Shown here one piece after another: positions 1 to 64,000 of a DNA stretch of 64,000 nt. A program made the translations under genes and the position numbers. This DNA is from Cyanobium sp. WAJ14-Wanaka (GTDB lineage Bacteria; Cyanobacteriota; Cyanobacteriia; PCC-6307; Cyanobiaceae): the NCBI RefSeq assembly GCF_024345375.1, contig NZ_JAGQAZ010000002.1, positions 434,001 through 498,000 on the forward strand, read 5' to 3'. How positions within the stretch are numbered: the first letter of the stretch is position 1; the number at the start of each line of letters is the position of its first letter. Under the pieces are notes generated by a model. It had not been told where the DNA came from and ran no database searches. It was given only the letters and a program-made list of their open reading frames with translations.

Positions 1-2
1 TT

Positions 3-347
3 CACTGTATGTATGACACTATTCTTCCAGATATATTCCTTGTTGTTCATGGAACTGGGATAGTTCTTGGAAAGGCATCTTACAGTAATTATTTTGTTGT
101 CATGCACGGGTGTACGGTGGGAGCAAACAGCTCTTTTGAAATGCCATACCTTGGGGAGTTTTTATTTATGTACCCAAATAGTTCTATTACTGGCAATAGT
201 GTTATTGGCAAGAATACTTGTGTTTCAAATGGATCACTAGTTAACAATGAATTAATTTTGGAAAATAGTTTAATTTTTGGATCAACTCCATATTTAATAA
301 TTAAAACTAATCGCGCTGATAGGCTCTCCCATGTTTATCAGGTTTAA
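3..347 (+). CDS. Partial left-handed beta-helix (hexapeptide) acyltransferase, 5' end outside window
   Basis: The reading frame is open at the left edge, so the N-terminus is missing. The visible 115 or so residues have the irregular hexapeptide spacing of serine acetyltransferase-like O-acyltransferases: a HGTGIVLGKA stretch, then VVMHGCTVGANS, then NSSITGNSVIGKNTCVSNGS. The histidine in HGTG lies where these enzymes often carry a catalytic or substrate-contacting His. Such proteins acetylate sugars or amino sugars in surface glycan loci. The gene is AT-rich like its neighbour on the other strand, and their stop codons are only 6 bases apart (convergent). The family is fairly clear, but the acceptor is unknown. 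Confidence 0.6.
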   Translation, partial: HCMYDTILPDIFLVVHGTGIVLGKASYSNYFVVMHGCTVGANSSFEMPYLGEFLFMYPNSSITGNSVIGKNTCVSNGSLVNNELILENSLIFGSTPYLIIKTNRADRLSHVYQV

Positions 348-353
348 TTTAAT

Positions 354-1724
354 TTAGGTTTTTGCGCATAGGTTTTGGGTTATTTTTTTTACAAGAAGAT
401 TTATGCTTCTTGATTTGGGAAAATAATTCTCGTAATGTAATGGAGTACCTTTGGTTGGCGCCTTCCATATAGCTTTACCGTTTTCTATTTCTCCTGCTAT
501 ATAGTTTGATATGCTGTGAAGTCTTTCTTCCTCTTCGCTAGAGCCCTTGATAAAATTTAGGGCTTTGGTCGAGCTAAACGAAGTGAGCAAAAATGCTAAT
601 AAACAAATGTCCATATTGCAAGACTGTATTAATTTCGCATTTCTTTTTTGTTTTGGTTGTCTGCTTGCTGATTCGAGTATTAAATTGAAAGTATCTTTGT
701 TTTTTTCTTCACAAAATCTTTTTTGTATTTCAGTCGCTGATGCTTCTCCCATCCACTGACGTAATGACGCAGATCGGGCAATGGGTATAATTGATTCCAC
801 GAACTCATCTGCGTTGGAAACTAGTCGGCCTGTTCTTTGATCAATAATTATGGCAGATTCTGCAGGATTGCTAAAGCTTATCACGGGCATTCCCGATGCC
901 ATTGCCTCCAGTATAGATTGCTCTCCCGTTCCATAGTGACTTGGCGAAAGTGGATATACAAATATATCTGAATTGAGTAGATAATCATGAATGTTTTCCT
1001 TTGGTCCCAGGAATCTAATCCTATGGGCATCATTTGGAATTTGACGTGATATGTATTCGTGATCTGGTCCTCCAATCACTGTTAAATCAAAGCCCATTCG
1101 GCTTAGCCGTGACATAATTTCTATTGTATCTGGGTGAAGTTTTGAAAATGAAACGGTTCCGATATATACAAGTCGATGTGCTATTTTAGGATATTTTCTC
1201 TTGTGAAACATTCTTAGATACGGTCGAAGATCTCGTGACGAATGAATTGTAACAAACTTTTCGGGATTTACCAAAATCTTGCCAGCGAGAGTAGCGGCAT
1301 TCTTGGATATACTTGAGCTAAAAATTACCTTATCGCACATATCTATCAGAAATTCAGGGATGATGCATGGTTCGTAGAGTCCGGAAATATGGCACCAACA
1401 TATAAGACGAGATGCTGGTAAGCCATCCTCAATTAGCAACCTACTCAAGAGTGGGTGGTTCCAGTAGTGCAGAATTACTATGTCTGCAGCATTAATTATT
1501 CCTCGAAGCTTTTCTTTCTTGTGTTTCCATAGGTTGTCGTGATATGTTATCTTTTCAGAGTTTAGGGTTTGAACCGTTGCTGGCTTGCAGGTATCAAGGC
1601 ATGCTATTGTATGTTTTGTAGAAGTATCATCCCTTGCATTTTTGAGCCAATCTACGAGAACCGATCCAACTCCGCCTCCTATATGTGGGGCAAGGTGAAG
1701 CACCTGCAAGACTTCTTGTTTCAT
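354..1724 (-). CDS. GT4-type glycosyltransferase with extra C-terminal segment
   Basis: A 456-residue protein with a GT-B fold. The N-terminal Rossmann half starts with VLHLAPHIGGGVGSVL, the glycine-rich loop of group 1 glycosyltransferases. The C-terminal half has LVYIGTVSFSK and the nucleotide-sugar loop EQSILEAMASGMPVISF, matching the EX7E motif of GT4 enzymes. About 100 residues follow the usual end of the fold and match nothing I recognise. It would transfer a sugar from a nucleotide donor to a growing glycan at the cytoplasmic face. Base composition is much more AT-rich than the DNA to the right, which suggests recent acquisition. Donor and acceptor cannot be predicted. Confidence 0.8.
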   Translation of the reverse strand: MKQEVLQVLHLAPHIGGGVGSVLVDWLKNARDDTSTKHTIACLDTCKPATVQTLNSEKITYHDNLWKHKKEKLRGIINAADIVILHYWNHPLLSRLLIEDGLPASRLICWCHISGLYEPCIIPEFLIDMCDKVIFSSSISKNAATLAGKILVNPEKFVTIHSSRDLRPYLRMFHKRKYPKIAHRLVYIGTVSFSKLHPDTIEIMSRLSRMGFDLTVIGGPDHEYISRQIPNDAHRIRFLGPKENIHDYLLNSDIFVYPLSPSHYGTGEQSILEAMASGMPVISFSNPAESAIIIDQRTGRLVSNADEFVESIIPIARSASLRQWMGEASATEIQKRFCEEKNKDTFNLILESASRQPKQKRNAKLIQSCNMDICLLAFLLTSFSSTKALNFIKGSSEEEERLHSISNYIAGEIENGKAIWKAPTKGTPLHYENYFPKSRSINLLVKKITQNLCAKT

Positions 1725-1920
1725 TGGCTTTGTAGCATGTTAAAAAGAATGGGTTTAGGGTATGCTGATGCCCATGGTTACTGTAAACCTGTGAGGTTTG
1801 CCTAGCTAGGCCTAGAGAGCTAGGTCAATCTTTTCGGATATGTGCCTGGTTTCACCAGTTCAAATTGGTGTGATTGGCTCTTTGAGATGCCGGTTTAGCT
1901 GTTGTGTCTCACCACGTTGA

Positions 1921-2851
1921 TCAGGAGAGCAGCTCGTTGAGCCGCTGCTTAGGGGATCGGCTGCCGAGGGCTGAGTGTTTCCTGATCCGGTTTTAGATCG
2001 ATAGGTAACGGGTAGCCAGGCGTTCCGCTCCTGGGAGTCCTGGAACGGCATGGCATAGGCCCATTTCTTGCAGAGGGTCTGGATAAACCGCTCGGCCTGC
2101 CGTTCGTGCGAGGCGTGTAGGGCCTGGTGCGGATGTGCTTGAGCTTGAGGACGCTGCAGGCCTTACCAAAGTTCTTGGAGATGTAGGCCGAACCGTTGTC
2201 GCTCATCACCTGATGGCACTCGACGCCCTGGCCGGTGAACCAGGCCACGGAGCGGCTCAGGAAGCCGATCGCAGTGGCTTGCTGCTCATCAGCAAGAACC
2301 TCCACATAGGCGAGCCGCGTGGCGTCGTCGATGACCGCGTCTATCGGATCGTAGCCGACGCCTTTGGAACGCCCCTGCTGCCGGTTGCCGGTGATGCGGT
2401 GACCCACCTTGCGGAAGCGGGCCAGTTTCTTGACGTCGATGTGAATCAGGTCGCCCGGCGTCTGGCGCTCATAACGCTGCACCACAGGTTTGGGCTCTAG
2501 GTTCCGCAACCGCCCCAGGCCCAGGCGGTTCAGGCTCCTTGCCACGGTGGAGAGGGGTGTAACCAGCAGTTGGGCGATATGACGCAGGTGCAGCCGCTGA
2601 AGGCGCAGCTCCACGGCGCGCTGGAGGCGGTTCGGATCGAGCGTCCGCCGCTGGGTGCGGCGAACACTGCGTCGATCCGCCAGCGAGGGTTGACCACCAG
2701 AGCGGTAGCGGGCCAGCCACTTGTAGTCACAGCGCAGAGAAATCCCTGCTTCTGCGGCCAGTTCTGCCAGGGGGCGATGGTCGTTGAGGTGTTGAGAAAC
2801 CAATCGCAGCCTGCCCTTCTGCGTCAGACGGGCATTAGCGTGTGTATGCAT
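1921..2851 (-). pseudogene. Decayed IS481-type transposase
   Basis: An N-terminal helix-turn-helix (LTQKGRLRLV, then LAELAAEAGISLR) is followed by an rve-type DDE integrase core: DLIHIDVKKLARF, then DDATRLAYVEVL, then VMSDNGSAYIS. The frame is intact to RPYTPRTNG. A single missing base near 2099 then shifts the remainder (AERFIQTLC, MPFQDSQERNAWLP) into another frame. A second missing base near 2010 shifts the end (RYLSI, then NRIRKHSALGSRSPKQRL) into a third frame, and a nonsense TAA lies at 1993-1995. The expected final stop is TGA at 1921-1923. With three independent lesions the protein cannot be functional. I could not find convincing terminal inverted repeats. The element is GC-rich, unlike its left flank. 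Confidence 0.85.
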
Positions 2852-2934
2852 GGGAAGTGAGGTCTCGGTTGGGCGGAGCTCTTATTTCGTATATGAGTCA
2901 CATGTGCTTTGATATAGAGTTTTCTAGTTGTCAA

Positions 2935-3741
2935 TCAGCTTAAAAGGTCGATTTTGCTTGTATCTGCCCAATAGGCAAGGGGCTCATCTTGCCTATCAGG
3001 ATAACCTCCAAGCTTCAGAACTATTGAAGAGAGAGAGTTAGTTATTTGTTCTTCGGCTAATTCTCTCAATGAAACTGGATTCCCTGAGCCGCAATTGTAA
3101 ATCCCTTGAGCATATGGATGATTAGAAAGCTTCAGGAGAAGCTTGGCAACTTGATCTACTGGAACAAAATCACGAACTTGACGACCAGAGCTCATTGCAA
3201 ATTCCGGATCGTGTTGATCAATTGCACCCTGTAAGGATGGCAGCAATGAATTGGGATTTTGTCCTGTGCCAAAAGGGTAAAAAATGCGAATCCAACACCA
3301 TTGAACTTCTTGTTTGTTAAGGCGGCTAGTAATGACCCTGCGCAGGCTGTCTTTTGCAATTGCGTAGCAGTTAACAGGATCCGTTAGCTGATCTTCTTTC
3401 AAAGGTCCATTCTGCATCCCATATTCGTAGCACGTTCCAGCTACTACAAGACGCTGGAGGCCTGACGCTACCAGCTGCTCAATTAAATCGAGACAAGCCG
3501 GCAAATTACGGGTTACATGAAAAGGTTCTTGATAATTAGGAAGGCCTGGCCAGCTCAACAAGATGGCATGCGTTGGCTGTCGATTTAGCAAAGTCTGCCA
3601 AGTGGAGGGATCGAGCAGATCAAAATGGTGCTCTGAATCTGAATTGAGATGACTCCAACAATGCAGGCAGGTATCCGCCGCCTCACGCTGAATGGCGCGT
3701 CCTATGAAACCTTCACTACCCAGAAGATGAATAGTTGTCAT
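2935..3741 (-). CDS. NAD(P)-dependent epimerase/reductase of the extended SDR family
   Basis: A 268-residue extended short-chain dehydrogenase. The NAD(P)-binding motif is LLGSEGFIGRA at residues 6-16 (GxxGxxG). The catalytic tyrosine and lysine lie in YAIAK near residue 131, and RQVRDFVPVDQVA is the substrate-side loop. It is the last gene of the leftward CDP-sugar operon, 2 bases behind the methyltransferase gene, so its likely role is reduction of the 4-keto group (or epimerisation) of a CDP-6-deoxyhexulose. It ends abruptly after the ADTSK element that in many relatives precedes another short helix. It therefore may have lost its C-terminus. The dead transposase lies 84 bases downstream. 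Confidence 0.75.
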   Translation of the reverse strand: MTTIHLLGSEGFIGRAIQREAADTCLHCWSHLNSDSEHHFDLLDPSTWQTLLNRQPTHAILLSWPGLPNYQEPFHVTRNLPACLDLIEQLVASGLQRLVVAGTCYEYGMQNGPLKEDQLTDPVNCYAIAKDSLRRVITSRLNKQEVQWCWIRIFYPFGTGQNPNSLLPSLQGAIDQHDPEFAMSSGRQVRDFVPVDQVAKLLLKLSNHPYAQGIYNCGSGNPVSLRELAEEQITNSLSSIVLKLGGYPDRQDEPLAYWADTSKIDLLS

Positions 3742-3743
3742 AG

Positions 3744-5018
3744 CTACATCTCAGTAATCATTGGCTTTTCGTTCAAACGCCGAGAATCTACCTTGTGCAC
3801 GTCTCCGCGATACCCAGCCCAATGTTGCAGTTCAGGAATTGCAGTTACCAGCTCAATCCCAGCAAGATGCTCTCGCAACTCCTCTATCAGATTCCAGGGT
3901 AACACCAGCAGGGCATCAGCTTTCTGAGCAGCCAGTTGCTCTGGGCTTATCACTGGAATATGGCTGCCAGGTAGGTATTTATTCTGCTTGCTGGTGGCCC
4001 GATCAGCCACGGCAGCTAGCAGGTCTGAGCTGATACCGGCGTAGTTGAGCAGGGTGTTGCCTTTAGCTGCTGCGCCATAACCCAACACCCGTTTTCCTTG
4101 GCGTTTGGCCTGCAGCAGAAACTCCAGCAGACCGTGCTTGGCCGCCTCGGCCCGCTGCTGGAAACCGGCATAGGCCTCGATCGATTCCAGGCCGGCTTCC
4201 GCCTCAAGTGCCAAAACCTCCGCCACCGCTGCAGTTGGCTGCGCCGTGCCCCCATAGGCCAGCCACACCCGCAGGCTGCCGCCATGGGTGGCCAGCTGCT
4301 CCACATCCACCACCTCCAGCCTGCGCGCTGCGGCGATCAGCTGCACCACCTTGAGGCTCAGGTAGCTGTAGTGCTCGTGGTAGATCGTGTCGAACTGGTT
4401 GCCTGCCAGCAGCCGCAGCAGGTGGGGAAACTCAATGGAGGCGCGGCCGCTGGGTTTCAGCATCCTGGCAATACCGGCCACAAAATCGTTGATGTCAGGC
4501 ACGTGGGCCAGCACGTTGTTGGCCACCACCAGATCGGCCTGCTTCAGGTCGCTCGCCAGCTCCACCCCAAAGAACCGCTCAATGGTGGTGATCCCCTTCT
4601 CCCGGGCCGCTGCTGCCGTGGCCTGGGTGGGCTCGATGCCCAGGCAGGGGATACCTCGTTGCTGCACGTATTGGAGCAGGTAGCCATCGTTTGAGGCCAG
4701 CTCCACCACCAAGCTTTGGGGGCCCAGATCCAGCCGCGCCACCGCAGCCTCCACAAACCGCTCGGCGTGGGCGCACCAACTGCTAGATGTGCTCGAAAAA
4801 TAGGCGTAGTCGGCAGTGAATAGCTCCTCGGCCGATGCATGGGCTGGCAGCTGCACCAGCCAGCAGCTAGTGCACACAAACACCTGCAGCGGATAGGTAA
4901 TCTCTGGCAGTGCCAGCTGCTCCCGGCTCAAATAGGCGTTGCTGGGCGGCTGGTGGCCCAGGTCGATCACCGTGTGACCTAGGGGTGAGCCGCAATGGCG
5001 GCAGCGGTGCTGGCTCAT
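3744..5018 (-). CDS. NDP-hexose C-methyltransferase (three-domain, SAM-dependent)
   Basis: The 424 residues follow the layout of sugar C-methyltransferases such as TylC3. There is an N-terminal zinc-binding segment (CRHCGSPLG at residues 6-14 and CTSCWLVQLP near 49-58), a central class I SAM-binding domain (VVELASNDGYLLQ near 99, LGIEP near 121, ADLVVANNVLAHVPD near 158), and a C-terminal Rossmann-like domain (RVLGYGAAAKGNTLLNY). The IEFPHLLRLL and YHEHYSYLS stretches carry the Tyr and His residues typical of the sugar pocket. It would methylate a ring carbon of a 4-keto-6-deoxy sugar, giving a branched sugar. It overlaps the upstream epimerase gene by 4 bases, so the two are translationally coupled. 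Confidence 0.85.
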   Translation of the reverse strand: MSQHRCRHCGSPLGHTVIDLGHQPPSNAYLSREQLALPEITYPLQVFVCTSCWLVQLPAHASAEELFTADYAYFSSTSSSWCAHAERFVEAAVARLDLGPQSLVVELASNDGYLLQYVQQRGIPCLGIEPTQATAAAAREKGITTIERFFGVELASDLKQADLVVANNVLAHVPDINDFVAGIARMLKPSGRASIEFPHLLRLLAGNQFDTIYHEHYSYLSLKVVQLIAAARRLEVVDVEQLATHGGSLRVWLAYGGTAQPTAAVAEVLALEAEAGLESIEAYAGFQQRAEAAKHGLLEFLLQAKRQGKRVLGYGAAAKGNTLLNYAGISSDLLAAVADRATSKQNKYLPGSHIPVISPEQLAAQKADALLVLPWNLIEELREHLAGIELVTAIPELQHWAGYRGDVHKVDSRRLNEKPMITEM

Positions 5019-5563
5019 GGGAAAAATTTAAGGGTTGGCAACTGCAAATCCCGCTCGCTCATGCCCTGGGGCGGCAACGGCCAACTGATGGCCAACTGGG
5101 CGTCATCAAAGCGCACGCCGGTTTCAGCTTCTGGCACCCAGGCTCCGGAATGCAGATAAAGCAACTCACTGCTGGCTTCCAGCACCTGAAAGCCATGGGC
5201 ACAGCCCTCTGCGATAAGCAGGGCGTTGGATGCGGCTGCAGAAAGTTCCACGCCATGCCATTGGCCAAAGCTGGCTGAGCCTGGCCGCAGATCCACCGCC
5301 ACATCCCACACCCGGCCCCGCAGGCAGCGCACCAGCTTGGCTTCTGCATGGGGATTGGCCTGCAGGTGTAGGCCCCGCACACTGCCCACCGCTTCTGTGC
5401 GGCTGATATTCACCTGGGCAGTGGCGCGATCGCCCCAGGCCTCGGCAAAGACCGGCTCCTGGGCGCGGAAGGCATTGAGGAAGGCCCCACGTTGATCAGC
5501 GAAGGGCTGGCCCACCAGCTCGATCACACCGGCGATGGGGGTTGGGCGAGATTCAGTGGCCAT
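5015..5563 (-). CDS. dTDP-4-dehydrorhamnose 3,5-epimerase family protein (RfbC/RmlC-like)
   Basis: A 182-residue cupin of the RmlC family, close to the usual 180-190. NISRTEAVGSVRGLHLQ carries the catalytic-base histidine in RGLH. It is followed by RGRVWDVAVDLRPGS and by EGCAHGFQVL with the second conserved His. In this operon the substrate is expected to be the CDP-linked 4-keto-6-deoxyglucose made by the neighbouring dehydratase rather than a dTDP sugar. Epimerisation at C3 and/or C5, or simply enolisation that prepares C3 for methylation, is plausible. It overlaps the dehydratase gene by 11 bases and the methyltransferase gene by 4. Confidence 0.85.
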   Translation of the reverse strand: MATESRPTPIAGVIELVGQPFADQRGAFLNAFRAQEPVFAEAWGDRATAQVNISRTEAVGSVRGLHLQANPHAEAKLVRCLRGRVWDVAVDLRPGSASFGQWHGVELSAAASNALLIAEGCAHGFQVLEASSELLYLHSGAWVPEAETGVRFDDAQLAISWPLPPQGMSERDLQLPTLKFFP

Positions 5564-6665
5564 CGACGCGGTCCATTTGATAGGTCTCTAAATCGGCCAG
5601 GCAACACTCCAGGGGACTAGCCCCCTCCTGCACGGCTCGATACCAGTTCACCGTGCGCGCCACGGTGATGGCAAAGGTCCAGTGGGGCCGCCAGCCGAGT
5701 TGGTGGTGGGCTTTATCGATCTGCAGGTGCAGGCGACCAGCTTCATGGGGGGCATTGGGATCGGAGAAATCCCGCCAGCTGCCATGCCAATGCAGCAGGG
5801 CCTCCTCAATCAGGGCCTGCACGCTGCGGTTGGCCTCCAGCGCCGGACCAAAGTTGAAGGCACTGGTGTAGGGGTTGGCCGGCCCATGGGCCACAGCCAA
5901 TTGACCGGCCAGTTTCTCGGCCAGCAACAGGTAGGCACCAAGGGGCTCGAGCACGTGCTGCCAGGGTCGGGTGGCCTGGGGGTTGCGGAGCGCTATGGGC
6001 TCGCCCGCTGCAAGTGCACGCATGGCATCGGGCACGATCCGGTCGTCTGCCCAATCGCCGCCGCCGATCACGTTGCCGGCCCGGGCTGTGGCGATCGCCA
6101 GATGGGGGGTTTGGTGGCTGCCATCACCGCAAAAACTGGCCCGCCAGCTGGCGATGGCGATCTCAGCTGCAGCCTTGCTGGCGCTGTACGGATCATGGCC
6201 GCCGAGACGATCATCCTCGCGATAGCCGTAATCCCATTCCTGGTTTGCGTACACCTTGTCGGTGGTCACCATCACCACCACGCAGGGATGCTGCAGCGGT
6301 TTGAGGGCCTCGAGCAGGTGCAGCGAACCCTGCACATTGGTGGCCCAGGTGCCCAAGGGATCGGCGTAGCTGCGGCGCACCAGGGGCTGGGCGGCCAGAT
6401 GCAGCACAACTTCAGGCTGCACCTCAGCAGCGATTGCCGCCAGGCCAGCAGCATCGGCCAGATCAAGCAGGTGATGGCCCGCCAGCCGGGGGGCCAAATC
6501 GAGCTGATCAAATAGGCCTGGCGTGGTTTCTGGCGCCAGTGCCACCCCATGCACCTCAGCTCCGAGCTGGGCGAGCCAGAGGGCCAGCCAGCTGCCCTTG
6601 AAGCCGGTGTGACCCGTGAGCAACACGCGCCGGCCTTGCCAAAAGGCTGGATTCAGATTCACCAC
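5553..6665 (-). CDS. rfbG: CDP-glucose 4,6-dehydratase
   Basis: A 370-residue extended SDR that converts CDP-glucose to CDP-4-keto-6-deoxyglucose. Visible are the NAD-binding LLTGHTGFKGSWLALWL (residues 15-31) with the FKGSW signature typical of RfbG, VVMVTTDKVYANQEW with the Thr-Asp-Lys triad region, and [15 protein letters not shown] with the catalytic YxxxK. The AGNVIGGGDWADDRIVPD segment is also characteristic. It overlaps the cytidylyltransferase gene rfbF by 7 bases. RfbF followed by RfbG is the standard two-step entry to CDP-6-deoxy and CDP-3,6-dideoxyhexoses of O-antigens. No rfbH-type C3 dehydrase is present, so a 3-deoxy product is not indicated. Confidence 0.95.
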   Translation of the reverse strand: MVNLNPAFWQGRRVLLTGHTGFKGSWLALWLAQLGAEVHGVALAPETTPGLFDQLDLAPRLAGHHLLDLADAAGLAAIAAEVQPEVVLHLAAQPLVRRSYADPLGTWATNVQGSLHLLEALKPLQHPCVVVMVTTDKVYANQEWDYGYREDDRLGGHDPYSASKAAAEIAIASWRASFCGDGSHQTPHLAIATARAGNVIGGGDWADDRIVPDAMRALAAGEPIALRNPQATRPWQHVLEPLGAYLLLAEKLAGQLAVAHGPANPYTSAFNFGPALEANRSVQALIEEALLHWHGSWRDFSDPNAPHEAGRLHLQIDKAHHQLGWRPHWTFAITVARTVNWYRAVQEGASPLECCLADLETYQMDRVDGH

Positions 6666-7429
6666 AGCTTCCAGGGGGCCTGGCCATTGGCCCAGAGCTC
6701 CTCAAGGCGGGTGCGGTCGCGCAGGGTGTCCATCGGTTGCCAGAAGCCTTTATGCCGGTAGGCACTCAGCTGGCTTGCCGCCGCCAGCTGGGGCAACACA
6801 TCCCCTTCCCAGCTGGTGGCATCGCCAGCGATTCGATCCAGCGCCTCTGGCTCCAGCACAAAGAAACCGCCGTTGATCCAGGCGTTATCGCCATCGGGCT
6901 TCTCCTGAAACTGGCTCACCGCATCACCGTCCAAATGCAGCGCCCCATAGCGCCCCGGCGGCTGCACCGCCGTAAGCGTGGCCTGGCGGCCATGGTTCTG
7001 GTGATGGCCAATCAGGGCTCCAACATCCACATCTGCCAAGCCATCGCCATAGGTGAAGCAGAAGCTGCTGCCATCTAGATAGGGGCGCACCCGGCCCAGA
7101 CGTCCTCCGGTGTTACTCATTTCACCGGTGTCCACCAGCGTCACCTTCCAGGGTTCACTTTTTCGCTCATGCACCTCCATGTAGTTGTCTTTATCCATAT
7201 GGAAGGTGACATCACTGGTGTGTAGAAAATAATTGGCGAAATACTCCTTGATTAGATAGCCCTTATAGCCGCAGCAGATGATGAACTCATTGATGCCAAA
7301 ATAGCTATAGATCTTGAGAATGTGCCACAGGATTGGCTTGCCGCCCACTTCCACCATTGGCTTGGGTTTTAGGTGGGTTTCTTCAGATAGACGAGTGCCG
7401 AGGCCGCCGGCGAGGATTACGGCTTTCAT
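6659..7429 (-). CDS. rfbF: Glucose-1-phosphate cytidylyltransferase
   Basis: 256 residues, the usual RfbF length. The N-terminal nucleotidyltransferase signature is MKAVILAGGLGTRL, followed by KPKPMVEVGGKPILWHI. YGDGLADVDVGALIGHH has the metal-binding Asp pair, and WINGGFFVLEPEAL is typical of the family. It makes CDP-glucose from CTP and glucose-1-phosphate and is the first enzyme of the pathway encoded down to 2935. Its ATG overlaps the stop of a short upstream reading frame in an ATGA arrangement, hinting that a further gene once stood ahead of it. Downstream it overlaps rfbG by 7 bases. Confidence 0.95.
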   Translation of the reverse strand: MKAVILAGGLGTRLSEETHLKPKPMVEVGGKPILWHILKIYSYFGINEFIICCGYKGYLIKEYFANYFLHTSDVTFHMDKDNYMEVHERKSEPWKVTLVDTGEMSNTGGRLGRVRPYLDGSSFCFTYGDGLADVDVGALIGHHQNHGRQATLTAVQPPGRYGALHLDGDAVSQFQEKPDGDNAWINGGFFVLEPEALDRIAGDATSWEGDVLPQLAAASQLSAYRHKGFWQPMDTLRDRTRLEELWANGQAPWKLW

Positions 7430-7545
7430 GGCCAGGTACTGGCTACAGCTTTGCAGTATATGAGACGATCTAGTTGGTTCCTAATCCCAAGCTGATCGAT
7501 GGGGGTGCCTTGGTTTTGTAGGTCGGTCAGCACATCCCAATCGCT
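7426..7545 (-). pseudogene. Possible 3' remnant of a gene formerly upstream of rfbF
   Basis: About 38 in-frame codons (ending in CKAVASTWP) run from the edge of repeat copy 1 to a stop that overlaps the rfbF ATG as ATGA. That is the same coupling seen between other genes of this operon. The peptide LTDLQNQGTPIDQLGIRNQL looks protein-like rather than random, but I do not recognise its family. Upstream the frame continues into the repeat, where coding character ends. The best reading is the tail of a lost operon gene cut by the repeat. The alternative is a chance open frame. Confidence 0.35.
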
Positions 7546-7650
7546 GGAATCGCCCCTGCCTGCCCTTCCTGAAGTCTTGGTAGGGAAAATTTTGCACTTT
7601 GCGATTCCGTACAGGCTGTACAAAAGCCTTGAAAGTGCCGCGCGGATATG
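7546..7650 (+). repeat. Dispersed direct repeat, copy 1
   Basis: The first of three similar segments in the same orientation. The shared core starts TGAAGT at 7570, runs through a GGAAAATTTTG-like stretch and CGATTCCGTAC, and centres on the palindrome GTACAGGCTGTAC at 7609-7621 (6-base arms around one base). Similarity to copy 2 is longer than to copy 3: it begins at GGAATCGCC (7546) and continues to GGATATGCCC near 7650. It lies just downstream of the VapC remnant. Confidence 0.8.
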
Positions 7651-7687
7651 CCCGGCAGCCATCTTGGCCAGCATCCGTAGACGCTGG

Positions 7688-7978
7688 TCACGCCATTGAA
7701 GAAGTCGATCCACACCGATGTAGTGAAACGTCGTAGCGAGGCCAATGCCCATCGGCCGACACGGCCATCAAGGCTTCCACGCGCGCTTGGGCAATGAGCA
7801 GTCGGTCAAAGAGATCGGCATGCACCAGCAGCCAGGCTCTGATCGCGAAAGTCGGCTGGTGACACCGCCAACTTGCCGAGACGGTGCTTGATGGCCACCC
7901 CCCAGATGCTGGCCACCGACACCACGCAAGCTTCTCGGCACATCAGAGCATGATTTGGGTGTCGAGGAGCAGGCGCAT
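7688..7978 (-). pseudogene. Degenerate VapC-like PIN-domain toxin
   Basis: An ATG at 7978 overlaps the stop of the antitoxin-like gene (TGATG). It opens MRLLLDTQIML, the usual PIN start with its first catalytic Asp, but codon 12 is TGA (7943-7945) where a Trp is expected. Further PIN pieces continue in other frames: VASIWGVAIKHRLGKL with ADFRDQSLAAG in one, then LFDRLLIAQARVE and LMAVSADGHW in another, ending at a stop at 7688-7690. The stretch between the first Asp and SIWGVAIK is much shorter than normal, so there is at least one internal deletion. It cannot make an active ribonuclease. Confidence 0.75.
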
Positions 7979-8181
7979 CAGCAGCCAAATAGCTCCGCCA
8001 CCTCCTTATCCATAGCCTTAGTGAAGGCCGCATCCACCTGGTCTTGCGCGAGGTTTGCCGCCCAGTCCCCCAGGGCTGCAGGTCGTGTCAAGCCAACGGC
8101 AGTCGCGCAGGGCACCAACTTCACCTGGGCTTTGCCGTGGCTGGCGATATTTACCTCCTCCCCGGCCAGGGCTGCCTTCAT
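7978..8181 (-). pseudogene. Phd/YefM-type antitoxin, N-terminus apparently lost
   Basis: 67 residues from the ATG at 8181. LAGEEVNIASHGKAQVKLVP is the hallmark of Phd/YefM/VapB-type antitoxins (the GEEVxIxxxGKPVAxLVP motif). The usual first 15-20 residues, which carry the AK...L DNA-binding strand, are absent. The same frame upstream meets TAG, and the neighbouring frame contains an AKLAL-like piece, so a frameshift or point mutation probably removed the true start. The gene is directly coupled to the toxin remnant by TGATG. The C-terminal part (DKEVAELFGC) would be the toxin-binding tail. Confidence 0.55.
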
Positions 8182-8255
8182 CAGCAGGCAAAGCTAGCTT
8201 AGCCAAGAATTAGGTTGGCTTTCGCGGGCGAGGTCGGCGCGTCCTACCAAGGCCT

Positions 8256-8370
8256 GGAATCGCCTCCTGAATGCCCTGGTTGAAGTTTTTGTGGCGGAAA
8301 TTTTGAGTTTTCCGATTCCGTACAGCCTGTACAAAATCTTGGGCAGTGGTGCGCTGATATCCCCGCTGGC
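8256..8370 (+). repeat. Dispersed direct repeat, copy 2
   Basis: Similar to copy 1 over its whole length, starting GGAATCGCC at 8256. The core is at 8281-8353, with the palindrome GTACAGCCTGTAC at 8320-8332. The central base is the complement of the one in copy 1, so the palindrome is preserved. It sits between two divergent remnants, the antitoxin on the minus strand and the Uma2 gene on the plus strand. Confidence 0.8.
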
Positions 8371-8441
8371 GACTGCTGCAACTCATATGGGCCACGCCCA
8401 GCGAACTGACCTAATCTGAAATAGTCCACAGGCCTGGGGTG

Positions 8442-9037
8442 ATGGCCCTCTCTGCAAGACCAGTCACACCCGTCGATCTGCAGCTCACGCCAGAACAGTT
8501 TGGCCTTCTGTGTGCCGAGAACAGTGGGGCGGTGCTTGAACTCACTGCCGATGGCCAGGTGCTGGCAATGACGCCCACAGGCAGTGAAACTGGCGGGCGT
8601 AACAGCGAACTTGCATTCCAGCTGCAGCGCTTTGCAAGATCAAGCACCACCTGGAAGGCGTTTGATAGCTCCACTGGCTTCCGCCTGCCCGACGACTCCG
8701 TGCTCAGCCCCGACGCCTCCCTGGTGCGTTTAGATCGCTGGCAGAACCTCACCCCCGAGCAACGCCGCGGCTTCGCCCCCCTCTGCCCCGATCTGGTGGT
8801 GGACTTGCCAGCCCTACAGACGAAGGCCCCCGCGCCCTCACGGCCCTGCGCAGCAAGATGGCTGCCTACCAGGCCAACGGCGCCCGGCTCGGCTGGTTGT
8901 TGATTCCCCACCAACAGGCTGTGGAGGTCTGGTCCTCCAGCGGCGATAAACAGCGATTTGAAGGACTCAGTGTTTTGGAGGCTGGACCGGAGTTTCCTGA
9001 ACTTCAGTTGGGGATTGAGGAGATCTGGGCGGGCTGA
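8442..9037 (+). pseudogene. Uma2-family putative endonuclease, single frameshift
   Basis: The first about 120 codons from ATG 8442 read as a normal Uma2 (DUF820) protein: VDLQLTPEQFGLLCAENSG, then TPTGSETGGRNSELAFQL, then STGFRLPDDSVLSPDASLVR with the metal-binding Asp. At PDLVV, near 8803, one base is missing. The frame switches and continues perfectly as LASPTDEGPRALTALRSKM, AYQANGARLGWLLIP and a normal end GIEEIWAG with stop 9035-9037. Reversing that one base would restore a protein of about 198 residues, so this is a recent pseudogene or a sequencing error. Uma2 proteins have the PD-(D/E)XK nuclease fold and are very numerous in cyanobacteria. Their role is poorly known. Confidence 0.85.
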
Positions 9038-9120
9038 AGTTTTTGTGGTGGAAATTTTGCGTTTCGCGATTCTGTACAGCCTGTACAAAAGCTTGGACAG
9101 TGCTGTGTGAACTCTGCCGA
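9032..9120 (+). repeat. Dispersed direct repeat, copy 3, with adjoining gene-free stretch
   Basis: The third copy of the core, starting at the stop of the Uma2 frame (TGAAGT at 9035). It has the most complete palindrome, TGTACAGCCTGTACA at 9073-9087 (7-base arms). Similarity to copies 1 and 2 fades after about 9108. From 9121 to 9330 I see no gene, only AT-richer spacer before the next start codon. Confidence 0.75.
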
Positions 9121-9330
9121 TCGCCAGGGCGTGAAAGCCGATCCAGAGGTAATTGGGGTTGGAAATTCGAAATTTTACAGCCCCCCATCTGAACTTAAAA
9201 TATAACCAGTGGCAGATTCGTCTGCATCGAAGCTACCTTGCATCCAATGCCTTGAATGCCGACTGGTTGGGCTTGCGATCCCCGCATTCAATAGATACCT
9301 TCTGTTTATCTGCCTGCTGGCTTGCCTGCC

Positions 9331-10263
9331 ATGAATCCTCCGTCAACCCGATTGCTGGTAGTGCTCGGCTTGCCGGAACCCTCTCAGGATTCCAGCCCAG
9401 ATCCCGGCCTGGAACCGCTGCAGCGAGCCCTTGAGCTTTGCGGGGCCCCGTCTCTCTCGGCAGCTCTAGAGCCCATCCATCGCAAAGCCCTGGGTGCAGC
9501 AGGTGCCGCCTGGCAGGCCACTCGAGCCATCCCCAGTCGCTGGTTTGCCAGTGAAGCCAGCCACGCCCTTCTGCCTGAGCTCCAGAGTGCATTGCAGGCC
9601 CAGCTTCCACCCCAGGGCCTACGGGTGCTGCAGCTCAGTGGGCTTGAGCATCTATTGCCCCTTTGGCGGCTAGCCCTGGCCGAATTGCCTGTGCAGCCCG
9701 CCTATCTGTTGGTGCTGCGTCATCCACTTGAGGTGGCAGAAGCCCTGCGCCGAAGCCATGGCTGGAGCCGTGATCGCGGTCTGCTGGTGTGGCTGCAAAG
9801 CACCTTGGCCATGGAAGCCTCCAGTCGGGGTGCTGCTCGGGTGGTTGTGGAGCAGGAGCAGTTGCATTGGGATCCTGAGGGCGCCCTCGACCATCTGGAG
9901 CGCCAGCTGAATTTGCAGTTGCCTGAACGAAGCCATGAGCGGCTTCTGCAATGGGAAAGTGAGCAACCCCAGTCCCCGCTTGTTGCCGTCCCCAGTGTGC
10001 CCAGCTCCACCGAGAGCTCTCCCCTATTGCAAATGGCCATGCAGCTCCATGGCTGGCTTTTGGCGGAAAGTCGCGGCGAAGAGCGTCCGCGCATGATGCC
10101 CGAGGTGATCTGCCAGCAGCTCGCCTGGGCAGAAGCCCTCTATGGCCGCACCTTGGCAGAAGAGCAACAGCAACGTGTCCGTGCCGAGGCCGAGCTGACC
10201 CAGTTGCGGGGGCGTCGATTGGTGCGTTTCAGTCGTTGGTTGCGGCCCGATCAGGCGGCTTGA
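9331..10263 (+). CDS. Sulfotransferase-like protein lacking the PAPS P-loop
   Basis: 310 residues from ATG 9331; an in-frame TTG at 9322 is a weaker start. The middle part resembles the sulfotransferase family next door at 12899. LLVLRHPLEVAEALRRSHGW corresponds to the 3'-phosphate-binding segment (RNPLEVA in the relative), followed by the RGLLVWLQ helix. At the N-terminus, where GCHRSGTS should bind the 5'-phosphosulfate of PAPS, this protein has LVVLGLPEPSQDSS with no Gly-x-x-x-Ser/Thr loop. A C-terminal helical segment (LAEEQQQRVRAEAELTQL) looks coiled-coil. It is either an inactive relative acting as a partner or an enzyme with a different donor. It converges with the gene at 10273. Confidence 0.55.
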   Translation: MNPPSTRLLVVLGLPEPSQDSSPDPGLEPLQRALELCGAPSLSAALEPIHRKALGAAGAAWQATRAIPSRWFASEASHALLPELQSALQAQLPPQGLRVLQLSGLEHLLPLWRLALAELPVQPAYLLVLRHPLEVAEALRRSHGWSRDRGLLVWLQSTLAMEASSRGAARVVVEQEQLHWDPEGALDHLERQLNLQLPERSHERLLQWESEQPQSPLVAVPSVPSSTESSPLLQMAMQLHGWLLAESRGEERPRMMPEVICQQLAWAEALYGRTLAEEQQQRVRAEAELTQLRGRRLVRFSRWLRPDQAA

Positions 10264-10272
10264 TCCAATTGC

Positions 10273-11217
10273 TTAATTGAGCCGATCACAACTCTCGTTG
10301 CCCCCAATCGCTTGCGCCATCGCCCAGGCCTGCTTCCAGTGCCGCTCCAGATGCTTGGCTATTTCAGCTGAGCTGAAGTATTTCCAGGCACCATGGCTGC
10401 CAATTGCTGCCGCTGAATAGGTGCTCTCGCTGGCGAAGGCCCTCGCCACAGCAAGGGGAGCTGCTTGCCCATGGCGGCTTAAGTGTCGGCTAAAGAACAC
10501 ATCCTCCATTTCTTCTGGTCCGCTGGTGCTTGCTGAGTCCGAGCAGATCCGTTGCATCAGCTTTCGATCACGAATAGATAGACCCCCATTGCCATGTAGA
10601 TGGGGATAAACGTCTGGGTTTGGTGAGCCGTGGATTGCAGTATCCACCTTGAAAAATCCGCACAGTTCTCCCTGGCTGTTGCGCCGTTCGAAGTATTCAC
10701 TTTGCTGCCGCGGTAGGAACGGCGCCCCCAGGTAGCTGAAGTTAAAGAACCATTCCGGCAGTGGCTCCGCCAGTAGGGCATCTGTTTGGATAAACAACAA
10801 CTTTTCGTTGGGCATCGCCGCCCAAAACGGCTCCTGTTTCATCATCCTGTTGAAACTTGCGACATCGCCCAACCAGGTGCCAGGAACTAGCTCTTCAGCC
10901 ACCATCCAATAGGGCTCTAAGGCTGCTCCGCTGGCCTGCAGACAGGTCTGGGCTTCAGCCAGGCTGCCCCGATCGCAGATTAGGCACAAGCTAGTGCCCG
11001 ATGGGCACATCAGGGCCGTATTTAGCACCGTGAACAGCCACTGATTATCAATTCGGTTTTCAATTAGTACAGCCGCTTTGTCGCCTCCTCTATCCCGGTG
11101 GAGCAAGCCTCGACCTGCTAGTGGTAGTAACACTGACTCCAGCACCTGCCCACAGTGGCTTAGCCAGAGCTGTTGGCGATAGCGCAGTAGTGCAGGCAGG
11201 GCATCTGAGTCAGCCAT
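10273..11217 (-). CDS. DUF5672-type glycosyltransferase-like protein
   Basis: 314 residues. The central motifs LLFIQTDALLAEPLPEWFF, FSYLGAPFLP and HLHGNGGLSIRDRKLM are the pattern of DUF5672 proteins, which look like GT-A glycosyltransferases. The TDAL motif occupies the place of the DXD metal site, and NGGLS(I/L)R is a typical acceptor loop. VLIENRIDNQWLFTVLNTAL resembles the nucleotide-binding start. The catalysed step is unknown. The gene overlaps the upstream gene by 8 bases, giving a three-gene leftward operon from 12848 down to 10273. Confidence 0.65.
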   Translation of the reverse strand: MADSDALPALLRYRQQLWLSHCGQVLESVLLPLAGRGLLHRDRGGDKAAVLIENRIDNQWLFTVLNTALMCPSGTSLCLICDRGSLAEAQTCLQASGAALEPYWMVAEELVPGTWLGDVASFNRMMKQEPFWAAMPNEKLLFIQTDALLAEPLPEWFFNFSYLGAPFLPRQQSEYFERRNSQGELCGFFKVDTAIHGSPNPDVYPHLHGNGGLSIRDRKLMQRICSDSASTSGPEEMEDVFFSRHLSRHGQAAPLAVARAFASESTYSAAAIGSHGAWKYFSSAEIAKHLERHWKQAWAMAQAIGGNESCDRLN

Positions 11218-12079
11218 GATTTGCTGTTTCCATTGGATGCCTACGCCAGAGTTCGTCCTGGTGGCGCACCATCAAAAACCGGTAATCGGCTGGCCGCGTT
11301 TTCATTATCTTCAACACCGGCAGCAGTAAGCCGCTGCCCGCCTGCTCTAGGGGTCCGGAAAGCTGAAAATCTGATTGCCATTGCCTTTCTTGCCAATAGT
11401 GGGCTACTCGCATCGCCTGGCGGCGGCTGAGAAAGTAACAGCCAGAATGGGGATTGGTGGCCCGGTAAAATGCCACATCCCCCAGGGGCCAGGGGATGCG
11501 CAGCTCCTCCCCCGTATCCCAAAATAAATCGGGCCTTCCCCCATCCGGATCGCCAGAGAGGATCACATCTCCCTTTCCTGGAATGTGCTCGCAGCGATGG
11601 GGCAAGAAAGCGAAGCTGCCATCACTATTGCGATCCAGATAAAGCAGTTTGGCGAAAAATTGTGGGTCCTCTATTAGTAGGTCATCTTCCAGGTAGCCCA
11701 CAAGGTCGTAATCCTGGGCCTGCTCCAGCAGCCGGCGCGATGCCACCAGTGGCACCTGGGTGGGATCTGTTACTTGTGGATCCACAAGCTCAAGTCGAGG
11801 ATCGGTATTTATTTCCCCCGCCAGGCTTGCATCCGCTGGTGTGTAGAGTTGGATTGTGATCTCGGCACCTCCCTGGGTGGCCAGGGCCCTGGTCACCACC
11901 GCTTTGCCCTTGCCTAGGGATGCGTGGATCCAGTGCGTCCCGCCATGGCGATGCAGGTTGCCCAGGGTGGCTTGCTCCAGGGCTAGGCGCTTGGTGGCCC
12001 GTTTCGATTCGGTTTGCGATGAATACAGCGACCCATCCTTGGGGGCAAATACGTGGGGAATCGCCAGCAGCACCCGCAT
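11210..12079 (-). CDS. Uncharacterised glycan-locus protein, probable glycosyltransferase
   Basis: 289 residues from ATG 12079. I chose this start because MRVLLAIPHVFAP begins there and the preceding codons lie within the neighbouring sulfotransferase gene. The protein has an N-terminal strand-rich half and an acidic motif DYDLVGYLEDDLLIEDPQFF, whose LEDD resembles the DXD metal site of GT-A glycosyltransferases. FLPHRCEHIPG and ATNPHSGCYFLSRRQ follow and look like an acceptor-binding part. No family name comes to mind with certainty. It starts 4 bases after the sulfotransferase stop and overlaps the DUF5672 gene by 8, so it should act in the same glycan pathway. Confidence 0.55.
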   Translation of the reverse strand: MRVLLAIPHVFAPKDGSLYSSQTESKRATKRLALEQATLGNLHRHGGTHWIHASLGKGKAVVTRALATQGGAEITIQLYTPADASLAGEINTDPRLELVDPQVTDPTQVPLVASRRLLEQAQDYDLVGYLEDDLLIEDPQFFAKLLYLDRNSDGSFAFLPHRCEHIPGKGDVILSGDPDGGRPDLFWDTGEELRIPWPLGDVAFYRATNPHSGCYFLSRRQAMRVAHYWQERQWQSDFQLSGPLEQAGSGLLLPVLKIMKTRPADYRFLMVRHQDELWRRHPMETANHG

Positions 12080-12083
12080 CACC

Positions 12084-12848
12084 TCAGCCCTCCAGCCAGC
12101 CGCTGCAATCCCAACCCAGCATCTGCTCGAGTTGGCGGATTTCCGGCTCAAACATCTCGGTGAGCCTTTGCCTGGCTGCGCGTTCCATGGGCTGCTGGTA
12201 GCTGCCCACATGCCTATCCCTGGCTTCCACTCCAGTCAATGGCGCTATCCCTAAATAGTTACACACTCGATCCAGGCAGATTTGGGGGGAATGGCGCAGC
12301 TCCTCTTGGCGCAGCACCAACACCCGATCACGGCCAAAGAATCGCCATAACCGCCTTATTTGGCTTGCATAAAAGCCCCTGTCCGTGTAGGAATAAACCC
12401 GATGCTGTGCCGGCAGGGCACTGCGGCATCGTTCCGCTTCTTCAGTCAATGCATCACAGAAGCTGAGCTGCTCAGCGCCGCGTCCCAGCTCCATGGCCCA
12501 GTGGGAATAGGCCCGCTCAATCGGATTGCGTAAAATTACAATAATGTGCATTGCTGAATTATACGCCCAGATCCTCATTGGTGCCGGATCCCAATACATA
12601 TAAATCGGTGTGGCTTCTCCCCAGATGGCGTCCCTGGGGGCCGCAGCAAAATGTTTGTGGTAGCCATCGTGGCCAGCAGTGGCCATGCCATTGCCATCCC
12701 ATTCCTGGGATTCTTCGTCAAAAAAGTGCAATTCTTTTTGGGCTGGAATATATAATTTAGGATGGCTGCGCAGGTAATCCGCCAACGCGGTAGTGCCGGC
12801 TTTTTGGGTGCCACACACTAGGAATTCCACCCGCTTTTGGACTGGCAC
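12084..12848 (-). CDS. PAPS-dependent sulfotransferase
   Basis: 254 residues with both diagnostic sulfotransferase motifs. FLVCGTQKAGTTALADYL at residues 9-26 is the 5'-phosphosulfate loop (TQKAGTT). HIIVILRNPIERAYSHW, around residues 101-117, carries the 3'-phosphate-binding Arg and Ser. The KELHFFDEESQEWDG stretch, typical of heparan- or cytosolic-type sulfotransferases, lies between them. It transfers sulfate from PAPS to a hydroxyl or amine, here most likely of a surface glycan or its lipid-linked precursor in the cytoplasm. It is the first gene of the leftward trio and is divergent from the sulfotransferase gene at 12899, 50 bases away. Confidence 0.9.
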   Translation of the reverse strand: MPVQKRVEFLVCGTQKAGTTALADYLRSHPKLYIPAQKELHFFDEESQEWDGNGMATAGHDGYHKHFAAAPRDAIWGEATPIYMYWDPAPMRIWAYNSAMHIIVILRNPIERAYSHWAMELGRGAEQLSFCDALTEEAERCRSALPAQHRVYSYTDRGFYASQIRRLWRFFGRDRVLVLRQEELRHSPQICLDRVCNYLGIAPLTGVEARDRHVGSYQQPMERAARQRLTEMFEPEIRQLEQMLGWDCSGWLEG

Positions 12849-12898
12849 TAATCAGTCGGGTTGTTGCTTAGGATCCTGGTCTTCCAGCTTAGGCCTTG

Positions 12899-13930
12899 GT
12901 GTTTGTCACCGGCTGCCACCGTTCCGGCACCTCCCTACTTGCCTCACTGCTGGGGGATGTCCTTGGCCAGCGACGCGGCGACGATCTGCCGCCTGGCCCT
13001 GACAACCCCCGCGGTTTTTTTGAAAGCCGCCTGCTCACCGAGTTCAACGACGAGCTTCTCCACGCCCTGGGTGGTGATTGGAGCCTTCCACCACTTTTGC
13101 CACCTAGCTGGAGCGATCCACCTCTGTTGGATCTGATCAGTGGGGCCCGCGATCGCTTTGCCGCCTATGGCGAGCAGGGCCCTTGGCTTGATAAGGATCC
13201 GCGGCTCTGCATCACCCTGCCAGCCATTCAGCACCTGCTATTACGCCGGGTGCCCGTGGTGGTTGCCCTGCGCAATCCCCTAGAGGTTGCCTGTTCACTC
13301 CAGCTCCGCAATGGTTTTGCCCTGGAGCGGGGCCTGGCCCTCTGGTTTATCTACAACCATCACCTGGCAGCCACCCTCCAGCCTGCTGACCTTTTAATTA
13401 GTCAGGCTGAACTGATCGCCGCTCCCACCAACGGCCAGCTAGCTAGCCAGCTGTTAGCGGCCCTTGGCGGATTTCTTGAGGGCCATGGCCACCAGCCCCC
13501 CACTGCCCAAGCCTGGCAGCAAATGCTGGCCAATCGGGTGGATCCGGGCTTGAATCGGGCCGTAGCAGCCCTGCCGGCCAGCCCCGCGATGGCCAGCCTC
13601 CATCCTCGGCTGGTGGAGCTGGTCGAGGCGACATACCAGCAAGCTCTATGCGGTATTCGGGGCCACAGATCTGCCTTCTCCAGCCTGCCCCTGGAGGTCC
13701 TCCAGCTCTGCGCTAAGCACCAGCTTTGTGCCCCTGGGGCCAGCCTCCAGCAGCGCCTAAGCCAGCTCGAAACCCAGTGCGAGCAACTCACAACCCAATG
13801 CGAGTTGGATCAGGAGACCCTCCGGGCCATACGTGGCTCCAGCAGTTGGCAAATCACTGCTCCGCTTAGGTGGCTAAGCGCCCTGCTGCGTCGCCTGCTG
13901 GATCGCCGCCTGCTGGATCGCCGCCGCTGA
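12899..13930 (+). CDS. Sulfotransferase family protein with C-terminal coiled coil
   Basis: 343 residues from GTG 12899; an in-frame TAG at 12890 leaves only this or TTG 12896 as start. VFVTGCHRSGTSLLASLL at the very N-terminus is the PAPS P-loop, and VVVALRNPLEVACSLQLRNG, near residue 116, is the 3'-phosphate motif. From about residue 285 a heptad-like stretch (QRLSQLETQCEQLTTQCELD) leads to the tail RGSSSWQITAPLRWLSALLR, a short motif often seen at the ends of cyanobacterial polysaccharide enzymes. It is the first gene of a rightward run of overlapping genes ending in the Wzt/Wzm exporter. Its stop overlaps the next start by one base. Confidence 0.8.
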   Translation: MFVTGCHRSGTSLLASLLGDVLGQRRGDDLPPGPDNPRGFFESRLLTEFNDELLHALGGDWSLPPLLPPSWSDPPLLDLISGARDRFAAYGEQGPWLDKDPRLCITLPAIQHLLLRRVPVVVALRNPLEVACSLQLRNGFALERGLALWFIYNHHLAATLQPADLLISQAELIAAPTNGQLASQLLAALGGFLEGHGHQPPTAQAWQQMLANRVDPGLNRAVAALPASPAMASLHPRLVELVEATYQQALCGIRGHRSAFSSLPLEVLQLCAKHQLCAPGASLQQRLSQLETQCEQLTTQCELDQETLRAIRGSSSWQITAPLRWLSALLRRLLDRRLLDRRR

Positions 13931-15039
13931 TGCTGCAGCTGCTGCGTGAATGGCCCCCGGGCTACGGCGGCGTGGAGAGGGTGGCCCACTGCCTGGCTCT
14001 TGCCGGTGGCTCTGGCGACACCACCTTCTCCCTAACACCCGCCCCACCAGCAGCCGATCCCCTGCCGGTGCCCTATCGCCGCGTCCTCTTGCCCGCCTTG
14101 CCCCTTGGCCGGTTGCTTCTGGCCTTGCCCAGCAAAGCCCTGTTTCAACTATTGGCTGGCCGAGAGCCCCTGCTTGGCCACCTGCCCTGCCCCACCGTGC
14201 TGCTGCTGGTGCTAGTGGCCCGCCTGCTGCGCCCCCGCCGTCATATTTATATCTATTGGCATGCCTTCATCGAGCCCAGGCCTACCATCGCTGGTTGGTT
14301 GGAGGCTGTCTATCAGGCCTTGGCCTTGGCCTTGCTCAGATTTTTTCCGGTGCTCACCACCTCCCCTCCCCTCAGGCACCAGCTCATCCAATCTGGCCTG
14401 CCAGTGGCCCAGGTGACCTGTCTTCCCTGCTGCCTGCCCCCCCCCATCGAAGCCGCCTGCAATCAGATCCACCAGTGCCGCCTCCAGCAGCCAGAGGCAA
14501 GGCCCCTTGGCCGGCTGATCTCCATTGGCCGGCTCGACAGCTACAAGCGCATTGATTGGCTCTTGCAGGCCATCGCCTTCGCCCCCGCCGTAGGGCAGCT
14601 GGATTTGGTGGGTGATGGCCCGCTGCGGGGTCGTTTCGAAGCGCTGGCCTCCGAACTGGGCCTCAGTCAGCGGGTGGTTTTCCATGGCCGTTTGGCGGAG
14701 CAGGCCAAGCTGGATCTCCTATCCACTGCAGATCTTTTGGTGCTGCCCGCCGATCGCTGTAATGAAGCATTTGGCATTGTCCAGCTAGAGGCGATGGCCA
14801 GTGGCATCCCCTCCCTTGCCTTCGATTTGCCGCGCTCCGGCATGTTTTGGGTCAGCAATCTGCCCGCCCTTGGCTGGAGCGGCCGGCCCAGCGAATTGGC
14901 CGCCACCATCCAGCAACTGCTCAGCGATGCCCCGCGCCATCGCCTGGCTTGCCACCAGGCCCGCCGTCGCTACGACCAGTATTTCGCCTATCCGATCTGG
15001 CGGCGCCGCCAGACCCAGATTTTCTGCACCGATGGCTGA
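13930..15039 (+). CDS. GT4 glycosyltransferase
   Basis: 369 residues from ATG 13930, whose first base is the last base of the preceding stop (TGATG). The N-terminal loop PPGYGGVERVAHCLAL is the acceptor-side glycine loop of group 1 enzymes. RLISIGRLDSYKRIDWLLQA begins the donor half and EAFGIVQLEAMASGIPSLA holds the EX7E motif. It should add one hexose-type residue to the lipid-linked glycan at the cytoplasmic membrane. GC content is high and the genes on both sides overlap it, so expression is coupled. The sugar donor cannot be told from sequence. Confidence 0.85.
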   Translation: MLQLLREWPPGYGGVERVAHCLALAGGSGDTTFSLTPAPPAADPLPVPYRRVLLPALPLGRLLLALPSKALFQLLAGREPLLGHLPCPTVLLLVLVARLLRPRRHIYIYWHAFIEPRPTIAGWLEAVYQALALALLRFFPVLTTSPPLRHQLIQSGLPVAQVTCLPCCLPPPIEAACNQIHQCRLQQPEARPLGRLISIGRLDSYKRIDWLLQAIAFAPAVGQLDLVGDGPLRGRFEALASELGLSQRVVFHGRLAEQAKLDLLSTADLLVLPADRCNEAFGIVQLEAMASGIPSLAFDLPRSGMFWVSNLPALGWSGRPSELAATIQQLLSDAPRHRLACHQARRRYDQYFAYPIWRRRQTQIFCTDG

Positions 15040-16357
15040 CCCCCTCCCCCTGGCCCCAGGCCTGGGCGATCAGCGGGCCAGTGGCGCCGTGCTGGATTGC
15101 TGGCGCAGCGATGGCGCCGCCGCAGCGGCCCGACAATTAAAAATCCAGCTGGCAAAGCAGGATCGGCAGCAGGGCGGCTCCAGCGCCGATCCCCTCCTGG
15201 CGGAATTGGCGCTTCGGCTTGAGGGCAGGTCTGGACCCCGCTTGCTGGTGGATGGATTGTGGTTTTGCAGACCCTTTGGCGGCATCTCCCGGGTATGGGA
15301 GCAGATCTTGGACTGCTGGAGCCTGCCGGGGCTGGTTACAAATTCGGCCCCTGTGGCCTTGATTGAGCGCAACAGCCATTTGGCCCTAAGCGCCAGCTTC
15401 CCAAACCTTCAAGGCGCAGGCGTCGATCCCCTAGATCCTGAGGCGGTAGCTGCCCTGGCCCCAGAGAACTCGGCTTTATTAAAGGGCTGGCGGGCCGATG
15501 TGTTTATCTCCAGCTGGATCAGTAGTTCTGGACCAGAACGCCCCTCTTGCCCCGAGCTGGCCCTAGTCCACGATTGCCTGCCCGAGCGCTACGGCGTTGC
15601 CGCGCCCCTGGCCCAGTTGCGCCGGCGCTGGCTCAAGGGTGCCACCGCCCATCTGGCCGTGTCTGCTGCCACGGCCGCCGATTTGGAGGTGCTGCTTAGC
15701 CGCCCCACGGGCAGCCTCAGCTGGTGCCACCCCGCCCCTGCCCCCCTATTTGGTGCCCCTTTGCAGGGCCCTAGGGGCGATCGGCTCTGGGCCAAACTCA
15801 TCCAGCGCTCTGGCCTCCAGCAGCCCTACTTGCTCTTGCCCGCCACCAGTGCCATCGGCTCCTACAAAAACCCCGAGCTGGTGGCAGAGGCCCTGGCAGA
15901 TCCCCAGCTGGCTCCCCTCCAGCTTGTGCTCTGTGGCATTGCTGCCGAGCAGCGCTGCCGGGAGCTGGAGCAGCGCTTCCCACACCTGGGTGGTCGCTGC
16001 CTGGCGGCCGGTTTCACCGATCTCGAGCTAGCCCTTGCTTATCACCACGCCTTGGCCGTGGTAATCCCTAGCCGCGCCGAGGGTTTTGGCCTGCCCGCCG
16101 TGGAGGCCCTCGCCAGCGGGGCCACCGTGTTGGTGGCCGATAGCCCGGGCCTTAGGGAGGCCGGTGGTTCGGCCGCCCTGCGCTTCCATCCCCAGCGCCC
16201 TGGCGAGTTGGCGGCCCTGCTGGCCCTGTTGCTCGATCCCACCAGCGGCTGGCTCCAACCCCACCTGGCCTGCCGCCGCCAGAAACGGTTGGCCCCACTC
16301 CATGCCGACCTAATCGGCCTAGCCCTGCTGGCCCTGGCGCGCAGGTTGGCCCCATGA
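15032..16357 (+). CDS. GT4 glycosyltransferase
   Basis: 441 residues from ATG 15032, overlapping the previous gene by 8 bases. A longer open frame begins upstream but lies inside that gene. The first about 70 residues are an extra helical segment. The GT part starts at LLVDGLWFCRPFGGISRVW, with the GGISR loop common in WbaZ/Cap-like enzymes, then LALVHDCLPERYG and the donor half QPYLLLPATSAIGSYKNPEL. EGFGLPAVEALASGATVLVA carries EX7E. Its closeness to the exporter genes fits chain assembly before export. It overlaps the next GT gene by 4 bases. Confidence 0.8.
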   Translation: MADPLPLAPGLGDQRASGAVLDCWRSDGAAAAARQLKIQLAKQDRQQGGSSADPLLAELALRLEGRSGPRLLVDGLWFCRPFGGISRVWEQILDCWSLPGLVTNSAPVALIERNSHLALSASFPNLQGAGVDPLDPEAVAALAPENSALLKGWRADVFISSWISSSGPERPSCPELALVHDCLPERYGVAAPLAQLRRRWLKGATAHLAVSAATAADLEVLLSRPTGSLSWCHPAPAPLFGAPLQGPRGDRLWAKLIQRSGLQQPYLLLPATSAIGSYKNPELVAEALADPQLAPLQLVLCGIAAEQRCRELEQRFPHLGGRCLAAGFTDLELALAYHHALAVVIPSRAEGFGLPAVEALASGATVLVADSPGLREAGGSAALRFHPQRPGELAALLALLLDPTSGWLQPHLACRRQKRLAPLHADLIGLALLALARRLAP

Positions 16358-17448
16358 CCAGGCTGCCCCTGCTGTTCAACCTGCTGCCCTACCGGCCCGA
16401 ACCCACCGGTCTCAGCCGCTATGTGGAGCGCCTGTTGGCGGCCTGGCCCGGCGAATCCCTGCCCTGGCAGCTGCGCCTGGCACCCCCAGGCCATGGCCAG
16501 TTCAGCCAGAGCCCCCATTTGCCGACAAAGCCCTGCACTGGCCCCATGGGCTTGCTCCAGCGCTATGCCCTGGCCCAGCACGCCCTACCCCTGCGCCGGT
16601 TGCTTGCGGACCACTGGCCCGATCGCATCTACAGCCCCTACAGCGAATGGCTCTGGGCCCTGCCCCAGGTGCCCCAGGTGATCACCTGCCACGACCTCAC
16701 GCCCCTCCACTTCCCCAGCAGTTGCAGGGCCCATTGGCGTAGCCGGCTGCTGCTGCCAGCCCACTTTGAACGGGCTGCCCTGGTGGTGGCCATTAGCCAA
16801 AGCGTGGCCAACCAACTGGTGCAAACCGGTCTGCCCGCTCGCCGCATTGCCGTGGTGCCCAATGGCGTGGAGCCCGTGGCCGATCCGATCCAGGCCCCCG
16901 CCAGCCACGATTGCGTCGTGCTGGCCCGCCATGCCCGCAATAAAAATCTGGCCCTGGCTCTGAACGGTTTTGCGGCCCTGCTCAAGCGCAACCCCGATTG
17001 GCCCGGTCGGTTGCTGGTGGTGGGTGCCACGGATCGCTGCACATCTGCCCTGTTCAGGCAGCAGCGGCAGCTTGGTCTGGGCGAGAGGGTGCGCTGGATA
17101 TCTCCACTGCCACCAGAGCCCCTTGAAACCCTGCTGCGCCAAGCTTTTTGCCTTGTTTCCCCCAGCCTGATGGAGGGTTTTGATTACCCCCTGCTCGAGG
17201 CCCAGGCCCTGGGCCTGCCCACCCTGGCCAGCCGCATTCCCGTGCATCAGGAGCTGCATCAAGATGCGGCATTGCTGTTTGAGCTCCATGATCGCGGCGA
17301 TACAATGGCTCATCAGTTGCAGCGGCTCGACCGCGATCCTGCCCTTTGGCGACAGCTTTCTCAGGCGGGACTTCTCAACGCGGCGGCCCACACCAGCCAG
17401 CGCCAAGCAAGAGAGATCAACTCCCTTCTCCGGGATCCATTGCCCTGA
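16354..17448 (+). CDS. GT4 glycosyltransferase
   Basis: 364 residues, starting in an ATGA overlap with the preceding gene. The N-terminal part reads PEPTGLSRYVERLLAAWPG, followed by VPQVITCHDLTPLHFP. The middle has AISQSVANQLVQ and RRIAVVPNGVEPV. The donor-binding side reads CLVSPSLMEGFDYPLLEAQALGLPTLAS with EX7E, here EGFDYPLLE. This is a mannosyl- or rhamnosyltransferase-like layout, but the sugar is not predictable. It is the last glycosyltransferase before the exporter ATPase gene, about 20 bases upstream. Confidence 0.85.
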   Translation: MTRLPLLFNLLPYRPEPTGLSRYVERLLAAWPGESLPWQLRLAPPGHGQFSQSPHLPTKPCTGPMGLLQRYALAQHALPLRRLLADHWPDRIYSPYSEWLWALPQVPQVITCHDLTPLHFPSSCRAHWRSRLLLPAHFERAALVVAISQSVANQLVQTGLPARRIAVVPNGVEPVADPIQAPASHDCVVLARHARNKNLALALNGFAALLKRNPDWPGRLLVVGATDRCTSALFRQQRQLGLGERVRWISPLPPEPLETLLRQAFCLVSPSLMEGFDYPLLEAQALGLPTLASRIPVHQELHQDAALLFELHDRGDTMAHQLQRLDRDPALWRQLSQAGLLNAAAHTSQRQAREINSLLRDPLP

Positions 17449-17468
17449 GCCCCCTGTTGCACTTGCCC

Positions 17469-18209
17469 GTGTTGCGGCTTGAGGGCATTGGTCTGCAAAT
17501 TCCCGTATTCAGCTCCGAAACCCGCAGTCTTAAATCAGCCCTGCTGCGCTCAGTCACCGGAGGTCAGTTGCGCCGCCAGGGTGGCGGTGCGGTGATCACT
17601 GCACTGCACAATGTGAATTGTCAGATTCATGAAGGTGAACGCATTGCCCTGATTGGTCATAATGGAGCAGGTAAATCCACTTTTCTAAAGCTGATCTCGG
17701 GCATCTATATGCCGAGTTGTGGAAGATTTGAGCAACGTATTCGGGTTTTCCCGATGATTCATAAGAGCTTCATTACCAGTGGTGAGCTCAGCGGCCTGCA
17801 GGCCATAAAGGCCCACTATTTGATGGTCAATGGTAATCTCAAAGGTTTTGAGAGTTATTGCCAGGGTGTGGTGGAATTTTCCGGATTGGGTGATTTCATT
17901 CATTTACCAGTCAAGGCCTATAGCCAGGGTATGGCATCCCGTTTGCTTTTTTCGATGCTCACTGCCTGTACCCATGAATGCCTGGCTATAGATGAGGGTT
18001 TTGGCGCCGGAGATTCCAGCTTCTATGAGCAGGCCCAGCAGCGCCTTCAGGCTTTCATTGAATCTGCGGGCACCTTGATTTTGGCCTCCCATTCAGAGGC
18101 CCTGCTCAGGCAGTTTTGCGTGCGTGGATTGGTTTTTGAGCAGGGTTCGATTGTCTTTGATGGCAATCTTGAGGAGGCCCTGGAGCACTACCATCGGCCT
18201 AGGCCATGA
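17469..18209 (+). CDS. ABC polysaccharide/O-antigen exporter ATPase (Wzt/TagH/KpsT type)
   Basis: About 246 residues from GTG 17469; TTG 17457 and TTG 17463 are alternative starts, and no ATG is available before LRLEGIGLQIPVF. Walker A is IALIGHNGAGKSTFLKLISG, the signature region is VKAYSQGMASRLLFSML (less standard than YSSGM), and Walker B is CLAIDEGFGAGDSSF. The ITALHNVNCQIHEGERIALIG introduction is typical of Wzt and KpsT proteins. There is no C-terminal carbohydrate-binding domain as in E. coli O9a Wzt, so recognition of a chain-end cap is not expected. It powers export of a finished undecaprenol-linked glycan with the permease encoded next, overlapping by 4 bases. Confidence 0.85.
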   Translation: MLRLEGIGLQIPVFSSETRSLKSALLRSVTGGQLRRQGGGAVITALHNVNCQIHEGERIALIGHNGAGKSTFLKLISGIYMPSCGRFEQRIRVFPMIHKSFITSGELSGLQAIKAHYLMVNGNLKGFESYCQGVVEFSGLGDFIHLPVKAYSQGMASRLLFSMLTACTHECLAIDEGFGAGDSSFYEQAQQRLQAFIESAGTLILASHSEALLRQFCVRGLVFEQGSIVFDGNLEEALEHYHRPRP

Positions 18210-18988
18210 GAGTGCTCCAAACCCTATCAGATGGCTGGGCGCTGCGTCGGGTATGGCTTTTTACGGCCACTTCTCGTACTAAGGCTCGATTTGCCCGCAC
18301 CCTGCTGGGTAGTTTTTGGCTAGGCCTCTCCAATCTGCTGTCCATTGCCGTACTTGCGCTGGTATACGGCACTGTTTTCAAGGTCCAAGATTTCAACCAC
18401 TACGTGGTGTATCTCGGTCTTGGCCTAGTGATCTGGAATAGCTTGGCTGCGGCAATTAGCACTGCTCCAAATCTGTTTGAACATAATGCCGCCCACTTGC
18501 ATAACAATAATCTCAATCCAATTTTCTATACCCTTGAGGAATGGGCTTTCCAGGTTCAAACGTTTGCCCAGTCGTTTGCCTTGGTCTTGTTAGGTCTTTC
18601 TTTTTTTAAAATTAACCTTATTCCTAATTTGCTACTTGTGGGCTGGCTGCCCTTGATTAATTTGCTGCTGTTTTTGTATTGGCTTCCGGTATTTTTGTGC
18701 CTTGTGGGAGCCCGATACAGGGATTTGTATCAGCTTGTCCCAATAGTTTTGCAATTAGTATTTCTTCTTTCCCCCATCCTGTATGAGCAGAAAAATCTTG
18801 GCTCCCTGGCCTGGACAGCCGATTTAAATTTGCTCTATCAAGTGTTAAATCCTTTGCGCCGCTGTTTGATTGAGGGCTCACCGCCAGGCTGGATTGATCT
18901 GCTCCTGCTTCTAATAAACTTTGCTGGTATTTGGTTTGCCATCTCACTGCTTAATCGGGAGCGGCGCCACCTGCCTTTTTTAATCTAA
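18206..18988 (+). CDS. ABC-2 type polysaccharide export permease (Wzm type)
   Basis: 260 residues with about six membrane segments: SNLLSIAVLALVYGTVF, YVVYLGLGLVIWNSLAAA, FALVLLGLSFF, NLLLVGWLPLINLLLFLYWL, VPIVLQLVFLLSPILYE and LLLLINFAGIWFAISLL. The N-terminal RFARTLLGSFWLGLSNLL and the WNSLAAAISTAPNLF region match ABC-2 permeases of the Wzm/TagG family. The start overlaps the ATPase stop (ATGA). Together the pair forms one exporter for the glycan built by the upstream enzymes. Base composition drops in GC compared with the glycosyltransferases, as in many Wzm genes. Confidence 0.85.
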   Translation: MRVLQTLSDGWALRRVWLFTATSRTKARFARTLLGSFWLGLSNLLSIAVLALVYGTVFKVQDFNHYVVYLGLGLVIWNSLAAAISTAPNLFEHNAAHLHNNNLNPIFYTLEEWAFQVQTFAQSFALVLLGLSFFKINLIPNLLLVGWLPLINLLLFLYWLPVFLCLVGARYRDLYQLVPIVLQLVFLLSPILYEQKNLGSLAWTADLNLLYQVLNPLRRCLIEGSPPGWIDLLLLLINFAGIWFAISLLNRERRHLPFLI

Positions 18989-19023
18989 ATTTGCTTACCC
19001 TCGGCGAAATCCCGACTGGCTCA

Positions 19024-20547
19024 TCACTTGCTTAGTTGATCAGGCTTAACCTGCTCGCAGATTTTCCGGCGGAAGTCTTCTAGGATTGCAGCAGAGACGG
19101 TGTCGTAGCGGCTAAGTCGCCTTTGCCTTTCCGCCTGGGGATCGCCGATCCTTGCCATTTCAGCCTTGGCGATTTGCCCCATGGCTTCTGCCCAGGTTGT
19201 TGGATCGAGGGTGTCGCACAGCCAAATCAGCTCCCTGAAATCTTGGCTTGCTTGGATTTCCCGGTGGGCCACAGAAGGGCTGGCGATGACCGGTGCACCA
19301 ATGCAGGCGCCATCGAGCACTGGGATTCCGAAGCCCTCCACCAAAGAAGGACTGATGACCGCCATGGCATGTAAAAATAAATTTGATTTAGTGGCTTCGT
19401 CGATATAGCCAGTTAGCAGTACAGATTCATCGGCTTGCTTTGCGACTTCCCTGCTATAGGAGTCTTTTTTAAGCATTCCAGTCACGCAGAGCCGGATTCC
19501 ATGTTCAGCCAGGCCTGAGATGCGGAACGCCTTAACCGCAAATAAGAGGTTCTTCCTGGGCTCCACTGAGGAATTAAATAGAAGATATCGAAATGGAACC
19601 AACTCGCCATGGTGATTTTTTGTTCGCAGCGATGGTCTCAAAACTTTTTGTTCCAGTAGCCCTCGGTGCTCCTTTGCAGGAAATTTTAGCGATGGGGGCT
19701 GTAGAATCACTATGCCGCCAGCATCATTCGCGGATCCATAGGCCTGTTCAAATTTCTTGCGGGTTGCCTGTGATACATACAACTTTCTGGCCGGTAGACA
19801 GCTGTTTAGCCGCTGGCCAAAATTAGCTACATGATCACTAGTTTGTACATATTCGAGGGGAATCAAATCATGCACAGTTTGAACAAGACAGCCTTTTCCC
19901 TCAACTCTGATGTTGATCGGGCAGGTGGTGATTAGCCCATCAAATTCATTGCCCAACTTGATTGGTAGGGATGATGGGCGGCGGGCAAGTGCTCGCCGTG
20001 AGGCATTCAAGTAGAGATAGCGGGCACACAGGATGCCATCGAGATTTCCAAAATAGCTCAGCTTTTCCTGTCGGAAATAGGGGCTGTCGAATTGCTCCAA
20101 TAAATTTACCTTCACCATTGCGTCAGTGGCATAATTGCGGTGCGCCAGCCAATCCAAGATCTCCAAGAGTCTCAGCCATTTTTTGTGCAGCCTTGCCAAG
20201 GCCTGCCACTTGCTGAGCTTTGTTTCCCAATAGGGGCTGTGCAGCCAATTGTGGCCCTCCATTAAGCCCTCCATTACTCGAGCTGCATAGATCAGGTCGC
20301 AGGCCCGCTTGGGCAGATTTTTGTAGACAGATTTCTCAAGCCTTGGCTCAAAGTCCGTGAGCAGCCAAATCTCAGCACCAGAATCCTTTAGGGCCTTCAG
20401 CATGGCCTTGCTGAAAACCGCAATGCCCCGATGCTCCCTCTGCTGTAGATCCAGATCTGTCACCAGCAGCCTCAAACCCCTCAGGGGCTGGCCCATCGGC
20501 GCCGGATCTGCAGAAGGGGAGTTTTCCTGCTGAACTTCCTCCGGCAC
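19024..20547 (-). CDS. GT4 glycosyltransferase, long form
   Basis: 507 residues. LLVTDLDLQQREHRGIAVFSK is the N-terminal glycine-containing loop. GCLVQTVHDLIPLEYVQTSD and FRYLLFNSSVEPRKNLLFAV mark the middle and the donor half. SPSLVEGFGIPVLDGACIGAPVIA is the EX7E region, with Asp in place of the second Glu (EGFGIPVLD). Such a change occurs in some GT4 enzymes but could affect donor binding. About 100 extra residues between the halves make it longer than usual. It is convergent with the Wzm gene and faces away from tRNA-Gly, so it has its own promoter in the 150 bases before the tRNA. Confidence 0.75.
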   Translation of the reverse strand: MPEEVQQENSPSADPAPMGQPLRGLRLLVTDLDLQQREHRGIAVFSKAMLKALKDSGAEIWLLTDFEPRLEKSVYKNLPKRACDLIYAARVMEGLMEGHNWLHSPYWETKLSKWQALARLHKKWLRLLEILDWLAHRNYATDAMVKVNLLEQFDSPYFRQEKLSYFGNLDGILCARYLYLNASRRALARRPSSLPIKLGNEFDGLITTCPINIRVEGKGCLVQTVHDLIPLEYVQTSDHVANFGQRLNSCLPARKLYVSQATRKKFEQAYGSANDAGGIVILQPPSLKFPAKEHRGLLEQKVLRPSLRTKNHHGELVPFRYLLFNSSVEPRKNLLFAVKAFRISGLAEHGIRLCVTGMLKKDSYSREVAKQADESVLLTGYIDEATKSNLFLHAMAVISPSLVEGFGIPVLDGACIGAPVIASPSVAHREIQASQDFRELIWLCDTLDPTTWAEAMGQIAKAEMARIGDPQAERQRRLSRYDTVSAAILEDFRRKICEQVKPDQLSK

Positions 20548-20658
20548 AGCAAGCAGACACTTGTTTGATCACACCTTACTTGTTGTCCTTTCCCCTGACG
20601 GTTGACCCAGGGGCGGGCCGTAGGGCATGCTCGTCTTGTCGGCATGTTCGCCGACCAG

Positions 20659-20693
20659 CGTTGCAGCCCGGGATACTCCGGATCCTTGCAACG
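20659..20693 (+). other. Hairpin just ahead of tRNA-Gly
   Basis: The 7-base arms CGTTGCA (20659-20665) and TGCAACG (20687-20693) enclose a smaller self-complementary CCGG pair. The structure ends three bases before the tRNA 5' end. It may be part of the precursor transcript or a remnant of a terminator. No T-tract follows it. Confidence 0.35.
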
Positions 20694-20696
20694 TTT

Positions 20697-20768
20697 GCGG
20701 ATGTAGCTCAGTGGTAGAGCATCTCCTTGCCAAGGAGAGGGTCGAGAGTTCGAATCTCTTCATCCGCT
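20697..20768 (+). tRNA. tRNA-Gly (anticodon GCC)
   Basis: A complete cloverleaf can be drawn. The acceptor stem is GCGGATG paired with CATCCGC. The D arm contains AGCTCAGTGGTAGAGC. The anticodon stem TCTCC/GGAGA closes the loop TTGCCAA with anticodon GCC at 20729-20731. The T arm has the GTTCGAATC loop, and the discriminator base is T. CCA is not encoded. It sits between the surface-glycan region and secA. Confidence 0.95.
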
Positions 20769-20858
20769 TTCAAGAAGCTCCAGGGGTGGCTGAGGCTCCA
20801 GCAGCAGTTGTGAAGCTCGCCCTCAGTAGGCTGGCAAAAGCGCACCTCTGCCCTCTCC

Positions 20859-23684
20859 ATGCTCAAGCTCCTGCTGGGTGATCCCAATGCCCGCAAGCTG
20901 AAGCGTTACCAGCCCCTGGTTTCCGACATCAGCCTGCTGGAGGAGGAGATCGCGCCCCTCTCAGACGACGAACTGAGGGGCCTCACCGTGGAGTTTCGCG
21001 GCAAGCTCGCCGCCCTGCAGCTGGATTGCCAAAACCGGGGTCTGGGCACTGAGGCCACCCTCGAGCGGGAGCGCAAGGTGCTCGATGAGCTGCTGCCCCA
21101 GGCCTTTGCCGTGGTGCGGGAAGCCGGCAAGCGGGTTCTTGGAATGCGCCACTTCGATGTGCAGCTGATCGGCGGCATGGTGCTGCACGAGGGCCAGATC
21201 GCCGAGATGAAGACTGGCGAGGGCAAAACCCTGGTAGCCACCCTGCCGGCCTACCTCAACGCCCTCTCGGGCCGGGGTGTGCACGTGGTGACGGTCAACG
21301 ACTACCTGGCCCGCCGCGACGCCGAGTGGATGGGCCAGGTGCATCGCTTCCTGGGCCTTTCGGTGGGCCTGATCCAGCAGGACATGGACCCCGCCACCCG
21401 GCGGACCAACTACAACTGCGACATCACCTACGCCACCAACTCGGAACTGGGCTTCGATTACCTGCGCGACAACATGGCGAGCGACATCGCCGAGGTGGTG
21501 CAGCGCCAGCCCAACTACTGCGTGATCGACGAAGTCGACTCGATCCTGATCGATGAGGCCCGCACCCCCCTGATCATTTCCGGCCAAATCGAGCGGCCCC
21601 AGGAGAAATACCAAAAGGCGGCGGAGGTGGCGGCTGCCCTGCAGCGCTCTGAGGAGATGGGCAAGGACGGCATCGACCCGGAAGGCGACTACGAGGTGGA
21701 TGAAAAGCAGCGCAGCTGCACCCTCACCGATGAGGGCTACGCCAAGGCCGAACAGCTGATTGGCGTACTTGATCTGTTTGATCCCGCCGACCCCTGGGCC
21801 CACTTCATCACCAATGCCCTCAAGGCCAAGGAGCTTTTCGTTAAGGACGTCAACTACATCGTGCGCGGCAGCGATGCGGTGATCGTCGATGAATTCACCG
21901 GGCGGGTGATGCCCGGGCGCCGCTGGAGTGATGGCCAGCACCAGGCGATCGAGGCCAAGGAGAGTCTGCCGATCCAGCCCGAAACCCAGACGCTCGCCTC
22001 GATCACCTATCAAAACTTCTTCCTGCTCTATCCGCGCCTGGCCGGCATGACCGGCACCGCCAAAACCGAGGAGGTGGAATTCGAGAAGACCTACAAGCTC
22101 GAGGTCACGATCGTGCCCACCAACCGGCTGCGCTCCCGCGCCGATTGGACCGACCAGGTGTACAAAACCGAACCCGCCAAGTGGCAGGCGGTGGCCAATG
22201 AAACCGCCGCGATCCACAAAGATGGCCGGCCCGTGCTGGTGGGCACCACCAGCGTTGAGAAGAGCGAGCTGCTGTCGGCCCTGCTGGCGGAGCAAGAAAT
22301 CCCCCACAACCTGCTCAATGCCAAGCCGGAAAACGTGGAGCGGGAGGCCGAAATCATTGCCCAGGCCGGACGCTCCGGCGCCGTGACCATCGCCACCAAC
22401 ATGGCTGGCCGGGGCACCGACATCATTCTCGGCGGCAACAGCGACTACATGGCCCGCCTGAAGGTGCGCGAGCAGTTGCTGCCCCAGCTGGTGCGCCCAG
22501 AAAACGAACATCGGCCGATCCCGGCCCGCCGCCCCGCCAAGGAGGCGAAGACCATGGGAGGTCTCTATCCCTGTGTGCTTAGCGAAGAAGTAAGTGCCGG
22601 CCTGCTGGCCTTGACCAAGCAGTTGGTGGCGGCCTGGGGTGATCGGGCCCTCACCCTGCTGGAGTTGGAGGATCGCATTGCCCAGGCGGCTGAAAAGGCC
22701 CCCACCGACGATCCCCAGATCCAGGCCCTGCGCGAATCGATTGCCCTGGTGAAGGCGGAATACGACGCCGTCGTCAAACAGGAAGATGGCCGCGTACGCG
22801 AAACCGGCGGCCTGCATGTGATCGGCACGGAGCGCCACGAATCCCGCCGGGTTGATAACCAACTGCGGGGCCGGGCCGGCCGCCAAGGCGACCCCGGCTC
22901 CACCCGCTTTTTCCTTTCCCTAGAAGACAACCTCCTGCGCATCTTTGGCGGCGATCGGGTGGCGGGCCTGATGAATGCCTTCCGGGTGGAGGAAGACATG
23001 CCGATCGAATCGGGCATGCTCACCCGCTCCCTGGAGGGGGCCCAGAAAAAGGTTGAAACCTATTACTACGACATCCGCAAGCAGGTGTTTGAGTACGACG
23101 AAGTGATGAACAACCAGCGCAAGGCCGTTTACACCGAGCGCCGCCGGGTGCTGGAGGGCCGCGAGCTCAAGCAGCAGGTGATCGGCTACGGCGAGCGCAC
23201 CATTGAAGACATCGTGGAGGCCTATGTAAATCCCGACCTGCCGCCAGAGGAGTGGGATTTGGGCAATCTTTTGTCGAAGGTGAAGGAGTTTGTTTATCTC
23301 CTCGAAGATCTCACCCCAGACCAGGTACAGGGCTTGCAAATGGAGGAGCTAAAGGCCTTCCTCCAAGAGCAGCTGCGCAATGCCTACGACATCAAGGAAG
23401 GCCAAATAGACCAGCAGCGCCCAGGCTTGATGCGCGAGGCCGAGCGCTTCTTCATTCTCCAGCAGATCGATACCCTCTGGCGGGAGCACCTCCAGGCGAT
23501 GGAGGCCCTGCGCGAATCGGTGGGTCTGCGGGGCTATGGCCAGAAGGATCCCCTAATTGAATATAAAAATGAGGGCTACGACATGTTCCTCGAGATGATG
23601 ACCCAGATGCGCCGCAACGTGATCTATTCGATGTTCATGTTCCAGCCGGCGCCGACAGCGGCGCCTGAGGGAGCAACGGCCTGA
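20859..23684 (+). CDS. secA: Preprotein translocase ATPase SecA
   Basis: 941 residues, the expected cyanobacterial length. The Walker A region is [19 protein letters not shown], the DEAD-type motif is [21 protein letters not shown], and motif VI is [20 protein letters not shown] followed by [14 protein letters not shown]. The preprotein-crosslinking and helical scaffold regions follow. The end ([14 protein letters not shown]) lacks the C-terminal Cys-rich zinc motif of E. coli SecA, as is normal in cyanobacteria. It drives Sec-dependent export at plasma and thylakoid membranes. Its stop is immediately followed by the stop of the convergent glycosyltransferase gene. Confidence 0.98.
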
Positions 23685-24725
23685 TTATTGGCGGCCAGAG
23701 TGCTCAAGCTGGTTTTCAAGCTGCTGAATGCGGGATTGAAGACGTTTGCTTTCTCCCTCTTTTAGGGATAGCTCCAGCGACTGTTTTGTATGTAAGGCCT
23801 CTAGTTGGCAGCTCTGGATTTTAATCTGTGCTTTTAAAAGCAAATTCTCTGATTCTAACTTCATTAGCCCTAAACAGCGTTTTCTAAGGTCTTCTGCCTC
23901 ATGCTGAGCGGCCTTTAATTCTATCCCCAGGCTTTTATTGCTGGCCAGTTGAACCATTTCTAGCCAGCCCTCCCTCATCTTCTGCATGTCGAGCGGGTTT
24001 GCTTCTTGCTCGGCTTGTTGGCGGCGGGTGGTTTCTGCGTCGTGGATGCCGGCCATCGCAGGGCAATAAAGCACGTCTTTATTTAGCTGAGTGCGTGTTT
24101 TCAGGCAGAGCAAAACGTCTTCTCCACAAACCTGGAAATTTTCATCGAGTTTTATTCCCAGGAATTCAGTTCTGCGCATGGCAAAGAATGCACCGGTAAC
24201 CGCTGGCACCAGTCTTTCCCTTTGGCTTGCTTGATGGTGTTCATTTACCAAGAGCCCTAGCTGATGATACGGGCGGCCGTCGGAAGTGAAATGGATTCCT
24301 GCATGGGCGAGCTGGCCTGAGCTTGTGCGCAATCGAGCGCCAACTATCCCCACCTCAGGTTGAGTATTCAAGCGATTGATTGCCGCATCCACTGAGCCTG
24401 GATCCATAATCAGATCATCATTGGCAAAGATCAGCACATCGCCGGTGGCTTTGTGGGCCAGCGTGTTAATATTGCTAGCAAAGTGGTATGGCTTTCGGTT
24501 GGCAATCTCTGCCCCAAATGGGCCTGAATTAATTAGGGCTTCCTCTTCTGCTGTGCCATTCCATGAAATTATCACCTCAATGGAGTCGGCTGAGCCCGTG
24601 TAGCCTGCTTCTAGGCTTTTAAGCATTTGATTGAGCAGGTCAGTGCTCCGTGATACCACTAACACTGACACTTTAATTGTTGCTTCCATTGCAGATTCGT
24701 CCATGTTTATTTTGGTGTACTTCAT
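23685..24725 (-). CDS. GT2 family glycosyltransferase with C-terminal coiled coil
   Basis: 346 residues with a GT-A domain. KVSVLVVSRSTDLLNQMLKSL opens the nucleotide-binding part, VLIFANDDLIMDPGSVDAAI carries the DD metal site in the DXD position, and AVTGAFFAMRRTEFLGIKLDE is the acceptor loop followed by the QVCGEDVLLCLK element. From about residue 255 a strongly heptad-patterned stretch (LKAAQHEAEDLRKRCLGLMK, then KEGESKRLQSRIQQLENQLE) predicts a coiled coil to the end, perhaps for assembly with other glycan enzymes. It is moderately AT-rich and wedged between secA and cysE. It is probably an accessory gene belonging to surface glycan synthesis. Confidence 0.8.
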   Translation of the reverse strand: MKYTKINMDESAMEATIKVSVLVVSRSTDLLNQMLKSLEAGYTGSADSIEVIISWNGTAEEEALINSGPFGAEIANRKPYHFASNINTLAHKATGDVLIFANDDLIMDPGSVDAAINRLNTQPEVGIVGARLRTSSGQLAHAGIHFTSDGRPYHQLGLLVNEHHQASQRERLVPAVTGAFFAMRRTEFLGIKLDENFQVCGEDVLLCLKTRTQLNKDVLYCPAMAGIHDAETTRRQQAEQEANPLDMQKMREGWLEMVQLASNKSLGIELKAAQHEAEDLRKRCLGLMKLESENLLLKAQIKIQSCQLEALHTKQSLELSLKEGESKRLQSRIQQLENQLEHSGRQ

Positions 24726-24740
24726 TGCTGAAGCTTAGCC

Positions 24741-25499
24741 TCAGCCCGTAATGCCCTGATTGTCGCCTAGAAACTCAAGGATCTCCCGGTCCTTGAGGTT
24801 TTGGGCTGCGCCCCGGCAGTCTTCCATTAGTGGCCGGCCAGCCGCCAGCTCCCGCAGGCAGGTTTGGGTGCGGGCCAGCTCGCCTTCCAGGGCATCGATG
24901 CGCTCCATCAGGTTGCGAATCACATTGGCCTCCGTATCGGGCAGGGCCGAGTGGGCCAGGGGATCGATGCGCACGCCGCTTTGGTGGATTACCCGGCCAG
25001 GTATGCCCACCACCGTGCTGTCGGCGGCCACATCCTTCACCACCACCGAGCCGGCCCCAATGCGGGTATTGGCCCCCACGCTGATCGCGCCAAGCACCTT
25101 GGCGCCGGCACCTACCACCACGTTTTCCCCCAGGGTTGGGTGGCGCTTGCCGTGGGCCTTGCCCGTGCCCCCCAGGCTCACCCCCTGGTACAGCAGGCAC
25201 TGGTTACCGATCACCGCCGTTTCACCAATCACCACCCCCATGCCGTGGTCGATAAACACGCCCTGGCCGATCCGGGCCCCGGGGTGGATCTCAATCCCCG
25301 TGATAAATCGGCCCAACTGGGCCAGCAGCCTGGCCGCTAGGGGCAGCAGGGGCAGGCGGCTGCCCCACAGCCAATGGCTCAGGCGATGCAGCGACAGGGC
25401 ATGGAGCCCCGGATAGCAAAGCAGGATCTCCAGGGTGCCGCGGGCGGCCGGATCCCGTTGCTTGATGATCGCCAGATCGGCGCGCAGGGCATTGAACAT
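24741..25499 (-). CDS. cysE: Serine O-acetyltransferase
   Basis: 252 residues. The N-terminal helical part includes [20 protein letters not shown] and [15 protein letters not shown]. The left-handed beta-helix runs from [20 protein letters not shown] (catalytic His in [10 protein letters not shown]) through [20 protein letters not shown] to the [20 protein letters not shown] coils. It acetylates serine with acetyl-CoA, the first step of cysteine synthesis. A cysteine synthase gene is at 46333 in this window. A C-terminal tail of about 70 residues after [11 protein letters not shown] is longer than in E. coli. It lies 22 bases downstream of the GntR regulator gene and may share its transcript. 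Confidence 0.95.
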
Positions 25500-25521
25500 G
25501 GTGAGGAGTCTGGAGTGTGGC

Positions 25522-26511
25522 CTACCCCTGCAGCAGCCCTATTTCCTTGCGCAGGGCATCAATGGTGGCCTCCCCTAGGTAGCTCTGGGCGCAGTGCACC
25601 ACGGGCATGCGCATCAGCTGGCTGCGGTTTTGGCGCAGGCTTTGCTCCACGAGGGCCAGGCTTGGCCTGTCGCAGAGCACGTGGCTGGAGGCCCGCAGTA
25701 GGGCCAGCAGGCGGCTGCCCCCATCGGGGCTGGCCGTCATCACCAACAGTTCGCTGCCCCGCAGGCTGTGCAGGATCACTTCCGCGGCCCTGAGGATGCC
25801 GGGGCTGATGCTCACCAGTCCCACGCAGCTGCCAGCGCGCAGTTCCTTGAGTAAATCCAGCTCGTGGCGGAAGTCGTTGAGGTCCACCGGCACCGCCCGC
25901 ACCCCATGGCGCTTGGCGATCTCCTCCACCGGCTGGAGAAAATAACGGCTGGTCACCACGGTGCCGTTGCTGGATGCCTGGAGCACCGCCTCGAGCTCCT
26001 CCATCTGCACCACCTCCACGGGCACCTCCAGGTGGGGTGTGAGCTCCTCTGCGATCAGCATCGAGGCGCCGATGTCTTCCCTGGGGGTACTCACCAGGAT
26101 GCGGGCGCCACAGCGCAGTCGCCAATCGATTTCCCGGGTGAATAGATCGCGGGCCTGCTGCAGGGTGCAACCCGCATTGAGCAGGCCATCCACACTTTGG
26201 CGCACGTCCTTGTCGATGTCTGGCAGGGCCCGGCTGCGGGGGCCTGGAGGGGCTTTTAGTTCGCGCGGGTTCTGTTGGTCGCGCACGTAGATGCCCGAGC
26301 CGGCCATCGCCTCCACGACGCCATCGGTCTCCAGCTGCCGGTAAACCTTGCTGATCGTGTTGCGGTGCAGGCCCGTCTGCATCGCCAGTTGGCGCGTACT
26401 GGGCAAGCGATGGCCGGGCGGGTAGTGCCTGGCAGCGATGGCGAAGCAGATTTGGTTGTACAGCTGGGTCGACGCCGGAATGTCGCTTTCCTGCTGGATG
26501 TGGAATCGCAC
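25522..26511 (-). CDS. GntR-family transcriptional regulator
   Basis: 329 residues from GTG 26511. This start is chosen because [20 protein letters not shown] opens the GntR fold and the earlier part of the open frame overlaps infC. The winged helix contains [20 protein letters not shown] and [20 protein letters not shown], nearly identical in pattern to the YtrA-like branch, with GSGIYVRDQ closing the wing. The C-terminal 230 residues hold an alpha/beta effector domain ([40 protein letters not shown]). The ligand is unknown. The layout is common in cyanobacteria ahead of cysE. Confidence 0.85.
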
Positions 26512-26585
26512 GCCGGGGTTGGGCCAGATGGGCTGGTGGCCACCATACGAAGCTTCGGCCCTGGTGACAATTGCCGCTTTGGCCC

Positions 26586-27158
26586 CTATTCGGCCGCAGC
26601 CTTGCTGGCGGAGCCTTTGCGGGGGCTGAGGAACATGATCATGTTGCGACCTTCCCGCTTGGGGGTCTGTTGGACGTCGGCGTTTTCTTCGAGGTCCTTG
26701 GCCATCCGGTACAGCAGCACTTCGGCCAGGGCCGTGTGCTGGATTTCCCGGCCGCGGAAGATCACCGTGCACTTCACCTTGTCGCCGTCCTTGAGGAAGC
26801 GGCTTGCCTGACCGATCCGCACCTGATAGTCGTGCGAGTCGATCTTGTAGCGCATCTTGACCTCCTTGACCTCGGTCTGGTGCGACTTTTTCTTGGCCTC
26901 CTTGGCCTTCTTTTCCTGCTCAAACTTGTATTTGCCGTAATCCATGATCCGGCAAACCGGTGGATCGGCCTTTTCGCTCACCAGCACCAGATCCAGTTCC
27001 CGGTCCTTGGCGACCTCAAGGGCCTCTTCCCGAGTGATCACCCCCAGTTGGCTGCCGTCTGCATCCACCACCCGCAGGTTGGGGTAGCTGATGCGGTCGT
27101 TGATGTTGGGCAGCTCCCGCACGGGAGCACGACGGTCAAACCGGGGACGAGGAGGCAT
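26586..27158 (-). CDS. infC: Translation initiation factor IF-3
   Basis: 190 residues. The N-terminal domain contains [20 protein letters not shown] and [20 protein letters not shown], and the linker is the Lys/Glu-rich [18 protein letters not shown]. The C-terminal domain has [40 protein letters not shown] and [12 protein letters not shown]. It binds the 30S subunit and checks initiator tRNA and start codon. The start is ATG, not the rare AUU used for autoregulation in enterobacteria. It lies 64 bases downstream of miaA on the same strand. Confidence 0.97.
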
Positions 27159-27221
27159 TCAGGGGGGCGAAGGTTGGCTGTTGCGCCACAAAAGTGGCCG
27201 ACAAAGCCACGTAGCAACAAC

Positions 27222-30535
<3,314 letters not shown>

Positions 30536-30555
30536 GGGCCTAACCAGGCAGCTAA

Positions 30556-31041
30556 CTAACCAGCTAGGGCAGCTTCGATCGCGGCCTTCAGTTCGGCGGA
30601 ATCGGGCTCCACATTGCTCTTGTAGCGGCCCAGCACGCTGCCGTCCTTGCCGATCAGGAATTTCTCAAAGTTCCATGCCACGGCACCGGCCGGTTCGGCC
30701 TTGGTCAGGGTGGTGTAGGGCTCATCGGTCATCTCCACCTTTTCAAACAGGCTGAAGTTGGCGCCGTAGGTGGTGCTGCAGAACTGCTGGATCTCGGCCA
30801 TGGTTCCCGGCTCCTGGGCGCCAAAATCGTTGCAGGGGAAGCCCAGCACCTCAAATCCCTGGGGGCCGTAGCTCTCCTGCAGGCCCTGCAGGCCGGCGTA
30901 TTGGCGGGTGAAGCCGCAGCGGCTTGCCACATTCACGATCAACAACACCTTGCCGCCCCATTCACCGAGCTTGCGTTCCGCCCCTTGGGCATCACGCACC
31001 GCCACATCACTTACGGAAACAGGGTTTTGCAGGCTGCTCAT
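30556..31041 (-). CDS. Glutathione peroxidase-family protein
   Basis: 161 residues, the usual length. VLLIVNVASRCGFTRQYAGL carries the peroxidatic Cys in the ASRCGFT motif. VLGFPCNDFGAQEPGTMAEI has the conserved FPCNxFGxQEPG with its Gln, and VAWNFEKFLIGKDGSVLGRY supplies the catalytic Trp and Asn. It uses cysteine, not selenocysteine. It reduces hydrogen peroxide or lipid hydroperoxides; cyanobacterial members often use NADPH or thioredoxin rather than glutathione. It is divergent from mgtE. Confidence 0.93.
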   Translation of the reverse strand: MSSLQNPVSVSDVAVRDAQGAERKLGEWGGKVLLIVNVASRCGFTRQYAGLQGLQESYGPQGFEVLGFPCNDFGAQEPGTMAEIQQFCSTTYGANFSLFEKVEMTDEPYTTLTKAEPAGAVAWNFEKFLIGKDGSVLGRYKSNVEPDSAELKAAIEAALAG

Positions 31042-31131
31042 CTGGGTTGGGGCAGGGGAACTGCCGCGGCTCTGGGAAAATCGACCCTAGCCACCGCTCC
31101 ATAAACTCGTGCTTACGGGTGCACCAGGCTG

Positions 31132-32508
31132 ATGAGCGAAGCAAATGGGGCCCAGGTCGCCGAGGTGGTGGCCCAGCAGCTGGAGGCCCTCCTGCAGGTG
31201 GGCAACTATGACGGGGCAAAGCTGCTGCTCCAACCGGTGCAGGAGGTCGATACGGCAGAGGCGATCGGCAGCCTGCCGCGCACCCTGCAGGCCCTGGCCT
31301 TTCGCCTGCTGCCCAAGGATGAGGCCATTGCCGTCTACGAATACCTCGAGCCCTCTGTCCAGCAGAGCCTGCTGGAACGGCTCCGGTCCGGCGAGGTGCT
31401 TGAGCTGGTCGAGGAGATGTCGCCGGATGATCGGGTGCGTCTATTTGATGAGTTGCCCGCCAAGGTGGTGCGGCGGCTGTTGGCCGAGCTGAGCCCGGCG
31501 GAGCGGCGGATTACGGCCGAGCTTTTGGGCTACCAGGCCGAAACGGCAGGTCGCTTGATGACCACCGAATTCATCGACCTCAAGGAGGTGCAAACCGCCG
31601 CCCAGGCCCTGGAGATCGTGCGCTGTAGGGCCCGTGAAACCGAAACGGTTTACAGCCTCTACGTGACCGATGCCTCCCGCCACCTCACGGGCATTCTTTC
31701 CCTGCGGGATCTGGTGGTGGCCGAACCCGACCAACGCATCGGTGCGGTGATGACCCGCGAGGTGGTGAGCGTTTCCACCGAAACCGACCAGGAGGAGGTG
31801 GCCCGGGCAATCCAGCGCTACGACTTTCTGGCGGTGCCGGTGGTGGACCGCGAGGAGCGCTTGGTGGGGATTGTCACCGTCGACGACGTGATTGACGTGA
31901 TCGAGCAGGAGGCCACCCGCGACCTCTACGCCGCCGGTGCTGTGCAGGCCGGTGACGATGACGACTACTTCCAAAGCAACCTTTTTACCGTTGCCCGCCG
32001 GCGGGTGTTGTGGCTGTTGGTGTTGCTATTGGCCAATAGCGGCACCGCCGCAGTAATTGCCTCCAACGACCACGTGCTCAAGCAGGTGGTGCTTCTGGCG
32101 GCCTTCATTCCCCTGTTGATCGGCACCGGTGGCAACGTGGGCGCCCAGAGCTCCACCGTGGTGATTAGGGGCTTGAGTACCCAGCGCATCCAGGCCCTGG
32201 GCCATTGGCAGGTGATCTGGCGGGAGTCGGTGGCAGGGGCGCTGCTGGGCCTTTTGATGGTGTTGGTGGTGGTGCCCTGGGCTTTTTATGTGTCCCACAG
32301 CTGGATCGTCGCCGGCGCCGCTGGCTTCAGCCTGGTGGCCATCACCACCCTGGCGGCCACCGCCGGATCGGCCCTGCCCCTGCTCTTTGATCGGATTGGC
32401 CTTGATCCGGCCCTGATGTCGGCGCCCTTCATCGCCACGGCCACGGACGTGGCCGGGGTATTCATCTATCTGCAGACCGCCACCTGGCTTTTGAGCAAAT
32501 ATGCTTAA
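31132..32508 (+). CDS. mgtE: Magnesium transporter MgtE
   Basis: 458 residues in the MgtE order. First is an N-terminal helical superhelix (SLPRTLQALAFRLLPKDEAI, MSPDDRVRLFDELPAKVVRR). Two CBS domains follow (YVTDASRHLTGILSLRDLVV and IQRYDFLAVPVVDREERLVG). A plug helix with VEQEATRDLYAAGAVQ-like sequence comes next. Five membrane helices finish the protein, including LWLLVLLLANSGTAAVIAS, VLLAAFIPLLIGTGGNVGAQ and ATATDVAGVFIYLQTATWLL. The GGNVGAQSS motif lines the ion pore. Magnesium binding to the CBS region gates the channel. No riboswitch-like leader is obvious in the short upstream gap. Confidence 0.95.
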   Translation: MSEANGAQVAEVVAQQLEALLQVGNYDGAKLLLQPVQEVDTAEAIGSLPRTLQALAFRLLPKDEAIAVYEYLEPSVQQSLLERLRSGEVLELVEEMSPDDRVRLFDELPAKVVRRLLAELSPAERRITAELLGYQAETAGRLMTTEFIDLKEVQTAAQALEIVRCRARETETVYSLYVTDASRHLTGILSLRDLVVAEPDQRIGAVMTREVVSVSTETDQEEVARAIQRYDFLAVPVVDREERLVGIVTVDDVIDVIEQEATRDLYAAGAVQAGDDDDYFQSNLFTVARRRVLWLLVLLLANSGTAAVIASNDHVLKQVVLLAAFIPLLIGTGGNVGAQSSTVVIRGLSTQRIQALGHWQVIWRESVAGALLGLLMVLVVVPWAFYVSHSWIVAGAAGFSLVAITTLAATAGSALPLLFDRIGLDPALMSAPFIATATDVAGVFIYLQTATWLLSKYA

Positions 32509-32528
32509 AGCCGAGGCAAGATGAGAGA

Positions 32529-32565
32529 GCTTCACACTTCTTTAGGTTAGGCTTCACACATCTTC
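32529..32565 (+). promoter_or_regulatory. Direct repeat in the promoter region of the sigma factor gene
   Basis: The 9-base sequence GCTTCACAC occurs at 32529-32537 and again at 32551-32559. The start-to-start distance is 22 bases, about two helical turns, and both copies are followed by a TTCTT-like or TCTTC stretch. This is the spacing expected for two protomers of a regulator bound to one face of the helix. It lies 20-50 bases ahead of the GTG start, just after the mgtE stop. No known motif matches exactly. Confidence 0.4.
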
Positions 32566-32578
32566 AAGGGCCAGTCCA

Positions 32579-33637
32579 GTGGTTGTCGCCGTAGCCCCTC
32601 TAAAAGCCGATCGCCAGATGCCCCATGTCGATGGCGACCTTGTGCGCTCCTATTTGCGTGACATCGGCCGTGTGCCGTTGCTCAGCCATGAGCAGGAGAT
32701 CACCCTGGGCCGCCAGGTGCAGGAGCTCATGTCGATTGAGGAGATCGAACAGGACTTGGAGCAGAAGCTTGGTGCCAAGCCCAGCCAGGACCAACTGGCT
32801 GCTGCTGCGGGCATGGAGGCTGCCCTTTTAAAGAAGCGTTTAAAGGGCGGTCGCCGGGCCAAGGAGCGGATGGTGGCTGCCAATTTGCGGCTGGTGGTGA
32901 GTGTGGCCAAGAAGTACACCAAGCGGAATATGGAATTGCTGGATCTGATCCAGGAGGGAACGATCGGCCTGGTGAGGGGAGTGGAGAAATTTGACCCCAC
33001 CCGTGGCTATAAGTTTTCGACCTATGCCTACTGGTGGATCCGCCAGGGGATCACCAGGGCGATTGCTGAGAAGAGCAGAACAATCCGCCTGCCGATCCAC
33101 ATCACCGAAACCCTGAACAAGCTGAAAAAGGGCCAACGGGAACTGAGCCAGGAGCTGGGCCGTACCCCAACGGTGACGGAGTTGGCGAGCTACGTGGAGC
33201 TGCCTGAGGAGGAGGTGAAGGACCTGCTGTGCCGGGCGCGCCAACCGGTGAGCCTGGAAACGAAGGTGGGAGATGGCGACGACACCGAACTGCTGGATTT
33301 ACTGGCGGGTGATGGTGAACTGCCAGAGGATCAACTGAACGGTGAATGCCTGAAGGGAGACCTGCGGGCGTTGCTGGAGCAACTGCCAGAGCTGCAGGGA
33401 AGGGTTTTAAAGATGCGCTATGGGATCGATACGGGCAGTGAGCTTGGTGCGGCCGGCATGAATGGCGGCATAGCGGCTGGCATAGCGGCTGGCATTGGCC
33501 TGGAAGAACCGATGAGCCTCACCGGCATTGGCCGCATCCTGGGCATTAGCCGTGATCGGGTTCGCAACCTGGAGCGTGATGGCCTGGCAGGTTTGCGTCG
33601 CCTTAGCGATGCGGTTGAGGCCTACGTAGCCAGCTGA
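32579..33637 (+). CDS. Group 2 RNA polymerase sigma-70 factor with a repeat-derived insertion
   Basis: 352 residues from GTG 32579; ATG 32618 is an alternative start. Region 1.2 is [20 protein letters not shown]. Regions 2.1-2.4 include [37 protein letters not shown] and [20 protein letters not shown]. Region 3 is [20 protein letters not shown], and region 4.2 is [20 protein letters not shown]. Between RYGID and EPMSLTGIG, where relatives have only a few residues, there are about 20 extra residues with [10 protein letters not shown], encoded by a 12-base unit repeated in tandem. Group 2 sigmas direct stress, circadian or nutrient responses in cyanobacteria. Confidence 0.92.
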
Positions 33638-33650
33638 GTCCCAATTTCCA

Positions 33651-34049
33651 GTGACCTATCGGCTGATCGGCGTTGGGGTGGTGCTCAATCGGGCCGGTGA
33701 GGTGCTGATCGACCAGCGCCTCGAAGGCGGCCTGCTGGGTGGGCTCTGGGAATTTCCGGGCGGCAAGCAGGAGCCTGGAGAAGCAATCCCTGAGACGATT
33801 CGCCGGGAGCTGTCCGAAGAGCTGGCGATCGAGGTGGCGGTGGGCGCCCAACTGATCGTGGTGGAGCACGCCTACGGCCCAAAGAAGCTGCGCTTTGTGG
33901 TTCACCTGTGCACCTGGCTCAGCGGTGAGCCCCAGCCCCTGGCATCCCAACAGGTGCGCTGGGTGCGGCCTGAGCAGCTTGGCGATTACCCCTTCCCAGC
34001 AGCCAACGCCCAGATAATTGAGGCCCTGCTTTTAGTTAGGGGTAATTAA
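33651..34049 (+). CDS. Nudix hydrolase, MutT-type NTP pyrophosphohydrolase
   Basis: 132 residues from GTG 33651, 13 bases after the sigma factor stop. The Nudix box is complete (GGKQEPGEAIPETIRREL followed by SEELAIEV), with the REUxEE metal-binding glutamates. LWEFPGGK precedes it as in MutT. The C-terminal VRWVRPEQLGDYPFPAANAQ matches the MutT product-binding end. It probably cleanses oxidised nucleotides such as 8-oxo-dGTP. In many relatives a MutT domain is fused to MutY, but here it stands alone. It converges with tsaE, overlapping it by 4 bases. Confidence 0.88.
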   Translation: MTYRLIGVGVVLNRAGEVLIDQRLEGGLLGGLWEFPGGKQEPGEAIPETIRRELSEELAIEVAVGAQLIVVEHAYGPKKLRFVVHLCTWLSGEPQPLASQQVRWVRPEQLGDYPFPAANAQIIEALLLVRGN

Positions 34050-34498
34050 AAAGGGGTAATTAATTCCGCCACCCGGCCCGCTTCTGGATCATTGGCGTCG
34101 GCCAGGCTGAGCTGGATCCTCCAGCAAGCCTGGGGCAGGCGGCTGAGCCGTCCGGGCCACTCCACCGCCAGCAGGGCCCCAAGGGCCAGGGCCTCCTCCT
34201 CTTCCTGGGCAAAGAGTTCGTCGGCGGCGGCGGCCTGCTCCAGCCGGTAGAGATCCAGGTGCACCAGGGCGCCACCGCCATCGGGCGCCAGGTAGTGCTG
34301 GGCGAGGGCAAAGGTCGGGCTGGTGATCGGCTCCTCGATGCCCAAACCCACCGCCAGACCCTGCACCAGGCAGGTTTTGCCGGCTCCAAGATCGCCAAAC
34401 AGCAGCAGTAGGGCTCCAGCGGGCAGCAGCTGGGCCAGCTCGGCCCCCAGGGCCTGGGTTGCCGCCGCATTGGCCAGGTGGCGCTTCAGGGAATCCAG
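34046..34498 (-). CDS. tsaE: tRNA threonylcarbamoyladenosine biosynthesis ATPase TsaE, non-canonical start
   Basis: The protein reads as a normal TsaE of about 150 residues. AELAQLLPAGALLLLFGDLG leads into the P-loop GDLGAGKTCLVQGLAVGLGI, then ITSPTFALAQHY, then LVHLDLYRLE. The later AVEWPGRL is the conserved (V)EW motif. TsaE acts with TsaB and TsaD to make the t6A37 modification. The in-frame TAG at 34505-34507 precedes it, and there is no ATG, GTG, TTG or ATT codon between that stop and the P-loop. The first standard start (GTG 34366) would fall after the Walker lysine. CTG 34498 is my best guess, and CTG 34489 is the next. An undetected indel is the alternative. Confidence 0.75.
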   Translation of the reverse strand: MDSLKRHLANAAATQALGAELAQLLPAGALLLLFGDLGAGKTCLVQGLAVGLGIEEPITSPTFALAQHYLAPDGGGALVHLDLYRLEQAAAADELFAQEEEEALALGALLAVEWPGRLSRLPQACWRIQLSLADANDPEAGRVAELITPF

Positions 34499-34534
34499 CT
34501 CGCGCTAGCCGCTATTCACCAAGTTAGATTGGCC

Positions 34535-34620
34535 TTAAGCGAGCCCGAAGCCTCGGCGTCTCTGCAGATATTTCCCACTCCTCCCAGCCGGGAGAGAGTT
34601 GATCCCCCCTAAAAAAAACC
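34535..34620 (+). promoter_or_regulatory. ahcY leader with two small hairpins
   Basis: Ahead of the ahcY ATG are two short stems closed by the same four-base loop: CCGA-AGCC-TCGG near 34548, and CTCCC-AGCC-GGGAG near 34580. A run of C and then A directly precedes the start codon, and no Shine-Dalgarno sequence is visible. I checked for an S-adenosylhomocysteine riboswitch and did not find its conserved core. Confidence 0.3.
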
Positions 34621-36048
<1,428 letters not shown>

Positions 36049-36056
36049 GCAATCCC

Positions 36057-36692
36057 ATGCTTCATGACCTCAATGGCTTTGTGGGGCAACTGGTGACCCA
36101 ATGGGGTTACCTGGGAATCATTGCGGCGATGGTGCTTGAGAACGTGATCCCTCCGATTCCATCGGAGCTGATCATGCCCCTGGCTGGCTTTTATGTGGGC
36201 CAGGGGCACCTCAATTTTGTGGGTGTGGTGCTAGCAGGTCTACTTGGCACGGTGCTTGGGACCTTGCCCTGGTATGGCATTGGCCGGCTGGTGAATGAGG
36301 AACGCCTCAAACAATGGACAGCCCGCCATGGTCGCTGGGTGGGCCTGTCTGTGGAGGATCTTGATAAATCCCGCGTCTGGTTCAAGAACCACGGTGCTGC
36401 GGTGGTGTTTTGGGGACGGCTGATTCCAGCTATCCGCACCCTGATTTCTGTGCCAGCGGGTGTTGAGCTGATGCCCTTTGGCCCCTTTTTGTTTTGGACC
36501 ACGGCCGGCAGTCTGGTCTGGAACTTGGCCCTGACAACTGCCGGCTGGGCCCTGGGCCGCAACTGGCAACAGGTGCTCCTGGCGATCAAGCCTGTGGAGG
36601 GCTTGGTAAATAAGCTGATTGCTTTGGCGATTCTGGCTGTGGTGGCCTGGCTGGGGCTGCGCCTTTGGAAACAGCGCAACTCCAGCACCTAA
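36057..36692 (+). CDS. DedA-family membrane protein
   Basis: 211 residues with four to five membrane stretches. The DedA hallmarks are clear: ENVIPPIPSELIMPLAGFYV with the conserved ExxxPPxPSE, then FWGRLIPAIRTLISVPAGVE with the conserved R-PxxRT/xxP-AG segment. GTVLGTLPWYGIGRLV completes the core. DedA proteins are proton-dependent lipid transporters or flippases; some recycle undecaprenyl phosphate. That activity would serve the glycan pathways in this window, but it is not established for this protein. It follows ahcY by only 8 bases. Confidence 0.9.
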   Translation: MLHDLNGFVGQLVTQWGYLGIIAAMVLENVIPPIPSELIMPLAGFYVGQGHLNFVGVVLAGLLGTVLGTLPWYGIGRLVNEERLKQWTARHGRWVGLSVEDLDKSRVWFKNHGAAVVFWGRLIPAIRTLISVPAGVELMPFGPFLFWTTAGSLVWNLALTTAGWALGRNWQQVLLAIKPVEGLVNKLIALAILAVVAWLGLRLWKQRNSST

Positions 36693-36697
36693 CTGGT

Positions 36698-37096
36698 TCA
36701 GAAGGGCACTTCTTCTTCGCTGGGCTCACCGCCCCCAAAGCCACCGGCATTGCCGTCGCTGCCGCCGCCTGCTTCGGCATCGCGCTTGGAGCCCAGCAGT
36801 TCGAGCCGATCAACCCGAATCACGGGTTTGGTGCGCTCTTCGCCGCTGGCCCGATCGGTCCAGCGGTCGAGCTTGAAGCTGCCGATGATCCCCACCAGGG
36901 AGCCCTTGCGGACATAGTCCGCGGCTACCTGGGCCTGCTTGCCCCAGACCTCCAGGTTGAACCAGTCCGGTTCGTCGTTGGCGCTGCGGCGGTTCACCGC
37001 AAGGGTGAGGTTGGCGACCATGCTTCCCGATTCGAAGTAGCGCACTTCGGGGTCGCGGCCTGCTCGGCCCACGAGGGTGATGGAATTGACGCCCAT
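36698..37096 (-). CDS. ssb: Single-stranded DNA-binding protein
   Basis: 132 residues. The OB fold opens with MGVNSITLVGRAGRDPEVRY and continues with VANLTLAVNRRSANDEPDWF, NLEVWGKQAQVAADYVRKGS and LVGIIGSFKLDRWTDRASGE. The tail is Gly-rich and acidic, ending EEEVPF, the conserved tip that recruits replication and repair partners. It is shorter than E. coli SSB, as is common in cyanobacteria. It is divergent from mreB, with 127 bases between them. Confidence 0.95.
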   Translation of the reverse strand: MGVNSITLVGRAGRDPEVRYFESGSMVANLTLAVNRRSANDEPDWFNLEVWGKQAQVAADYVRKGSLVGIIGSFKLDRWTDRASGEERTKPVIRVDRLELLGSKRDAEAGGGSDGNAGGFGGGEPSEEEVPF

Positions 37097-37223
37097 GGCG
37101 TTGTCTCCTGTTCGATTGACTTAATGATGCGGCACCCGGTTAGGGAGCCACGCAACATCAGTTCCACCCTTAAGCCCGGCTGTACCACCGCCGTATGATT
37201 TAGGGCTACAGACCAGGTTTTCT

Positions 37224-38270
37224 GTGTTTTTCCGTCGTTTCCAGTTCTCGCGCGATATCGGTATCGACCTGGGAACGGCCAACACCCTGATGTACGTGTC
37301 AGGGAAGGGGATTGTTCTGCAGGAGCCCTCAGTGGTGGCCTTGGATCTGGAGCGCGGCGTGCCCTTGGCCGTGGGCAACGAGGCCAAGTTGATGCTGGGC
37401 CGCACTCCGGGCAATATCCGGGCCATTCGGCCCCTGCGCGATGGCGTCATCGCCGACTTCGATGCGGCCGAGCAGATGATTAAGGCCTTTATCCAGAAGG
37501 GCAACGAGGGCCGCGGCATCGTCGCCCCCCGCTTGGTGATTGGCATCCCCAGTGGGGTCACCGGCGTCGAGCGTCGTGCCGTGCGTGAAGCAGGCCTGGC
37601 TGGTGCCCGCGAGGTGCACCTGATCGATGAGCCCGTGGCGGCAGCCATTGGGGCGGGCCTGCCCGTCACCGAGCCCGTCGGCACCATGATTGTGGACATC
37701 GGCGGCGGAACCACTGAAGTGGCTGTGCTCAGCCTGGGTGGCACGGTGATGAGTGAGTCGGTGCGGGTTGCCGGCGATGAGCTCAGTGATGCCATTGGCG
37801 TCTATCTCAAGAAGGTCCACAACCTGGTAGTGGGCGAGCGCACTGCAGAAGACATCAAGATCCGGATCGGTTCCGCTTTCCGCGACGACGCCCACGACAA
37901 CACCTCCATGGATGTGAGGGGCCTGCACCTGCTTTCGGGCCTACCCCGCACCATCAACGTGCGCGCCGGAGACATCCGGGAGGCCATGGCCGAGCCCCTC
38001 AACGTGATCGTCGAAGCGGTGAAACGGACCCTGGAGCGCACCCCACCCGAGTTGGCCGCCGACATCGTGGATCGCGGCATCATGCTGGCGGGCGGTGGTG
38101 CCCTCGTTCGCGGCATCAGCGACCTGATCAGCCACGAGACCGGGATCCTCACCCATGTGGCGGAAGACCCCCTCCTTTGCGTCGTCAATGGTTGCGGCAT
38201 GGTCCTAGAGGACTACGTCCGGCTGCAGAGGGTGCTCGATACCCCTGACTTCGCCCGCCATTCCACCTGA
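37224..38270 (+). CDS. mreB: Rod shape-determining actin homologue MreB
   Basis: 348 residues from GTG 37224. Phosphate-1 motif: [20 protein letters not shown]. Phosphate-2: [20 protein letters not shown]. Adenosine motif: [20 protein letters not shown]. The N-terminal [10 protein letters not shown] likely forms the membrane-binding amphipathic start. It forms filaments under the plasma membrane that guide lateral wall synthesis. mreC follows 5 bases after its stop, then mreD, forming the classic mreBCD order. Confidence 0.97.
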
Positions 38271-38275
38271 ATTTG

Positions 38276-39022
38276 ATGCCGGCCGGCCGCAGGCTTCGCC
38301 TTCCGCCCCTGCGGCAGATCCGCCAGGCCTGGCCTTGGGCGGTGTTGTTGCTGGCCTTGGTGGGGATTCGGCTCAGCAAGGGGGCCGGGATTTTGGATGC
38401 CTATGCCCTGCTCAGTCGCCCCTTTTGGCCAGGAACGGCCCAGGGTGAATGGGTGAGGCAGGCCCAGCGCCTCGAGGACCAGGGCCAGCTGCAACAGCTC
38501 AAGGCCGACAACGACCGGCTGAGGGCAGTTCTTCAGTTGCGATCCTCAGCAAATGGCTCCCTCGAGGCCCCGGTGATTTCCAGGGATAGCGGTGGCTGGT
38601 GGCAGCAACTGCTAATCGGCCAAGGCTCCCTGAAGGGTGTGAGCCCCGGCGATTCGGTGCTGGCGCCCGGGGGCCTGGTGGGCCGTGTGGCCAGCGTGAC
38701 CCCCACCACCTCCAGCGTCACCCTGCTCACCGATCGCCGTAGCCATGTGGGCGTCTGGGTGCCCCGCACCCGCCAACAGGGTTTGCTGGTGGGGGTGGGC
38801 AGCGGCCGGTCCGTGCTGCACTTTGTGGAGAAGGATCCGGGCGTGAGGCCCGGTGATCTGGTGTTCACCTCCCCGGCCAGCAGCCTGGTGCCCCCCAACA
38901 TCGCCGTTGGCGTAGTCCAAACGGTAAACGGCCTGGCATCTCCGGCGCCAGAGGCGATTGTGCAGTTGGCGGTGCGCTCCGATGCCCTCGATTGGGTCAA
39001 GGTGCTGGTGGGTGAGCGATGA
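38276..39022 (+). CDS. mreC: Rod shape-determining protein MreC
   Basis: 248 residues from ATG 38276. One N-terminal membrane span (AWPWAVLLLALVGIRLSKGA) is followed by a periplasmic coiled coil (QLQQLKADNDRLRAVLQLRS) and the beta-rich MreC core (VISRDSGGWWQQLLIGQGSL, GGLVGRVASVTPTTSSVTLL). KDPGVRPGDLVFTS and VGVVQTVNGLASPAPEAIVQ are typical of the second barrel. It links MreB filaments to PBP2/RodA wall synthases. It overlaps mreD by 4 bases. Confidence 0.92.
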   Translation: MPAGRRLRLPPLRQIRQAWPWAVLLLALVGIRLSKGAGILDAYALLSRPFWPGTAQGEWVRQAQRLEDQGQLQQLKADNDRLRAVLQLRSSANGSLEAPVISRDSGGWWQQLLIGQGSLKGVSPGDSVLAPGGLVGRVASVTPTTSSVTLLTDRRSHVGVWVPRTRQQGLLVGVGSGRSVLHFVEKDPGVRPGDLVFTSPASSLVPPNIAVGVVQTVNGLASPAPEAIVQLAVRSDALDWVKVLVGER

Positions 39023-39585
39023 CTGGCTGGGGCCGGATCGCCCAGGGGCCTGGCTGGTGGCTGGCCACGGCCCTGGTGGTGCCCTTTCTCAGCCTGGCCT
39101 CGCCCTGGCTGCTGAAGCTGGGGGGTGTGGCCCCGGCCTGGTCGGTGCTGTGGTTGTTGCCTTGGGCCCTGGTTGGCGGACCGCTGGCGGGGGCCTTGGC
39201 GGGCCTGGGTTTGGCCCTGCTGCTTGATGGCCTGCACTTGGGCTTCAGCAGCCAGGTGCCGGCGCTGCTACTCCTGGGCTGGTGGTGGGGTCGCTTGGGC
39301 AGTAAGGGCTTGCCAATTGAGCGCAGTTTCAGCCTGGGTCTGTTGGCCCTGCTGGGCAGTTTGCTGTTGGGTTTCAGCGTGCTGGTTCAGGAGCTGGTGG
39401 CCTTCTGCTGGGCCGGCCAACCCCCTGGCCAGCTTTTCAGTCAGGCTTTCCACCAGACCACCTACACCTGGTTTGCCCAAACCCTGCTTACGGCCCTACT
39501 GGCCCCGCCTTTGTGCTCCCTGCAGCTGCTGTTCTGGCGCCGCAAGAGCCTGGGTGGGCGCCGTTCACCCTTACCTAAGCAATGA
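39019..39585 (+). CDS. mreD: MreD-like membrane protein
   Basis: 188 residues, very hydrophobic, with five to six predicted spans, for example WLATALVVPFLSLASPWLLK, WSVLWLLPWALVGGPLAGAL and LGLLALLGSLLLGFSVLVQE. Family motifs of MreD are weak at sequence level, so the call rests on position directly after mreC (ATGA overlap), length and hydropathy. Its start and stop are both coupled: the stop overlaps the next gene by 4 bases. Confidence 0.8.
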   Translation: MTGWGRIAQGPGWWLATALVVPFLSLASPWLLKLGGVAPAWSVLWLLPWALVGGPLAGALAGLGLALLLDGLHLGFSSQVPALLLLGWWWGRLGSKGLPIERSFSLGLLALLGSLLLGFSVLVQELVAFCWAGQPPGQLFSQAFHQTTYTWFAQTLLTALLAPPLCSLQLLFWRRKSLGGRRSPLPKQ

Positions 39586-40910
39586 ATCAGCAAGTGCAAC
39601 GTCTCAGTAGGCGCCAATTAATGGCCCTGCTGGCCGGCGGCTCGGCGGCAGCGGCATTGGCCAGTTGTGGCCGGGGCAAGGGTGGTAACGGGGCCGGCCC
39701 GGGAGCAGACGGGAATCGCATCTTGAATGTGTGGACCCTGGATCTGGCCCCCAAGTTCAACGGCTACATCAATGGCGTGATCCAGGCCTGGGAAAGCCAA
39801 AATCCCGGGGTGCGGGTGCGCTGGACCGATGTGCCCTGGGGCTCGGCCGAGCGCAAATTGCTGGCGGCGGTGTTTGCCCGTACTGCCCCCGATTTGGTCA
39901 ACCTCAATCCCCCCTTTGCCGCCAACCTGGCCAGCAAGGGCGGCCTGTTGGATCTCATGCCCCTGCTCCCCTCCGGCGCAGCCTCCACCTATTTGCCCCA
40001 GATCTGGCAGGCGGGCCAGGCGGCTGGCGCCCAATTCGCCCTGCCCTGGTATCTCACCACCCGGATCACCATGGCCAACCGGCGCCTGCTGGAGCAGGCG
40101 GGTTTGGAGCAGCCACCTAGCCATTGGGAGCAGGTGCCGGCCTACGCCCAGGTCATGCGCAAGCGCACCGGTCGCTACGCCCTCTTCATCTCAGTGGTGC
40201 CCGACGATTCGGCCGAGCTGCTGGAAACCTTTGTGCAGATGGGGGTGCAGCTGCTGGATGGCGACCACCAAGCCGCCTTCAACAGCCCGGCAGGGCGCCA
40301 GGCCTTTGGTTTTTGGAGTGATCTCTACCGCCGCGGTTTGCTGCCCAAGGAGGTGGTCAGCCAGGGCTATCGGCGGGCGGTGGAGCTCTATCAAGCGGGG
40401 GACCTGGCCCAGGTGGCCACGGGCCCGGATTTCCTCGCCAATCTGCAAACCAATGCCCCCGGCGTTGCCGCCCATACGGCCCCCTATCCGCCGCTTTTGG
40501 GTGCCAGTGGTGACGCCAACGTGGCGATGATGAACCTGGCGGTGCCCAAGCAAAGTGCCATGGCCCCTGAAGCGATCAGCTTTGGCCTGATGCTCACCAA
40601 CGCCCCCAACCAACTCGCCTTTGCCCAGCAGGCCCGGGTGTTGCCCTCAGCAGTGGCAGCCCTAGAGGAGCTCGAAAAGGATCTGGATCAGCCGGGTTCA
40701 TCGGGGCCTTTGGTCCAAAAGGCGCGCCTGCTTTCTGCCCAAACCCTGCGTTACGCCAAGGTGCTGGTGCCCTCCATCCCCGGGGTGAAGCGCCTGCAGG
40801 CGATCCTCTACACCCAGTTGCAGCGGGCAATGTTGGGAGAGCTCTCCAGTGATGCGGCCCTGGCCGCGGCGGAGCACCAGTGGAATCTCTATGCCAGCGC
40901 CCGCTGGTGA
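39582..40910 (+). CDS. ABC sugar-type solute-binding lipoprotein
   Basis: 442 residues. The N-terminus has a twin-Arg-like SRRQLMALL and a lipobox LASC (the Cys would be lipidated). The mature part is a group 1 solute-binding protein: LNVWTLDLAPKFNGYINGVI, WESQNPGVRVRWTDVPWGSA, RTAPDLVNLNPPFAANLASK, then QFALPWYLTTRITMANRRLL. The fold resembles binding proteins for glucosylglycerol, maltose or sucrose. No permease or ATPase gene is nearby. It overlaps the mreD-like gene (ATGA), so it is translated from the mreBCD transcript, which is an odd place for a transporter component. Confidence 0.85.
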   Translation: MNQQVQRLSRRQLMALLAGGSAAAALASCGRGKGGNGAGPGADGNRILNVWTLDLAPKFNGYINGVIQAWESQNPGVRVRWTDVPWGSAERKLLAAVFARTAPDLVNLNPPFAANLASKGGLLDLMPLLPSGAASTYLPQIWQAGQAAGAQFALPWYLTTRITMANRRLLEQAGLEQPPSHWEQVPAYAQVMRKRTGRYALFISVVPDDSAELLETFVQMGVQLLDGDHQAAFNSPAGRQAFGFWSDLYRRGLLPKEVVSQGYRRAVELYQAGDLAQVATGPDFLANLQTNAPGVAAHTAPYPPLLGASGDANVAMMNLAVPKQSAMAPEAISFGLMLTNAPNQLAFAQQARVLPSAVAALEELEKDLDQPGSSGPLVQKARLLSAQTLRYAKVLVPSIPGVKRLQAILYTQLQRAMLGELSSDAALAAAEHQWNLYASARW

Positions 40911-40991
40911 ATTAATTGGTGAATTAAATGGAAATCACAGCAAAGAATCGGCAGTTCGGTTCCTGAAGAAATCCTTAAATCTGCCTAGATC

Positions 40992-41011
40992 GCCTCTGCT
41001 GGAGAGGCTTT
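40992..41011 (+). terminator. Weak intrinsic terminator after the mre operon
   Basis: The stem GCCTCT/AGAGGC encloses a five-base loop and is followed by only three T residues. It sits in the 164-base gap between the solute-binding protein gene and the response-regulator gene. Confidence 0.35.
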
Positions 41012-41074
41012 GGGGGATGACCGTAAGAGGGGCTGCAGGCTAATGTTGTGATTCTTAATCGCGGGTCCGACTAG

Positions 41075-41878
41075 ATGCTCCTGGAGGAAAGGCTGAATCA
41101 GGGCCAGATTCCAGGGGCAGATGGGGGTGCTGATGCCAAGGCAACCGTGCTGGTGGTCGACGACGAGGCGGCCGTGCGCCGGGTGCTGGTGATGCGCCTG
41201 CAATTGGCTGGTTACCGGGTGGTTTGCGCAGAAGACGGCGAGGAGGCCCTCACCCTTTTCCACCAGGAGCAGCCCGATCTGGTGGTGCTCGATGTGATGT
41301 TGCCCAAGCTCGATGGCTTTGCGGTCTGTCGGCGGTTGCGGGCTGAATCCTGCGTGCCGATCATTTTTCTCTCCGCCCTCGATGCCATTGCCGAAAGGGT
41401 TTCTGGCCTCGACCTAGGCGCCGATGACTTCCTGCCCAAGCCCTTTAGCCCCAAGGAGCTGGAGGCCCGCATTGCCACGATCCTGCGCCGGGTGGGCCGG
41501 GGCTCCGCCGCCAACGAGCCCAGGGAAGTGCCTGCCGGCAGTGGTGTTTTGCGGGTTGGCGATCTGGTGGTCGACACCAACCGCCGCCAGGTGACCCGCG
41601 ATGGCGAGCGCATTGCCCTCACCTATACCGAATTCAGCCTGCTAGAGCTGCTCTTTCGCGAGCCAGGCCGGGTGGTTCCCAGGGCAGAAATCCTTGAGCA
41701 GCTTTGGGGCTATCCGCCGCGCCGTGCCGCCGACCTGCGGGTCGTGGATGTTTACGTGGCCCGCCTGCGCGGCAAGCTCGAGCCCGATCCCCGCAATCCT
41801 GAGTTGATCCTCACCGTGCGTGGCACCGGCTACGCCTCCCAGCGCATGGGCGATGCGGCCCTGGCTAGCGCCGGCTGA
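41075..41878 (+). CDS. rpaB: OmpR-family response regulator, RpaB type
   Basis: 267 residues. The receiver domain has ATVLVVDDEAAVRRVLVMRL (acidic pocket DDE), LVVLDVMLPKLDGFAVCRRL with the phospho-acceptor Asp, IIFLSALDAIAERVSGLDLG, and the Lys in DDFLPKPFSPKEL. The winged-helix effector has RIALTYTEFSLLELLFREPG and RRAADLRVVDVYVARLRGKL. The sequence pattern and the position just before lysS match cyanobacterial RpaB, an essential regulator that binds HLR1 sites at high-light and photosystem genes. An extra N-terminal about 22 residues precede the receiver, so a later start is possible. Confidence 0.9.
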   Translation: MLLEERLNQGQIPGADGGADAKATVLVVDDEAAVRRVLVMRLQLAGYRVVCAEDGEEALTLFHQEQPDLVVLDVMLPKLDGFAVCRRLRAESCVPIIFLSALDAIAERVSGLDLGADDFLPKPFSPKELEARIATILRRVGRGSAANEPREVPAGSGVLRVGDLVVDTNRRQVTRDGERIALTYTEFSLLELLFREPGRVVPRAEILEQLWGYPPRRAADLRVVDVYVARLRGKLEPDPRNPELILTVRGTGYASQRMGDAALASAG

Positions 41879-41917
41879 GTGCTCCTGCAGGATGGACCCA
41901 GCTGATCGCTGCCTGCC

Positions 41918-43414
41918 TTGTCGGATCTGCGCGAGACCCGCCTTGAAAAAGCCGAAGCCCTATCGGCCTTGGGTCAGGGTCCCTATGCCCTGCGCTTTGA
42001 GCCCAGCCACCGCACGGCCCAGCTCCAGCAGGCCCATGCCGACTTGGCCAACGGCACCGAGCGGGATCTGGCTGTTTCCGTGGCCGGCCGAGTGATGACC
42101 CGTCGGGTGATGGGCAAGCTCGCCTTTTTCACCTTGGCCGATGAAACCGGCCCAATCCAATTATTTATTGAGAAGGCCACCCTCGAAGCCGAGATTCTGG
42201 ACGATCCCGAGGCCTTTGCCCACCTCACCTCCCTGGTGGATGCGGGCGACCTAATTGGGGTGCAGGGCAGCCTGCGGCGCACCGATCGGGGCGAGCTCTC
42301 GGTGAAGGTGAAGGGCTGGACCATGCTCAGCAAGAGCCTCCAGCCCCTGCCGGATAAGTGGCATGGCCTGGCCGATGTGGAGAAGCGCTATCGCCAGCGC
42401 TATCTAGACCTGATCGTTTCACCCCATACCCGGGAAACCTTCCGGCGCCGGGCCCAGGCGGTGAGTGCCATGCGCCGCTGGCTTGACGATCGCGATTTCC
42501 TGGAGATCGAAACGCCGGTGCTGCAAAGCGTGCCGGGCGGTGCCGATGCCCGGCCCTTTGAAACGCACCACAACGCCCTCGACCTGCCACTCACCCTGCG
42601 GATTGCCACCGAGTTGCACCTCAAGAGGCTGGTGGTGGGAGGTTTTGAGCGGGTCTATGAGCTCGGCCGGATCTTCCGCAATGAGGGGGTGAGCACTCGC
42701 CACAACCCCGAATTCACTTCCGTGGAGGTCTACCAGGCCTACGCCGACTACACCGACATGATGGAGCTCACCGAGCAGCTGCTGGCCCACGTCTGCCTAC
42801 AGGTGTGCGGCAGCACCCAGATCACCTACCAGGGCACGGAGATCGATCTGGCTCCGCCCTGGCGGCGGGCCACGATGCACCAGCTTGTCGAGGACGCCAC
42901 TGGCCTTGATTTCACCCAGTTCGGCAGCCGCGATCAAGCAGCAGCAGCGATGGGGGCCCAGGGGTTGGAGGTGCCGGCCTTGGCTGATTCGGTGGGACGG
43001 CTGTTGGTGGAGGCCTTTGAGCAGAAGGTGGAAGCGGATCTGATCCAGCCCACCTTCGTGATCGATTATCCGGTGGAAAACTCCCCCCTTGCCCGCGCCC
43101 ACCGCAGTAAGCCCGGGATGGTGGAGCGTTTTGAGTTGTTCATCGTGGGCCGCGAGACCGCCAATGCATTTAGCGAGTTGATTGATCCGGTGGATCAGCG
43201 CCAGCGGTTGGAGTCCCAGCAGGCCCGCAGGGCAGCCGGTGACCTGGAGGCCCAGGGGGTAGACGAGGACTTCATCCAGGCCCTGGAGGTGGGGATGCCC
43301 CCCACCGGCGGCCTGGGCATTGGCATTGATCGGCTGGTGATGCTGCTCACCGACAGCCCCTCCATTCGCGATGTGATTGCCTTCCCGCTGTTGCGGCCGG
43401 GCGCAGTGGGATAA
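41918..43414 (+). CDS. lysS: Lysyl-tRNA synthetase (class II)
   Basis: 498 residues from TTG 41918; [20 protein letters not shown] is the typical cyanobacterial LysS start. The anticodon-binding OB fold has [20 protein letters not shown] and [20 protein letters not shown]. Catalytic motifs are motif 1 in [20 protein letters not shown], motif 2 in [20 protein letters not shown] and motif 3 in [15 protein letters not shown]. It charges tRNA-Lys. The 39-base gap to the response-regulator gene suggests a shared transcript. Confidence 0.97.
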
Positions 43415-43457
43415 TGATCCTTAATAGGACATGTCCCACCACGGGAACCTCTAACCA

Positions 43458-43721
43458 ATGAGCGGTGAGCGCGTCGGTTTTCGCTTCAAACACGCTGATG
43501 CGGTGGTGAAGCGCAACCCCCAGGGTCGCTCGCGGCGCGGCTGGGTGATGGAGCCGGTGGAGCAAACCACCAGCCGCGGCACCAAGATGCCCGCCTATCG
43601 GATTCGCTGGCGAGACAGTGAACGCCCCGAGATTGTGCTCCAGCACATGCTGATCGCCGATCCCGATCCCACCCCTCCCCCTGAAGGCGTCAGCCTGGTG
43701 CCCCCAGCACCCAAGAAATAG
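43458..43721 (+). CDS. Conserved small protein of unknown function
   Basis: 87 residues, basic, with no membrane segment. ERVGFRFKHADAVVKRNPQG, RRGWVMEPVEQTTSRGTKMP and YRIRWRDSERPEIVLQHMLI look like a small beta barrel that could bind nucleic acid, but I do not recognise a named family. A proline-rich tail ends in PAPKK. It follows lysS by 43 bases, an arrangement I associate with picocyanobacteria. The coding call rests on composition and position. Confidence 0.6.
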   Translation: MSGERVGFRFKHADAVVKRNPQGRSRRGWVMEPVEQTTSRGTKMPAYRIRWRDSERPEIVLQHMLIADPDPTPPPEGVSLVPPAPKK

Positions 43722-43724
43722 GGT

Positions 43725-43955
43725 TTAGGCGCTTTCCGGGGCGCGGGTGATCAGGGGCGCTTCGATTTCCTCCAGTAGGGGCGTAATCGCGGCCTCCCTG
43801 GAGCGAAGCAGCAACTGGGTCAGGCGGGCGATGGCCCCTTCGCCGAGGTCCTGTTCGCTGATTCGATCAAAGGCTTCTCGGTAGAGATCCTCGAGCTCGT
43901 CAATCAAGCCTTCGCGCACCTGGCGCATGGCCGCCCGCTGCTCTTCCCTGCCCAT
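43725..43955 (-). CDS. Conserved small helical protein of unknown function
   Basis: 76 residues, strongly charged and helical: GREEQRAAMRQVREGLIDEL, then EDLYREAFDRISEQDLGEGA, then LTQLLLRSREAAITPLLEEI. No transmembrane segment or known motif is seen. It lies between two clear genes, 18 bases downstream of egtD on the same strand, so it may be co-transcribed with the ergothioneine genes. Confidence 0.55.
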   Translation of the reverse strand: MGREEQRAAMRQVREGLIDELEDLYREAFDRISEQDLGEGAIARLTQLLLRSREAAITPLLEEIEAPLITRAPESA

Positions 43956-43973
43956 TCCTAGCTCCGTGCTGCC

Positions 43974-44945
43974 TCAGCAGAGTCTGCCCGCAATGGCGGG
44001 GTCTGCTTGCACCAGCAGGTGCAACGACAAATCCCCCTGGGGATCACTCCAGCTTTGGCTGCAGCTCCAGCCTGCGGCCGCGGCCAGGGCCCTAAAGGCC
44101 TCGGGGTCGTATTTGAAGCTGTATTCGGTGATCAATTCCTCGCCGGCGCCGAAGCTCCAGACCTGGCCCGCCAGTTGCACCGATTGCTCCTTTGCACTCA
44201 CCAGGGCCATGGCGATCCGGCTGTGCTCCGCCTCCCAGCGGGCCCGATAGCTAAATAATTGGGGATCAAAATTGCCGGCCAGGTCGCGGTTGAGTCGCAC
44301 CAACAGGTTTTTGGCAAAGGCCGCCGATACCCCTGCCGCATCGTTGTAGGCCGCTTCGAGCCGCTCCACGGCCTTGGGTTGGTCGATGCCGATCAACAGT
44401 TTCCCCCCGGGGCCCAGCAGCTTGGAGAGCTGGCAAAGCAGGGCCTGGGCATCCGTTGGGGTGAAATTGCCGAGGGAGCTGCCTGGGTAGAAACCCAGCC
44501 GGGCTTGGCCCTCCAGCAGGGGATGGGCCGGCAGTTGGTCCAGCTGGCTGTAGTCGCAGCAGATACCCAGCACGGGCACCTGGGGGAAGTGCTGGCGCAA
44601 TTCGACGCAGGCGTTTGCTAGGTGCTTGGCGCTGATGTCGAGGGGTACGTAGGCGGGCGGTTTGAGCGACCTGAGCAGGGGGCCGACTTTGCGGGCGCTG
44701 CCGGCGCCAAATTCCACCAACACCCCCGGGCCCAGGGCCTGGGCTAGGGCAGGGGCATGGCGCTCGAGCAGGGCTGTTTCGGTGCGGGTCAGGCCGTATT
44801 CCGGCTGCTCACAGATCGCCTCAAACAGCCTGGAACCCTCGGCGTCGTAGAGCAGCCAGGCTGGCAGCTGCTTGGGTCGTTTGGCCATGCCCAGGCTGAC
44901 CAGCCGAGCCACGTCGGCCGGTTGGGGGTGCAGGTCGATCAGCAT
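43974..44945 (-). CDS. egtD: L-histidine N-alpha-methyltransferase
   Basis: 323 residues from ATG 44945, which gives the family length. LPAWLLYDAEGSRLFEAICE and QPEYGLTRTETALLERHAPA are the conserved EgtD opening that binds histidine. PGVLVEFGAGSARKVGPLLR is the SAM site, and GFYPGSSLGNFTP is the family hallmark. It trimethylates histidine to hercynine, the first committed step of ergothioneine synthesis. It starts 19 bases after the egtB stop and shares that operon. Confidence 0.95.
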   Translation of the reverse strand: MLIDLHPQPADVARLVSLGMAKRPKQLPAWLLYDAEGSRLFEAICEQPEYGLTRTETALLERHAPALAQALGPGVLVEFGAGSARKVGPLLRSLKPPAYVPLDISAKHLANACVELRQHFPQVPVLGICCDYSQLDQLPAHPLLEGQARLGFYPGSSLGNFTPTDAQALLCQLSKLLGPGGKLLIGIDQPKAVERLEAAYNDAAGVSAAFAKNLLVRLNRDLAGNFDPQLFSYRARWEAEHSRIAMALVSAKEQSVQLAGQVWSFGAGEELITEYSFKYDPEAFRALAAAAGWSCSQSWSDPQGDLSLHLLVQADPAIAGRLC

Positions 44946-44964
44946 GCAATTGGCAGGGCCCTGT

Positions 44965-46266
44965 TCAGGTGTCTTTGGCGAGCCGCAGGCCGGAGGCCAT
45001 CCAGCGGCATGCAGGAGGGTAGTAGTTGCGGTAGCTGGGCCGGGCATGGCCGGGCGGTGTGAGGAAGGAACTACCCCTAAGCACCATCTGCGAACTCATG
45101 AATTTGCCGTTGTATTCCCCGACGGCCCCTGCTGCCGGAGCAAAGCCCGGGTAAGGGCGGTAGGGGCTGGCGGTCCATTGCCAGAGCAGTCCATTTGCCT
45201 GGGGAAGCTCTGCCTGGGCCAGTGGCGATTGGGCTTGGCTAGCTGCCACCTCCCACTCGGCCTCCGTTGGTAGGCGTGCCCCGGCCCAGCGGGCGTAGGC
45301 ATCGGCCTCAAACCAGCTGAGGTGGCGCACCGGTGCCTGGGCTTGCCGTGCCTGGCGACCACCCAAGCTGAATTCCCACTCCCCGCGCCAGTAGCGGGGT
45401 GCCTGCCACTGTTGCTGCTGCGCCCTGGCCCAGCCCTCGCTCATCCACAGCTCGGGCCGTTCGTAGCCCCCGTCGGCGATGAAGCTGGCGTACTCGCCAT
45501 TGGTAACCAGCCGACTGGCCAGGGCAAAGGGCTCCAGCCACTGGCGGTGCCGGGGGGTTTCGTTGTCGAAATGGAAAGCTTCGCTGTCTTTGCCGATGCT
45601 CGCCAAACCACCATGGCCGATGCTCACCAAGCCGCCGGGATGGTTTAGCCATGGGCCAGGCTCCGGGCCCCAGTCCTGTTGGTAAAAGCTTTCGTAATGG
45701 CTTTCGTAGGCGCCTCCGTAGGCGGGCTCGAGCGGGTTGCGGCTGAACCCATCGAGCAGGTCTGTTAGCAGCAGTTCCTGGTGTTGCTGCTCGTGTTGCA
45801 GGCCCAATTCCAGTAGCTGCAGCCAGCGGACTGCCTCTGGAGTGCTGGGCTCGGCCAGGGCAGCATCCAAAACGGCCTCCAGGGCCCGATCCACCCGCTT
45901 ACGCCAGGCCAAAACCCCATCGATTGGCGGGCGGGTCAATAGACCGCGCTCCGGCCTGGGGTGGCGGGCGCCAACGCTGTCGTAGTAGCTGTTGAACAGG
46001 AATCCCCAGCGGGGATCGGCCGCCTCAAATGCCGCCAACGCCCCCCTGAAATGGGCCTTAAAACAGGCTGCCTCCAGCAGGAAGGTTTCAAAAAACCAGG
46101 TGGTATGGCCCAGGTGCCATTTGGGTGGGCTGGCATCCGCCATCCCCTGCAGGCAGAGATCCTCCGGGCCGAGGGGGGCGATCAGCGCCACGCTGTGGTG
46201 GCGCACCATTTGCAGGCGAGCCAGCAGCTCTTGGGGGGCCGTGCTGGTGCCCGTCGCCACAGCCAT
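44965..46266 (-). CDS. egtB: Ergothioneine synthase-type sulfoxide synthase EgtB
   Basis: 433 residues from ATG 46266. The N-terminal DinB-like domain has KWHLGHTTWFFETFLL and the iron-binding HX3HXE motif in LGLQHEQQHQELLLTDL. The C-terminal FGE-sulfatase domain reads HFDNETPRHRQWLEPFALAS, NGEYASFIADGGYERPELWM and, near the end, RGSSFLTPPGHARPSYRNYY. It joins a thiol donor to hercynine using oxygen and iron. No egtA or egtC is nearby, and a cysteine synthase gene is divergent from it. Both facts would fit cysteine as the direct sulfur donor, but the donor is not visible in the sequence. Confidence 0.93.
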   Translation of the reverse strand: MAVATGTSTAPQELLARLQMVRHHSVALIAPLGPEDLCLQGMADASPPKWHLGHTTWFFETFLLEAACFKAHFRGALAAFEAADPRWGFLFNSYYDSVGARHPRPERGLLTRPPIDGVLAWRKRVDRALEAVLDAALAEPSTPEAVRWLQLLELGLQHEQQHQELLLTDLLDGFSRNPLEPAYGGAYESHYESFYQQDWGPEPGPWLNHPGGLVSIGHGGLASIGKDSEAFHFDNETPRHRQWLEPFALASRLVTNGEYASFIADGGYERPELWMSEGWARAQQQQWQAPRYWRGEWEFSLGGRQARQAQAPVRHLSWFEADAYARWAGARLPTEAEWEVAASQAQSPLAQAELPQANGLLWQWTASPYRPYPGFAPAAGAVGEYNGKFMSSQMVLRGSSFLTPPGHARPSYRNYYPPACRWMASGLRLAKDT

Positions 46267-46332
46267 CAATCCCCTACCAAAGGCCCGACCTTAGGGAGCT
46301 TGCCTACGATCGCGCCACAGCCAGATTGTTTG

Positions 46333-47361
46333 ATGCAGGCCAGCGCCATGGGCGAAAGCGCTTCCGGAATTACCAATGGTTTTGTGGGCGCGGTTGGCGA
46401 TACCCCGCTGATTCGGCTGCATGGGCCCAGTGAGCTCACCGGTTGCACGATTTTGGGCAAGGCCGAATTCATGAACCCCGGCGGTTCGGTGAAGGATCGG
46501 GCGGCCCTGGGGATCCTGTTGGAGGCCGAGCAGGAGGGGCTGCTGAAGCCGGGGGGCACGATCGTGGAGGGCACGGCTGGCAACACCGGCATTGGCCTCA
46601 CCCACCTCTGCAATGCCAGGGGCTACAGGGCCCTGATCGTGATCCCCGAGACCCAGTCGGCCGAGAAGATCGGCCTGTTGCGCAGCCTCGGTGCCGAGGT
46701 GCGCACGGTGCCCGCAGTGCCCTACCGGGACCCCAACAACTACGTAAAACTCTCCGGCCGCATTGCCGAGGAAACCCCCGGTGCAGTTTGGGCAAACCAG
46801 TTCGACAACCTGGCCAACCGCCGCGCCCACTACAACAGCACCGGCCCGGAGATTTGGCGGCAAACCGGTGGCGGCGTCGATGCCTGGGTGGCCGCCACCG
46901 GCACCGGCGGCACCTATGCCGGGGTGGCCCTCTACCTGAAGGAGCAGAACCCCAAGGTGCGCTGCGTCCTGGCCGATCCCCATGGCAGCGGCCTCTATGG
47001 CTGGGCAAAGTCTGGCGACCTCAGCATTTCGGGAAGTTCGATCACCGAGGGGATTGGCAACAGCCGGGTCACCGCCAACCTGGAGGGTGCCCCGATCGAC
47101 GACGCCGTGCGCATCGACGACCAATCCGCCCTCGACACCATCTACGGCTTGCTCTGGCAGGAGGGGCTGTTTTTGGGGGGCTCGGTGGGCATCAATGTGG
47201 CCGCGGCCGTAGAAACGGCCAGGCGCCTGGGTCCTGGCCACACGATCGTGACCGTGCTCTGCGACAGCGGTGATCGCTACCGCTCCCGCCTCTACGACGG
47301 CGACTGGCTGGCGGGCATGGGACTGCGCCAACCCCAAAGGTTTGGGCTGGAGGCGGGCTGA
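46333..47361 (+). CDS. cysK: Cysteine synthase A (O-acetylserine sulfhydrylase)
   Basis: 342 residues from ATG 46333; ATG 46348 is an alternative. VGDTPLIRLHGPSELTGCTI precedes the PLP lysine in FMNPGGSVKDRAALGILL. GTAGNTGIGLTHLCNARGYR binds the substrate carboxylate, and VAATGTGGTYAGVALYLKEQ is the phosphate loop. It makes cysteine from O-acetylserine and sulfide. The last 50 residues (GHTIVTVLCDSGDRYRSRLY) are standard. It is divergent from egtB and its stop overlaps the start of the kinase-like gene, so it is coupled to it. Confidence 0.92.
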   Translation: MQASAMGESASGITNGFVGAVGDTPLIRLHGPSELTGCTILGKAEFMNPGGSVKDRAALGILLEAEQEGLLKPGGTIVEGTAGNTGIGLTHLCNARGYRALIVIPETQSAEKIGLLRSLGAEVRTVPAVPYRDPNNYVKLSGRIAEETPGAVWANQFDNLANRRAHYNSTGPEIWRQTGGGVDAWVAATGTGGTYAGVALYLKEQNPKVRCVLADPHGSGLYGWAKSGDLSISGSSITEGIGNSRVTANLEGAPIDDAVRIDDQSALDTIYGLLWQEGLFLGGSVGINVAAAVETARRLGPGHTIVTVLCDSGDRYRSRLYDGDWLAGMGLRQPQRFGLEAG

Positions 47362-49328
47362 TGGATTTGTCTGTGGAGATGTTGACGGGCCAGTTGATCG
47401 CCGAGCGCTACCGGCTTGAGCAGTGCCTCAGCGACGGGGTGCAGGGCAGGCTGTGGCGCGCCACCGACACCCTTGCTGGTGATTCCCCCGTGGCCCTGCG
47501 CCAACTTGGGGCCAACCAGGATCGGGGCCAGGCCCTGCAGCTGTGGAGTCGGCTGCAGGGGTTGCTCCATCCCCAGGTGCCCCGGCTGGGGGCTGCCATA
47601 ACTGCTGGAGACCAGCTCTGGTTGGTGCGCGAATGGCAGGAGGGCCGTACCTATCAGCAGTTGCTTGAGGCCCGATCCGAGCGCCAGTTGGTGTTTGGTG
47701 CCGGCGAGGTTTTATTGCTGCTGCGCCAGCTCCTGCCCGTTTTGACCGTGCTCCATGGCCAGGAGCTGGTGCATGGCGATCTCTGCCCGGCCAATTTGCT
47801 GCGCCGCGACCGCGATGGCCTGCCGGTGCTGCTGGATTTCGGGCTGGTTTGCGGCCTGGCCTGCGTTACGCCCGGCTACGGGCCGCCGGAATTGGCCCGG
47901 GGCTGCAGTCCGGAGCCCTGGATGGATCTCCACGCCCTGGGGGTGATCAGCTTGGTGTTGCTCAGTGGCGAGGCTCCGGCCCAGCTGCTCGATCCCCTCA
48001 GCCTGGAGTGGCGCTGGCCCGGCACCTTGAAGGAGAGCCCGGAGCTCCAGCCCCTGTTGGCGCGCCTGTTGAGCCGGGATCCTGGCGAGCGTTTTGGCTC
48101 TGCTGCCCAGGCCCTGGCGGCCTTCCAAACCCTGCCGATGCCCGAGAGCACTGGTCCGGTGCCCCGGGCCGATCGCACGGTGGTTTTGGTGCCACCGGTT
48201 GCGGTGCAACCCGAAGCCAGCACCCCTGCGCCTGAACCGGCACCAGCAGCACCGCCAGAACCGGCTCCCTCTCCAGAGCCTGCTTCGGCACCAGCCCCCA
48301 GCCGCAGATCCAGCCGCAACCAGAGCCGCAGCGAAGAGCGGGAGAGGGCCGCCGAGGGTGGGGTTTGGCCGGTGATTATCGCCCTGGTGATCTCAGCGAT
48401 CGTGGGCACGGCCCTCGGTTGGCTGTGGTTGAGCCGCGGCAAGTTTTCCCTGCCCCTCCCCCAAACGGGCCTGCAGCTGCCCCGCAGCCTGCCCTCGGCG
48501 GAGGTGGACCAGCGCCAGCAATTGCTCAACCGCCTACGGGCACTCCAGGTCGACCGGGCCTGGTTCCTCAAATTGGTGGATGCCGGTTTGCTGGCCCAAT
48601 TCCCCGAGCGGGGTGGCCGTTTGCCCAGCGACTCCCTCGACGACGCCCCCCTGCGCAAGGTTTGGAACGAGCTGGCAGAGGAGTGGTTGGCGCGGGTGGA
48701 GCAGTTGCCCCTCGCCATTCGCCAGCGGCTTGGCACCTATAGCGAAGGCGATTGGCAGCGGCGCCAAAGCTCCCTGCTCAGCCAGGGCCTTAGTTCGGCG
48801 GTGCTGCGCCAGCTGGTTTCCGGCAGTGCCCAAAACCTGTTACCGGGGCGCCCCGGCGAAGACATTCCCCCAGAACCCTTCCGGCAGCTCTGGTTTGCGG
48901 CGGCTGAGCAGAGCCTTGCCAACGTGCAGATCGAGGCGATTCAGGCCCAGCCCCTGGAAACCCGGGTTCTCTCGGCCCAGGTGGATGCGGGTGGAGCACG
49001 CCTGTTCCCCGTGCGACTGCCGGCCGGTTACCGGTTGGTGTTGGGGGTAAATGGGTCCCCATTGATGCAGATGAGTGTCTTTGGCGCCGAAGGCAACTTG
49101 CTGGAGGCCAAGGGTCCGCTGCGGGTGGTGAGCCTGGGCGCCCAATCCCGCTCTCCGGTGCAGCTGCTCGTTACCAATGAGGGGGTGGCACCTGGGCTGA
49201 TCACCCTTTCTTTGCGGGCCGATCCGCCAGCCCCCCGGATCCAGCCAGTGGCGCCCGTAACGCCTGAGGTGTTGCCACCGATCAACGAACCACCACCAGT
49301 GGCACCACCAGCAGCACCGCCGGGTTAA
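47361..49328 (+). CDS. Membrane-anchored protein kinase-like protein lacking the catalytic lysine
   Basis: 655 residues. The first 260 or so look like a Hanks-type Ser/Thr kinase. The Gly loop is poor ([13 protein letters not shown]), the beta-3 Lys is replaced by Arg (PVALRQLG), the catalytic loop is [10 protein letters not shown] and DFG is kept in [10 protein letters not shown]. The usual APE is read as [10 protein letters not shown] Pro/Ala-rich linker follows, with [20 protein letters not shown] as the single membrane span near residue 340. A long C-terminal domain ([20 protein letters not shown] and [20 protein letters not shown]) matches nothing I know. A pseudokinase is likely, although the catalytic Asp remains. 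It starts within the cysK stop (TGATG). Confidence 0.75.
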
Positions 49329-49822
49329 AGCCTGGCGATTGCCTGCTTTGCGTCCTTGATGTCCTGTTTGTGGCGCTCCTCATTGCGCTTGTCGTGCAGT
49401 TTTCGGCCCTTGCCCAGGCCGATGGTGGCCTTGATCCAGGAACCTTTCAGGTGCAGGTTTAGGGGGATCAGGGTCAGGCCCTTTTGATCGAGGGCAATGC
49501 GCAGCTTGTCGATTTCCTTGCGGTGGGCCAGCAGCTTGCGCACCCTCAGGGGTTCGTGGTTGAAGAAGGCGCCAGCTTGGCTGTGGGGGGAGATGTGCAC
49601 GTTGTGCAGTTGCAGCTCGCCCTTACGGATCAGGCAAAAGCCGTCGCGGAGGTTGGCGCTGCCGGCCCGAATTGATTTCACCTCGGTGCCCAGCAACTCC
49701 AGGCCGCATTCCACGGTTTCGAGGATCTCGTATTGGTGGCGCGCGAACCGGTTGTCGGAAAGCAATTTGTTGGCGGCATCGCGCAGGGCCTTAGCGCTTT
49801 TTTTGCCTCCCCCCTTTGCCAT
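49325..49822 (-). CDS. smpB: tmRNA-binding protein SmpB
   Basis: 165 residues. Core motifs are [60 protein letters not shown] and [20 protein letters not shown]. The basic C-terminal tail [20 protein letters not shown] enters the mRNA channel during trans-translation. It rescues stalled ribosomes together with tmRNA, which I did not find in this window. The N-terminus is Lys-rich. It converges with the kinase-like gene, overlapping by 4 bases. Confidence 0.97.
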
Positions 49823-49884
49823 TGCTGCTTCCTAAGCGTCCCCTTGCACTTCCGACCCTAGGGAGCCCCCGTTACCCTCGCTAG

Positions 49885-50955
49885 ATGGCGATCGTTTCCT
49901 CCACCGCCGGCCGGGAGCCGGCCAAGCCGACGCCGCGGCTGGTGGATCCGAATCCGACTCCAGGGGCTTCAGAAGAAAATCCAGGGGCAAATCCGGAGTT
50001 GATTCAGCGGGAGGACGGCCTGCGCCCCAAGCGCTTTGCCGACTACATCGGCCAGGCCGAGTTGAAGCAGGTATTGGCCATCGCGATTGAGGCCACCCGC
50101 AGCCGTGAAGAGGCCCTAGACCATGTTTTGCTCTATGGCCCCCCCGGCCTGGGCAAAACCACCATGGCCCTGGTGCTCGCCGAGGAGTTGGGGGTCCGTT
50201 GCCGCATAACCAGTGCCCCGGCCCTGGAGCGCCCCCGCGACATCGTGGGTCTGCTGGTCAATTTGCAGCCCCGGGAGCTGCTGTTTATCGACGAAATCCA
50301 CCGGCTTAACAGGGTGGCTGAGGAAATCCTCTACCCCGCGATGGAGGATTTCCGCCTCGATCTAACCGTGGGCAAGGGCACCACGGCCCGCACCCGCAGC
50401 CTGCCCCTGGCCCCCTTCACCCTGGTGGGCGCCACCACCCGGGCGGGTTCCTTGAGTTCGCCCCTCAGGGATCGTTTTGGCCTGATCCAGCGGCTGGAGT
50501 TCTACGGACTTGACGACCTGCAGGCGATCGTGCAACGGGCAGCCGGAATTTTGGAGTTGCAGCTGGAGCAGGAGGCAGCCCTGGAGGTGGCCCGCCGTTG
50601 CCGCGGCACCCCCCGCATCGCCAATCGCCTGCTTAGGCGGGTGCGGGACGTGGCCTCCGTGCGCGGCCATCAGCAGATTGGCCAGGCCCTGGTGGATGAG
50701 GCCCTGAGCCTGCACCGGGTCGATGGGCGGGGCCTGGATGCCAGCGATCGGCGCCTACTCACCCTGGTGCTTGAGGGCTATGGCGGCGGACCGGTGGGCC
50801 TCGACACCCTGGCGGCGGGCCTTGGGGAAGACGCCTCCACCCTGGAGGCGGTGGTGGAGCCCTACCTGCTCCAATTGGGCTTTTTGCAGCGCACTCCCCG
50901 GGGCCGGATCGTCACCCCCGCGGGCCGGGCGCACCTGGGCTGGGCGGCGGCGTGA
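49885..50955 (+). CDS. ruvB: Holliday junction branch-migration helicase RuvB
   Basis: 356 residues. The first about 40 residues are a family-variable Pro-rich extension. [20 protein letters not shown] begins the AAA+ domain. Walker A is [20 protein letters not shown], Walker B is [20 protein letters not shown], sensor 1 is [20 protein letters not shown] with its arginine finger, and the C-terminal winged helix includes [20 protein letters not shown]. It powers branch migration with RuvA, not seen here. The stop overlaps the next gene start by 4 bases (GTGA). Confidence 0.97.
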
Positions 50956-51722
50956 TTCCTTCCCTTTTGGCGATGCTTCTAGCGGTGCAGCTGGCGACCC
51001 AGCTGGCCCTCCCCCAGCTCTTTGACCAGGCCCTGGCAGCCAGCCGCGAGGGCAGCTTTGCCGATGCCCTGGCGCTCTGGGACCAGGTGATCGAGGTGGC
51101 CCCCAGGGATGCGGCGGCCTGGAGCAACCGGGGCAATGTGCAGCTCGCCCTGGGGGACCCCGAGGCCGCAATTGCCGACCAAACCGAGGCTATTGGGCTG
51201 GAGCCCGAAAGCCCCGACCCCCACCTCAACCGGGGCACCGCCGAGGAGGCCCTGGGCCAGTGGCAGGCGGCAGAAGCCGATTACCGCTGGATTTTGGCCC
51301 TGCCGCCAGAACAAGCCGGCGAAGTGCGGGCCTCTGCCCTCTACAACCTCGGCAACGTCCAGGGTTCCCTGGGCGATTGGCCAGCGGCCCGGGATGCCTT
51401 CCAGGCGGCGGCAGATGAGCGACCCGGTTTTGCCATGGCCCGCTCCAGCCTCGCCCTGGCCACCTTTCAATTGGGGGAGCTGGATTCGGCCGAAAGGGAG
51501 CTTCGCAATCTGATCCGCCGCTATCCCCTGTTTGCCGATGCTCGCGCTGCCCTGACGGCCCTGCTCTGGCAAAAGGGTGCCTTTGGAGAGGCGGAGAGCA
51601 ACTGGGCCGCGGCCTCGGGCCTCGATCCCCGCTATCGCCAGGGAGAATGGTTACTGCAGACCCGGCGCTGGCCCCCTAAACCGGTGCAGGCCCTTGGCCA
51701 TTTCCTGGCCCTGGAGGCGTGA
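50952..51722 (+). CDS. Exported TPR-repeat protein
   Basis: 256 residues from GTG 50952. A signal-like hydrophobic start ([20 protein letters not shown]) is followed by about five tetratricopeptide repeats: [80 protein letters not shown] and [23 protein letters not shown] proteins act as scaffolds. The partner is unknown, but membrane or lumen location is likely. It is coupled to ruvB on one side and to the amidohydrolase gene on the other (TGATG). Confidence 0.85.
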
Positions 51723-52963
51723 TGAACGGATTGGCAACTCCCGTACTGGAAAAGCTTGGCCTTGAGGCGAGCCTCCAGGAGGCTTTGCCGGATTTGATCC
51801 AGCTGCGCCGCCATCTCCACCGCCACCCCGAACTCAGTGGCCATGAGCAGCAAACCGCGGCCCTGGTGGCCGGCGAGTTGCGGCGCTGGGGCTGGCAGGT
51901 CCAGGAAGGGGTGGGCCGCACGGGGGTGGTGGCGGAACTGGGGCCGAGCGGCGAAGGGGTTCCTTTGGTGGCCCTGCGGGTCGACATGGATGCCCTGCCT
52001 ATTGAGGAGCGCAGTGGCTTGGATTACGCCTCCATCCACCAGGGCCTGATGCATGCCTGTGGCCACGACCTACACACGGTGGTGGGCCTGGGAGTGGCCC
52101 AGCTCCTGGCGGACCTGGACCAACGCCAGCTCGGCCAGCTCGGCGCCAGGGTGCGGCTGCTGTTTCAACCGGCCGAGGAAACGGCCCAGGGGGCCAGCTG
52201 GATGCGCGATGCCGGGGCGATGGATGGGGTGGACGCCCTATTTGGCGTGCATGTCTTTCCGAGTTTGGCGGTGGGTACGGTTGGGGTGCGCAGCGGCAGC
52301 TTGACCGCGGCGGCGGGTGAATTGGAGGTGGAGGTGATCGGCGAGGGCGGCCATGGCGCCAGACCCCACCAATCCACCGATGCGATTTGGATTGCGGCCC
52401 GGGTGGTGAGTGGTTTGCAGGAGGCGATCAGTCGCCGCCTGGATGCCCTGCAACCCGTGGTGGTGAGCTTTGGCCGCATTGAGGGCGGCAAGGCCTTCAA
52501 TGTGATTGCCGACCACGTGCGCCTGTTGGGCACGGTGCGCTGCCTCGACACCGAGCTCCATGCCCAGCTACCGGCCTGGATTGAGGACACGGTCCAGGCC
52601 CTTTGCCAAGGCCATGGCGGCCAGGCCCGGGTGCGCTATCGCTGCATTTCGCCGCCGGTGCACAACGATCCCGAGCTCACCCAGTTGGTGGCTGCCGCAG
52701 CCACTGAGGTGCTGGGGGCCAGCCAGGTGCAGTGGCTGGATCAACCCTCTTTGGGGGCCGAGGATTTTGCCCACCTGCTCGAGGGCACCCGCGGCACGAT
52801 GTTTCGCCTGGGGGTGGCCGGCCCCCAGGGCTGCACCCCCTTACACAGCAACACCTTTGCCCCCGACGAGGCTGCCATTGCCGTGGGCATCAGGGTGCTC
52901 ACTGCCAGCCTGTTGCGTTGGATGGCCGGGTCCAGCCAACCAGCGCCGGAGCCAGCGCCATGA
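51722..52963 (+). CDS. M20D-family amidohydrolase (hippurate/indoleacetyl-amino acid hydrolase-like)
   Basis: 413 residues from ATG 51722. LIQLRRHLHRHPELSGHEQQ opens the enzyme, and the metal-binding motifs are HACGHDLHTVVGLG, LFQPAEETAQGASWMRDAGA and FGVHVFPSLAVGTVGV. The dimerisation insert contains VEVIGEGGHGARPHQSTDAI, and SLGAEDFAHLLEGTRGTMFR holds the final metal ligand region. It removes an acyl or aminoacyl group from an amide-linked amino acid; the natural substrate is unknown. The stop overlaps the next gene by 4 bases. Confidence 0.92.
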   Translation: MNGLATPVLEKLGLEASLQEALPDLIQLRRHLHRHPELSGHEQQTAALVAGELRRWGWQVQEGVGRTGVVAELGPSGEGVPLVALRVDMDALPIEERSGLDYASIHQGLMHACGHDLHTVVGLGVAQLLADLDQRQLGQLGARVRLLFQPAEETAQGASWMRDAGAMDGVDALFGVHVFPSLAVGTVGVRSGSLTAAAGELEVEVIGEGGHGARPHQSTDAIWIAARVVSGLQEAISRRLDALQPVVVSFGRIEGGKAFNVIADHVRLLGTVRCLDTELHAQLPAWIEDTVQALCQGHGGQARVRYRCISPPVHNDPELTQLVAAAATEVLGASQVQWLDQPSLGAEDFAHLLEGTRGTMFRLGVAGPQGCTPLHSNTFAPDEAAIAVGIRVLTASLLRWMAGSSQPAPEPAP

Positions 52964-53185
52964 AGCAACGCCCCCTGCTCCAGGGCCTGCTGGCCCTCTC
53001 CTCGCCCCTGTTGATTGCCCTGGCGGTTGTGGTGCTGCTGCAGCGCCAGGGGGTCGACAAACTCCAGGCGCTGCCGGCCCTTTTGATTGGCTCCGGCCTT
53101 TTGATCAGCAGTGGGGTGCACCGCCGCCGCTGGCGCCGCGAGTTGCTGCTCGCCCTCCGCCAGGATGAAGACAAGCAGGAACCCC

Positions 53186-53205
<20 letters not shown>
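52960..53205 (+). CDS. Small two-span membrane protein (DUF3188-like)
   Basis: 81 residues starting in an ATGA overlap with the amidohydrolase gene. It has two hydrophobic helices, LLALSSPLLIALAVVVLLQR (residues 9-28) and LQALPALLIGSGLLISSGVH (35-54), then a basic stretch RRRWRRELLLALRQDEDK that should stay in the cytoplasm. The pattern resembles the DUF3188 family of picocyanobacteria. The function is unknown. It overlaps the HEAT-repeat gene start by about 20 bases. Confidence 0.65.
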
Positions 53206-55334
<2,129 letters not shown>

Positions 55335-55358
55335 CGCTCCCCCCGCGTTCGATCGCGA

Positions 55359-57185
55359 TCAGGGGCTGTCCGGTTGACGGACGCCCCGATCGAAGACGCG
55401 GTCCGCGGGAATCCAGCACACCGAGGCAACGGCCCTGTCGTCGAGCCCCCGCTGACGGAGCCAGTTGCGTAGCTCGTCCTTGCTCATGTGCGCGGTCCAG
55501 CCGTCAGTCGGTGTGTGGCCGCTGTAGCCGCTGACGGTGGGATAGCCGGTCCGCAGGGAGGCCCACATCGCCATCAGCTGGGAATCCAGGGCCGCGGGCA
55601 GGGTCTGCGTGCTGGCAGCCAGATAAAAGGCACGGCAGTCGCCTTTGCGGACCAGCCGGCTCACCCGCTGGCTCACAGTCTTCACCCGAGCTTCGTAAGG
55701 CCTGGAGGCGAAGCGCGGAACACCTGGGGTGATCACGTTGCCGGCCACGTACAGGGCCAGCAGCGTTGCCAGAACGGCCAACCGCCGCTGGCGATCGACT
55801 CGGCTCTGCAGCTCAGCCAGGGTCCAGGCCAGGATCGGTGCTGCCAACAGCACCAGGGGCAGGCCGATCCGACTGACCGCCCGCAGGGCTGAGAAGCCGG
55901 GAATCCATTGGTAGAGCAGGGCCCAGGCGGTGATCAGCTGGTGGCGCCCGCCGATCCCGAGGCTCACCACCAGCATCAGCAGGCAGGTCTGACCCAGCAG
56001 CATCAACGGCCACGGCCAGCCCTCTCCGTTGGCCTTCAGGCTGCGCCACCCCAGCCAGATGCCAAGGCCCAGCAATAGGGCATAGGTGTAGCCGGGAAAA
56101 AGTGAGTGTTCCCAGAATGCACCTGGGTAGCTGGTGCCATCGATCGATTGGATCGGCGCTGGCAACGACACGCTGCTCGGATTCGACAGGCTGTTGAACC
56201 CGAAGGACCACACCTTGGGAATCATGCTGGCGACTTCATCCCAGGGCCGGCGCCCCACCTGCCGAGAGAACAGGAGGTATTGGCGGTAGATGACGCCGTT
56301 CAGCCCCACCAGCACGCCCAGGCCCACCAGGCGCAGCACCAGGTTGGTGCGCTGGGCTGCCTGGGTGAGGCCGCTCCATGTGAATCGGAGTACCGTGCAC
56401 CGCGTCATCCAGGGTTGGCACAGGACTGCTGCCAGCAGACAGGCGCTCGCCACGGCGAAGAACACCCCCTGGTAGAAGCCGATCGCCAGTTGCAGCAACA
56501 GCCACAACAGGGCGGTGAGAGCACCATCCGCGTGGATCAGGAGCCGCCATTGCGGTGCGCCAGTTCGGCGCGCGGCAGCGCTGGGGTTGGAGGCCGGATC
56601 CACCCTCCCTGTTGCTGCTTCACGGCTCATGGCGGCGAGGGCGGCATCGATGGCCAGGACGCCGGCAAAGGCCGGCATCAACTGAGCGTGTCCCAGACGC
56701 GCCAGCATCGTGAGACTGAAGCCGGCCAGGCAGGCGGCGAGCAGGCGATCGCCGCTCCGCGATGTGGCGTGTCGGCAGAGCCTGTAGCAGGCGGCCACAT
56801 TGGCGCTGATGCACAGGGTGATCAGCAGCGCAAAAGCCTGACCTGGAGGTGCGGCCAACCGCAGCAGGCTGTAGACCGGAGTCAGGGCCAGCCAGTTGTC
56901 ACTCCAGGCCAGGGTGTTGGTCTCGGGCCAGAAGGTGTTGGTGGTGAACAGAGCCGTGAGGTTCAGCCCTTGGCCCCCCTGCAATCCGTATTGCAGGTTG
57001 CGTTCCAGGATCCAATTGTTCAGTGCTGCATCACCCTGATCACCTGGAATCCAGGTAAACAGCCGACCCAGGATGCCTCTGGCCCCCAAGCCAAAGCTGA
57101 ACAGGCAGCCCAGGATTCCGGCAAGCCATGCGTAAAGCTGCTTGGGGGGCAGTCTGAGCAACTGCCGCTTATCGTCAGCGTCCAA
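55359..57185 (-). CDS. Multi-span membrane protein, probable GT-C type glycosyltransferase
   Basis: 608 residues from TTG 57185. About eleven hydrophobic spans are seen, including YAWLAGILGCLFSFGLGARG, AFALLITLCISANVAACYRL, ALLWLLLQLAIGFYQGVFFA and LLGLGIWLGWRSL. The first outside loop has GDQGDAALNNWILERNLQYG, where the acidic residues resemble the metal and phosphate site of GT-C enzymes that use polyprenyl-phosphate sugars. Relatives of this kind often modify surface glycans. It overlaps the preceding GT2 gene by 11 bases, so the two and GtrA form one set. Confidence 0.6.
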   Translation of the reverse strand: MDADDKRQLLRLPPKQLYAWLAGILGCLFSFGLGARGILGRLFTWIPGDQGDAALNNWILERNLQYGLQGGQGLNLTALFTTNTFWPETNTLAWSDNWLALTPVYSLLRLAAPPGQAFALLITLCISANVAACYRLCRHATSRSGDRLLAACLAGFSLTMLARLGHAQLMPAFAGVLAIDAALAAMSREAATGRVDPASNPSAAARRTGAPQWRLLIHADGALTALLWLLLQLAIGFYQGVFFAVASACLLAAVLCQPWMTRCTVLRFTWSGLTQAAQRTNLVLRLVGLGVLVGLNGVIYRQYLLFSRQVGRRPWDEVASMIPKVWSFGFNSLSNPSSVSLPAPIQSIDGTSYPGAFWEHSLFPGYTYALLLGLGIWLGWRSLKANGEGWPWPLMLLGQTCLLMLVVSLGIGGRHQLITAWALLYQWIPGFSALRAVSRIGLPLVLLAAPILAWTLAELQSRVDRQRRLAVLATLLALYVAGNVITPGVPRFASRPYEARVKTVSQRVSRLVRKGDCRAFYLAASTQTLPAALDSQLMAMWASLRTGYPTVSGYSGHTPTDGWTAHMSKDELRNWLRQRGLDDRAVASVCWIPADRVFDRGVRQPDSP

Positions 57186-57870
57186 GATTGTATTTCACAA
57201 TGCACCAAATAGCTCGAACACCATCTTTCCAGCCGATCTTCTTGCCTTCGTCGTAGGTGCGGCCGTAATAGGAGATGCCTACTTCATAGATGCGGCAGTG
57301 CATTTTTGCCACCTTGGCGGTGACCTCCGGTTCGAACCCGAATCTGTTCTCCCGGATTTGGATGGATTGAATGATTTCCCGTCTGAAGGCCTTGTAGCAG
57401 GTCTCCATGTCGGTGAGATTCAGATCCGTGAACATGTTGCTGAGCAGGGTCAGGAACGAATTGCCCATGCTGTGCCAGAAGTAGACCACGCGATGCGGTC
57501 GTCCACCCTGGAAGCGACTGCCGAACACCACATCGGCTTTGTTGTCGAGGATGGGACCGATCACTAGGGGAAATTCCTGGGGGTCATATTCCAGGTCGGC
57601 ATCCTGCACGATGCAGATGTCGCCTGTGGCGGCTTGAAAGCCGGTGCGCAAGGCTGCGCCTTTACCCTGATTCATCGCATGAAACAGGATGCGCAAGTCG
57701 GGTTCATGGCGTTGTGACATGGCCTGCAGGATGTCCCGTGTTCCATCGGTGGAGCCATCGTCGACCACCACCAGCTCCATGTCCTGCACCGGTGCCTGGC
57801 GAACGGCCTGCAGCAGCGACGCAATGGTGTGAACCTCGTTGTAACAGGGAATGATGACGCTGAGTTTCAT
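57175..57870 (-). CDS. GT2 polyprenyl-phosphate-type glycosyltransferase
   Basis: 231 residues from ATG 57870. [20 protein letters not shown] and MELVVVDDGSTDGTRDILQA form the nucleotide site, GDICIVQDADLEYDPQEFPL holds the DAD metal motif, and LTDMETCYKAFRREIIQSIQ with FGFEPEVTAKVAK is typical of dolichol-phosphate mannosyltransferase-like (DPM1) enzymes. No C-terminal membrane anchor is present. It would make a polyprenyl-phosphate sugar for the membrane enzyme encoded downstream. The start overlaps the GtrA stop by 1 base. Confidence 0.9.
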   Translation of the reverse strand: MKLSVIIPCYNEVHTIASLLQAVRQAPVQDMELVVVDDGSTDGTRDILQAMSQRHEPDLRILFHAMNQGKGAALRTGFQAATGDICIVQDADLEYDPQEFPLVIGPILDNKADVVFGSRFQGGRPHRVVYFWHSMGNSFLTLLSNMFTDLNLTDMETCYKAFRREIIQSIQIRENRFGFEPEVTAKVAKMHCRIYEVGISYYGRTYDEGKKIGWKDGVRAIWCIVKYNLGR

Positions 57871-58333
57871 CAGCTCCTGAAGATCCACTGCTTCTGAATA
57901 AGGTACGACATTACGGCAAGCGGCGGCACGGCCAGCAGCGCGGCAAAATTCCGATTGAGTGCCAACTGATGGCCGCCGCTGATCAGGGCCCAGTTCAGCA
58001 GCCAGAGCAGGGCCTGGCTGAGCGCATAGCGCAGGGCTGGCTGGCTCTGGCGTAGGCCGCTGGCCTTGAACACCCATTTGCCGTACAGCACATAACCGAT
58101 GCCGCCGTTCACCAGTTGGCTGGTGAGGGTGCATAGCCAGGCCGGCAGGCTGTGCTCCCAGAGCAGCAGCTGCAGCAGCAGATTCGTGACCAGCACGTTG
58201 GCCACGCCGGCGGCTCCAAACCGCCGTTTACGACCACTTCCGCTGGGGCGCCATGTGAAAAAACGGCTGCGCACCTTGCGGTGCCAGCCGTTGCTCTCCG
58301 GCGTGGGGGAAGAGATGCTGTTGGCCTCGGGGC

Positions 58334-58337
<4 letters not shown>
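57870..58337 (-). CDS. GtrA-like membrane protein
   Basis: 155 residues. A basic, Ser-rich N-terminus is followed by [25 protein letters not shown]-like and [11 protein letters not shown] segments (WVF being a family motif), [20 protein letters not shown] and [18 protein letters not shown]. The four-helix GtrA/DPMS fold probably flips or anchors a polyprenyl-phosphate sugar for use on the outer face. It is the first gene of the glycosylation trio and overlaps the transketolase stop by 4 bases. Confidence 0.85.
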
Positions 58338-60340
<2,003 letters not shown>

Positions 60341-60375
60341 GGGACGACGGGGTTAGGGGGAAGGAGTGGCTTGGC

Positions 60376-61623
60376 TTACGCCATGCGGCGGAAGGCCAGG
60401 CAGACGTTGTGGCCACCAAAACCAAAGGAATTGGAGAGCACCACGTTTAGTTTGTGTTCCCGGGCCTGGTTGGGAACGACATCCAGATCACAGTTGGGAT
60501 CGGGATTTTGGTAATTGATGGTAGGCGGCACAAGGCCGTGCTCCATCGCCAGAACGGCAGCAACCGCCTCAATGCCGCCACTGCCACCGAGAAGGTGGCC
60601 GGTCATTGACTTGGTGGAACTCACCGGGATTTGGTAAGCCCGCTCGCCCAGGGCGCTTTTGATCGCCGAGCTCTCGTTGCTGTCGTTGGCCTGGGTGCTG
60701 GTGCCATGGGCGTTGACGTAGTCGACGTCCTTGGCTTCCAAGCCAGCGTCCTGGATGGCCAGGCGCATTGCTTCAGCCCCACCCACGCCGCCGGGGGAGG
60801 GGGAGGTGATGTGGTGGGCATCGCAGGTCATGCCATAACCCACCACCTCAGCAAGCACCTGGGCGCCTCGGGCCTGGGCGTGCTCCAGACTTTCGAGCAC
60901 CACAATTCCAGCGCCCTCACCGATCACAAAGCCATTGCGCTCCGCATCGAAGGGGCGGCTGGCCGTGGCGGGGTCGTCGTTGCGGAAGGAAAGGGCCTTG
61001 GCACTGGCAAACCCAGCCACGCCCAAGGGCGTGATCGCCGATTCGGCGCCCCCGCAGACCATTACATCGGCGTAACCCATCTGGATCAGCCGGAAGGCGT
61101 CGCCGATGGCGTTGGAGCCGGCGGCGCAGGCGGTGGCCACGGCGCTGCTGGGACCCTTGGCCCCCAGGGCAATGGCGGCCAGGCCCGTGGCCATGTTGGG
61201 GATCATCATCGGCACGCAGAACGGGCTGACCCGATCGGGCCCCCGTTCGCTCATCACCTGGGCCTGGGTTTCCATCATCAACAGCCCACCCACGCCCGAG
61301 CCGATGGCCGTACCTACCCGGTGCTGGTTGCTCTCATCAATGGTGAGGCCCGCGTGGGCAATGGCCTGCTTGGCCGCCACCACCCCGAACTGGCAGAAGC
61401 GATCCCAGCGCTTTGCTTCCTTGGGTTCAAGCCAACCCGAGGGATCAAAACCCTTCACTTCGGCGGCGAAGCGACAGGCGTGCCGGGAGGCGTCGAACAG
61501 GGTGATCGCTGCCACGCCATTGCGGCCCGTGCTCAACCCTTCCCAGTAGCTGGAAACGTCGTTGCCAATTGGTGTGACCGCGCCCAGGCCAGTGACGACG
61601 ACGCGGTGGAGACCCTGCACCAT
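60376..61623 (-). CDS. fabF: 3-oxoacyl-[acyl-carrier-protein] synthase II
   Basis: 415 residues. The nucleophilic Cys is in SSAVATACAAGSNAIGDAFR, the His pair is in VNAHGTSTQANDSNE and KSMTGHLLGGSGGIEA, and SNSFGFGGHNVCLAF is the C-terminal oxyanion loop. It extends acyl-ACP in fatty acid synthesis. It lies 8 bases downstream of acpP on the same strand, and transketolase follows after 35 bases, an order common in picocyanobacteria. Confidence 0.97.
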   Translation of the reverse strand: MVQGLHRVVVTGLGAVTPIGNDVSSYWEGLSTGRNGVAAITLFDASRHACRFAAEVKGFDPSGWLEPKEAKRWDRFCQFGVVAAKQAIAHAGLTIDESNQHRVGTAIGSGVGGLLMMETQAQVMSERGPDRVSPFCVPMMIPNMATGLAAIALGAKGPSSAVATACAAGSNAIGDAFRLIQMGYADVMVCGGAESAITPLGVAGFASAKALSFRNDDPATASRPFDAERNGFVIGEGAGIVVLESLEHAQARGAQVLAEVVGYGMTCDAHHITSPSPGGVGGAEAMRLAIQDAGLEAKDVDYVNAHGTSTQANDSNESSAIKSALGERAYQIPVSSTKSMTGHLLGGSGGIEAVAAVLAMEHGLVPPTINYQNPDPNCDLDVVPNQAREHKLNVVLSNSFGFGGHNVCLAFRRMA

Positions 61624-61631
61624 GGAGCGGC

Positions 61632-61874
61632 TCAGGCCTGCTTTTCCTGGATGAACTTGACGGCGTCACCAACGGTGGTGATGCCTTCAGCAGCTTCGTC
61701 GGGGATTTCGATGTCGAAAGCCTCTTCCAGGGCCATCACCAGCTCGACGGTGTCGAGGGAGTCGGCACCCAGGTCATTCTGAAAGTTTGATTCGGGCTTC
61801 ACTTCCTCAGCGTCAACGCTGAGCTGCTCGGCAACGATCGAGCGCACTTTCTCGTAGATCGCTTCCTGGGACAT
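61632..61874 (-). CDS. acpP: Acyl carrier protein
   Basis: 80 residues, acidic. The phosphopantetheine site is [18 protein letters not shown] (Ser in DSL). [17 protein letters not shown] before it and [20 protein letters not shown] after it are the standard helices. It carries growing acyl chains for FabF and other enzymes. It is divergent from psaC, with 161 bases between the starts, which must hold both promoters. Confidence 0.98.
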
Positions 61875-61969
61875 GGCCGCTGTGAGAGTCGATGCACTCT
61901 ACGGGTCGTTCTGTCCAGTTCACCCCGGCGTATGAACAAGGGTGACGGCCTCAGCTGGGCCGCAGATAG

Positions 61970-62281
<312 letters not shown>

Positions 62282-62325
62282 TTCGGGCCATCTGGCGAAC
62301 TCAACGCCAAGCTCCCATAAGCTCA

Positions 62326-62352
62326 AGCCCGGCCGCAGTGCCGGGCTTTTTT
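62326..62352 (+). terminator. Intrinsic terminator after psaC
   Basis: The 8-pair stem AGCCCGGC/GCCGGGCT with a six-base loop (CGCAGT) is followed by a run of six T. It separates psaC from glmS. Confidence 0.9.
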
Positions 62353-62367
62353 GTAGATATACCCCCT

Positions 62368-64000
<1,633 letters not shown>

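Follow-up and report, generated by a model that had tools for sequence, protein, structure and literature searches.

The synechan (Xss) cluster of Synechocystis PCC 6803 combines two intact sulfotransferases with several glycosyltransferases and exports its product through a Wzx/Wzy and PCP route (PMC8205485). The main text of the same work, Maeda et al. 2021, also reports sulfotransferase genes in cyanobacterial ABC-type polysaccharide clusters, and its passages on those clusters mention neither a picocyanobacterial locus nor a fusion of a sulfotransferase to the exporter ATPase Wzt. Sulfated capsules proposed to be ABC-exported are described for Vibrio sp. KMM 8419 and Cobetia marina KMM 1449 (PMC11641403, PMC11766843), where KpsDME/KpsT exporters of the group 3 type accompany sulfotransferase genes and in-cluster PAPS genes, and where the structure is known chemically. 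The ABC-type O-antigen cluster of Aeromonas salmonicida contains an open reading frame with a sulfotransferase domain, yet the reported O-antigen carries no sulfate (PMC4483657). In terminated systems of the WbdD/WbbB type (E. coli O9a; K. pneumoniae O3/O4/O7/O12), glycans leave through Wzm/Wzt; as described in PMC11231755, WbdD joins an N-terminal modifying enzyme, a coiled coil and a C-terminal amphipathic helix, and Wzt bears a carbohydrate-binding module.

We analysed a 64,000-nucleotide window of the Cyanobium sp. WAJ14-Wanaka genome that contains a cluster with sulfotransferase-like genes beside a Wzm/Wzt exporter. Like Xss, the cluster has two intact sulfotransferases and several glycosyltransferases; its export route differs, and no Pfam hit to Wzx, Wzy or PCP was found among the ten genes of the interval. 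Unlike in the Vibrio and Cobetia clusters, a Pfam scan found no PAPS-synthesis gene in it. The reading best supported by our analysis, which we consider probable, is that these genes produce a sulfated glycan by PAPS-dependent sulfation in the cytoplasm followed by Wzm/Wzt export. The initial annotation had called this product an O-antigen and set it against the other export routes of cyanobacterial sulfated glycans. The analysis gives no support to that label over a capsule or another surface glycan, and the contrast is weaker than stated, given the ABC-type sulfotransferase clusters of Maeda et al. Because of those clusters and the proposed Vibrio and Cobetia capsules, the idea of ABC-linked sulfotransferases is not new.

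Gene layout and glycosyltransferases

The cluster spans positions 9331–20547 of the window, slightly beyond the interval 9331–18988 noted earlier, and the gene coordinates of the initial annotation agree with the sequence. The rightward genes from 12899 to 18988 indeed overlap or abut: the ATG of GTa lies on the ST3 stop at 13930, GTb, GTc and Wzm begin with ATG at 15032, 16354 and 18206, and the approximate Wzt start falls just past 17448. A second packed run, ST2–LEDD–DUF5672, reads leftward from 12848 to 10273. The region forms an island of surface genes, and an IS481 transposase lies close by.

Pfam hits bear out the three GT4 genes expected in the interval, all on the forward strand: GTa (13930–15039; PF00534, 74.7 bits), GTb (15032–16357; PF00534, 55.5 bits) and GTc (16354–17448; PF13692, 66.6 bits). 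A fourth GT4 gene, GTd (19024–20547, reverse strand; PF13692, 53.9 bits), lies outside it on the far side of Wzm, and its position is kept in many loci, indicating that it is conserved with the cluster. The DUF5672 protein (10273–11217, reverse strand) was correctly named (PF18922, 72.6 bits against a cut-off of 24.4); its gene adjoins LEDD in several loci, and it is possibly another glycosyltransferase.

The 289-aa LEDD protein (11210–12079, reverse strand) had been listed as unknown, and it has no Pfam hit. A PDB sequence search returned 0 matches at E ≤ 1, and its assignment comes from the fold. The best structural match of its AlphaFold model (pLDDT 92.8) is B4GALNT1 (Z 13.6, rmsd 3.4, 191 aligned), the matches listed are GT-A-type enzymes, and the Foldseek TM is about 0.4. 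The EDD motif at residues 131–133 is invariant in 38/38 aligned sequences. With a modelled GT-A fold and an acidic metal motif, LEDD is a putative metal-dependent GT-A glycosyltransferase, and the term unknown no longer fits.

The three sulfotransferase-like proteins

ST2 (12084–12848, reverse strand) is the only one of the three that passes a Pfam cut-off (PF13469, 42.0 bits; PF00685, 39.8 bits). Judged by sequence, it is a clear relative of the 3-O- and N-sulfotransferases of heparan sulfate, enzymes with polysaccharide substrates (PDB matches: 3rnl, 7.8e-30; HS 3-OST-3, 7.4e-12; NDST-1, 6.5e-11). The motifs QKxGTT, KExhxF and LRxPxxRxxS are kept in its alignment (n = 35), including the conserved 5′-PSB and 3′-PSB, as in a PAPS-dependent carbohydrate sulfotransferase.

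ST3 (12899–13930, forward strand; 343 aa) scores 19.7 bits against PF13469, under the cut-off of 27, and carries the PAPS-binding motifs GCHRSGTS, KDPR and LRNPLEVACS. Its sequence profile found only weak matches in the PDB (E 0.04 to 0.76, 3/6 of them sulfotransferases), and its assignment likewise comes from the fold. The structure model best matches TPST1 (Z 14.5, rmsd 3.9, 208 aligned), and the best 50 structural matches listed are all sulfotransferases. In Foldseek, the top 11 rows are all sulfotransferases (best E-value 3.8e-3; 0 matches at E ≤ 0.001); nucleotide or shikimate kinase chains appear below them, only at probability < 0.5, and we rejected a kinase assignment. ST3 thus unites a modelled sulfotransferase fold with PAPS-binding motifs.

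ST1 (9331–10263, forward strand; 310 aa) has no Pfam or NCBIfam match, and the ST3 profile picks it up as a remote homologue (E 3e-29). Aligned with the ST3 family, it lacks both GxHRSGTS and KDPR, as does its single orthologue, in genome G253 (61% identical; dN 0.33, dS 2.0). A C-terminal coiled coil is predicted in ST1 (COILS-type score 1.42). From its sequence, ST1 is probably not catalytic and might instead serve as a scaffold. Of the three sulfotransferase-like genes counted initially, ST1 is thus a degenerate member that has lost the PAPS-binding motifs.

These findings bear on whether the glycan is sulfated at all. ST2 and ST3 could be non-functional or employ another donor, leaving an unsulfated glycan as in A. 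salmonicida. Motif loss does occur in the family, in ST1 and in four ST3-type relatives where HNSGTS replaces HRSGTS; however, the motifs are intact in the ST2 and ST3 of the window, and GxHRSGTS is retained in 40/47 ST3-family rows. We consider an unsulfated product very unlikely.

In the preferred reading, cytoplasmic sulfation before export, GTa, GTb, GTc, probably GTd, LEDD and the DUF5672 protein would assemble a surface polysaccharide, bound to a carrier lipid, on the cytoplasmic side of the inner membrane. ST2 and ST3 would then transfer sulfate from PAPS onto this glycan in the cytoplasm, and the short Wzt with Wzm would export it. The kinship of ST2, the fold and PAPS motifs of ST3, an APS kinase encoded in the genome, and the conserved co-location and domain fusions described below favour this reading, and the motif-less ST1 does not. 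Weighing against it are the sub-threshold Pfam score of ST3, the HNSGTS relatives, the sulfate-free A. salmonicida O-antigen, the PAPS-synthesis genes missed by the scan of the cluster, and the Wzm loci with no ST3-type gene close by.

Exporter, gene neighbourhoods and fusions

The ABC polysaccharide exporter of the initial annotation is well founded. Wzt (17457–18209, forward strand; start approximate, frame open from 17346) is the ATPase (PF00005, 58.5 bits) and Wzm (18206–18988, forward strand) the membrane subunit (PF01061, 37.1 bits); both exceed the Pfam cut-offs, and their genes overlap by 4 bases in one operon. The best NCBIfam models for both subunits are those of the Klebsiella galactan exporter, at scores far under the equivalog cut-offs (Wzt: NF050108, 198 bits versus 400; Wzm: NF050109, 76.6 bits versus 380). 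Wzt is about 250 aa long and ends with its ATPase, and Pfam detects no carbohydrate-binding domain at its C-terminus.

Among 300 Cyanobiaceae genomes, 81 contain Wzm at E ≤ 1e-10. Other Cyanobiaceae, Synechococcus WH7803 among them (locus in CT971583.1, 136900–157751), show this layout beside secA, and synteny is conserved across genera. In the 16 genomes with a close LEDD orthologue, ST2 adjoins LEDD in 14; eight of the 16 have LEDD, ST2, ST3, Wzt and Wzm grouped within 20 kb. An ST3-type gene lies ≤20 kb from Wzm at 34/78 Wzm loci, and the remaining 44/78 have none that close on their contig. Wzm matches <120 bits were left out of these comparisons, as were four ST3 matches that were weak (G085, G069, G075 second, G279 second). 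On contigs of available length with both Wzm and an ST3-type gene, 12/13 pairs fall within 20 kb compared to 0.40 expected (kinship ignored), so the proximity is not due to chance. ST3-type genes occur in 39/74 Wzm genomes versus 36/226 others (Fisher p 2e-9, kinship ignored). None of the g56 loci examined has an ST3-type gene; thus, sulfation is not needed for the exporter in general. Weak Wzt matches in proteins of about 1000 aa are presumably UvrA.

In four of the 300 genomes (L145, L146, L158, L159), an ST3-type domain is fused to Wzt; a single protein would thereby combine a glycan modification with the transporter. Of 386 genomes searched from elsewhere in the phylum, G089 alone has a full-length match, and eight other matches cover the ATPase half alone. 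The sulfotransferase domain is also fused to a GT2 glycosyltransferase (L117, L121, L134; reverse order in L107). These fusions are the best evidence that ST3-type enzymes act on the exported glycan. Alternatively, the sulfotransferases could modify a glycolipid, a core sugar or a protein, and share the island with the exporter by chance or horizontal transfer. The transposase beside this surface-gene island, the degenerate ST1 and one of the 13 Wzm loci (G115), where the ST3-type gene is 1.26 Mb away, are consistent with such an acceptor, but the synteny across genera and the fusions to Wzt and GT2 argue against it, and we regard it as decidedly unlikely.

Possible chain-end role of ST3

The C-terminal part of ST3 resembles WbdD in plan. 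A predicted coiled coil (13736–13840, forward strand; residues about 280–314; COILS-type score 1.66) precedes SSSWQITAPLR and an amphipathic segment that reaches 13927 and has a hydrophobic moment of up to 0.60, and the structure model has helices at 283–313 and 315–342. By these predictions, ST3 has the order modifying enzyme, coiled coil, amphipathic helix. In standalone ST3 proteins, the N-terminal sulfotransferase domain is followed by a predicted coiled coil in 10/13 and by an S-x-SW-x-x-T-x-P-x-R tail in 10/13, while coiled-coil controls gave none (Wzm 0/49, LEDD 0/16, ST2 0/18). Of 31 long ST3-family proteins, one has a predicted coiled coil, an ST–Wzt fusion.

ST3 might accordingly be a WbdD-like terminator that caps the non-reducing end with sulfate and uses its coiled coil to fix the length of the chain; the chain would then be guided to the exporter by its sulfated end or by ST3 itself, which is fused to Wzt in some species. 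The shared domain order (PMC11231755) and the four genomes with ST–Wzt fusions speak for this, and a sulfotransferase would replace the kinase/methyltransferase or Kdo transferase of WbdD/WbbB systems. However, the Pfam scan found no counterpart here to the carbohydrate-binding module of the terminated systems described there, the ST3 coiled coil is short, and the ST–GT2 fusions have none predicted, so that a K. pneumoniae O7-like plan of cap enzyme, coiled coil and glycosyltransferase was rejected for them. Overall, we find a terminator role rather unlikely.

As far as our literature searches show, the ST–Wzt fusion and the WbdD-like plan of ST3 (cap-type enzyme, coiled coil, amphipathic tail) are new: no title or abstract among those listed describes such a fusion, and no paper was found that links a sulfotransferase with WbdD. 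Together they suggest that sulfate may be a chain-end mark. Extended further, and in our judgement unlikely, this could be a novel type of terminated glycan with ABC export: a sulfotransferase with a coiled coil would measure the chain and cap it, and in some picocyanobacteria ST–Wzt, replacing a carbohydrate-binding module, would couple sulfation directly to export.

The surface glycans of picocyanobacteria meet phages, grazers and seawater cations, and a glycan that is sulfated and leaves through an ABC exporter would determine the charge of the surface and how it is recognized. CRISPR loss-of-function mutants are reported in Synechococcus WH7803 (PMC10651935), which has the locus, making the question testable there.

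Gene organization around the exporter

The open reading frames that we found in the cluster, within a 2.14 Mb genome, match their description in the initial annotation, and the rightward genes are as tightly packed as it had stated: the sulfotransferase-like gene ST3 (12899-13930), the GT4 glycosyltransferases GTa, GTb and GTc, and the ABC exporter genes Wzt (ATPase) and Wzm (membrane subunit) overlap or abut. A second packed run, ST2-LEDD-DUF5672 (12084-12848, 11210-12079 and 10273-11217), extends leftward, and the short gap at 12848-12899 is the point where both runs diverge. ST1 (9331-10263) is oriented toward the left run. GTd (19024-20547, minus strand) belongs to the conserved set; beyond it lie tRNA-Gly and then secA.

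Wzt has about 250 residues and stops where its ATPase domain stops. In NCBIfam, both Wzt and Wzm are matched best by a galactan exporter pair, with scores far below both cut-offs. Elsewhere, a Wzt of about 455 residues with an N-terminal extension of about 200 (L139:5680-7053, minus strand), and similar ones at loci L140, L141, L151 and L152, occur without sulfotransferases; the L139 extension, the only one scanned, weakly matches DUF4214.

Genes at 2935-7429 (minus strand) encode a glucose-1-phosphate cytidylyltransferase (TIGR02623), a CDP-glucose 4,6-dehydratase (TIGR02622), an rmlC-like epimerase, a C-methyltransferase (PF08484) and an NAD epimerase, forming a CDP-linked deoxysugar pathway, probably a branched one, that may supply the cluster's glycan. 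An IS481-family transposase (1949-2851, minus strand; 195 bits versus a cut-off of 224) marks their left edge.

Identity of the sulfotransferase-like and LEDD proteins

Of the three sulfotransferase-like proteins initially noted, two are likely enzymes. ST2 exceeds the Pfam cut-offs, and the PDB entry closest to it in sequence is the bacterial sulfotransferase 3rnl (7.8e-30), followed by heparan sulfate 3-O-sulfotransferases (best 7.4e-12) and an N-sulfotransferase (6.5e-11). ST3 scores below its Pfam cut-off (19.7 versus 27 bits) and retains the GCHRSGTS, KDPR and LRNPLEVACS motifs. Its predicted model (pLDDT 85.6, built from 11 aligned sequences) has sulfotransferases as its 11 best Foldseek matches (probability 0.98-1.00, E no better than 3.8e-3) and as all 50 listed VIA-align matches (Z up to 14.5, with rmsd 3.9 and 208 aligned). 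At loci L101, L106, L110 and L122, ST3-type domains in proteins of 724-756 residues beside ST2 carry HNSGTS instead of HRSGTS, and are possibly altered or inactive enzymes.

The third protein is probably not catalytic: we found no family for ST1, which lacks the 5′ motif and KDPR, while the ST3 profile retrieves it at 3e-29. Its single orthologue among 300 Cyanobiaceae genomes (G253, another genus; 61% identical) lacks the same motifs and is likewise convergent with a LEDD-type gene (L250:1489-3364). A dN of 0.33 against a dS of 2.0, which is close to saturation, suggests that the gene is maintained.

LEDD has no Pfam family. A genome scan returned 188 related coding stretches, and the 80 kept span cyanobacteria, Planctomycetota, Verrucomicrobia and others. 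Because E131, D132 and D133 are invariant in all 38 aligned sequences, and because its predicted model (pLDDT 92.8) aligns with enzymes of the GT-A type (Z up to 13.6, with rmsd 3.4 and 191 aligned; Foldseek E 1.8e-6, TM about 0.4), LEDD is most likely a glycosyltransferase. Roughly 73 kb upstream of its first LEDD-type gene, genome G000 carries a second (C2:371958-372770, L154; 30% identical). The single paper found to name DUF5672 deals with another subject.

Possible coupling of sulfotransferase domains to export

The strongest evidence that the exported glycan is the sulfotransferase domain's target comes from its fusions to the exporter ATPase and to glycosyltransferases. In genomes G068, G089, G132 and G264, a single open frame directly before Wzm encodes an N-terminal ST3-type domain, with HRSGTS and the 3′ motif, and a C-terminal Wzt. 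An assembly error is unlikely since three of the four lie on contigs of 2.5-3.0 Mb; the G089 and G132 proteins are 62% identical over residues 3-569 of 572. Across a phylum-wide sample of 386 genomes, the fusion occurred in G089 only. ST-GT2 fusions of 820-960 residues were found at L117, L121 and L134, and the reverse order, GT2-ST, at L107.

The genome encodes an APS kinase outside the cluster, and therefore PAPS, the sulfate donor, can be made. PAPS is cytoplasmic, and Wzm/Wzt is established as moving a chain assembled in the cytoplasm; sulfation of this cluster's glycan would consequently have to precede export.

Standalone ST3 proteins share a common plan: a sulfotransferase domain, a predicted coiled coil (10 of 13) and an S-x-SW-x-x-T-x-P-x-R tail (10 of 13). 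By a COILS-type score, none of the proteins of Wzm, GTa, GTb, GTc, LEDD, DUF5672 and ST2, taken as controls, has a predicted coiled coil, and the other controls gave 1 of 47 (Wzt), 2 of 25 (GTd) and 13 of 30 (SecA). Since WbdD, the chain terminator of E. coli O9a, has its parts in this same order (PMC11231755), ST3 could possibly cap the glycan with sulfate, although the coiled coil is missing from the ST-GT2 fusions and a carbohydrate-binding module was not found on Wzt. Neither this WbdD-like plan nor the ST-Wzt fusion was found in the literature searched.

Conservation and precedents

Among the 300 Cyanobiaceae genomes, Wzm occurs in 81 (E ≤ 1e-10), LEDD in 58 and ST3 in 77. Where a close LEDD orthologue is present (E below 1e-100; 16 genomes, this one included), 14 have ST2 next to it in the same orientation, with a gap of at most 171 bases; the exceptions are a contig end and an ST2 located 7.9 kb away. 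LEDD, ST2, ST3, Wzt and Wzm all fall within 20 kb in 8 of the 16, including Synechococcus WH7803.

Counting Wzm matches of at least 120 bits (78 loci in 74 genomes), an ST3-type gene lies within 20 kb at 34 loci, a count in which broken contigs hide pairs. ST3-type genes occur in 39 of the 74 genomes with Wzm versus 36 of the 226 without (p 2e-9, kinship ignored). Of the 13 Wzm loci selected because their contig is of known length and carries an ST3-type gene as well, 12 have that gene within 20 kb versus 0.40 expected, again ignoring kinship.

Maeda et al. 2021 already place cyanobacterial sulfotransferase genes in ABC-type clusters. The ABC O-antigen cluster of A. salmonicida warns against over-reading, as an ORF with a sulfotransferase domain is reported there, yet O-antigen sulfate was not found (PMC4483657). 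For Vibrio and Cobetia, the literature describes capsules that are sulfated and have ABC exporters (PMC11641403, PMC11766843).
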